Source of the DNA: a virus
DNA length: 38,336 nucleotides
Direction: 5' to 3' (one strand)
IMG/VR virus record: IMGVR_UViG_3300033153_011373
Span: 1-38,336 of that record
Positions within the stretch are counted from its first letter, which is position 1; every line of letters starts with the position of its first letter. Below, piece after piece: positions 1-38,336 of this stretch. A program made the translations under genes and the position numbers. Below the pieces are notes generated by a model, which had not been told where the DNA came from, searched no databases, and saw only the letters and a program-made list of their open reading frames with translations.

Positions 1-397
1 GACACCCTTCGGTATGCCCGCGTTCATTGCCGATATGGATATATATCCATTCAAAGCCAGGCACATCTTTGATCCACAACATTCCACGATGAAAATCGCC
101 AAATCGATCTGAATATTTTTTATGCAGCCCGCCTTCTTTGCGCAAGGTTAATTTATATAGCCCGTCCGGGATTCGGGTTTCACCGTCAAGCTTTTGAATC
201 CTTTTTGTATCTTCCAAGACAAAGCTGGCAAACTCGCCGTCGATATAAAGCACTCCTGCGGTACTTTCCTCTCCCGTACTGATACGCATCAATTGTAAAT
301 GCATAAAACCCTCCTCGAAACATGAGGTGCATACTTTTTTATGCGCCCTGTCAATATGAATAACGTAGGTGTCTATTCCGCATTTTTCACATATCAT
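1..397 (-). CDS. DUF5675 family phage protein, 3' end cut by the window edge; possible N-terminal zinc ribbon
   Basis: The minus frame is open from the left edge to 397. The part after the internal ATG at 302-304 starts MHLQLMRIST and contains the DUF5675 pattern: an early short beta-rich segment (VLYIDGEF, FVLEDTKR), IPDGLYKLTLR, then DVPGFEWIYIHIGN and HTEGC. DUF5675 proteins are small phage proteins of unknown function, often near lysis genes, which fits the holin-like gene just upstream. There are two candidate starts. The ATG at 304 has an excellent Shine-Dalgarno (GAGGAGGG, 4-5 nt spacing). The in-frame ATG at 397 lies 10 nt after the previous gene's stop and adds 31 residues carrying CxxC (CEKC) and a second CxxC (CTSC), a treble-clef or zinc-ribbon-like layout. 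I give the long form because the extension is too Cys-patterned to ignore; the short form may be the main product. The C-terminus is outside the window. Confidence 0.75.
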   Translation of the reverse strand, partial: MICEKCGIDTYVIHIDRAHKKVCTSCFEEGFMHLQLMRISTGEESTAGVLYIDGEFASFVLEDTKRIQKLDGETRIPDGLYKLTLRKEGGLHKKYSDRFGDFHRGMLWIKDVPGFEWIYIHIGNERGHTEGC

Positions 398-406
398 TTC
401 TTAGCT

Positions 407-619
407 TTATGGACTTTTTCCGGTTACCCTGAATAAGTTTATAAGCAGCAATACTACAATTCCCAAAAGACTAATGAGCGATGATGTTAATGTGCCTATT
501 AACCATTTTTTCATTTCATTAATCTCCGTCCATTGACATTCGTTCACTTTTTTTAAATTCTCTATATCAACCTTTATGCCGCTGTGAGCCCTGCAATCTT
601 TACAACTCTCATTATTCAC
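407..619 (-). CDS. Small holin-like / XhlA-like membrane protein
   Basis: The protein has 70 residues and a GTG start preceded by AGGA. It has an N-terminal CxxC (CKDC, residues 6-9), a charged amphipathic stretch (IENLKKVNECQWTEINEMKKW) and one strongly hydrophobic segment (about residues 43-63, LIGTLTSSLISLLGIVVLLL). It ends in a short basic tail. This layout, a coiled-coil-like helix followed by one C-terminal membrane span, is that of XhlA-type phage holin-associated proteins. It sits between the giant virion protein and the DUF5675 gene, a usual place for lysis genes, but no endolysin is visible in the window. A role in host membrane permeabilisation is inferred from size, topology and location; a small virion membrane-anchoring protein is the alternative. 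Confidence 0.6.
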   Translation of the reverse strand: MNNESCKDCRAHSGIKVDIENLKKVNECQWTEINEMKKWLIGTLTSSLISLLGIVVLLLINLFRVTGKSP

Positions 620-636
620 TGTTTCATATCCTGTTT

Positions 637-3600
637 TTACGCCGCTTTTCTAATATTTGTTTTCCAGTATCGTTTTTTTAATTTTTGCCGGGCTTTTTTT
701 CTTGCCGATTTGATGACTTTTTCAACGATCCGGGCCTTTTGCTTCGGCGTCATTTGCTCCCATCTATCGCTACCGATTAAATCTTTCAGCCGGCGACGGA
801 CAATATCACTCGATTCCTGAAGGTATTCGTTGTATTGGGCTGCTGTCAGCTTTTTAGGTATCCCCGCCGCTGTGATTCGCTTCGACGGCGGTCCCATCTT
901 TAATGACTCCGTTTCGATCAGTTCTTGTATGGCATCATAAACCGAATCTTCATCTTTTGATGGTACTATCGGCCCTTCAACCTTCGGCGGCCAGGCTGTG
1001 TGCATGTGCATGCCGGCGCTCTGCAACAAGAATGATAGAAAATCTTCTTCGCCTTGCAAATAACGTATCCCGTATCCGATTTGAATCGGTTGAAGATTGA
1101 TCGCCTGATTTACAGCCAGAGGTAGCAGCTGAATCCAGAACTGCTCTTTTTCATCATAGGGCGATTCTTTGATCGTTTTTCCGGTTTTTACAAATTCTCC
1201 CACTCCGGTAAATGGCCGTTCTCGCCAATCCTTGCCGGCCGTAAGCGCCTCGCCTATTCTTACAATCGGCGAGCCTTTATGCATAATCAGCCTGGCCGGG
1301 TTCATCAATTTTAAAATATCAAAAAAATGCCCGCCAATTGAAAATGTTTTGCGCGTGCCTTTAAGATCAATGCCCAGGGCTTTATATATTTTGCTGACAT
1401 CCACTTCCGTCCAGCGGAATTTAAAGAATCTATCTCGTGACATCTGTTCTTTATAAAATTCCCATGTATCATCCCATCCATTCAGCAGGAATTGTGTAAT
1501 TAAGGTCGATACTGCTATTCGGGTTATTACCCTGAACCAAAACCGACGATACAGCTTGTCCATACCAGGCGGCGGCGGAACATCCCCGATTTTTTTATTG
1601 ATCCATTCATTCAATCCGGGGATCATGCCGGTTACCGTCCTGAAATTACTTTCGGTGTTACCAGTAATAAACATCAATCCTTCACGTTCAGCGAGCCAAA
1701 AACCGGTTTCAACGGACGGACACCAAATTGTGCCGCTATAGTCCACCTTCTGTGTATTATTGTTATGCCCCCAACAATATATAGTTTTCGGTGTTATACA
1801 TCTTGTTCTCCAACAATTCTTTTCTTGCCGATAAAACGTACTTGGCCGGCCAAGCATCGTTTGTATCAGGGTCATGAAAAAGACTGGTTGCTCCCGACCG
1901 CAGAATCTATTTTGGCCGGTGCCGTCGGCAAGCATCATTGTGTCATAAAGAACCTTCAATTGTCTGTGTGTCAGTTTGCTTAAAAAATCCCACGTCAAGC
2001 CTTCGCTGACACCTTCTGCTTCCATTCTTTGAAATTCATCTGCGGGCACCGTAAAAACGTATTTTTTATAATTAGACACAAAATCATCATGGTCGGAATT
2101 ATATTTATCAGCATGGTATTTTAGCCCCATCTCTTTTAATATTTTAACCGTTTTGGGTTTGGATTGGGTTATTTTGCCATATCGATATTCTTTCATTGTG
2201 CCATCTGCCAAAGTGTCACTACTTTTTTTAACATACCCGTCTGTAACCATCCACCCAACAAGCTTAATGTAATAATCATTGTATGTTTCTTGAGTGGGGG
2301 CATCGAAGTCTGCACAACGGGGGATTGTGTGGTTTGTTTGGAGAGCGCTCGCCTTGACTATATCGTTGCGCTTTGTGGTTATGTTATAAACATAGCAAGT
2401 ATGGTCGGGAGTCATCATTACAGCCCGGTTATGATTTTTTATTTTAACCATCTCCCCGATATAATGTTCGTTGACATATTTATCTTTAATTTTAGACCAT
2501 TTAAGCTTCTTAGATTGGGGATCGAAGGCCATAATTTCATCATCGAGGCTCAATTCATCATATGATTTCCATCCTGTCTTTGTCATAGCCCTTGTTTTTG
2601 AATCCACGCACCAGTCAGGGGCGAATAGCAATAACCTCGCCACGGCCTGTAGGTCCGGGTTGCGCCCCATGCGCTCTAAATGCAGACCACCAAAATCGGC
2701 ATTTATCAATCTCGCAACTTTTTCGGCGATTTTATTTACATCCGGCGGCGAACCGCCTTTTTTAAGATATTCATTCTGTGCTTCTTGCAATTCATGCACA
2801 TACTCCATGGTAAAGGCTTCCATTTTCAGGCCCGTAAAAAACTTGTTAAACAGGCTGCCGGTAAATTTTTCCCTTAAAAATCCTCCATGTTCGATAAGTT
2901 TTCCGGTTTTCTCCAATCCCAAATAATTTGCCAGCCGCTGGATATACCCTTTTTGGTCCCGCAGCATGCTCTCATCAAAATCCTGCATGCGTCCTGTGGT
3001 CAATCCGTTTTTGATTGCCAGCATTGCAATCGGCGCTCGATCCTCAATCTTTTTTAATCCGGCTCTATATGCTTTTACAGGGTTCCAGCCGGAAGTCTTA
3101 TAGGTTTCGCCGGTAAGAGGATCTTTTAGTTCTTTACCGGCTTTCCAGCCGTGATGTATGGCAAAACCCCACGACCTGCCACCGGCAATATGATGGAAAA
3201 ATGATGACAGCAAAAGCCAACTTTTGGTTACGGCGTTAAATCTTAAAAGTGCCTGCTTGCCGGGTACCTCAACCGACAAACGTGAACGGGCGGTCATTTT
3301 ATTTATGATCTCTGCCAGTTGCTTGGGGGCATAAAGCTGCCGTTCTTCCCAGGCATCGGCAATATCCTTTGCCAAGCGATGATCAATATGAGTTTCAAAA
3401 TCTTTTTCCGCAGCAAACTCCTCAGCCGATTCCTGATCTAAAAATACTCGCAGCGCCCTTTTGCCTTGATTACCCTCTTCATCGATCTTAAACACTGCCC
3501 ACGTCTCGGGTTCCCGCTCCACGGCACCGAAAAAGAATTTTCTGCCGTAATCATCGATAATTAAGGCATTCGATTCATCCGGCGCAATATCGGTCTCTAC

Positions 3601-6600
3601 CCGGCCGGCCCATTCCCATATTTTAAATCCCGGAGCTTTCAACGGAGCATAATCTTTATGCTCGCCCTTTCTGGACGTTGAAAACATCCTGCGGCCTTCA
3701 GCATCCCTGGTATTATAGCCCTGGAGAATAAAATCCTTGTTCGCCAGAATAGCTTCCAGGTCGGCTATATAGGCACCATACGAGTTAGTCAGTCCTTGAA
3801 TTTTAAGATCATAACCGGCCATCCAGCCGTCAAGAATAGTCTCGAACGAACGCTTCATCTTGGCCGTGGTAAAGGTCTTGAACCCGTAGGCCGCGCCCGA
3901 AGATTTAAAATCGCTTTCCTTGCCCTTGGGCAAATTCCAAACACGGCGTACATAGTGATCCAAAAAGCTGTTCACTACTTTATTGGCTTTGGCTATTAAA
4001 AACGCCCGGTCAAAACGTTGCCCAATATCTTCCACCAGAGCCTTTTGTTCGTCGGTTAGCTTTTCCGCTCGATCAAGGATATCCAGATATTCTTTTATCT
4101 GGATCTTGCGCCCCTTCGGCGTCTCAGGGCTATCCAGGGCCTCTTTTGCCCATTGTTTGAATTCTTGGGCTTTATCCGGGTTAATTTTAAGATCCCGGTA
4201 TATCATCATCGCCATATCCAGACGATCCGACTCCAGGGAGCGCTTTAACTCCTTGTCATAGGCAAAGGGCGCAACGCGCCCCCGGCGGCTTTTGGGGCCA
4301 GCCAGTCGCTGAACCTCTTTTTGCAGTTCCTGAGTCTCCAGCTCGGCCTCTTTAATACCAACATCTCGCTGCTCAAATATACGGTTGGCAAACGACCGAT
4401 CTTTCTCAATATCATCCAGCGCCTGCTGTCCGGTTGGGGGGATTTCTTTTACGGAGTATTGGGGTATATCCTCTTCTGGAAGGACAGAAATTTTTTGCCC
4501 ACCTTTCCTCGGTGGGCTGGATGGTTTAGGGAGGAATTGCGATTGAAACTTCTTGCCAAGATTGTTTATCTTTTTAAGATTTGATTCGTTAAGTTCAATT
4601 TCAATTTCGTTTGGGCCAACGGCAAAACCTTTAATGCCTGTTTTTTTTCTTAAATGCTTCTCGATTATTATAGGATTTATTTTTTCTCTTATACCTGTCC
4701 TGGAATCAGGTTTTCCATAAATTTCCATGCGCAGTACCGGCGTTTCATAGTATTCTATTTCATTTTCTGAAAGCCTCCGATCCCCTGCGCCAAGCCTTCT
4801 ATATTGCCACTTTCTTTGTATGTCAATATACAAAAGATTGATATTAGACACATCATAATCAGACACCAGCTCTCTGTCAGAAATAATATCAAGCTTACCA
4901 TATAAATCTTCTTTTTTAACAACATCCTTCCCTGCCTTAGAGCCTATCACCTTTTCTAATTCAGCGATGTTATTTTTTAGTTGATTGGGGTTAATATCCT
5001 TATAATCTTTTCCATCTTTTGCCAAATCAACTTCTTTTTGTAAGTATGATAATGGCATGCGCCATTTTTTCTCGGCTTCAATTTTTATTTCACCGACTTC
5101 AAATGGTTTTAATTTGCCGGCATCCTCACTTTTTGCCCAAATCAACTCTTCCATAAATTCTTTATATTCTTTGTCAGAGCGACCCTCAGCATTAAATCTC
5201 GCCTTTACTTCGGCAGGATCAGAAAGATATTCCATATACCTCTCGATACTTTCTTCTGGGCTAACAAAAAATGCTTTTGGGGTTTCACCTGTCTGTATTT
5301 GCCCCCAATGTGTTAATTCATGAATTAGTGTTTTGCGGAGATTTTTCTTGTTGTTTTTTAAGGTGTCGCTTAATACAATTTCGCCTGATATATGATGAAT
5401 AGAGTTGGCTATAGATTCACTTGCAGGAACAAAATAAACTGAACCGCCATTTCTTTTGAATTCCCTTTTGGAATATCCAGTGACTTCAACAAACTCTTCA
5501 TCAGTTAATAAAGATAGCGAATTAGATGCGTCAACCCCGACATATTCCTTGCCGTTGTCGCCAATAAATTTTTTTGAATCTCGTTGATGAATAATTTCAG
5601 GAACAATTTCACCCTTCGGGCTTTGAGGGGTTTCTGTGGTGAGTATGTCGCCCGGCCCCTTTTTGGAGGTCATATATTGAGGGATAACACTTTTAACTTC
5701 TTTTTTCAAGGATTCGTGAATAGCCCTAACAACTGTCGGCCGGCCCGGACGCTCAAAAATGCGCCCGGTTTCAAACTCCCTGGCAACACCCTTTGCAGTC
5801 CGGTAAGCAAGATTCACCAAGGCATCGATGAAATCTCTGATCTTCTGAAGAATTCTGTAAAGCCGTCCTCGCTGCCTGTATTTTTCCCGCGCTTCAAGGT
5901 TGGATTCAATCCACCTGGCCCGGTCTTCCTTGGTCGGACGATAGGAGCTATCCTTTTTTTCAGCTTGAATTTGACGATTTAATACCCGGATATCGGCATC
6001 CTCCAGCAAGCCGATATCCTCGGCCCAGTGCTCTGCCTCATGATAAACTGTCCATTTGTCCGCAATGTCTTTTTGCAGCTCAATGGTCGAATCCTGATAT
6101 TTGCCGGCAAGCAGTTCACCGGATTTGCGCATCCGGCCGTAACCGACCCCAAAAGCAGCCCTGTCTTCTGCAATATGATCAACTGTGCGGATTACCAGGC
6201 CATGACCAGTCTTTGTTTTTACCCACAAATGACCTTCAGGAGAAAGCCCCACGGCCTGGCCTTTAAAAATTCTCTGAATATCTTTTAGAGGCAACCCTGA
6301 TTTTGCAATGCTTGTGCGGGTGGAATATTCAGGGTGGCCGCCGATTACCGTTTTGTAGTCTAAGGAGTGCTCTTTAAACAGATAGTTTTCTTTCAGTTCG
6401 TTCAGATGTTCGATTATTTTAGGGTCAGCATCTTCTCCGAGGAAGTCTTTTGCAAAATCGATCGTTTTTGAAACAGTGTCTATATGTCTTGGAGGAGAGA
6501 AAGCACCGTCAAATAGTTCTGCAATATCCTTTTGCAGCTTTTTGAGCATCCTTATGCGCTTTCCCTCTACATCGTCATATTCTCTGTCAATTTCTTCTTG

Positions 6601-9600
6601 AGGCTTGACTCCAGCACCCTCCTGCAGCTCCTTTTCGATCTCGGCCAATCGTTTCTCAGCGTCTTTTAATTCCTGCTCATGCGCAAAGGGCTCCTTGGTT
6701 ATTTTATTATATTCTTCAAGTTCGGTTTTAAGCCTATCGATCTCGTTACGAGTTGCTTCTGGCTGGTTGATAATACGGTCAATGGAGTGCCTAAAACTCT
6801 GAAAGATACCGGCCATTTTAAAGGACCATGAACGATGAACAATATCACCTTGATATTTTACAACAATTACAGGCTCTACAATTATTTCTTCAGAAAGCTT
6901 TATTTTTCTGGACGGCTCTTTTAACGCAGAAGATCTACTCCAGTCTGTGTCAGGATTAAAAGTAATTTTTAGATCGAACCCGTTGAAATCAGCCTCAATA
7001 TGATAAAGATGGTCTCCATTCTCTTGGAGCTTCCCATATTCCCCAAAAGTCATGCCGGAGAAGCGTTTCTTTATCTTCGCTTTTTTAGATTCAAGTTCAT
7101 CAGCCGCCTTTTTGACAAACTCTTTAGGTTCAAGTGTTTCCCCCTTATAATTAACCGACTTAACCTTCTTGTCAGGGAACTTCGATTCAATCAGCCCCTT
7201 GAACTTAATATCTTCTTTAAGATCGATTTCCTTGTTTGGGATTTTAGTGCTTTTAATATATTTCGCGGAGCGTATTGCGGTTGAAACTTTGCGCTTCCAG
7301 GTATTCCACAGAATATTGAAGTTCTTGATTTTTATCTCAACATCACTCTTTTCAAAAAGCAGAGGATTGCCAGCAAAGGCAGCGTTCATTTCCGCAAATG
7401 ATACTTGCTCCTCACTCAGCGGCTCATCAAAGGTTCGGCCCTCAATATCGCCGGTTAGCATCTGATCGATGAATTTTTGTTTTTTAGTGAGCCGGTCATA
7501 CATTACCGAATCAAGGGTGTTCTTGACCCCGTAATTGAAAATCATTACCTCTGAATTTTCGTTCTTTTCTCTGATAATGCGCCCGTTTCGTTGCTCAATA
7601 TCCATCGGCCTGGGAGGGGCATCCACATGGTGAGCTGCTATCAGTTTGTCTTGAATGTTGACGCCGATGCCAAGCCGTTGTGTAGAGCCAATAATAACCC
7701 TGGCCTTACCCTCTCTGACTCGCTGGAACCAGGACTCTCGCTGAATGTCGTTTGAATCCCTTACGACAATGATCTCCCTTGAGGGAATGCCCTTCTCGAT
7801 CAGCTTTTCTTTTATGTCGTTGTGAGCGTTAAAGGTTTTGGTAGAATCACGGAAAGTATCAAGAAATATTACCTGTGTGCTGCGATTTCCAGCGGTTTCA
7901 GTCCAGATATCATAAACATTTTCAACAACTTTATTTAACTTGCTGCCTGGATCATCCTTGTAATATTGAGGGTCAATCAATCGAAGGTCAACGGCAGCTT
8001 TCTTGGCCTGGCCGAATAAAACAAGGGGGACGTGCCTCTGTCTGCGTTTTTCTTTTCCAGGCAGATTTTCCCAATGCTGGCGCTCTTCTCGCAATTTGTC
8101 GATAAAATAGGTTAGCTCTTCGCTGCGATCAATAACAACATTTTGGGGCTTATCATCTTTCACTTTGGGAAGATTGAGGTTTGCCTGGCTCGTCAAAACC
8201 ACATCAGCAGCGGTATGGAACATCGTTAAGAGTTCCGGTCCGTTCACATACTTATTAAACCGCTCAACTTCTTTAAATGTTCCGGTCTCTGTCTCTTCAA
8301 TGGCGATAGTGGTATCTCCATAATTAGCCGCAAAATCATCAAACAAGGTAGCGTTAAACTCATCCAGAAGATCCGACCGGATATACCGTATCATGGTCCA
8401 CAGTTCTGCGGTCGTGTTGGAGATGGGTGTTCCGGTAGCCAAAATCACATTTTTACCACCGGTTTTTTGCTGTACATATTGGGCTTTCAGTAAAAGCGAA
8501 GTGCTGCGCTGGGCCGATCCCTGGTCAACACCTTTTACGGTTCCCATTTTTGTGAAAAACTCAGAACGCTTATATGCATGGGCTTCATCTATTAAAAGGG
8601 CATCCACGCCAAGCTGTTCAAAGGTGAGTGCATCATCTTTTCTGCGATCAAGAAGCCTTTCGAGCCGATTCATTTTGCGCTTTCTCAGGGCCTTCATGTC
8701 TTTTACCGTAAAAGACTGCTTGCCCTCTTTTTCCTCAAACTCGTCAATGGCCTCTTCGATCATGTCTAACTGCTCTCGAACAAATGCAGCCTCTCTTTCG
8801 GGATTATCAGCTATGCCGTCAAAAAACGAGTGAGGCAGCACAACCGCATCCCAATCACCGGTTGCAATTTGAGACAACAGCTTTTTGCGATTTTTACCTT
8901 TTCGCTGATTGTCTAAGGGGATAAGCACCTTTGCTTGCGGGTAAAGCCTTTTAAAATCTTTGGCATACTGTCTGACAGTGGCATTCTGAATTACAATCAG
9001 CGGTTTTCTGGCGGTCCCAAGGCGCCGCATTTCCATAGCAAGGGTTATATAAGTAAAGGTTTTTCCGGTACCAACACCGTATGCTAATAGCGTTGACTCT
9101 TGCAAACCTCTAACAACTGCTTTCTTTTGCAGGTCTCGGAGTGTTATTTCATGGGAGGCCCCTGGAAAAAAATCGATATCCGGGACTTCAAAATTTCTTA
9201 ATACGCTTCCGTTAAACTCTTCATTATATTTTATAGCCAGCTCGTCACCCCACTTCTCATGGCCTCTGGCCCAATTTAAAAACTCCGTCTGTATTTGCTG
9301 CTGCTTGGCCTGAGCTGCAAGGGTATCTTCTTTGTTTAAAGCGCTCCTGCTTTTGCCGTCTTCTTTCCAATAATCATAAACCTGAGTCCGTTTCAGGTTA
9401 AGGCAATCTTGAACAAGCCTATGACCCTCTCTCCGAGATGTACCCCAAGTATTCGTATTTTTGGCATCATATCGGCCGCTATGAACCCGGATGGCCCATG
9501 AACTCGTCTCCTGCGTTCTGACTTGTTCAACATCAGCCCTAACGCCCATCACTTCCTGGAGAAAATTCTCAACCGTTTCATTAGGTATCCAGGAAGAACC

Positions 9601-12600
9601 TAATTTAAAATGAATAAACTGGATATCAAGATCTTCCGGCTGTACCGCTTCAAGGGCCTTTATGTTCGCCTTATATTCCGGCCTTTCTTCAACTTCGGCT
9701 TTGACCTTTTCGAGCTTCTTTTTGACATTGCCGGACAGATAAACGTCTGGAGGCTCAAGCATTCCGTTCTCAGGATTGATATATGCTCTCTCGCTTTCCA
9801 AAAGACGTTTGCGGGCCTCATCTTCGGTGACCCCCAACAAATTGCCGATATATTTAGCATCGACCTTGTTTCGATAAATTCTGGATATTTTTACGGCATC
9901 TTCAATGCCCTCTGCGTACTCAGGCTCTTTGAAGGGCCAAATCGTTCGTCGTTTTAAAATCGCCGCTTTTTCAAACGTAATGACTTTTTTGGATACCTGC
10001 TCGCCTTGCCTCGGCCCGCTTTTTACCGTGGTTTTGACAATCTCGACATTTTCGTCTTCAAGAGCGTCCACTATGGGAAACTCATTGTCGATCTTGCGCA
10101 AAAATGAATTGGCAACTGCCCCTACATTGCCGTTTCTTTTTACGAACCTATCGTATATTTTGTTGAGATCTTCCCGAAGTCCGTCTATTTCATCATCTGT
10201 CGCATCCTCTTGCTGCATCCGGTCAATTAGAGTTTTGGTAGCTTCTCGAAGTTTCAAGTAGTCTTTTGCCCTACGATCCCTGGCCTTATCGCTGATAGCC
10301 TTTACAAGCTTCCCTTTTGAGTTATAAATTTTAGGCTCTTTCAGCAAACCATCTTCCACCACATAAATATGGCCGTCTTTTACGACTAAAACCCCTTCTT
10401 TGGCCCCTACTTCTGCAAATTGAATTTCCTCGGGGACCATCTTGGAGCCTTCACCGAATATATTTTCAGGAAGATGCTCGATGGCTTCGGCAAGTTGTTC
10501 CTCGATTTTTCCGGTTGGTAAAAGGGTGTATTCATCCTCGCCGCCCCTCATAGTTCCTGACAGGCTATGTTTACCTAAAACCATATCAGGATGATCGTCA
10601 AAATACTCATTAACTGACGCAGTTTTACCTTTTTCGGCAGGCACGTCTTTTAGAATTCGGAAATTTTTGCCTACTCCATGCAGCGCATCGTCTTTTTTAC
10701 GAAAGATCAGAATGTCCGTCGTAACCTCGGTTCCGGCATCCTTTTTAAAGGCTGTATAGGGCAATCGGACCGCCGCAACCAAGTCGGCTTTATTGCCAAG
10801 ATATTCACGTACATAGCCCCTGGTGGCCGCGTCCAGGGTCCAATGCGACGTAATACCCATCACAAGACCCCCCGGCCGCACAGCATCGATAGACCGTGCA
10901 AAATAATAATTATGAATGGCCCAGTCCGTGTATTCTTTGTGCTTTGGGTCATAGACTGAAAAATTACCAAAGGGAACATTGGTTATTACAAGATCAACCG
11001 AATTGTCCGGAATGCCTTTGGCTTTCTCATAGCCGATTTCTTGAATATGGGCCTGGGGATACAGTTTTTGAGCAATTCTGGCAGATATGGAATCAATATC
11101 GACACCTAAAAGAGAGGAATTGTCGGCAATGTGTTGCGGCATCAGACCGAAAAAATGACCTACGCCGATAGCAGGTTCGAACACGGTCCCGCCCTTGAAA
11201 CCCATCCGCTCGGCCATGGCCCACATGGAATCGATGACTTCTCGGGATGTATAAAAGGCGTTAAGGGTGGATTCGGCGGCCGATTCCCATTCGCTTTCGG
11301 TCAAAACACCGCCAAGGGTCGGATGAAGATGCTTGCCGTATTTATTTTCCCACGCCTTATATTTTTCCAGCTTGGATTTATCAGACCAATCATAGGGAGT
11401 GAAATAATCTTCAGGAGTGTCTTCGGAATAGTTTTTAAGGTAACGATCAAAGTCCCGATAAAATACTTTTTGGGCAAACGGACCCCAGCCCACATATTGA
11501 GCCAGGATTTTCTTTTCTTCAGGGGTTGGGTTGCGGTTTTCCGATTCGAGCTTTTTTAGAAGCTTAATCGCCTTAATATTGGCTTTAATCTTGGTTTCGT
11601 CACCCCGTGGGAAGATCGTATCTTCAGGCGCAATAACATGATTTTTATCTTCTTCTTTTAGCTCAGGCTTTGACTCCAGCTCAGGACTTCCTGGAGCTGG
11701 TTGTCCGGCAGCGGTTTCGGCGGGAGCTGGTCGCTCAACGGCGCCACGATCCGGCTTTGAACGATCTCTCTGATCTGGTCGGGCTCCAGTTTCCCCTCTT
11801 TTTTCAGGATGCTTTCTTGCAGGCTTGCCCTCTGCACGACTCTCAGGAGCTTCTTCTTCAGGCCCTCTTTGTCGCTCTGAAATAGATCCAGTGTCGATTG
11901 CGGGTGATTTTCCAGAAGGTATAGCAGGTGGGATTCCCAGTGCGGGTCGAGACTCGGATACTCTATCTCTAACTCTTCCGGTCTCAGTTTCTTCAACTCG
12001 TCTAATGTCAGTGGTTTCATCTGGCCCCTCCTTTTCTGTTGTTTGGATGGGCTTTTCTTTTAATATAACACCTTCTTCCGGTTTTGTCAAAGGTTCGGAG
12101 GGCTTTTCAACCTTTTCATATTTTAGCGTAATCCAACCACCTTCGCCCTCAGTTCTCTCTCTCAACTTTCCAATGTAAGACAGGCTCTCTATTGCCTTTC
12201 TGTTGTCGGCCTCGAAATCTTTTTTTATTGTATAGGCTACAGTTTCAGGGGTTTCTTCTGTCTTTTCCGGCTCCATCTCCCCAGCCTGCTTATCCCACTC
12301 GGCAAGAAGATCGGCGGCGGTTATTTCGGATGTGGGTTTTTCGGCTGGTTCGGCTTTTAATTTCCGCTCCTGTTTGGAAATCTCAAGATCCAAAGCATCA
12401 AGCGTGTCATTAGGGGGGGGCTCCAAGGCAATTTTTTCCGGATTGCCTCTTTCGTAAACTCGAATCGTCTCTTCAATTCCGGCAAGATCCAGGCCGAGCG
12501 CTTTGGCTTTCTTTAACCTCGACCGTAAATGCATTAAAAATTTTCCACTGATAGGGCTTGCATAAGCAGGCTCTTTCACCTTGGGCTTTTCGGCTTTTTT

Positions 12601-15111
12601 CCAAACCGCCCAAGTATCTTTACCGCCTTTCGGAAGATCAATAACTACCTCGCCGCCTACCTCCTCAGCTCTTCTTTGAGCTGCATATTTAGGAGAAAAC
12701 TGCCTTGAATAAATCTCATAATACCCTGTCGTTTTATTACCAACAATATCACCGGGCTTGCTGTCTCTAAAATCAATTATCTCAGCTTCAACCGGCTTTG
12801 CTATTCTGTCTTGTGCCAGCTTCTTTTCGATTTTATGCTTTTGCTGGAGAGCAAATTCCGGTTCGTCTATAATCAAGTCACTGGCAATAGCTGTTTCTTT
12901 ATCAGTCAAACCGGCGACATATTCTTTATATTCACGGTGCGCCTTTTGTTTTTTGGTCTCCTGTTCTGCATCAGGCTTTTCTTTTTCACGCAGCAACCTG
13001 GTTAACTCTGTTTTTTCGTCTGACAGATCCTTGATTTCAGCCTCAAGCTGCCTAACTCGATGGCCTCGATCATTAATAGCCATATCATACGCAAAATCCA
13101 TCCCTTGGCCGCGCTTGTATTTCAAATCTTCATCAATTGTTTTGAGGCGTTTTTTAATTTGAGATATGTTTAGATTTGCATAGGGGCTTTTATCCGGCGG
13201 CTCGCCGCCTTCGGCCTTGGGTTCTTCAACTTGGGCCGCTTTGGGCTTTTTACCGGTCAATATTTGAACGGCAGAAGGTTTTGCCGCTCCTTCTCCCTCA
13301 AGAGCCACATCTGTCTTTTCGGGAGAAGGAGCGGCCTGTTTGTCCTCGATGATCTTTTGGGCCTCTTCCGGTGTCATTTTGTAGATTTGATCGTCCGTGT
13401 AGCCTAAATCTTTGAGGGCTGCTTCGTCCTGGGCTGTAATAATAAATTTTACTTTGGCAGGTTCGGTTTTTTTATCGCCAGGCTTTACCTCCGCTTCCGG
13501 CGATGGGGTCCGGGCGCCACTCACCGTTTCCGGCGATGGGGCCCTGAGAGCTTGTGACGCCAGATATGCCCTGGCATATTCACGGGTGATATCGTCAACC
13601 GCCGAATCTTCAGCAGCCAGCTCCTCGGCTCGATCCTGGATGGTCTGTATCTGGCCGGGAGACAACAGGGCCTCCAGTTCCTCGATCGATCGCGGCTGAG
13701 TTATCAGCGGCTCTTCATTAGGAGTCATAGGCGCGGCCATTTCCGCGCCGGCGCCACTCGGTATTTCCGTCGATGGGATCCCGGGGAGAGTTTCTATTTC
13801 GGATTCGGGTCGTTTTTGGGGTTTTTTACCAATATCGGCAATAGACTCGGCATTCGATGCCAAAGGTTGGGCCTGGTGCAGTGTTTTTTCTTGTTCCGCT
13901 TTGACCTTGGCCGCATCGACCGGTTTTTCAATCGTCAGCTTGATCGGTTCGCCGGCATTAACGGCGTCTAAAGCCCCATCACTCCATTGCCGTGCAATTT
14001 CAGGGGAGGTCTTATTGAGAGCGTTGGCAACTTCTTTGACCGCTGCCAACCTTCTTTCCGGATCGGCGGTTTTATCCTCCAGTAGCTTGCGGGTGATATG
14101 AGCATTGGTGAGATTCAAACCGCCGCCCAGGGCACCGAATATCAAACTGGCTACCGTAACAGAGCCAAGATTCTCTTTTATTGCTTGCCAGAACCGCTGA
14201 TTATCGATGCCGGTACCAGCCCGGATTTCGGCCTGAGTACCTATATTCGCCAGCTCTCCGACCGTTTCTGCGCCGGCTATGGTTGCACCTTTTTTCAGCG
14301 ACTGTTTCCACGCGCCCTTTAATACTTTGGTCGCACCCTTTTTTAATGCTTCTTTGCCGGGGGCCGATAAAACGCCGCCTGTACCGAGAGTAACAATCTC
14401 GATCACATCGGTTAAAAGCTCGAACCCTCCTTCAGAGGCAGCCTCCAAAATCGCCGCTTCTTCGGCATCCGCTTCCGAAACGCCTCTTTTTAAATGCTCC
14501 TGCAAGCTCTGATCATACTGAGCCATGGAAAAAAGCGGCACACCGGATAGCCATCCAAGAACCGCTCCCAGGGGGCCGGCCAAAGCAAAACCGGTCACCG
14601 CCGCCGGCAATTTGACCGATAAAGAAGTGCCTGCGCTTTCAAGCCCTCCGGTGACCCAGGATCTGGGACCACCCTTCAAAGTTTCTTGGGATAACGGCAG
14701 CTCTTCTTCTTTAAAACCTTCAATATCCCGCGCCTTGGCCCTGGCCCATTTTTTTAGATCAAAGCCCCCGTCTTCACTTAAAACGTGGCGCTCTAACAAT
14801 TCATCAACTCCGGCCGCACCGTGTAAAAACATCTCAGGTACGCCCAAAGCAGCCCGCCCGCCGGAAACCATAATATCGGCCAGCAAGCTGCGAGACGGCG
14901 GCTCCGGACGGTGCGGAGCCAGGTTCATCTCGACGAAGTTGTTTCTCGTAAGCGCCAAGCTTTCTTTGGTTTGCTCTGCCAGCCATTCCGGATTTTTAGC
15001 AGCCAGCTCTTTATCGAAAAAATAAGCGATTCTTGCCTCTTTTTCCGAAAGCGGGAGATCCAGAAATTTTTGATTTTTAAACCAATTTTGTATGTATCTG
15101 TTAATCGGCAT
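637..15111 (-). CDS. Giant polyvalent protein: N6-adenine methylase + SF2 helicase + two HExxH motifs + LPD-type C-terminus, interrupted by an intein
   Basis: This is one uninterrupted 4824-codon frame. Residues 1-350 have hydrophobic/Gly-rich stretches (about 150-200 and 225-250) typical of ejected virion proteins. About 400-1190 is charged, Pro/Glu-rich linker. About 1204 has the YVGWG motif seen before DarB-type methylases. About 1310-1320 is SAM motif I (FEPAIGVGHF), and about 1372-1382 carries TNVPFG, an NPPY-like catalytic motif. A SF2/SNF2-type helicase follows: Walker A GVGTGKT near 2012, DEAH near 2173, ATGTPISNT near 2223, and QRNGRIIR near 2508. HEAEH (about 3025) and HELTH (about 3266) are two zincin-like sites. 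About 3550-4824 is a long alpha-helical region resembling the C-termini of phage large polyvalent proteins. Phage P1 DarB combines methylase and helicase and is injected with DNA to block restriction; a similar role is inferred. The start has only a weak RBS. Removing the intein leaves 4506 residues. Confidence 0.9.
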   Translation of the reverse strand: MPINRYIQNWFKNQKFLDLPLSEKEARIAYFFDKELAAKNPEWLAEQTKESLALTRNNFVEMNLAPHRPEPPSRSLLADIMVSGGRAALGVPEMFLHGAAGVDELLERHVLSEDGGFDLKKWARAKARDIEGFKEEELPLSQETLKGGPRSWVTGGLESAGTSLSVKLPAAVTGFALAGPLGAVLGWLSGVPLFSMAQYDQSLQEHLKRGVSEADAEEAAILEAASEGGFELLTDVIEIVTLGTGGVLSAPGKEALKKGATKVLKGAWKQSLKKGATIAGAETVGELANIGTQAEIRAGTGIDNQRFWQAIKENLGSVTVASLIFGALGGGLNLTNAHITRKLLEDKTADPERRLAAVKEVANALNKTSPEIARQWSDGALDAVNAGEPIKLTIEKPVDAAKVKAEQEKTLHQAQPLASNAESIADIGKKPQKRPESEIETLPGIPSTEIPSGAGAEMAAPMTPNEEPLITQPRSIEELEALLSPGQIQTIQDRAEELAAEDSAVDDITREYARAYLASQALRAPSPETVSGARTPSPEAEVKPGDKKTEPAKVKFIITAQDEAALKDLGYTDDQIYKMTPEEAQKIIEDKQAAPSPEKTDVALEGEGAAKPSAVQILTGKKPKAAQVEEPKAEGGEPPDKSPYANLNISQIKKRLKTIDEDLKYKRGQGMDFAYDMAINDRGHRVRQLEAEIKDLSDEKTELTRLLREKEKPDAEQETKKQKAHREYKEYVAGLTDKETAIASDLIIDEPEFALQQKHKIEKKLAQDRIAKPVEAEIIDFRDSKPGDIVGNKTTGYYEIYSRQFSPKYAAQRRAEEVGGEVVIDLPKGGKDTWAVWKKAEKPKVKEPAYASPISGKFLMHLRSRLKKAKALGLDLAGIEETIRVYERGNPEKIALEPPPNDTLDALDLEISKQERKLKAEPAEKPTSEITAADLLAEWDKQAGEMEPEKTEETPETVAYTIKKDFEADNRKAIESLSYIGKLRERTEGEGGWITLKYEKVEKPSEPLTKPEEGVILKEKPIQTTEKEGPDETTDIRRVEETETGRVRDRVSESRPALGIPPAIPSGKSPAIDTGSISERQRGPEEEAPESRAEGKPARKHPEKRGETGARPDQRDRSKPDRGAVERPAPAETAAGQPAPGSPELESKPELKEEDKNHVIAPEDTIFPRGDETKIKANIKAIKLLKKLESENRNPTPEEKKILAQYVGWGPFAQKVFYRDFDRYLKNYSEDTPEDYFTPYDWSDKSKLEKYKAWENKYGKHLHPTLGGVLTESEWESAAESTLNAFYTSREVIDSMWAMAERMGFKGGTVFEPAIGVGHFFGLMPQHIADNSSLLGVDIDSISARIAQKLYPQAHIQEIGYEKAKGIPDNSVDLVITNVPFGNFSVYDPKHKEYTDWAIHNYYFARSIDAVRPGGLVMGITSHWTLDAATRGYVREYLGNKADLVAAVRLPYTAFKKDAGTEVTTDILIFRKKDDALHGVGKNFRILKDVPAEKGKTASVNEYFDDHPDMVLGKHSLSGTMRGGEDEYTLLPTGKIEEQLAEAIEHLPENIFGEGSKMVPEEIQFAEVGAKEGVLVVKDGHIYVVEDGLLKEPKIYNSKGKLVKAISDKARDRRAKDYLKLREATKTLIDRMQQEDATDDEIDGLREDLNKIYDRFVKRNGNVGAVANSFLRKIDNEFPIVDALEDENVEIVKTTVKSGPRQGEQVSKKVITFEKAAILKRRTIWPFKEPEYAEGIEDAVKISRIYRNKVDAKYIGNLLGVTEDEARKRLLESERAYINPENGMLEPPDVYLSGNVKKKLEKVKAEVEERPEYKANIKALEAVQPEDLDIQFIHFKLGSSWIPNETVENFLQEVMGVRADVEQVRTQETSSWAIRVHSGRYDAKNTNTWGTSRREGHRLVQDCLNLKRTQVYDYWKEDGKSRSALNKEDTLAAQAKQQQIQTEFLNWARGHEKWGDELAIKYNEEFNGSVLRNFEVPDIDFFPGASHEITLRDLQKKAVVRGLQESTLLAYGVGTGKTFTYITLAMEMRRLGTARKPLIVIQNATVRQYAKDFKRLYPQAKVLIPLDNQRKGKNRKKLLSQIATGDWDAVVLPHSFFDGIADNPEREAAFVREQLDMIEEAIDEFEEKEGKQSFTVKDMKALRKRKMNRLERLLDRRKDDALTFEQLGVDALLIDEAHAYKRSEFFTKMGTVKGVDQGSAQRSTSLLLKAQYVQQKTGGKNVILATGTPISNTTAELWTMIRYIRSDLLDEFNATLFDDFAANYGDTTIAIEETETGTFKEVERFNKYVNGPELLTMFHTAADVVLTSQANLNLPKVKDDKPQNVVIDRSEELTYFIDKLREERQHWENLPGKEKRRQRHVPLVLFGQAKKAAVDLRLIDPQYYKDDPGSKLNKVVENVYDIWTETAGNRSTQVIFLDTFRDSTKTFNAHNDIKEKLIEKGIPSREIIVVRDSNDIQRESWFQRVREGKARVIIGSTQRLGIGVNIQDKLIAAHHVDAPPRPMDIEQRNGRIIREKNENSEVMIFNYGVKNTLDSVMYDRLTKKQKFIDQMLTGDIEGRTFDEPLSEEQVSFAEMNAAFAGNPLLFEKSDVEIKIKNFNILWNTWKRKVSTAIRSAKYIKSTKIPNKEIDLKEDIKFKGLIESKFPDKKVKSVNYKGETLEPKEFVKKAADELESKKAKIKKRFSGMTFGEYGKLQENGDHLYHIEADFNGFDLKITFNPDTDWSRSSALKEPSRKIKLSEEIIVEPVIVVKYQGDIVHRSWSFKMAGIFQSFRHSIDRIINQPEATRNEIDRLKTELEEYNKITKEPFAHEQELKDAEKRLAEIEKELQEGAGVKPQEEIDREYDDVEGKRIRMLKKLQKDIAELFDGAFSPPRHIDTVSKTIDFAKDFLGEDADPKIIEHLNELKENYLFKEHSLDYKTVIGGHPEYSTRTSIAKSGLPLKDIQRIFKGQAVGLSPEGHLWVKTKTGHGLVIRTVDHIAEDRAAFGVGYGRMRKSGELLAGKYQDSTIELQKDIADKWTVYHEAEHWAEDIGLLEDADIRVLNRQIQAEKKDSSYRPTKEDRARWIESNLEAREKYRQRGRLYRILQKIRDFIDALVNLAYRTAKGVAREFETGRIFERPGRPTVVRAIHESLKKEVKSVIPQYMTSKKGPGDILTTETPQSPKGEIVPEIIHQRDSKKFIGDNGKEYVGVDASNSLSLLTDEEFVEVTGYSKREFKRNGGSVYFVPASESIANSIHHISGEIVLSDTLKNNKKNLRKTLIHELTHWGQIQTGETPKAFFVSPEESIERYMEYLSDPAEVKARFNAEGRSDKEYKEFMEELIWAKSEDAGKLKPFEVGEIKIEAEKKWRMPLSYLQKEVDLAKDGKDYKDINPNQLKNNIAELEKVIGSKAGKDVVKKEDLYGKLDIISDRELVSDYDVSNINLLYIDIQRKWQYRRLGAGDRRLSENEIEYYETPVLRMEIYGKPDSRTGIREKINPIIIEKHLRKKTGIKGFAVGPNEIEIELNESNLKKINNLGKKFQSQFLPKPSSPPRKGGQKISVLPEEDIPQYSVKEIPPTGQQALDDIEKDRSFANRIFEQRDVGIKEAELETQELQKEVQRLAGPKSRRGRVAPFAYDKELKRSLESDRLDMAMMIYRDLKINPDKAQEFKQWAKEALDSPETPKGRKIQIKEYLDILDRAEKLTDEQKALVEDIGQRFDRAFLIAKANKVVNSFLDHYVRRVWNLPKGKESDFKSSGAAYGFKTFTTAKMKRSFETILDGWMAGYDLKIQGLTNSYGAYIADLEAILANKDFILQGYNTRDAEGRRMFSTSRKGEHKDYAPLKAPGFKIWEWAGRVETDIAPDESNALIIDDYGRKFFFGAVEREPETWAVFKIDEEGNQGKRALRVFLDQESAEEFAAEKDFETHIDHRLAKDIADAWEERQLYAPKQLAEIINKMTARSRLSVEVPGKQALLRFNAVTKSWLLLSSFFHHIAGGRSWGFAIHHGWKAGKELKDPLTGETYKTSGWNPVKAYRAGLKKIEDRAPIAMLAIKNGLTTGRMQDFDESMLRDQKGYIQRLANYLGLEKTGKLIEHGGFLREKFTGSLFNKFFTGLKMEAFTMEYVHELQEAQNEYLKKGGSPPDVNKIAEKVARLINADFGGLHLERMGRNPDLQAVARLLLFAPDWCVDSKTRAMTKTGWKSYDELSLDDEIMAFDPQSKKLKWSKIKDKYVNEHYIGEMVKIKNHNRAVMMTPDHTCYVYNITTKRNDIVKASALQTNHTIPRCADFDAPTQETYNDYYIKLVGWMVTDGYVKKSSDTLADGTMKEYRYGKITQSKPKTVKILKEMGLKYHADKYNSDHDDFVSNYKKYVFTVPADEFQRMEAEGVSEGLTWDFLSKLTHRQLKVLYDTMMLADGTGQNRFCGREQPVFFMTLIQTMLGRPSTFYRQEKNCWRTRCITPKTIYCWGHNNNTQKVDYSGTIWCPSVETGFWLAEREGLMFITGNTESNFRTVTGMIPGLNEWINKKIGDVPPPPGMDKLYRRFWFRVITRIAVSTLITQFLLNGWDDTWEFYKEQMSRDRFFKFRWTEVDVSKIYKALGIDLKGTRKTFSIGGHFFDILKLMNPARLIMHKGSPIVRIGEALTAGKDWRERPFTGVGEFVKTGKTIKESPYDEKEQFWIQLLPLAVNQAINLQPIQIGYGIRYLQGEEDFLSFLLQSAGMHMHTAWPPKVEGPIVPSKDEDSVYDAIQELIETESLKMGPPSKRITAAGIPKKLTAAQYNEYLQESSDIVRRRLKDLIGSDRWEQMTPKQKARIVEKVIKSARKKARQKLKKRYWKTNIRKAA
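1657..2610 (-). other. Intein with LAGLIDADG homing endonuclease inside the giant protein (residues 4168-4485)
   Basis: The intein begins at Cys4168, straight after the extein sequence LLFAPDW, and ends at Asn4485, before Thr4486 (TESNF). Rejoining gives APDWTESN, a continuous and natural extein. Block A is CVDSKTRAMTKTGW. Block B is the TPDH motif with the expected T-x-x-H. The two dodecapeptides are LVGWMVTDGYV (about 4283-4294) and LYDTMMLADGTG (about 4387-4398), both keeping the catalytic-type Asp. Block F contains CPSVETGFWLA and block G is MFITGN. The usual penultimate His is Gly and the usual block F His is also replaced, as in some phage inteins with Thr or Cys at +1. The DNA is visibly more AT-rich than both flanks, consistent with horizontal insertion. 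Boundaries are inferred from motif positions and extein continuity. Confidence 0.9.
11658..12020 (-). CDS. Nested overlapping gene inside the giant ORF (120-aa soluble acidic protein)
   Basis: This lies on the same strand as the giant gene, +1 relative to its frame. The ATG at 12020 is preceded by AAAAGGAGG with 6 nt spacing, a near-perfect ribosome-binding site that the giant frame does not need. The translation looks like a folded protein: MKPLTLDELKKLRPEELEIE, then YPSLDPHWESHLLYLLENHP, a Lys-rich helix (GLKKKLLRVVQRASLQESIL), IREIVQSRIVAPLSD and a C-terminal LQEVLSWSQSLS. The giant protein's own reading of the same DNA (residues about 1031-1152) is Arg/Glu/Pro/Gly-rich low complexity between the N-terminal module and the methylase, as expected if the nested frame carries the constraint. 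I do not recognise the family with certainty. It might assist the methylase/helicase, or be the ghost of a domain that lost its frame, though the good RBS argues for real translation. Confidence 0.6.
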   Translation of the reverse strand: MKPLTLDELKKLRPEELEIEYPSLDPHWESHLLYLLENHPQSTLDLFQSDKEGLKKKLLRVVQRASLQESILKKEGKLEPDQIREIVQSRIVAPLSDQLPPKPLPDNQLQEVLSWSQSLS

Positions 15112-15138
15112 ATTTAATACCGTCTTTATGGTTATATT

Positions 15139-16257
15139 TTACATTTCCTGGCCGCGCGACATGATGTCCGACAAAGGGATCTCGCGTTTGCGCTTGATTG
15201 TTCGCCCAAATCTTTCCGCTCCCTTTAAAAATAAGTTTTTAAACTGGGTACGTCTGGCGCGCCCGGGATCAAGCAATTCTCGCAACGACGGCTTGGCTGC
15301 TGCTTTTTCTCTTACAGGCGGAGTCTGAGCCATCAATTCTTCCGGAGACGACAAGCTGCCACCCGGCTCAGTTGCTTTGGCAGATGAACTTTTTGCTGAT
15401 TCTGGCGAATCCGGCGGCACGTAATTGTCAGGGTTACCCCTGTCATCATTTTGTATAATTGTTTTAGCTAATTCCTCTTTGATAGGATTGATAAAACTTT
15501 TTTCAAAATCTTCGGGATGTACCACCTCACGTAATTTCGTGATCTCCGAAACCATTGAATCATATATATCTTCAAATTTCTCACCGGTTTTTTGCGCTTC
15601 CTTGGCAGCCCATATTCTAATTTTTTTATCATCCTCGGGCGTAAGATTCCTGCTGTTTCCTATCGCAAGGTCAAACAGTTTTAGCTTCTCAAAGGTTGAT
15701 CTATAGTCTGCGCCCAGCTTATCTAATTGCTCCAAAGACAGCCGGCTGTCGGGATTCTGAATCTGGGCTTGTTTTTTGTTGAGATCCTCGATCATTAAAC
15801 CCCGTATGTTGCGTGCGGTGAAAGAGTCGTGATTTAATAAATTTTTCCATAACTCGTCTTTCTGATCATCCGAAATCTCTTGATCTAATAGATCGTCAGG
15901 CACCACATCCAAAAGCATCTCCTTCATATCCGAAGCGATCAACGGGGCTTTTTCGATGCGGCTGCGCACCGTGGCTAAATCGCCGCCGCCGTATTTTTTG
16001 TCATAAATACCCAACATGCCTTTACGGTACCGGTCGATCGAGGCCAGTTTTTCTTCTTCCAGGGCACGGTCGGCTGCTTTTTCTTCCTGCTCCATTTGCC
16101 GTTTGGCAGCGGCCAGCTCTAACTCGCCCTTTTGCTGTGCCATAGCCAGTTGCAGCTTGGACTGCATGGCCCGTGTTTCGGCCATATCGGTGATGATGTC
16201 GCGTAATGTGCGGCGGGATTCCTGTAAAGCCTGGGGTACGGCGGTATAAGGATTCAT
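15139..16257 (-). CDS. Putative virion-internal / ejection-type protein
   Basis: The protein has 372 residues. The ATG is preceded by GGAG at 7 nt. Residues about 8-75 form a long Ala/Glu/Gln/Arg-rich helix with coiled-coil character (QLAMAQQKGELELAAAKRQM). The middle is helical and charged. Residues about 270-330 are Ser/Pro/Ala-rich and probably disordered (PGGSLSSPEELMAQTPPV), and the tail is basic (RRTQFKNLF, RTIKRKREIP). There is no catalytic motif, signal peptide or membrane span. It sits immediately upstream of the giant polyvalent protein and downstream of two other helical, repeat-bearing proteins, the usual place of internal virion (ejection) proteins in podovirus-like phages. That role is inferred from position and composition. 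Confidence 0.6.
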   Translation of the reverse strand: MNPYTAVPQALQESRRTLRDIITDMAETRAMQSKLQLAMAQQKGELELAAAKRQMEQEEKAADRALEEEKLASIDRYRKGMLGIYDKKYGGGDLATVRSRIEKAPLIASDMKEMLLDVVPDDLLDQEISDDQKDELWKNLLNHDSFTARNIRGLMIEDLNKKQAQIQNPDSRLSLEQLDKLGADYRSTFEKLKLFDLAIGNSRNLTPEDDKKIRIWAAKEAQKTGEKFEDIYDSMVSEITKLREVVHPEDFEKSFINPIKEELAKTIIQNDDRGNPDNYVPPDSPESAKSSSAKATEPGGSLSSPEELMAQTPPVREKAAAKPSLRELLDPGRARRTQFKNLFLKGAERFGRTIKRKREIPLSDIMSRGQEM

Positions 16258-16305
16258 GAGTCTTCTCCATTAAGGGTTCAAAGGTTCAGGGTTCATCGAA
16301 AAAAA

Positions 16306-17181
16306 CTATATCATGTTGAAATTGAAATATCTTTCTCTGGCGCTGTCTATTATAGATAAATTTTTTACAACGGCCGTGCCGATTATCTTACAAATCGGCA
16401 ATCCTACGCATTCCAACAGAGCGCCCAATACACTGCCTTTTTCAACAACACCCATTTTGTAAGCCATGTGGCAACACCAGGCCCGAATAAAAGGAGCCGA
16501 CACCCGGGTTACCAGGCTGCTTTTTTGCATGGCCGCAACCAGATACCGGGCCCATATCCGATATCCGATTTTGACGACCTCCGGTATGCTTTTGGCGTAT
16601 TCGCAATCCGCATGATAAATTTCATCTGAGAGCAATCCCTGGCGATGAAGCTCCGTACATAAAACCGAACCGCTGGCTACATAACCGACAACCCCGCCGA
16701 CAACCGCCCCTACAGGACCTCCGACGGCAGTTCCTGTAGCCACATATCCACCAATAGCGGCGCCGGCGGCGGCCCCTGTTATTTTGGTTGCTTTTTCCGC
16801 CTGCTTCTGAGACTCCTGTGCTTGCGCTCTGGATTCTGCAAGCTGCTTTTCCTTAAGCTTCATCTCTTCATCAAATTGTTCTTGCTCAGCCTGGAACGCC
16901 TTCTCTTGCAATGCCATTTCCTCCTCTTGCAATGCCACTTCCTTCTGGAACGCCTTCTCTTGCAATGCCATTTCCTTATCGAACTGCTCTTGTTCCTGTG
17001 CCAGATCTTCCTCTGCCAGTTTTTTTTCGAGCGATGTCTCTTTGGCGGCCTTATACGCCGGCGCCTGGGCATGGATTATTGCCGACAACGGAATTCTCGG
17101 CTTTTTTTCGGTCAAAGCCGTGTATTGCGGACTAAAAAGCCTTTTAGCACTTGTGCCGTATATATTGCTCAAACTGGCCAT
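16306..17181 (-). CDS. Coiled-coil protein with Gly-zipper and conserved Cys-rich C-terminal domain (putative internal virion protein)
   Basis: The protein has 291 residues. The start has a strong RBS (GGAGG, 6 nt). Residues about 50-130 are a Glu/Gln/Lys coiled coil built from repeated units (ALQEKAF, EQEQFDEEM). Residues about 135-175 are Gly/Ala-rich and hydrophobic (AAAGAAIGGYVATGTAVGG, VGAVVGGVVGYVA), a possible Gly-zipper membrane segment. The C-terminal about 115 residues begin SVLCTELHRQGLLSDEIYHAD and continue with IGYRIWARYLVAAMQKS and RAWCCHMAYKMGV. This TELHRQG-type domain recurs at the C-termini of phage structural proteins. The membrane-active middle suggests a protein that inserts into or crosses the host envelope during ejection (inference). 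Confidence 0.65.
   Translation of the reverse strand: MASLSNIYGTSAKRLFSPQYTALTEKKPRIPLSAIIHAQAPAYKAAKETSLEKKLAEEDLAQEQEQFDKEMALQEKAFQKEVALQEEEMALQEKAFQAEQEQFDEEMKLKEKQLAESRAQAQESQKQAEKATKITGAAAGAAIGGYVATGTAVGGPVGAVVGGVVGYVASGSVLCTELHRQGLLSDEIYHADCEYAKSIPEVVKIGYRIWARYLVAAMQKSSLVTRVSAPFIRAWCCHMAYKMGVVEKGSVLGALLECVGLPICKIIGTAVVKNLSIIDSARERYFNFNMI
16891..16975 (-). repeat. 31-bp direct repeat inside the coiled-coil coding region
   Basis: Positions 16891-16921 and 16945-16975 are identical (CTGGAACGCC...GCCATTTCC). A shorter related copy lies between them (TCTTGCAATGCCACTTCC). The repeats are in frame and encode the EMALQEKAFQ-type heptads, so they lengthen the coiled coil by duplication. Confidence 0.8.
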
Positions 17182-17199
17182 AGTACACCTCCAATCTTT

Positions 17200-17754
17200 T
17201 TACCAATCCCAGTATTCGTATTTTTTGCTAAAAATATTCAGCATATCCTGATTGTGCCGCTCTTGCATTTTTATAAGCTCTTTGTGCATTTTTTCTTGCT
17301 GTGCGGCACTGTACCAGCCGCCGACGACCGTAGCCCCGATATTCATAAGCCCCACGTTGGTGGCTTTGCGCCCCAGGCTTTTCATGGCCTCGCGTTTCTC
17401 CCTTTCCAAATCCAGGGCCTCATATCCCAGATCCCGTAGGGCTTTACTCTGGCGAACGCTTTCGGCCAGCTTAGAGGATTTCAGCCCTCGCGAAGCTTCG
17501 CTCTGGCGAACGCTTTCGGCCAGCTTAGAGGATTTCAGCCCTCGCGAAGCTTCGCTCTGGCGCACTATCTCTGCCAGTTTGCTTTTCCTCAGATTCCTGC
17601 TTGCGGTTTTGGCTCCGGCCCGGGCACTCTTGGCTGTTTTGCCTGCAACATACTCTGCAACCGCAGCTTCAACATTCGGGATTGCCTTAACCTCCGGGGG
17701 TGTCTGTATTATCTTCCGCAATCCCCGTTGAAAATAGTAATCACTTAAACTCAT
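17200..17754 (-). CDS. Repeat-containing helical phage protein (putative internal virion protein)
   Basis: The protein has 184 residues from the ATG at 17754, which has GAGG at 5 nt. A longer reading from TTG at 17781 lacks an RBS and is less likely. After MSLSDYYFQRGLRKIIQ there is an Ala/Lys-rich region, then tandem copies of an 18-residue unit (SKLAESVRQSEASRGLKS) with degenerate flanking versions (SKLAEIVRQSEASRGLKS, SKLAESVRQSKALRDLG). The C-terminal part has a weakly hydrophobic GLMNIGATVVGGWYSAAQQ and an amphipathic end rich in Met/Glu/Lys. There is no enzyme motif. It heads the block of three internal-type proteins before the giant gene. The basic, repetitive helices could bind DNA or membranes inside the virion, but this is a guess. 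Confidence 0.65.
   Translation of the reverse strand: MSLSDYYFQRGLRKIIQTPPEVKAIPNVEAAVAEYVAGKTAKSARAGAKTASRNLRKSKLAEIVRQSEASRGLKSSKLAESVRQSEASRGLKSSKLAESVRQSKALRDLGYEALDLEREKREAMKSLGRKATNVGLMNIGATVVGGWYSAAQQEKMHKELIKMQERHNQDMLNIFSKKYEYWDW
17447..17554 (-). repeat. Two perfect 54-bp tandem repeats
   Basis: Units 17447-17500 and 17501-17554 are identical, and diverged partial copies follow on both sides. Each unit is 18 codons, so copy number can change without breaking the frame. A slippage- or recombination-prone locus is likely. Confidence 0.9.
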
Positions 17755-17761
17755 AACAACC

Positions 17762-17905
17762 TCATGTTTTTGATTGTTCAATGACTAGACGAAGGTCCAT
17801 TTTTTTTAACTTATTAAATAATGTTGTTTTAGGCATACCCAATTCATCCGCTTTAGATTCCCTCCTTCGTTTGTCTCTTTTACTGGCCCGGGCTTGATTG
17901 GGCAA
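17762..17905 (-). pseudogene. Possible small Fis-type helix-turn-helix ORF or remnant
   Basis: This is a 47-codon frame between the HNH gene and the repeat protein, overlapping the 3' end of the HNH gene. The translation contains ESKADELGMPKTTLFNKLKK, close to the Fis/NtrC-type recognition helix pattern (A..LG...TL..KL). The only start giving the full motif is TTG at 17905, with GGGAG at 6 nt. Shorter starts remove the helix. It may be a genuine tiny regulator, or the severed C-terminal HTH of a gene or endonuclease broken when the HNH element arrived. The latter seems likelier, because the frame has no ATG start containing the motif. Confidence 0.35.
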
Positions 17906-18488
17906 TAATTTCTCCCAGCGACATGGTTTTGAGCTTTTGATGTAAATCGTTAGGGCGAATTCCTATTTTAGATGCCCAGCCCGCGAGAACCATACGTTTC
18001 CCATCGTATTCTATATATCGGTTTGTCCTGGTGTTTTGAGATTGTGTTTTTCTTGATGCCCAGCGGCAATTGTCAGGTTCATAGTTGCCGTCATTATCTA
18101 TACGATCAAGAGTATACCCATCAGGACACCGGCCCATATCCTTAAGAAACTTTGTATAATCATTGGCCCATCTTGAACACATTGTTATTCCACGGCCGCC
18201 ATAATTTTTATAACTGGGATCTTTTTTATTAAAACAACGCTGCTTTGCTCCTGTCCAAGCATTGTATTCTTTGGATTTTATGTCGCCATGTTTAAAATTG
18301 TTTTTTTTCTTCAAACACCCACAACTTTTTGTATTGCCTGATTTTAAATCAGACGAACTTACTATTGTCTCGTTCCCGCATTCGCATCGACAGTCCCAGC
18401 GGGTATGGCCGATAGGGCTATTTTCCGCCCGCTCTATTACGGTTAACTTTCCAAATTTTAAACCTGTCAGATCCTGGAACTTTCCCAT
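17880..18488 (-). CDS. HNH homing endonuclease with N-terminal zinc-ribbon/AP2-like DNA-binding module
   Basis: The protein has 202 residues. The N-terminus (LTGLKFGKLTVIERAE) followed by clustered Cys residues (33, 35, 37, 56, 58: CRCECGNET and SCGC) is the module common to phage HNH nucleases. The HNH-like core is at about 125-145 (LDRIDNDGNYEPDNCRWAS). The C-terminus (VLAGWASKIGIRPNDLHQKL) is a NUMOD-like helix-turn-helix. Such free-standing nucleases cut intron- or element-less relatives and spread their own gene. It sits between the tail gene and the internal-protein genes, with no intron visible, so it is a selfish insert rather than a structural gene. The RBS is weak. Confidence 0.85.
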   Translation of the reverse strand: MGKFQDLTGLKFGKLTVIERAENSPIGHTRWDCRCECGNETIVSSSDLKSGNTKSCGCLKKKNNFKHGDIKSKEYNAWTGAKQRCFNKKDPSYKNYGGRGITMCSRWANDYTKFLKDMGRCPDGYTLDRIDNDGNYEPDNCRWASRKTQSQNTRTNRYIEYDGKRMVLAGWASKIGIRPNDLHQKLKTMSLGEIIAQSSPGQ

Positions 18489-18529
18489 TTCAAACGCTTT
18501 CGAAATTTAATCAATCATCGTTCGTTACA

Positions 18530-21121
18530 TCAGTAATCTTCGGATAATCTTTCGTAAGTATATCCGTAAGCCAAAAGCGGCACCCCTTTCTCGGTGCTTT
18601 GCGTGCTGACCTCCAGCTCGAACTGATGGGAAAACCCCCTTTTGTCGAACTTCTGGGTATCACGAACATAACGGTTGCTGCCCTTGGCCGCTATCGACCG
18701 CAACGTCGCTGTTGCAGCTTCGCCATCGGCGTAATGTTTAACGCTGATCGACACATCCTCGGCAATCGACTCGCATAAAAGTTTAAAATGCCTGATCTTT
18801 GTGATGTCCCACATACTTTCGGTCGGAACCTGGTCTGCAAAGGCCACTTTCTGAACGATATCTTCGCCGTCCCAGGTCGGCCCGTTCTCAAGGCGCATCA
18901 TGTAACCGCTGTCGCGCAGGCCGTAAACATACTGAGCCCCATTAATATCGACCACCCGGAACGCCGCCTGCGGATAGGCATCGCTTCCGACCGGAACTTT
19001 GAGAAACCAGCGTTTGAGCACCATGTTAAAGACAACCCAGACATTGATCTCGGTCTGCCCGGCCCCGCTGCAAAGCCCTAAATTGTATTCCAGCTTATCA
19101 GGGTCCATCCACCCGATACATCTCTCAATTGAACTAAAGTTGATACATCTCGGATCGCTTTTATCGAAATAACAGGCAATATTGCCGGTAATCGGTTCCA
19201 GCACGCCAGCGTCAAAGAGATACACCCCGTTGTATGACATAAATCCGGCCACCATGCGTACAACGCCCTCGGCCATGGCATACCCCATCTCCATGGTATC
19301 CATGGTAAGCGGGGCCGGGCAGCCTACCGCTCCGGATATTTTTCGAATTTCGTAATCATCGGCATCAAGGCCGGTTAAAAGATATGTTTCGGTATCTTTA
19401 CAAAAAATCCCCATGTGATAGATATTGGCACCAAAACGATTATAGAGCTCACAACTACAGGTTAAATCTTCAATCCCGCCGAAATAAAGTGGTTCGTTGC
19501 CGAAGCTGCTGTCAGGGCCGTTAAACCCTTCCGTCGATTCGGGAATGCCGAAATCGACTCGATTGCCTTCTTTGGTATCGAGATTACAGCAAAGCATCGG
19601 GCGTCCTCTAAAACAAAACGGAAACTTATATCCGGGCAAAAGCGTTTGCGGGGTTGGTATGCCTTGAACCAGATCAATATAAACATTGGCGCTCAAGGTT
19701 GCGCTGACTGTTATCCGGTAGTAATATAATTGGGAGTCATAAGCGTTTTTAACGGCCTCATCGTCCAGATCCGGAGGATCCCATACAATAAAACCGGATT
19801 TTGCCAATGTTTTGCCGCCATCGGATGTGCCGTCAAAAAAACCCGATACCGTTTGCCATACGGCACCGGTCCAATATTGCAGGGTCATTACGGCGGCGTT
19901 GGCATTGACATAGCCGGATTCGCCTTCAAACATTTTGATATAAAGCGCACAAGTACGCCCTTCCAGTCCGATATCAATCCATTCGCTGGAGGTAAGTCCG
20001 CCCACCTTGGCCGTATATGAGCCGGCAGCATCAGCCCCGGCCGGCGTCTCAACGTTTACATCCATGGTGGCATCATAAACAAAAGAGGACAGTTCAAAGC
20101 GGAACATGCCCACAACCCGATAAAGCCCATCCCAGAGATCGCCGATAGCCTGCCAGCCGGTATCCACGGTTACGTGGTAAATCTCCGCACTTCCGGCGCT
20201 CAGCTCAAACTGATACCAGTAAAGCAATTGGCCGTTAAAGAGTTTAACCTTGGAAGTGTTTTCGGTATGCGGCCAGGTAACGGTTCCGGTTTGTGCCAGG
20301 GACACGCCGGGGGTCCTGGTGCTGTCAACAATCGTCAGAAGGTCCCAGGAATTACCGGCCCATTCTTTGGCAAACAAAACAGAGGGCGTCGTATTAGGGG
20401 TTTTGATGTAAAATTTAACACCTTGCAGCCTGCGGGTTGACCCTATCAGCCAGTGTTTTGACGTGGCGTCAATAATTGCGATATGGCCCGCAGTTTGCAG
20501 GATATTTTTTACGGCATCGGTATAATCAACGGCATTGGTAATTTCATGCAAAATCGCGGCGGTCGAAGTTATAAAAGCATCGCACTCCTTTTCATCACCG
20601 GCGAAAATTTTGGATTCCTTGCCGTTGCAATAGGCGACATGGCCGCCGGGCCATTTGGCAAAACGACCCAATCCCGCACCGGATTCGTCTTCATGCAATA
20701 TGTCAGATTCGAAGTTGCCCTGGTTTGGAATGGCCGTTAGATTTTCCAATACGGCCGAGCCGGTTTCTCCAACATTTTCAGCCTGCACCAGAACCCGTGA
20801 TTTTGTGGTATGTAGATTTCTAAGCTGTATGCCGCTGCGTCCTTTATAGTACGCTCCCGGGGCAAGCGGCAGTTTCGGAGCACCGCAGTAAGTTTCACCG
20901 CAATATGTTCCGTCGCCGCAATATATTATTTGCACGGTTAGCGGATTAGTCGTAATTTTAGTATAGCCTTCTACCGCTTCCAGGCCGGATCGTTTGCGAT
21001 AACGCAGATTTTCGAGAACGGTGTAATTTTCATCGCCGATGGCAAGGGGATCGTCTGTGGGATTCCATTCACCGGAAAACGCGAACTGTTTGCGCTTAAA
21101 TTTCTTTCCTTCCGTACTCAC
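18530..21121 (-). CDS. Large tail structural protein (stopper/nozzle-like candidate)
   Basis: The protein has 863 residues with a GTG start. It overlaps the adaptor stop by 4 nt (GTGA), so translation is probably coupled. It is beta-rich and aromatic throughout. The start (FAFSGEWNPTDDPLAIGDENYTVLENL) resembles podovirus tail-tube or head-completion proteins that begin with a short strand region before a propeller-like fold. Near residues 65-80 is a triple YCG motif. No catalytic residues, signal peptide or membrane spans are seen. Its position right after the head-tail adaptor and its size suggest the tail hub/nozzle or stabilisation protein. The P22 gp10 family is shorter, so direct homology is not claimed. 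Confidence 0.6.
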   Translation of the reverse strand: MSTEGKKFKRKQFAFSGEWNPTDDPLAIGDENYTVLENLRYRKRSGLEAVEGYTKITTNPLTVQIIYCGDGTYCGETYCGAPKLPLAPGAYYKGRSGIQLRNLHTTKSRVLVQAENVGETGSAVLENLTAIPNQGNFESDILHEDESGAGLGRFAKWPGGHVAYCNGKESKIFAGDEKECDAFITSTAAILHEITNAVDYTDAVKNILQTAGHIAIIDATSKHWLIGSTRRLQGVKFYIKTPNTTPSVLFAKEWAGNSWDLLTIVDSTRTPGVSLAQTGTVTWPHTENTSKVKLFNGQLLYWYQFELSAGSAEIYHVTVDTGWQAIGDLWDGLYRVVGMFRFELSSFVYDATMDVNVETPAGADAAGSYTAKVGGLTSSEWIDIGLEGRTCALYIKMFEGESGYVNANAAVMTLQYWTGAVWQTVSGFFDGTSDGGKTLAKSGFIVWDPPDLDDEAVKNAYDSQLYYYRITVSATLSANVYIDLVQGIPTPQTLLPGYKFPFCFRGRPMLCCNLDTKEGNRVDFGIPESTEGFNGPDSSFGNEPLYFGGIEDLTCSCELYNRFGANIYHMGIFCKDTETYLLTGLDADDYEIRKISGAVGCPAPLTMDTMEMGYAMAEGVVRMVAGFMSYNGVYLFDAGVLEPITGNIACYFDKSDPRCINFSSIERCIGWMDPDKLEYNLGLCSGAGQTEINVWVVFNMVLKRWFLKVPVGSDAYPQAAFRVVDINGAQYVYGLRDSGYMMRLENGPTWDGEDIVQKVAFADQVPTESMWDITKIRHFKLLCESIAEDVSISVKHYADGEAATATLRSIAAKGSNRYVRDTQKFDKRGFSHQFELEVSTQSTEKGVPLLAYGYTYERLSEDY

Positions 21122-22038
21122 TGCCGAACCCCTCTATGACCGAAGCTGGACCTTAAAATTCTCTGGGCCTGCACCTGGCGCACTCGCTGAACTTCGGCTG
21201 CAAAATGACCGCCCAGCTCTTTCGATTCCTTGAATTGACGCTTGGGCACCTTAAACAAACTGGCCGCACCCCAGGCAATCGCCCGGCATGTTCGCGGGCG
21301 GAAACGCCAGAACCCGTAATCCGAAAAGACCGGAGACGGCGTACATATATACGGGATCGTAATGGTATGGCCCGCATTTTCCGAAGGCGCATCCAGCACG
21401 AGCTGCCTTTCGGCCGCTGGCTGAATCACATAGGCATCGCCGTTGGTAAAATCGTTATCCGTACCGTCAAACAGGGCTACCTTCAGATGGGTATCGTCGG
21501 TTACTGACAGTACATACCCGTCTGACCCGTCGCCAGTGTTATGAATGATGTCGCGGGGATACACCTTATCATCGCTTAAAAATTTCTTGGTGCTGTCCGT
21601 CAGCGTGCATTCGCCGCCAGTGGCCGCACCGTCGGCCGTGGCCGTTCCGGTAATCAGGCTTTCTTTGTCTTCCTTCTCAATGATGGAGAAAAAGTTGGGT
21701 GTGTTTTTAGGATCGGTATAATTGGCCTTGAAAAGTTTTTCGTAAGATACCATGTATACCCAACAGACCTTATCCGTGTCATAGGTATATTTTAAAAAAA
21801 ACTTTCCCCGGTTGTTTTTCATGTAAAGCTTGATAAAATCCGGAGGCAGATCATAGGCTTGCTGATCGGCCACCGTGGTAATATCTATCGATGTCCGCAG
21901 CAGGCCGGTTTCCCAACAGAAGATCTCCGCCGCCCAATCCAGGTTCTCATATATGCGCCGCTGATCTGCAAAATTGTCCGAAACGCTCTGTTCGTCCAGA
22001 GCATCCAGCACCAATTTTGTAAGTTTCTTGCCGTCCAT
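21118..22038 (-). CDS. Head-to-tail adaptor / tail tubular protein A-like
   Basis: The protein has 306 residues. The helical N-terminus (LTKLVLDALDEQSVSDNFAD), Trp/Tyr-rich segments (CWETGLLR, QQAYDLPPDF) and helical C-terminal end (GAASLFKVPKRQF) match the plan of podovirus adaptors that bind below the portal. A Gly/Thr/Asp-rich beta insert occupies the middle (GTATADGAATGGECTLTD, DIIHNTGDGSDGYVLSV), a type often found as an extra domain in phage adaptor and tail proteins. The C-terminus is Arg/Gln-rich. It starts 7 nt from the preceding gene's end and is coupled to the next gene by GTGA overlap. The function is inferred from fold-like features and gene order. Confidence 0.65.
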   Translation of the reverse strand: MDGKKLTKLVLDALDEQSVSDNFADQRRIYENLDWAAEIFCWETGLLRTSIDITTVADQQAYDLPPDFIKLYMKNNRGKFFLKYTYDTDKVCWVYMVSYEKLFKANYTDPKNTPNFFSIIEKEDKESLITGTATADGAATGGECTLTDSTKKFLSDDKVYPRDIIHNTGDGSDGYVLSVTDDTHLKVALFDGTDNDFTNGDAYVIQPAAERQLVLDAPSENAGHTITIPYICTPSPVFSDYGFWRFRPRTCRAIAWGAASLFKVPKRQFKESKELGGHFAAEVQRVRQVQAQRILRSSFGHRGVRQ

Positions 22039-22044
22039 GAAACG

Positions 22045-22434
22045 TCACCCTTCCCGATAATACAGCATATACTTGACCGTCCCGGATGTTGTTATATCCA
22101 CATAAATACCGGTGGAATAAGGGACTGATGGAAACCTGTTAAATGTCTGACGCCGGTCGGTTGCCGAAGTCGTAACAACCCAGGTTGGAATCAATTTCGT
22201 CCCGCTGGCAGCGGTGTTGTCATATACATCGATGGTCACGGCATTGGTTCCGTCGGTCATGACCTCGATGCCGTAAAAGAAGCCGCCGCCCGTATCGATG
22301 GCTGCATCCGCAGTCTTTTCATCGCTCTGCTGGCACCACTCCGGGGGCATAAATGCATGTGCGGGCGTTGCTGCTTGTGTCAAAAATATGAATCCAAATA
22401 TCAATAATATAATTGCTGCCAACAATCGTTTCAT
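22045..22434 (-). CDS. Exported small beta-protein with signal peptide, inside the structural cluster
   Basis: The protein has 129 residues. The RBS is AAGGAG at about 6 nt. It has a textbook signal peptide: MKRLL, a hydrophobic core (AAIILLIFGFIFL) and an AHA cleavage site near residue 27. The mature part is about 100 residues with Thr/Val/Tyr-rich strands (FFYGIEVMTDGTNAVTIDV, GIYVDITTSGTVKYMLYY). The same beta pattern is known in small phage structural proteins, usually without a signal peptide. Either it is secreted to the host envelope or periplasm (receptor masking or superinfection exclusion), or a virion protein has picked up a leader. No lipobox Cys is seen. Confidence 0.6.
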   Translation of the reverse strand: MKRLLAAIILLIFGFIFLTQAATPAHAFMPPEWCQQSDEKTADAAIDTGGGFFYGIEVMTDGTNAVTIDVYDNTAASGTKLIPTWVVTTSATDRRQTFNRFPSVPYSTGIYVDITTSGTVKYMLYYREG

Positions 22435-22471
22435 CGTTCTTCTCCTTTCCTAAAACTATAAACAATAATAG

Positions 22472-22738
22472 CTAAACGGTTTTTTGGGCTTTCTTTAACG
22501 CTTTATCAAAGCTCGGTTTTTTGTCCGGTGCTGTTATTTCACAGGATGATATCCTGGCACCGATCCGCTTGCCTTTTTCCCAGGCATCAGGATTATCTTC
22601 CAACCTTGTTACTTTTGCCTTAATAACAAACGTAACATCATCATTCATGTTCACATCCGAAAAGCCTTTGGGTTCAACCTTGCCGCCATCCGGAAAAAAC
22701 AGATTCAAAGACGGCGGTTCTTTTATTTTTTTGGCCAT
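22472..22738 (-). CDS. Small conserved-type phage protein, function unknown
   Basis: The ATG at 22738 is chosen because AAGGAGG lies 5 nt upstream. A start 11 codons earlier has no RBS. The protein has 88 residues: a basic start (MAKKIKEPPSLNLFF), a beta-like centre (DVTFVIKAKVTRLEDNPDAW, ISSCEITAP) and a Lys-rich end. It follows the DGR cassette and precedes the secreted protein. Nothing enzymatic is visible. Confidence 0.6.
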   Translation of the reverse strand: MAKKIKEPPSLNLFFPDGGKVEPKGFSDVNMNDDVTFVIKAKVTRLEDNPDAWEKGKRIGARISSCEITAPDKKPSFDKALKKAQKTV

Positions 22739-22788
22739 GTCGCCTCCTTGGGTTGCGGGTATTGTTTCCATGAAATAGGACCCCGTAT

Positions 22789-23037
22789 CTACGTGAAGGT
22801 ATAATACCTATCTATTTTCTTTATTGTGGTTAAAAATGGTATCTCGCTGCCGTATTTTTCCATTTGCTCAATCAATATGTCGCTGCCCGTAAAAAACACC
22901 CTCTTTTCTCCGCCATCAATTTCAAATTGCACTGTCAAATATTTCCCGGAATTATTTTTGTTATATTTGCTTCTCTTGATTTTAAATCCGGTAATAGGGC
23001 CAAAAGTTCAGCCAGGGAGTTTGACTTCCGAGCTCAT
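22789..23037 (-). pseudogene. Small ORF directly downstream of the DGR template repeat, with an in-frame TGA
   Basis: The frame ATG 23037 to TAG 22789 is open except for TGA at 23008-23010 (codon 10). The reading is MSSEVKLPG-stop-TFGPITGFKIK..., continuing as a well-formed basic/beta domain (KYLTVQFEIDGGEKRVFFTG, DILIEQMEKYGSEIPFL) ending DRYYTFT. Trp at the TGA would give PGWTFGP. No ATG or GTG start with an RBS exists after the TGA. Most likely it is a recent nonsense mutation. UGA read-through and start from a non-AUG codon are alternatives. Other genes in the window use TGA as a normal stop, so global recoding is excluded. A sequencing error is possible. Confidence 0.45.
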
Positions 23038-23043
23038 GCTCCT

Positions 23044-23163
23044 CTGTCTCTGGGTGCAACTGCGAGCACCGATATTCGAATTCGTATTCCAGCGATAGTT
23101 ATTCGCATTACGACACCGGGAACTGCAATTCGTACCATTGCTCCAATTACCGCCTGCCAGCAG
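23044..23163 (-). repeat. DGR template repeat (TR)
   Basis: This 120-bp segment matches the 3' end of the target gene position for position. On the minus strand it is full of AAT/AAC codons (AAT TGG AGC AAT..., GCG AAT AAC TAT). Compared with VR there are 18 differences, of which 17 are adenines in TR changed to G, C or T; the one exception is the T of an AAT codon that reads GAG in VR. Adenine-specific substitution from TR to VR is the hallmark of diversity-generating retroelements. TR starts 45 bp after VR ends. It contains no start codon or RBS of its own and is presumably transcribed as the RNA template. Confidence 0.92.
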
Positions 23164-23205
23164 CGCCAACCGACTTATAACTTTTGGCCGCAATCGTTTG
23201 CCGTT

Positions 23206-24267
23206 TTACTGGCTCCGGGCGCAACCGCGAGCACCGAGAATCGAACTCGTAGCCCAGCGATAGCGCTCCGCATTACGACACCGGGAACCGCAATCCGTAC
23301 CATTGCCCCAATAACCGCCCGCCAGCAGTTGGGTATTGCCGTAACTATTCGTGCCATACGTGTAGAACGAGCCTTTGGAATTGGGCAGGTCATACCAGGC
23401 TCCGGCCGTACCGTCATCCAATCGGGCCGACGGTGTTTGCAGCCACTGCCACATCGCACCGCAACAATCCTCACAGCCGATGTTGCTGATCATACGGCGG
23501 CCGGCCGTGTCGCTATGCCCTCCGGTCGTTACCGGATCGGCCGAACCGGAAATATTGGTTTCTTCGTTGGAGCCAGCGGCAATAAGCTGGTACTCCATAT
23601 CCGAAAGCAGCCTCTTGCCGACTGCGCCGAGATCGTCTACAAAATCGTTCCAGTCACGCGTATCGGTAATTGTAGCCCCGTATGCGCTGGCCGTACTGCC
23701 CCCCGTTCCGCTCTGGAGATAAATATCTACCCACAGCTTTGCCTCGTCGCTCCATACCATCCCTTCGGGCGAGCAGACCGGACGATGTTCCAGATCCCAC
23801 ACCGATGCGGGCAGGATGCTTTTATTGGTATATCCGGTCAATGTGTGACCGCCGATTGTGCCGACATCCGCGCACAGGGTGTGGAAACCGCCTATTTTAC
23901 GCGAATTGTCGGCCGTGTATCCGGTTGGATACGTGCTGTTAAGGGAAATTACTATGGAAGCGGTTCCGGCGCCTTCGTCGCAAAGATATACATAATAATC
24001 CTTGCCGGCCTGAAGCGATCCGGTGTCCAGGTTGGTCGAGACATTGACATCTACGTCCGATGATTTCTGAAAGACCTTGTGTACGCCGCTGTTAATGATT
24101 TTAATGGCGCTGTCGGCTTTAATTGTTAGCTCGGATGCGGATTTAGCAACAATGAACGGCGTTTCCGCTACGTTTATGGACGGATGAACCTCATGCATGT
24201 TGTCGGCATTTAAATAATAGTCCGACGAATTTTCATCCTTCCATTTGATCTGCAATTCATCGCTCAT
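23206..24267 (-). CDS. DGR target protein with C-terminal C-type-lectin-like variable domain
   Basis: The protein has 353 residues. The RBS is AAGGA at 7 nt. The N-terminal half (about 1-150) is beta-rich (SASELTIKADSAIKIINSG, DVNVSTNLDTGSL), like a fibre-attachment domain. The second half has the known phage DGR target pattern: SVWDLEHRPVCSPEGMVW, then WNDFVDDL, a Cys cluster IGCEDCCGAMWQWLQT, and the final LLAGGYWGNGTDCGSRCRN with YRW and ILGARGC. This is the CLec/formylglycine-enzyme-like fold whose last strands and loops form the variable ligand-binding surface. VR ends at the stop codon. It probably is a tail or fibre tip adhesin diversifying receptor specificity. Neighbouring adaptor and tail genes support a virion role. 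Confidence 0.88.
   Translation of the reverse strand: MSDELQIKWKDENSSDYYLNADNMHEVHPSINVAETPFIVAKSASELTIKADSAIKIINSGVHKVFQKSSDVDVNVSTNLDTGSLQAGKDYYVYLCDEGAGTASIVISLNSTYPTGYTADNSRKIGGFHTLCADVGTIGGHTLTGYTNKSILPASVWDLEHRPVCSPEGMVWSDEAKLWVDIYLQSGTGGSTASAYGATITDTRDWNDFVDDLGAVGKRLLSDMEYQLIAAGSNEETNISGSADPVTTGGHSDTAGRRMISNIGCEDCCGAMWQWLQTPSARLDDGTAGAWYDLPNSKGSFYTYGTNSYGNTQLLAGGYWGNGTDCGSRCRNAERYRWATSSILGARGCARSQ
23209..23328 (-). repeat. DGR variable repeat (VR) at the 3' end of the target gene
   Basis: This 120-bp region pairs with TR 23044-23163. Variable codons include Tyr, Gly, Asp, Gly, Glu, Arg, Ala, Ser, Ile, Leu, Gly, Ala, Arg and Ser where TR specifies mostly Asn, Ser, Thr or Gln. Invariant framework codons (GG.W.NGT, SRCRNA, YRW, GAR.C) are unchanged. 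The 3' identity of VR and TR ends at CAG, followed by the target stop TAA. Confidence 0.92.
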
Positions 24268-24282
24268 ATATTTTTTCCTTTT

Positions 24283-24585
24283 TTAGGCAGCCAAAAGTTT
24301 TTGAACTTCTTCAACCGTAAATCCAAGTTGAAATATTTTGGCGTTTGGATCTTCCTTGAACTCATACTGGTATCTTTCAATCTCTTCGGCTGCATTTTCG
24401 ACCTCGACAACCTTGTGCGACCCATCGGTGATCCCTTTATCGTCAGAACCAAGCAAGCCCGTGTTCAGCCATTGATTCTTTTCATCAATCAAAGTCTGCA
24501 AAGCGGCCCTGGTTTCATCCGGATAATCGTCGAGCAAATTCAAAAAATCCTGTTTGGTATTAAGATGATTGGGAAATCCGCGCAT
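24283..24585 (-). CDS. Small phage protein, function unknown
   Basis: The protein has 100 residues. The RBS is AAGGAGAG at 5 nt from ATG. The sequence is acidic and helical (TKQDFLNLLDDYPDETRAAL, AAEEIERYQYEFKEDPNAK) and ends FTVEEVQKLLAA. No motif is recognised. It sits between the zinc-ribbon gene and the DGR target. The acidic helical character would suit a chaperone or scaffold-like helper for the tail protein that follows, but nothing specific supports it. Confidence 0.65.
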   Translation of the reverse strand: MRGFPNHLNTKQDFLNLLDDYPDETRAALQTLIDEKNQWLNTGLLGSDDKGITDGSHKVVEVENAAEEIERYQYEFKEDPNAKIFQLGFTVEEVQKLLAA

Positions 24586-24609
24586 ATTGTCTCTCCTTGG
24601 AAGCCGGCC

Positions 24610-24774
24610 TTATCCAGGCAAAATGTCATCGTCGCCCAAATCCATATCGCCGGACATATAATCCCCGGCATCAGCCCCGCAATGCGGACACACTTCCGGG
24701 TCTTCATACATCTGGTCGTCCTCGATCCAGGTTGCCGGACATGCCGGGCATTTTCTGACATCACCGAAAGCCAT
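24610..24774 (-). CDS. 54-residue zinc-ribbon protein
   Basis: Short ORF starting MAFGDVRKCPACPATW and containing VCPHCGADAGDY, with two CxxC knuckles about 20 residues apart, followed by an acidic tail (MDLGDDDILPG). The start ATG at 24774 lies only 2 nt after the stop of the preceding gene, so translation is probably coupled. The CPxC...CPHCG pattern is a rubredoxin-like or zinc-ribbon fold common in small phage proteins. The role is unknown; structural stabilisation or nucleic-acid binding are guesses. Confidence 0.7.
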   Translation of the reverse strand: MAFGDVRKCPACPATWIEDDQMYEDPEVCPHCGADAGDYMSGDMDLGDDDILPG

Positions 24775-24776
24775 GC

Positions 24777-25619
24777 TTAAAATTCACCGGGGGTTGTTGT
24801 AATGGGATCTTTCGCCGCGTTGTCCCCGTCTTCTTTTTCTGCAATCGGATCCACACTAACCAACATAAGATTCTCAATCGGAATCTTGGCATGCGGCCCG
24901 CCATCACCGGTAAAAACAACCGGTTCGCTCTCGGTGCCGTCGGATACGGTTTCCGCCTGGGCGTATTTTTTGGTTGTCTTGGTAATCCGCAGCGGCCCGA
25001 ACTCTTTATACAGTTCCTCGTCCAGATGCCGTACGGTGACCTCATGGGCCTGCAAAAAAGCCAGCGTCATATTGGCAAGCTGCTTTTGGCCCTGGTCGAT
25101 CTCAGGAATCGCATCTTCTTTGACATCAGCATCGCCTGCACGCTCATACACCCAGTCGTCGAAGCTGATCGACGTGGCGCGGCCCCACCAGTCCGGCCGC
25201 TTGGTGAATCCCATTTCCATCCAGGTTTGCGGTGCAACCCCTTCTTCCGGATCGCCGTCAACCGGCCTGCGGTAATAAAGAATCAGATCCAACTCGCTGC
25301 TCGTATCCGCAGCGGTTTCGCTGAAATCGCCGGCCAGTTGGCGTTTTCTTTTTTCAAGGGCCGTATAATAGGCTTCCGATTGTTTCTTGCCGGTTCGGTT
25401 CCACCAACCCAAAGCAGCCTCAAGCTGGATTTGATCGGTAATTACCTGTTTCAGGTCGTTTTCACTGCGTACCGGAGCGCCGTCTTTAAAGCCGTATGTG
25501 CCGTCTGCATGCAAAAATACTTGCAGCCCGGATATGCTTTGCCAGCTCCGTTTGACCTTAACGGTTTTTTTGATCTCGCTGCCGTCGAGACCTTTACTTT
25601 TGACGTGTAATGTTTGCAT
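24777..25619 (-). CDS. Putative phage structural protein, function unknown
   Basis: The protein has 280 residues. The start has a weak AAAGG RBS. It is mixed alpha/beta and charged. Notable segments are a Trp-rich middle (TWMEMGFTKRPDWWGRATSI, FDDWVYERAG) and a C-terminal Gly/Asp/Thr tail (TGDGGPHAKIPIENLMLVSV, NAAKDPITTTPGEF). The N-terminal Lys/Val pattern (LHVKSKGLDGSEIKKTVKVK) suggests a small beta domain. It lies in the structural cluster between a probable decoration protein and the zinc ribbon. No family recognised. Confidence 0.6.
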   Translation of the reverse strand: MQTLHVKSKGLDGSEIKKTVKVKRSWQSISGLQVFLHADGTYGFKDGAPVRSENDLKQVITDQIQLEAALGWWNRTGKKQSEAYYTALEKRKRQLAGDFSETAADTSSELDLILYYRRPVDGDPEEGVAPQTWMEMGFTKRPDWWGRATSISFDDWVYERAGDADVKEDAIPEIDQGQKQLANMTLAFLQAHEVTVRHLDEELYKEFGPLRITKTTKKYAQAETVSDGTESEPVVFTGDGGPHAKIPIENLMLVSVDPIAEKEDGDNAAKDPITTTPGEF

Positions 25620-25682
25620 AACAATTTACCTTTCTTTTTATCGGTTCGGCTTTATCGCACTTAATTTACGACGGGTTTCAGG

Positions 25683-26150
25683 CTATTGCCCCCACATCAA
25701 AAGCTTCAGGGTCACTTCGGCGGGTGCAATCGTAGCAGGCAGCTCGATCATACCGCCTAAATCATATGTGGTGTCCACCGAAGATCCCATCAGTCGTACG
25801 GCGGTCTCCGCGCCGGCTGAATCTTCCGCCAGGGCACCGCTGGTCGAATCGGCCGCCGCCGTACTTCCGGTAACCGCGCCCTGGGTAAAGATTTTGATTT
25901 TGTGATTGGCCTGGTCATACTTGTAAACAAAGCCGTTGGCCGGCGGCTGCTGGATTTCCACAAACTCGATGGCTTTTTTAAAACCAAACATCGATTTGTC
26001 GGGCAGCGGAACCCCGCCGGTCGGATAAGTCAACGCGCCGTCGCCGAACGTAATTTCCGGCATGGATATGATTCGGGACGCGCTCGGTATGATATTGCGG
26101 TCCTGCGCAGGAATCGAAACCGAAACGTCCGCAGATGCTAATGCTGTCAT
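25683..26150 (-). CDS. Small structural / decoration-type phage protein
   Basis: The ATG at 26150 has AGGAGG at 8 nt; the longer reading to 26192 starts without an RBS. The protein has 155 residues, is beta-rich and Ala/Gly/Thr-rich (ALASADVSVSIPAQDRNII, EITFGDGALTYPTGG, GFVYKYDQANHKIKIF). The pattern resembles small head or tail decoration proteins encoded after capsid genes. Function inferred from position. Confidence 0.6.
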   Translation of the reverse strand: MTALASADVSVSIPAQDRNIIPSASRIISMPEITFGDGALTYPTGGVPLPDKSMFGFKKAIEFVEIQQPPANGFVYKYDQANHKIKIFTQGAVTGSTAAADSTSGALAEDSAGAETAVRLMGSSVDTTYDLGGMIELPATIAPAEVTLKLLMWGQ

Positions 26151-26172
26151 TGTGTTATCCTCCTTTGGATGT

Positions 26173-26214
26173 CCGGTTGGCCCTGCCCGCAAGCAGAACC
26201 AACCGGCTTTTTTT
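26173..26214 (+). terminator. Terminator-like hairpin reading on the plus strand
   Basis: CCGGTTGG (26173-26180) pairs with CCAACCGG (26199-26206), followed on the plus strand by CTTTTTTT. No plus-strand gene precedes it, so it may block antisense transcription, or act only as an RNA hairpin between two leftward genes. Confidence 0.5.
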
Positions 26215-26231
26215 CAATCAACATTCACTTG

Positions 26232-26261
26232 CCCGGCGAAGCCTTTTCAGGCGAAGCCGGG
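26232..26261. repeat. GC-rich hairpin 3' of the 152-aa gene
   Basis: CCCGGC (26232-26237) pairs with GCCGGG (26256-26261), with an inner GCC/GGC pair and a loop containing TTTTCA. It lies just after the stop at 26268 on the minus strand. There is no T-run, so it is more likely an mRNA-stabilising or REP-like hairpin than a terminator. Confidence 0.5.
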
Positions 26262-26267
26262 TCAATC

Positions 26268-26726
26268 CTATGTCGTTTCGGTCATACCGCTCAAATTGGC
26301 AAACATTTCGTCTCTGGGCGTTACCACCAATACCGGACGCACATGGCCGGCCGCGCCGGTACCGGTGGCCTGAACCGTTATCTCAAAGACGACTTCCTGA
26401 CCCGGCTCAAGCTCCTCGCCGCGAGCGGCCACGTCATACATTAATTTACCCTGGGCGGTTGTCAGCAGTTTTAAATGGCCGATATCGCCGTCGCCGCGAC
26501 CGGTATCACTGCCTGCGGTCGGCCGCTTGTCGAATTTGACTTCCGGCGTTGTGGTATCACCCCCGCAGGTTTCGATGACCACGGCTCCGGCATACTCAAC
26601 CCGGCATTTATACGGTATAACGAATACCGCCGCGTCCGCCGGGGCCTGATCCATATCAATACCTTCGGTATCGTCGTAATCGACCAGATAATTACACGGC
26701 AGGGCGACTTTTCCTTGCTGTAGCAT
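26268..26726 (-). CDS. Small structural protein following the capsid gene
   Basis: The protein has 152 residues. The RBS is AGGAGG at 8 nt. It is beta-rich, hydrophobic and Val/Thr-rich (AAVFVIPYKCRVEYAGAVVI, EVVFEITVQATGTGAAGHV) with a Gly/Asp/Arg stretch. The strand pattern is that of capsid decoration or minor head proteins, and it is the first gene after the major capsid gene. No motif identifies a specific family. Confidence 0.6.
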   Translation of the reverse strand: MLQQGKVALPCNYLVDYDDTEGIDMDQAPADAAVFVIPYKCRVEYAGAVVIETCGGDTTTPEVKFDKRPTAGSDTGRGDGDIGHLKLLTTAQGKLMYDVAARGEELEPGQEVVFEITVQATGTGAAGHVRPVLVVTPRDEMFANLSGMTETT

Positions 26727-26750
26727 GGCTTATCCTCCTTTGTTGTTAAT

Positions 26751-26775
26751 CCCGCCCCCGCTTGGCGAAGGCGGG
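26751..26775. repeat. GC-rich inverted repeat between capsid and next gene
   Basis: CCCGCC pairs with GGCGGG around a CCGCTTGGCGAA loop. A related CCCGCCAAGGCGGG motif occurs near 29110. This looks like a REP-like or host-derived palindrome that could stabilise the capsid mRNA. Confidence 0.45.
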
Positions 26776-26814
26776 AGGTTAATTTTCATCGCCGCCGGGC
26801 TTTTTTAGCCCCTG

Positions 26815-27771
26815 TTACGATGATCCGATGCGAACGACCTTGGCTTTCAGATCGTCAGCCGAATCCCAGTAGACGTCGAATACGACAATCCCATACCAGA
26901 TGACCGCTTTGCGGCGGCCGAAATCGCCCTGGTAGTTGGGATTGGCCCGCAAATGCGGGTAGTCAACCTCCACGCGGGCTACGGCTTCGTCGCCGAACAC
27001 CACGCCTTCGCCCAGTACGCTGCCGGATCCGACACCATTGGAAAAGGCGTCTTCATGGGTTACTTCCACCGCCCGGATCTGTTCTACGCGGCCGATCTCG
27101 CTCTTGAAGATCAAATCGCCTTTGCGCAGGTATTTAAACCAGTCTTCGATGGCCTTGTCGTCCTTCAAACCGCGCAGGGCTTTGGTGGCAAACAGACCGA
27201 CGTAGTGGTCGCCTTCGTAAAAGGGAACATGCAGATCGTTTGCCATGTAGTCCCGAATAACGCCCATATGGGCCTTGGTCAGGTTATACAGCGCCTGGGT
27301 GGACGGCGTACCGTCCGTGTCCCATGTTCCGCCGGTGAGCGACGTGGGGATAAAGATGATTTTGGCGTTTTTGAACCCGTCGGCCGCCGCGATATCCATG
27401 CATTTTTGCATCTGGATCGTTAATTTTTTCTGGGCGCCGTCCTTGGGAGCGAACTTGGAAAGCTCCTGCATCAGGTTGGTATATTCCACACCACGGCCCC
27501 ACTCTTTAATCGTGATGGCACGAGTTCCCATTTGCAGCTTGTCGATGGGAACGCGGGTGCTCTCGTCCAACTCCCCGTAATTGGTAGGTACGTCCAGCTC
27601 TTCCCAATAAGCCAGGTTGACGGTCTCGCCCATCTTGCGGCCGAACTCTTGCACTTTGGTGGTAAACGGCACCACAACCATCTTTTGGGCCGCCGTTTCC
27701 ATCAGCTTATTGGACAAAGCGTGGTTTTTATAAACGCCGTCCGCAGCATCGTAAGTCCAGGTTGTTTCCAT
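26815..27771 (-). CDS. Major capsid protein (N4-gp56 family)
   Basis: The protein has 318 residues. RBS AAAGGAGG. The sequence follows the N4-gp56 family plan: an N-terminal KNHALSNKLMETAAQKMV segment, a strand region FTTKVQEFGRKMGETVNLA, then PTNYGELDESTRVPIDKLQM and TRAITIKEWGRGVEY, a helical core (LTIQMQKCMDIAAADGF), and a C-terminal beta region (FGDEAVARVEVDYPHLRANP). HK97-like fold monomers of this family form T=7 shells in several podovirus-like phages. It follows a charged scaffold-type gene, as usual. Confidence is moderate to high. Confidence 0.85.
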   Translation of the reverse strand: METTWTYDAADGVYKNHALSNKLMETAAQKMVVVPFTTKVQEFGRKMGETVNLAYWEELDVPTNYGELDESTRVPIDKLQMGTRAITIKEWGRGVEYTNLMQELSKFAPKDGAQKKLTIQMQKCMDIAAADGFKNAKIIFIPTSLTGGTWDTDGTPSTQALYNLTKAHMGVIRDYMANDLHVPFYEGDHYVGLFATKALRGLKDDKAIEDWFKYLRKGDLIFKSEIGRVEQIRAVEVTHEDAFSNGVGSGSVLGEGVVFGDEAVARVEVDYPHLRANPNYQGDFGRRKAVIWYGIVVFDVYWDSADDLKAKVVRIGSS

Positions 27772-27792
27772 GGGTTATGTCCTCCTTTGGGG

Positions 27793-28899
27793 TTAGAGGC
27801 GACGGCTTTCAACCGCCTTGTCTATCGCATCTCCAAAGGATATCCCTTCTGCGGGTATTCCCGTATCCGTGCCGTGCTTTCTGCCGGCGGCACTGGCTGA
27901 TAACGGCAGGTTAAGTTCCTGCTTAATTCGGGCGATTTCCGCCGCCTTGTGTTCTTTGGTTTTTTCAATCGCCCACTGAATCTGGTCGTCCAGGGCAATT
28001 TCCTCTCCTTTTTCGCTTTTAACGGGTGCTTTTTGCAGAAAATACAGCCAGGCCGGATCATTCGATTCAATGCCTTGACTTTTGGCCTGGCCGATAATTT
28101 CGTTTTCCTTGTTCAGCGCCCATTCGATCTGCTCGTCGAGGGTTAGCTCCGCGTCGCCTTCCCCTTTCTCAGGAGCAAAACTCGCTGCCCTGCGAAAAGC
28201 CGGGCTCAGCGGATCACGGCCGGCTTGGACCACTTTGGCTTCCACATACTTAAAGTCTTCGGGGTCCGCTTGGCCGGGGTCTTCAGCCGGAGCCGGAGGG
28301 GGGTCTGTCTTTATTTTTTCCGGCTCCGCTTCTTGAATTTTTGTTTGGACCTTTTCGGCGGCCTCTCTTTCAAACTTCCTGATATCCGCGTTCAAACCGG
28401 CCCACAAAGCCGCTACTTTTTTGGCATGCTCCGAATCTTCCGGATCCAGCTCGTCAATAGCAGCCAGCACCTCTTCATGTCGCTGCTTGGAATAATCTAA
28501 GACCTCTTTGTCCACCGACTCTTTGATTTGTACTTCCTTTTCCTTCTGCTCTTTGGACTCAAACTCAGAGATTCGCGATTTAAGCTGTGTCATTTTTTGA
28601 GCAAGGTCTTTTTTCTCCTGCTCGATTTTGGTGACGTGGGCCTGCTGCGTTTTGTAAGCTTTTTCCGCCTCCTCATGACTTTTAAAGCGGAAATTCTTTT
28701 CTTCAGCATCCGGGTCTTCAGAAGGTTTCTCTTTGTCCGGCTCGTCCTGGGTTTCAATGGCCGGGGCAGGACTTGCCGCCGTTGGTTCGACATCAGGGCC
28801 TGATCCGGGTTGCTGATCGGAGCTAAGATTAAATATCTCCGTTCCGACCACGCCGTGTTGACTCAGATCCGGCGTTGTCTGCTTGTCTTTATCCGTCAT
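27793..28899 (-). CDS. Scaffold-type head assembly protein
   Basis: The ATG at 28899 is preceded by AGAGGCGG; the longer reading to 28959 begins in the upstream region without an RBS. About 368 residues: Asp/Pro/Ala-rich start, long Lys/Glu coiled coil (about residues 70-160), Pro/Ala/Glu-rich middle (EPEKIKTDPPPAPAEDPG), and a repeated helical unit toward the end (LDEQIEWALNKEN, LDDQIQWAIEKTK). Highly charged, acidic, low-complexity and placed right before the major capsid gene, it fits a scaffolding protein that guides shell assembly and is later removed. No protease domain is visible. Confidence 0.75.
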   Translation of the reverse strand: MTDKDKQTTPDLSQHGVVGTEIFNLSSDQQPGSGPDVEPTAASPAPAIETQDEPDKEKPSEDPDAEEKNFRFKSHEEAEKAYKTQQAHVTKIEQEKKDLAQKMTQLKSRISEFESKEQKEKEVQIKESVDKEVLDYSKQRHEEVLAAIDELDPEDSEHAKKVAALWAGLNADIRKFEREAAEKVQTKIQEAEPEKIKTDPPPAPAEDPGQADPEDFKYVEAKVVQAGRDPLSPAFRRAASFAPEKGEGDAELTLDEQIEWALNKENEIIGQAKSQGIESNDPAWLYFLQKAPVKSEKGEEIALDDQIQWAIEKTKEHKAAEIARIKQELNLPLSASAAGRKHGTDTGIPAEGISFGDAIDKAVESRRL

Positions 28900-29001
28900 A
28901 GCCGCCTCTCTTTCTCTCCGGCGTTGTCCATAAAGGGGCCGGAGCCTGTTAGTTATCAACCGGCGTTATCCTTTAAAGGGGCCGATTGGCTTGGCGGGGA
29001 C

Positions 29002-29051
29002 AAAAAAAGGGCGTCTGGTGAGAGGGTGCGCTCGCACCAGCGCCCTTTTTT
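29002..29051. terminator. Strong bidirectional rho-independent terminator
   Basis: An A7 run (29002-29008) is followed by the stem GGGCG-T-CTGGTG pairing with CACCAG-CGCCC and a T6 run (29046-29051), with an inner alternative stem GGTGCG/CGCACC. It works for both strands. It lies between the 106-aa gene and the scaffold gene, so it separates the packaging/portal block from the capsid block. Confidence 0.85.
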
Positions 29052-29131
29052 GTTTACCTAATTCCGGCCTGGCCCAACCGAAATTAGACCCCTGTTTTTC
29101 ACAACATCCCGCCAAGGCGGGAATTTAAAAA

Positions 29132-29452
29132 CTACTTTTCTATTTTAAAATATTTATCCTGAAGCTCCTTGGCGGCTTTGCGGGCCGCGCCTTGCTTAAC
29201 ACCCAATTCTTTTAATATTTCGATATATGATTTCGCCTGGGAATCGTTCTTTACAAGCTCTTCCACCCTGGCGGTAAGTTTCTCATCGATCATTTTAACC
29301 AGCTCTTTACTGGCCTGCGCATTGAGTACGCCCAAAAAACCGGCTTGTTTTTCCAGTCGCTCTTTTTGCGCTTTTTCTGTCAGAACTTTCTGCCTTTCCT
29401 GATCCACCTCTTCAGGAACCATGCTGCCGAATCTAGTTTTAACTCCCGGCAT
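29132..29452 (-). CDS. Small helical phage protein downstream of portal
   Basis: The protein has 106 residues. Its start codon overlaps the portal stop (TAATG), so it is translationally coupled. It is almost entirely helical and charged (VDQERQKVLTEKAQKERLEK, LVKMIDEKLTARVEELVKND), ending in a basic ALGVKQGA-type turn and FKIEK. Proteins in this position often act as portal or head-assembly chaperones, but no motif proves it. Confidence 0.65.
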   Translation of the reverse strand: MPGVKTRFGSMVPEEVDQERQKVLTEKAQKERLEKQAGFLGVLNAQASKELVKMIDEKLTARVEELVKNDSQAKSYIEILKELGVKQGAARKAAKELQDKYFKIEK

Positions 29453-31338
29453 TACTGATCTCCTTGATCGCCCGGTTGCGGCTGCTGTCTTTGTGTCAGC
29501 GCCATGACTGCCTGGTAAAGGGCCATATCACGGGCGTCTTTTTCATCCTGCTCCGCTGCATCCATCCGGGCCTTTTCTTTTTCTTCAATCTCGGCAGCGG
29601 TATCGGCATCCACAAAAACACCCTCATCGGTCAGATTGATTCTCGATTCTAACGCCTTGATTACGCCGTATGGTTTGATATACGGCGCATAACGAGCCTT
29701 CTCGGATAATGGAATAATGACACTTCTCAAATTCATCAGGGTTTCGGCGTCCTTCATCAGCGCCTGGATGCCGGATACCGAAAACTCGCCCGACATGGAC
29801 GGCAAGCCCTCTACCGTATTGTCGGTTCTCAAAGACGGCCGAATACCGATCTGCTCCAACATCAATGTATCGCCGTCGAACATGCGGACGTAATCCGAAT
29901 AGCCGGCAAACGCCTCGATAACCTCCTGGGACGCATGTAATGTATGTACGGCTCCCAGTTCGATATTGCCGCCCATCAATCCGAAAACCGACATACCCTG
30001 ATCCAGATTCTGAGCACTCTCGCGCCAGGTCATATCCTGCCTCCAGCCGGGCAGTCCCTGCACCGCATCGGTCACGAAACTCCCGCGCTGAAACAACTGG
30101 TCACGATATTGCATGTTGGCCATGACCGAGCCGGAGACATCCCGTCGCGTGGTCGGACGGATGGCCTGATGGCCTTGAACGCTTTCGCGTACACAGTATT
30201 TTTTGCCGGGCCAATCTTCCACATCGTCTTTATCAACCAACCGGTCAACTTCAATTTCCACCGGCGGATCAACCACCCACCTCAAACCGTCGTCATGCAG
30301 GCACATCAGATTGCACATGGACTCCCATATGCTGCGCACACCTTCAATCAGACCCCGGCCGCCGAAAGCCAGTATATTGGGCAGGGGCGACCAAGAAATC
30401 CCGGGCCAGCGCAGCGACCTATACGGTACCGGCTTGGGCGCTTCGATGATACGATCTCCGGCTACCGTAAAATTGGCACTGGGCAAGAGAAGCTCCCCCT
30501 TTTTATCCAGCACAATCCCCCAAAATTCCGAAACCAAGATCATGGTTCTAAAATTAGACCTTTGCCAAATCTGTTTCTTACGGGCCGCTATCGCCTCTTT
30601 CGTCATCATGGGGTTTGAGGGTTCGGTCGCAGATGTGTCCTTGGCCCGCGCTACGTTCTCATATTTGCCTATCTTTTCGCCTTCAAGCAGTACAAAATAG
30701 TCGAGCCATTCCTGATGTATCCAATACATACCGCCCTGGGGATCTCGCGCACTGGCGTCGGGATCCCGGTTGATCTTCCACGGCTCCACAAGATCATAAA
30801 CAAGGCCCCGGCCGGGCACGAAACGCGGAATCATTTCCATACTTTCGCCGATAGCCAGCGCCATTAAATTGGCATCCGAAAACTTTAAAACAAAATTTCC
30901 TTTGGTCTTTGAATTTTGACTATTAAGCACCATACGCCAGAACTCGGCTGCGGTCTTGTCTTTGGCATTCTGGACCGACAGGTAATCCGGTGAAAATGCT
31001 TTTTTAATGGCCGATGCGCCGAACTGCACCGACTCAAACGGGCGCGGCACGATAATACGTGATTGCCACGCGGCTTTATTTTTATAGGACGCTGGCTCCT
31101 TCTCATTATAAACATTCCAGCATTCCTCCTGGGCTCGGCGAATCTCTTTTTTATCATCCACGGACTTTTTGATGCAGTCGTTCAGATAATCGACAAAATG
31201 CCGCTCATCTTCCAGGGCATAGGCCTTGGCTGCCTCTTTTCTTTCCTCAAGTTCTTGAGGGTCCATGTCCTGTTGCGTAACTATGGCTCTGTGGCGATCT
31301 TTTAATTCGTTGATATTGCCGCCCATTTCTATCGGCAT
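29452..31338 (-). CDS. Portal protein
   Basis: The protein has 628 residues. The start follows GGAT. The N-terminal helical region is followed by WQSRIIVPRPFESVQFGASA, a Trp/Tyr-rich shaft (FWRMVLNSQNSKTKG, MYWIHQEWLDYFVL), an ISWSPLPNILAFGGRGLIEG segment, a long helical stem (WESMCNLMCLHDDGLRW) and a C-terminal acidic helix (AAEIEEKEKARMDAAEQDEK) with a Gln/Pro-rich tail. This corresponds to a large podovirus-type portal ring, the dodecamer through which DNA passes. The placement next to TerL and before the scaffold and capsid genes agrees. Confidence 0.8.
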   Translation of the reverse strand: MPIEMGGNINELKDRHRAIVTQQDMDPQELEERKEAAKAYALEDERHFVDYLNDCIKKSVDDKKEIRRAQEECWNVYNEKEPASYKNKAAWQSRIIVPRPFESVQFGASAIKKAFSPDYLSVQNAKDKTAAEFWRMVLNSQNSKTKGNFVLKFSDANLMALAIGESMEMIPRFVPGRGLVYDLVEPWKINRDPDASARDPQGGMYWIHQEWLDYFVLLEGEKIGKYENVARAKDTSATEPSNPMMTKEAIAARKKQIWQRSNFRTMILVSEFWGIVLDKKGELLLPSANFTVAGDRIIEAPKPVPYRSLRWPGISWSPLPNILAFGGRGLIEGVRSIWESMCNLMCLHDDGLRWVVDPPVEIEVDRLVDKDDVEDWPGKKYCVRESVQGHQAIRPTTRRDVSGSVMANMQYRDQLFQRGSFVTDAVQGLPGWRQDMTWRESAQNLDQGMSVFGLMGGNIELGAVHTLHASQEVIEAFAGYSDYVRMFDGDTLMLEQIGIRPSLRTDNTVEGLPSMSGEFSVSGIQALMKDAETLMNLRSVIIPLSEKARYAPYIKPYGVIKALESRINLTDEGVFVDADTAAEIEEKEKARMDAAEQDEKDARDMALYQAVMALTQRQQPQPGDQGDQ

Positions 31339-31340
31339 CT

Positions 31341-31595
31341 TTAAAATCCTGTACCCGGCGCACCCGGGAAGGTGCGTTCGAAGTTTCTATTAAAAATCTC
31401 TCTTTTACTGACCGGCCGTCTATTGGTTTCCCGTGATTTGCAATGCGCGGCACAATTAGCGGGATTAGGCTCGCCGTTGTGTCCCATCACCGGATGCGTC
31501 TCTCCGCCGCAATCCGTGCATTTAAAGATCTCGGAACCTTTATCATGCGGCCCGCCCTGTCTCATTTCCCAGTATCGATCATAAAAGCCACTCAT
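31341..31595 (-). CDS. Small Cys/His-rich (zinc-binding) phage protein
   Basis: The protein has 84 residues. A GGAGG lies about 11 nt upstream. The centre has CTDCGGETH, then HNGEPNPANCAAHC, a set of Cys/His ligands for one zinc ion. The C-terminus is basic (KREIFNRNFERTFPG). Such small Zn proteins recur between terminase and portal genes in phages. Their role is unknown; DNA binding at the packaging motor is a possibility. Confidence 0.65.
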   Translation of the reverse strand: MSGFYDRYWEMRQGGPHDKGSEIFKCTDCGGETHPVMGHNGEPNPANCAAHCKSRETNRRPVSKREIFNRNFERTFPGAPGTGF

Positions 31596-31650
31596 GTTTC
31601 ACAAATCCTCCGTCTGGAGTCGATAAAATACATTTGGCATGTTTATATCT

Positions 31651-31770
31651 TCATTCTTCAAGCTTTTTTAATCTCTCAAAAACCTCAACCTCTTTGGGAA
31701 TCTCGGCTACCTCGTCCAACCAAATCCCTGCTCCATATTCTTTTATTTCCACCTTTTCACTCATATTCAT
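31651..31770 (-). CDS. Tiny phage protein coupled to the terminase stop
   Basis: 39 residues, MNMSEKVEIKEYGAGIWL continuing DEVAEIPKEVEVFERLKKL. The start overlaps the terminase stop (ATGA), so translational coupling is plausible even without an RBS. An alternative start is the second ATG at 31764. The sequence is a plausible small beta-alpha unit. No family is recognised. Confidence 0.5.
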   Translation of the reverse strand: MNMSEKVEIKEYGAGIWLDEVAEIPKEVEVFERLKKLEE

Positions 31771-33215
31771 ATCATCGGAGGAGGCACACCCTGGTTATAC
31801 ACCGCCGTACTGCTTGGAGCATAACTCAATGCCCGCCTCATCGGATTTTGCCTTTTTTTGTTTTTCCCTGCTTTCCGGTCCTCATATTCATACGGAAATA
31901 TAATCGAAACCCCGTAAGCAAACGCATTGCCCAAATGCGCATGGTTGTCGTTCTGCACGGGCAAAGTCCCAATAATCCGTCCCGAATTATCCGTTTTCCA
32001 ATGCCACCCGCCGTTTAAAGCTCTGTGCAGATTATAGGCGGTGGATGACAGTAAAATCTTTATCTCACCGTCCGGAGCCAAACGACCGAGCGCCGTTTTT
32101 GTGGGTTGTATTCGGGCTTTCCAACGGGTCGGGCCGGGTTCGAATCTTGTTTTAAACAAATCCTCGACGACCTTGGAAGTTGACATCGTAACCGTGCTTT
32201 GATCCGGCGTCCGCATGGTCGGATCGCCGATATCGCGCCAGTCTTGAATTTTGTCTCTGTACTTGGGAGAACTCAGGGCGGGTTGAACGATATGGGTTAT
32301 CAATTCGCGCATAGCCATACCGGGGCCGTCAAATGCTTGATGTATCCAGAGTTTTCCCGGCGAAACCAACTGGCCGATAATACAGGCCGGATGATGCCAG
32401 GCATCATAAAAACGCACACCCACCGCACCGGGTATCACCGGCAATTCTTTTTTTGAAAAATGCTTATCAGGATTATATTCAGGCGTTACCGCCTTACCGA
32501 GCTGAACCGGGGCTGCCCGGCCCTTGACATAGCGAGCGTATTTGCCTTTATCTCCCTTAAACGCCGCTATATTAGCTAGGCGTGACATCGGGGCTAAATA
32601 TTTATTCTCGCCATAAGGTATATTAAAAACCTTTTTAACAATCTTCAGACCGGAAGCCGGATCTTCGGCCACGATTTCCGGTTCATTGGCGACTTCTTCG
32701 GTCCAATGATCTTCGTCGGCAGGGTTTTGGGAAATCTGCACCCGCAGGATCGTATCTCGCTGTCTGGCCGCTCGCGCAATCGATAGATCATAAACTTCGC
32801 GGGGCAAGCCGGCATTGGCCTTTTCTTTAATGGGGGCCGGTTCTTCCAGCCAGATTATTGCATACTGCGGGCCTTGCAGCTTGGACAGCGCCGCCGGATC
32901 ATCAATACCGAACAGATCCATCTCGACCTTCGGTGTCGAATGGATGATCATCTTTTTATAATCATCCTTAAAAGTAACAAATTTTCCTAAAACTTCTTGG
33001 ATGTCCGGGGAGGTGGAAATTTTGATATTCTGGTGGGTATCGCGAATCAATGCGCCGCGTATATCTTTTTGGCAGCGTTCGGCATGCCGGATCAGACCGG
33101 CGACGCCGGCAAAGGTCTTACCTTCACCCATCGGCCCTTTCAATATAACGATATGAGCATCTGTGTGCACAAATGCGCTTTGGGTGGGTGAAAGATCAAA
33201 AACCAAATCCGACAT
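31767..33215 (-). CDS. terL: Terminase large subunit (ATPase + nuclease)
   Basis: About 482 residues from the ATG at 33215 (a TTG one codon earlier is less likely). The ATPase has Walker A GPMGEGKT (about 27-34) and Walker B YAIIWLEE (about 118-125), followed by an SxNP-type motif (QISQNPADEDHW) in the coupling-motif position. The RNase H-like nuclease has VRFYDAW (Asp about 271), RDIGDPTMR and a C-terminal NDNHAHLGNAFAYG that supplies the last acidic and His residues. It drives DNA packaging with the small subunit encoded just upstream. Compared with typical TerL (450-600 residues) the length is normal. Confidence 0.88.
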   Translation of the reverse strand: MSDLVFDLSPTQSAFVHTDAHIVILKGPMGEGKTFAGVAGLIRHAERCQKDIRGALIRDTHQNIKISTSPDIQEVLGKFVTFKDDYKKMIIHSTPKVEMDLFGIDDPAALSKLQGPQYAIIWLEEPAPIKEKANAGLPREVYDLSIARAARQRDTILRVQISQNPADEDHWTEEVANEPEIVAEDPASGLKIVKKVFNIPYGENKYLAPMSRLANIAAFKGDKGKYARYVKGRAAPVQLGKAVTPEYNPDKHFSKKELPVIPGAVGVRFYDAWHHPACIIGQLVSPGKLWIHQAFDGPGMAMRELITHIVQPALSSPKYRDKIQDWRDIGDPTMRTPDQSTVTMSTSKVVEDLFKTRFEPGPTRWKARIQPTKTALGRLAPDGEIKILLSSTAYNLHRALNGGWHWKTDNSGRIIGTLPVQNDNHAHLGNAFAYGVSIIFPYEYEDRKAGKNKKRQNPMRRALSYAPSSTAVYNQGVPPPMI

Positions 33216-33233
33216 CAAATAAATCCCTGTTGT

Positions 33234-33893
33234 TTAGTTTTGCCGGTCGGCAATTTTAACGACATACGGTTTAAAACCATCCATTTTATCGCCCGATTGA
33301 AATTTTTCATAATCCTCACTGCTGTCGATAATAATAATTCGGCCCTTGGTTTCATCATCCAACAGGCCGGCGTTTTTCAGCTTCAATTCGATGATTTTAG
33401 TTGCCATATTCATCGCTTTGATTCGTTGGGCCTGCATGCGGGCATCTTTAAGCACATAACCGATTGCCCGGCGCACAATTTGCTTAACAATATTCTTACG
33501 GTCTTTTTCCTGTTCAACCGGCGAGTTTAAAAGCTGAATCCAGCTATCCAATTCACCGCCAATCAGCGCCGTCGCCTCGGTCAAACGGTCTGCAAGCTCT
33601 TTAGGATCTTCCTTAGCCCAATCCAGACACTGTTTTTCCATTTCCTCCAGCGCATCCAGATCTTTGGGCAGTTCTTTATCAACATGGCTGCGGATGGTTT
33701 TAAAAGCGTCATCGTTGATTTGATCTTTGATTTTGGCAACATACCGGGTAACCGACGAATCGGACACGTCCGCTCTATACTCGGTGCGCAAAATTTCGGC
33801 GATCTTCTTAGCCACGGTAATGCCGTTTTTCATTAAATTCTGTACGGTCTCGGCATGACCCAGCTTTTCGATCTTTGACTGCGTGTTTGCCAT
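33234..33893 (-). CDS. Terminase small subunit-like protein
   Basis: About 219 residues from the ATG at 33893, which has GAGG at 6 nt; the longer start at 33917 has no RBS. The N-terminal half contains a probable helix-turn-helix (TVAKKIAEILRTEYRADVSD, SSVTRYVAKIKDQ), then an Ala/Glu/Lys-rich helical middle and a short strand end (RIIIIDSSEDYEKF). Small terminases carry an N-terminal DNA-binding HTH and a helical oligomerisation core. It is directly upstream of TerL with 19 nt spacing. The role is inferred. Confidence 0.7.
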   Translation of the reverse strand: MANTQSKIEKLGHAETVQNLMKNGITVAKKIAEILRTEYRADVSDSSVTRYVAKIKDQINDDAFKTIRSHVDKELPKDLDALEEMEKQCLDWAKEDPKELADRLTEATALIGGELDSWIQLLNSPVEQEKDRKNIVKQIVRRAIGYVLKDARMQAQRIKAMNMATKIIELKLKNAGLLDDETKGRIIIIDSSEDYEKFQSGDKMDGFKPYVVKIADRQN

Positions 33894-33981
33894 AAAAATC
33901 CTCAAACAACCATTCAAAATTCTAAAAACGCTTTTATTCGGCCTGTCGCGTTGCAGATAGAAAGATTTTAAGCGTGTCGCT

Positions 33982-33987
33982 ATTATA
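33982..33987 (-). promoter_or_regulatory. Possible -10 element for the leftward late operon
   Basis: On the minus strand the sequence reads TGATATAATAG, with TATAAT at 33987-33982, about 90 nt upstream of the terminase small-subunit ATG. No good -35 is found at 17 nt (the hexamer is CGGGAT), so activation by a phage factor would be needed. Low confidence. Confidence 0.4.
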
Positions 33988-34508
33988 TCACAGGTTTTTT
34001 GAAGATCCCGGCCGACAGGGGATGAAAAAATTATTTTTACTCTATTTTGCTTTATTTTGCTTTATTTAATGTTGCGTTTACCTTTCTTACCTAAAAAAGT
34101 GCTTGACAAGGGTATTTTCCCCGTTCCCCGGCTGTGATTCCCGTTCCCTCCTTCTGATCAAAAAAGTATTGATGAAAAGTTTGAAAAATCCCACACCAAA
34201 CAGAGTGTGATGGGGGGAGGAGTCCCGGATCTCCCTCTTTTCGATTTCGCGTTTTCGACATCCGGCTGCTTGCGCTTCGGTCTCAACACTTCTTTACCAC
34301 CAGGCCCAGGAAACGAAATCACATTTAAAAAAGGGTATGGATTTTTTTTATCCGCTTTCCGGGATTTTGTGATTTCGGGGATATTAAAAAAGGATTTGAT
34401 CTGAAAAACTGAAAGTGACTAGGGAAAGAAAAAAGTTGATTTAAACTCCTCTTTACTATAAAGATTAATTATACCGTAGGGCATACGGAAATTAACGCCT
34501 GTCAGATA

Positions 34509-34577
34509 TGAGAATGTGAGACCTGGGGAACAAGGGTTGGTTCGTAGCTGTAAAAGTTCTCATCTTGGGCAGTCTCA
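34509..34577. other. Possible structured RNA element with interleaved inverted repeats
   Basis: TGAGACCTG (34517-34525) can pair with CAGTCTCA (34570-34577) with one bulge, and a GAAC/GTTC stem lies inside. In addition TGAGAA (34509-34514) is complementary to TTCTCA (34557-34562), which would cross the main stem as a pseudoknot. No known class is recognised and no gene follows closely. Confidence 0.3.
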
Positions 34578-35230
34578 GGGCAGGAACCATTTTTGAACAG
34601 TGTGGATGCCAAATCATTTTCAGTTTTTCAAATTAACCCTTATTGCCTGTAATCGCCGATTTTGGCCCCTCGAAAAAGGGAAAAAAGTTTACAGAATTAG
34701 TTTTTATCAGACTTTGGCTGAAATCCATCGATATAAAAATGACCGTTCTGGATTGATTTCGCCAGATCTTAAATCTCAAAAACTGTCTCATAAATCCGAA
34801 TCTCATTAAAATCATATTTCGCTGTAACCGCAGGTAATCCACCCTAATTGTCTCTAATCGCAATTCCGTTAAGACCCTCTTTTGGCAAACCCGCGAAAAT
34901 CAAAGCTTTGTAAAGATAACGCGAGTAAACGCTGCCAGCGCCAATAATTACCGGGATAATCGAACCGGACTTAAACACCCCAGACCAGCCCGCGCCTACG
35001 ATCTGGAGCCACCAAACAAAACCTATACAACCTTATACATCAAACAACACCGAAACTATCTTTTCCGGCGATAAGGCCCCTTGCCTTACGCGCCGGTACC
35101 AAACCTTCGCTTTTGTCGATGGACACCTGCGTCTTTGTGCCGCCAGATATACCCTGGTATCGGCAACTCATCTCCGCAACTTGGCCGGGCAAAACTTTAA
35201 TTAATAAAAACGACGCAAAACGCTTTTTGC

Positions 35231-35256
35231 TTGACACTGACTTTTTATTATGTCAA
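35231..35256. promoter_or_regulatory. Interrupted palindrome TTGACA...TGTCAA
   Basis: TTGACA at 35231-35236 and TGTCAA at 35251-35256 face each other across 14 bp. It could be a repressor operator or part of divergent promoter elements (TTGACA is also a -35 consensus on either strand), but no matching -10 sites stand out. Confidence 0.3.
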
Positions 35257-35427
35257 TTTTCGTAAAGCCGCATCAATAAAGGGTTTGTGTTTTGCCACCC
35301 CTCCCCCCTTTGGATTCCCAAAAGCTTCCTGACCATCTTTGCCGGCCTATTCGACTCCGGTTTTTCCAAACCGTCTAAAATTTTTAATCCTCTCCACGCC
35401 AATCACCATTTTCAAGCGTTTTAACAA

Positions 35428-35728
35428 TCTACCATAGTTGGCCGAGCGTCTACCGGTGTTTGACCAATTATTTACCAATCTTTTTTCCAGGTATCCCGCA
35501 GCCCTGGCGGATCTTACCAAAAATACCAAAGTTGACCATTCTATCCTTATATATTTTTTTTATTTTTATATTTTTTTTCTCGCATACATTAAATAATAAA
35601 AAAACTTTGGTAAAAGCGGTAAGGAGTATTGATATTATTAAATAAATTGAATTTCAACTATGGTTTTAAACTGGTAGATAACTGGTAGAATCTACCAATA
35701 ATTCGGTAGACTCCTTCAAAATTGGTCT
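35428..35728. promoter_or_regulatory. Iteron-like TGGTAGA/TCTACCA cluster with AT-rich stretch: candidate origin or operator region
   Basis: The motif TCTACCA or its complement TGGTAGA occurs at 35428-35434, 35673-35679 (approximately), 35683-35689 and 35691-35697, with near-matches TCTACCGG at 35449 and CGGTAGA at 35704. Related TTACCA/TGGTAA forms are scattered from 35471 to 35617. TGGTAGA-A-TCTACCA (35683-35697) is a perfect 15-bp palindrome. An extremely AT-rich run (35549-35605) lies within. Repeated sites plus an AT-rich unwinding-like element between divergent genes, near a D5-type primase-helicase, suggest a replication origin or multi-operator switch. This is inference. Confidence 0.45.
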
Positions 35729-35805
35729 AAAAATTAAAAAAACCGGAGGAGGGGAGCGGGAGCCACGGAGATCATAAGCCCGCTGATCCGGGCGAAGCAA
35801 CGTCC

Positions 35806-35994
35806 ATGGAAGGGGTAAAGATTACCGAAAACGAGGAAAAAAACGGAGTCGAGATTCGCTTTGCGCAAAAGCCGGACAGGGAAATCCTGGATATGCTAAA
35901 GTCAAAGGGATTCCGCTGGCACCGCAAGTTAAAATTCTGGTACGCCAAACGAACACCGGGCCGGCTGGCTTTTGCGCACGGCCTGGCCGAATGA
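35806..35994 (+). CDS. Small conserved-type protein with KGFRWHRKLKFWYAK motif
   Basis: 62 residues, rightward. The core NGVEIRFAQKPDREILDMLK followed by GFRWHRKLKFWYAKRTPGRL is a small domain seen alone or attached to antirestriction-type and other polyvalent phage/plasmid proteins. Its function is not established; the basic aromatic core suggests nucleic-acid binding. No good RBS stands before the ATG at 35806. The same frame stays open upstream to 35731 with protein-like composition but without a start codon, so the true start may be unusual. Confidence 0.65.
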   Translation: MEGVKITENEEKNGVEIRFAQKPDREILDMLKSKGFRWHRKLKFWYAKRTPGRLAFAHGLAE

Positions 35995-36027
35995 AAAAAA
36001 ATTTTTAACTATAAAGGAGACGCTAAA

Positions 36028-36264
36028 ATGGGAGACACAACAAGTTTACATATGAATTTCACAAAAAGAGATCTGGATAAATTTAATGAAGTGCTCAAAT
36101 CCGAACTGCATAACGGTGTTTTTTGGGACGACGTATATATTGAAGATAAAATTATTAACGCTACAATCTATGAAGCCAATTATGCCTGGAACACGCAATT
36201 GAGCGACCTGGCCGAGGCCGGGCTAACATTCGAAGGATCTCACGGCGCGGGCGCTATCGACTGA
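36028..36264 (+). CDS. Small phage protein, C-terminus at a duplication junction
   Basis: 78 residues, rightward, RBS AAAGGAGA at 7 nt. The sequence MGDTTSLHMNFTKRDLDKF... is acidic, with an aromatic middle (FWDDVYIEDKIINATIYEAN) and a C-terminal GLTFEGSHGAGAID. The last codons and the TGA come from the CTATCGACTGACAAC sequence that also occurs at 36716, so the end of the gene coincides with a duplication boundary and may be a truncated form of a longer protein. Function unknown. Confidence 0.65.
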   Translation: MGDTTSLHMNFTKRDLDKFNEVLKSELHNGVFWDDVYIEDKIINATIYEANYAWNTQLSDLAEAGLTFEGSHGAGAID

Positions 36265-36379
36265 CAACGAAAAATAGTGTTGTCCAGATAGCGACTATTC
36301 CCATACTCACAATTGCAATTAGCGGCTTCTCAGGGCTTTTCTTTACAGCAAAAACTGTAACCGCTATACATAATAATAT
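36254..36379. repeat. Segmental duplication, copy A1 (pairs with 36716-36850)
   Basis: 126 bp nearly identical to 36716-36850 (135 bp), the difference being a 9-bp ATAAACAGC present only in the second copy plus one base change near the start. It contains the 3' half of the small membrane-protein gene, now frame-disrupted and fused to the HicB-like gene. Confidence 0.9.
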
Positions 36380-36644
36380 GGTTTAAAAATTCAAATTGTT
36401 TTTTAAGCGGATTCCCGAGTTCAACCCTATCTTTCTGTTGTAAAAGATATTCATATTGGTTAACGATTACTAATTTCAAATCTTCGAGTGCTTCCGGTAT
36501 CGACTCACCATATCCATATAAATCAGCATCGTATAAGCATGCGGTAAAATCTTCTGGGCTTCTTTGCTCAACAGCGATATTTAATGGCTGTTTTAATTCC
36601 CAATTTTCATCTCCAAGTGGTATTTTTAATATTGTTTCATTCAT
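36330..36644 (-). CDS. HicB-like antitoxin-type protein with a chimeric C-terminus
   Basis: 104 residues. RBS GGAGGGAG. The start (MNETILKIP) is shared with the neighbouring membrane protein because it lies in a duplicated segment. The core LNIAVEQRSPEDFTACLYDA followed by DLYGYGESIPEALEDLKLVI matches the HicB-type partial RNase H fold of antitoxins, followed by a helical end with LGNPLKKQFEFL. The last about 17 residues (HIIMYSGYSFCCKEKP) are read from duplicated membrane-protein DNA in another frame, so the native C-terminus is lost. No HicA toxin lies next to it. Solitary HicB-like phage proteins may act as regulators or anti-toxins. Confidence 0.65.
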   Translation of the reverse strand: MNETILKIPLGDENWELKQPLNIAVEQRSPEDFTACLYDADLYGYGESIPEALEDLKLVIVNQYEYLLQQKDRVELGNPLKKQFEFLNHIIMYSGYSFCCKEKP

Positions 36645-36696
36645 TTTTCAGACTCCCTCCTCTACCAGGCCGATGCCCATATAACAATGAGCGGTT
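36618..36696. repeat. Segmental duplication, copy A2 (identical to 36854-36932)
   Basis: 79 bp identical to 36854-36932. The original carries the last codons of the primase gene and the first codons of the membrane-protein gene; here it gives the HicB-like gene its start, RBS and upstream region. Confidence 0.92.
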
Positions 36697-36707
36697 TTTG
36701 TTTCCAT
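36648..36707 (-). pseudogene. Duplicated primase tail read as a 19-codon ORF
   Basis: The frame METKTAHCYMGIGLVEEGV ends exactly as the primase does (TAHCYMGIGLVEEGV), with a new ATG preceded by AGGAAA. It is a by-product of duplication, perhaps kept as a coupling leader for the HicB-like gene that starts 3 nt after its stop. Confidence 0.7.
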
Positions 36708-36715
36708 CTTTTTTC

Positions 36716-36850
36716 CTATCGACTGACAACAAAAAATAGTGTTGTCCAGATAGCGACTATTCCCATACTCACAATTGCAATTAGCGGCTTCTCAGGGCTT
36801 TTCTTTACAGCATAAACAGCAAAAACTGTAACCGCTATACATAATAATAT
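36716..36850. repeat. Segmental duplication, copy B1 (pairs with 36254-36379)
   Basis: 135 bp, lying next to copy B2 (36854-36932) with only 3 bp between them. Here the two blocks are contiguous and encode an intact small membrane protein, so this copy looks ancestral. Confidence 0.9.
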
Positions 36851-36880
36851 AGATGGTATTTTTAATATTGTTTCATTCAT
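36716..36880 (-). CDS. 54-residue two-span membrane protein
   Basis: MNETILKIPSILLCIAVTVF starts 3 nt after the primase stop, with GGAGG in the primase 3' end as RBS. Two hydrophobic segments (about 9-25 and 33-51, IAIVSMGIVAIWTTLFFVV) are separated by the basic loop KKSPEKP. This is typical of small phage membrane proteins (holin-like, superinfection-exclusion or host-membrane effectors). The role is unknown. A diverged half copy remains at 36254-36379. Confidence 0.6.
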   Translation of the reverse strand: MNETILKIPSILLCIAVTVFAVYAVKKSPEKPLIAIVSMGIVAIWTTLFFVVSR

Positions 36881-36932
36881 TTTTCAGACTCCCTCCTCTA
36901 CCAGGCCGATGCCCATATAACAATGAGCGGTT
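36854..36932. repeat. Segmental duplication, copy B2 (identical to 36618-36696)
   Basis: 79-bp block covering the primase 3' end and the membrane-protein start. It is the likely donor of copy A2. Confidence 0.92.
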
Positions 36933-38336
36933 CTGGTAACACTGCCGCGCTGCACTTCGCGTCGCCGGTCCTCCAACCTGAAATGCGTTTCCATTTGCAG
37001 ATAAAAATTAGTCCGGCCCAAGGGATGATGCAAGGTCTTTTTACACCAGTCCTGATAATCTTCGTGCAGCTCGGCTTTAGGTGTATACAATTGAGGATTA
37101 TCCTTATCAATCGTACACCGCTCCTCAACATATAGCAATATCGGATTAATGGCTTTAAAAAATACATTCTTTTCCTTTATCGTCCCTTCGGTCTCCGTGA
37201 ATCCACCGGACCGTATCAAATCAATGGCACCGTCGAGCATCCACAAAAAAACACCGTTTTTTACTTTGCGCAGCTTTTCGCGCCGGTCCCGGTCGAATTC
37301 ATGATCCTCGAATCGCCGGTTGAAATTAAGTACAATTATCTTGCGATAAAAACCATACGACTTGTCGCTGATCACCGGCGGCAGGTTCATACTGAAAATA
37401 AACTTAGCCTTATTTCGAAAGTCTACCCGCTTGCCGAATTTCAGCTCGCCGCTCATCATATCTCCAGAGATGCACTGTTTTAACTTCTGAACGCCGCCGC
37501 CGCTGTCTTTTTGAGGCAGCTCGGCGCAAGTCACCATCATCTTTGTTTGCAGATACGGCAGATTAAAACTTTTCCCCAGATCCTCTATCGACAATTCGGT
37601 TGCGTTTTCTTCACCGATTACGGCGGCAAGCGTATCCATTACCGTCCCCTTTCCGTTGGCTCCGGCACCGTAAAACACAATACACTTTTCGTATTTGGTC
37701 GTGTTGAGCAAAATGTATCCTCCGAACTGCTTTAGAATCCTGATTTTTTCGTCTCCCAGACATGTTTTGCCGAACTCTACCGGACGCCCGTCCGGGAATA
37801 TCTCATTGAGCGTTTGATACCATGGATCGGCAGTGGCATCCAGATCGTACTCCACATCCAACTGCACCCGGGAACCATATTTGGGATCATGAGGGATCAG
37901 CAACGACTCCAAATCCAGGTTCAGCGGAACGTCCAGATTCGCAGGGATGCCGGACAAATCCACCATCCCGTTTTGCACATTAATCATCTGCGGATATTGC
38001 GGCCACTCGTCTTCCTCACGGTTAACCAGGCCCTCCAATACTTTTATAGATCCTGATATCCATTCCGGCTGTACTTTTTCTTTCAATGCATGTACGATCA
38101 TCTGGTTCAATTTGCCGACCGGAAACCTTTTCCAAACTCCGCCGGAATACCGCCAAAACTCGCCGGACGTGCAGCATATGGGCGCTAAATACGCCGCCAG
38201 ATAGCTTGCCATAAGGTGCACTGTAAAACGCGGCCTGTTGGTATGGCTCATTGTAAAAAACTCAGCAGGATCGATCTCAGCCGGCGTAGGCAGCCCCTCT
38301 GCTCCCTTGAACTTTTCTGCCGGCTTAATATGTATC
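36884..38336 (-). CDS. P4/D5-type primase-helicase, N-terminus beyond the window
   Basis: The frame stays open from the stop at 36884 to the right edge; the residues before the first ATG (KFKGAEGLPTPAEIDPAEFF) look like genuine coding sequence, so the gene is partial. The visible part has the D5_N-type region (LAPICCTSGEFWRYSGGVWK, INVQNGMVDL, FGGYILLNTTKYEKCIVF), the SF3 helicase Walker A YGAGANGKGT, Walker B-like KMMVTCAELPQ, sensor region KQCISGDMMSGEL and KAKFIFSMNLPPV, and a C-terminal winged-helix-like end (VEERCTIDKDNPQLYTP). It would unwind the phage origin and, with an N-terminal primase domain outside the window, start replication. Its 3' end has been duplicated downstream. Confidence 0.88.
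   Translation of the reverse strand, partial: IHIKPAEKFKGAEGLPTPAEIDPAEFFTMSHTNRPRFTVHLMASYLAAYLAPICCTSGEFWRYSGGVWKRFPVGKLNQMIVHALKEKVQPEWISGSIKVLEGLVNREEDEWPQYPQMINVQNGMVDLSGIPANLDVPLNLDLESLLIPHDPKYGSRVQLDVEYDLDATADPWYQTLNEIFPDGRPVEFGKTCLGDEKIRILKQFGGYILLNTTKYEKCIVFYGAGANGKGTVMDTLAAVIGEENATELSIEDLGKSFNLPYLQTKMMVTCAELPQKDSGGGVQKLKQCISGDMMSGELKFGKRVDFRNKAKFIFSMNLPPVISDKSYGFYRKIIVLNFNRRFEDHEFDRDRREKLRKVKNGVFLWMLDGAIDLIRSGGFTETEGTIKEKNVFFKAINPILLYVEERCTIDKDNPQLYTPKAELHEDYQDWCKKTLHHPLGRTNFYLQMETHFRLEDRRREVQRGSVTRTAHCYMGIGLVEEGV

Follow-up and report, generated by a model that had tools for sequence, protein, structure and literature searches.

Does the pair of similar repeats at the end of a tail protein gene in this viral DNA belong to a working diversity-generating retroelement (DGR), or to the remains of one? 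The window, that is the whole stretch of DNA analysed here, is the entire IMG/VR record of 38,336 bases, a linear fragment that may be incomplete. A repeat search of the window returned an ungapped pair of 120-nt repeats at 23044-23163 and 23209-23328, with 45 bp between the copies, just as the initial annotation had described. The template repeat (TR) had been called the downstream copy, which is correct on the minus strand, from which the target gene is read, but not on the plus strand. The variable repeat (VR) is the other copy, and the features around the pair are the following.

22789..22995, minus strand: C-terminal two thirds of an accessory ORF without ATG (pseudogene), about 41-67% identical to the ORF that follows the reverse transcriptase (RT) gene in relatives
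22995..22996: deletion junction; compared to relatives, the rest of the TR-RT spacer (Sp), the whole RT gene (about 1 kb) and the first ~38 accessory-ORF codons are gone
22996..23043, minus strand: 5' remnant of Sp, with the conserved stretch AAACTCC-CTGGCTG kept and the likewise conserved CAAAAYACACAACGGAG motif and the terminal hairpin gone
23044..23163, minus strand: TR, full length, 45 nt beyond VR on this strand
23164..23208, minus strand: stop codon and 45-nt VR-TR gap, with no significant hairpin on folding
23209..23328, minus strand: VR, coding for the final 40 residues of the target protein and carrying A-derived substitutions
23206..24267, minus strand: Mtd-like receptor-binding tail protein, 353 aa (PF21916, phrog_11262, AF2 model), with a C-type lectin fold at the C-terminus
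24283..24585, minus strand: gene for a 100-aa protein, upstream of the target gene and part of an exchanged module (~22732-24661)

The repeat pair and its target gene

Read on the minus strand from TR (23044-23163) to VR, the 18 differences comprise 11 A>G, 4 A>C, 2 A>T and 1 T>G. The reported bias was borne out: 17 of the 18 mismatches fall on adenines of TR, which has 31 A in 120 positions (hypergeometric P = 2.2e-11). In all, 15 codons differ between the copies, 14 of them non-synonymously, and the TR codons are mostly AAY or AGY. VR and TR normally differ in the IMH/IMH* zone, and since the two final A mismatches (23216 and 23212) fall within it, the clear mutagenesis events number about 15. 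In the core region of the pair, 12 of 24 A sites and 1 of 64 non-A sites are changed, leaving the framework outside adenines identical at 63 of 64 positions. Neither the window nor any of 15 other pairs has more than one non-A change in the core, and the window in this respect resembles intact relatives.

The protein encoded at 23206-24267 matches PF21916 (mtd_2nd, E 4.6e-33) and the tail protein family phrog_11262 (E 7e-68). Its AlphaFold (AF2) model, built on relatives, has a mean pLDDT of 68.7, with low values for residues 1-73 and 236-257. In Foldseek the model matched Mtd 1yu4 with E 9.8e-20 and a TM score of 0.70. The best structural matches were five BPP-1 Mtd structures (E 1e-19 to 2e-17), followed by other DGR variable proteins and formylglycine-generating enzymes. 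The protein has both the second domain and the lectin-like C-terminus of the Mtd family; its identification as a DGR target is secure, and VR does form the C-terminus of a CLec-type phage protein, as had been claimed. A scan of genome contigs found eight Mtd relatives, none of them closely related to the window.

If the 3' end of the gene had simply been duplicated in tandem and had then diverged neutrally, with no DGR involved, two copies 45 bp apart would also be expected, but we rejected this explanation and give it practically no credence: 17 of the 18 differences lie at A of one copy (P 2e-11), like pairs adjoin an RT in more than 20 relatives, and the target gene is Mtd-like. The locus instead resembles the DGR of Bordetella phage BPP-1 (Mtd, Avd, TR, bRT), in that the target has the fold and family of Mtd, VR lies in the C-terminal lectin domain, TR is located downstream on the same strand and the differences are A-specific. 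Unlike BPP-1, the window has neither RT nor Avd, and its Sp is truncated.

The surroundings of the pair were compared with those in L078 (45.5 kb), the phage with the most similar major capsid protein (90% identity), which is syntenic with the window at ~73-81% DNA identity. The L078 stretch matching window positions 22732-24661 contains ~4.2 kb of tail-fibre-like genes instead, and no RT was found in L078. Because synteny breaks at this interval, the DGR remnant lies within an exchanged receptor-binding module. The module includes the 100-aa gene at 24283-24585 (minus strand), possibly a tail-fibre chaperone, whose homologue in several relatives follows the accessory ORF rather than standing upstream of the target gene.

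The deletion junction and the truncated spacer

The locus had initially been read as a DGR. This stands as regards the TR/VR pair, which is genuine and belongs to an Mtd/C-type-lectin tail protein, but not as regards a working element: RT is absent from the record, a deletion junction is present and the spacer is truncated. Neither an RVT_1 search in six frames of the 38,336-bp record nor a tblastn search of the window with the DGR RTs of seven relatives gave a match, and no RT with an SQ motif accompanies the cassette in this possibly incomplete record. An RT is present in 24 of the 41 contigs that carry a relative of the target gene, and it starts shortly after TR wherever TR was mapped. The order of the cassette in relatives is mtd(VR)-TR-Sp-RT-small ORF; in one clade the ORF after RT is ~95-108 aa long and often shows a short overlap. 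The window has TR, then ~48 nt of the Sp start (AAGTCAAACTCCCTGGCTG..., as in L070 and L071), and then the middle of the accessory ORF, the remnant of which begins with ITGFKIKRSKY... and extends from 22995 to 22789 with no ATG start. Compared to intact elements ~1.2 kb is missing, corresponding to ~75 nt of spacer, RT and ~38 codons; the breakpoint near 22995 was placed from divergent relatives and is accurate to a few bases.

To characterize the lost part of the spacer, 14 intact spacers were aligned, and the alignment was used for RNAalifold and for a covariance model, R1. RNAalifold gave 19 pairs, of which 14 are backed by compensatory changes; most lie in a 12-bp hairpin directly before RT. 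The motifs GGCTG, CAAAAYAC...GGAG and AGTA are near-invariant among the 14 spacers. The elements of L006 and L007, both in the model-building set, score 106-111 bits with R1; outside that set L021 scores 68 and L076 50 bits, and the RT-less L001 scores 76 bits. The window scores 19.4 bits, and 9 nt stand in place of 55 consensus positions, the hairpin among them, so that the structured TR-RT spacer is truncated and without its terminal hairpin. The IMH* region is present but altered: TR ends in GAGACAG at its 3' end, compared to GAT(A/C)CA(G) in intact relatives, and the T at position 3 of the aligned region, invariant in 14 of 14 intact spacers, is G in both the window and L001. Downstream of VR, folding of five flanks (the window and four related ones) was no better than that of shuffled sequences, and no significant hairpin was detected there.

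Taken with the target fold and the adenine bias, these results make it very probable that an Mtd-type DGR once stood here and survives in the window as a remnant, its VR frozen after a ~1.2-kb deletion that included RT. While RT was present, the element would have worked like that of BPP-1: RNA comprising TR and spacer would have been copied by RT into cDNA, with errors at adenines, and this cDNA would have overwritten VR and so changed the surface with which the tail tip binds its ligand. One deletion event of ~1.2 kb would then have taken out the 3' part of Sp, RT and the first part of the accessory ORF, leaving VR fixed at one variant and TR as a fossil. The loss looks recent because the framework of VR and TR is so nearly identical outside adenines; low non-A divergence may mean either this or that TR had little time to drift.

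The same low divergence would fit continued activity in trans, where an RT encoded in a missing part of the genome, or by a co-infecting phage or prophage, still mutates VR from the window's TR. A linear-fragment record leaves room for an RT elsewhere in the genome, TR is of full length with its framework nearly unchanged, remote VRs are known for DGRs (PMC8144416), and one relative (the L006 record) has two DGRs with two RTs. We nevertheless consider such a supply unlikely, given that RT adjoins its own TR in related loci, that L078 is without RT over its 45.5 kb, that the TR 3' end carries a substitution where all 14 aligned intact spacers agree, and that the window's Sp is without the conserved motif and terminal hairpin. 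In BPP-1 the spacer brings in RT-Avd and provides the adenine from which cDNA is primed (PMC12875486); because Sp is truncated in the window, analogy with this role suggests that the window's TR is probably unusable even with an RT in trans. Ongoing VR variation in the window phage is unlikely because RT is absent, the junction lies at the RT site and Sp is truncated.

Activity and repeated loss of the reverse transcriptase in relatives

The DGR family is active where RT is present. The initial annotation had predicted variation of VR at TR adenines against a constant TR, and this was seen, with few exceptions, in RT-bearing relatives. Among L032, L033, L035 and L036 there are 16-23 VR differences, 15-21 of which are at TR adenines, with 0-1 TR differences, and between L039 and L040 all 19 of 19 VR differences are at TR adenines, with identical TRs. 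Comparisons of L020 with the others, and the pair L037/L038, were left out as being out of register. The RTs of relatives have the DGR SQ motif, IGNYTSQ in most, and the regular expression matched none in L024. A degenerate 44-base TR pattern (A as N) matched nothing in all viral contigs, and no near-identical relative of the window was found. As a separate observation, the TRs of L020, L022 and L023 differ at adenine positions from that of the near-identical L021, as if TR had been mutagenised or reads of VR and TR had been mixed in assembly.

At least five other lineages have lost RT, with breakpoints differing from that of the window. L019 and L021 are ~98.5-99.5% identical in their main aligned blocks, and L021 keeps RT; in L019 a deletion of 1,356 bp runs from the middle of TR to a point inside the accessory ORF, and its junction shows no clear microhomology. 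In L001, RT codon ~8 (MRRHGNLF) is fused to the end of the accessory ORF, and in L013 and L077 it is the region just past VR that is fused to this end. In L111 and L113, which are identical in two assemblies, VR is followed by an intact accessory ORF, TR and RT being gone. RVT_1 had no match in the records of L019, L001, L013, L077, L111 and L113. Each breakpoint differs, which argues for independent events of RT loss. Six further contigs (L003, L008, L012, L025, L026, L028) have the target gene without any nearby DGR part, reflecting either complete loss or a locus that never had a DGR. The retained accessory C-terminus may be under selection or may reflect ascertainment, as several of the losses were located via the accessory-ORF fragment itself and complete losses would leave none. 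The intact ORF at L111:4001-4288 and L113:4001-4288, of the OB type described below, may act apart from RT.

The relatives also bear on whether the window's contig represents its population. The junction is known here from the assembly of a single contig, which could be a deleted minority or a chimeric join within a mostly intact population, through a mixed population or mis-assembly. RT-deleted and RT-bearing forms do occur in one very close pair, L019/L021; short-read assembly of TR/VR repeats is difficult, and the TR A-site differences among L020-L023 could be chimeras. We consider an artefact or minority genotype quite improbable all the same, since the partners at the junction, Sp and the accessory ORF, are not repeats of each other, and similar losses occur in at least five other lineages, one of them identical across two separate assemblies.

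A genuine deletion remains our preferred reading, and RT-less elements have a precedent. DGRs, Mtd and RT-less DGR fragments are already known, the last from Nanoarchaeota DUSEL4, where partial DGRs were proposed to be fossils or remotely served (PMC4372165). The window is like these in having an A-mutated VR without an adjacent RT. Unlike DUSEL4, where the target gene, VR and cis elements alone are present, the window keeps TR, part of Sp and the junction, and a series of relatives from intact to lost exists. DGR surveys begin from RT, and RT-less elements therefore go uncounted. The phages here span successive steps of this loss, and in one ~99% identical pair a single member has RT, which makes it possible to ask when diversification of receptor binding stops, and at what cost.

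The accessory ORF and other features of the window

The accessory ORF had no significant match in Pfam or NCBIfam and no clear match in PHROGs, where three members of the ORF family matched phrog_19665, of unknown function, at E 0.005 to 0.014. Its AlphaFold model has a pLDDT of 87 and the element order b-b-b-helix-b-b. The model had no significant Foldseek match (best E 0.06), and VIA-align matched it with OB folds, namely RuvBL2 domain II (Z 7.1), the SSB 3lgj (Z 6.6), POT1 and RPA. The predicted OB fold is likely rather than proven, because these Z values are middling, and it does not by itself give a function.

A profile search with the accessory ORF reached 187 contigs, of which 80 loci were kept for a neighbourhood count. 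RT lies directly upstream in 69 of the 80; in the others it is ~0.4-0.5 kb upstream (6 loci) or downstream (1), the contig end cuts the locus (2), or the locus is that of L111 and L113 (2). Homologues follow RT in the archaeal virus ANMV-1 and the Methanosarcinales virus vir525. The DGRs of these viruses (adtA in ANMV-1) share the order target-RT-small ORF with the window's family, their small ORF being homologous to the window's fragment; unlike the window, both keep RT. The paper on ANMV-1 gives one of its ORFs a putative Avd label.

Accessory DGR proteins on record are Avd, HRDC and MSL (PMC10053308). Unlike BPP-1, where Avd stands between VR and TR, the window's family has the OB-fold ORF after RT. 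Avd (PF05635) was found between VR and TR in L032, L033, L037, L091 and the second DGR of L006, all RT-bearing with a long VR-TR interval. In a PF05635 scan extended to 22 more records that carry the OB-type ORF, none had Avd; the scan's own controls were silent, the positive control being the earlier PF05635 scan. PF05635 is likewise absent from the window record, which has the truncated OB-fold ORF instead. L017 and L018 have RT with neither Avd nor an OB-type ORF seen. The distribution is suggestive of mutual exclusion, though not a complete one. In the 43.6-kb phage contig of the L006 record (IMGVR_UViG_3300049911_000188) there are two DGRs, each with an RT of its own; the OB-type ORF accompanies one of them and Avd the other.

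The OB-fold ORF is therefore a candidate for an alternative DGR accessory factor, and its conservation hints at a factor in retrohoming that is unnamed in sequence libraries. More tentatively, it is quite possible that the OB-fold protein, probably binding single-stranded nucleic acid, replaces Avd in one clade of Mtd-type DGRs, where RT would be repeatedly deleted, the last good VR kept and receptor specificity locked; the window would be one such locked phage. In the literature searched, with a main classification paper outside the search, we found neither an OB-fold DGR partner nor a comparable deletion series, and both seem to be new.

Elsewhere in the window, a single ORF of 4,824 aa (637-15111, minus strand) with SNF2-type helicase domains (PF00176, E 9e-9) is a giant polyvalent phage protein. 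Towards its C-terminal end it contains CVDSKTRAMTKTGWKSYDELS...MFITGNT, a segment without a Pfam match that is intein- or Hint-like in appearance. A 202-aa ORF at 17880-18488 (minus strand) reads like a homing HNH endonuclease (MGKFQDLTGLKFGKLTVIERAENS...), with no match in Pfam or NCBIfam. Finally, two neighbouring ORFs at 36644 and 36880 (minus strand) both start with MNETILKIP, a small duplicated 5' segment.
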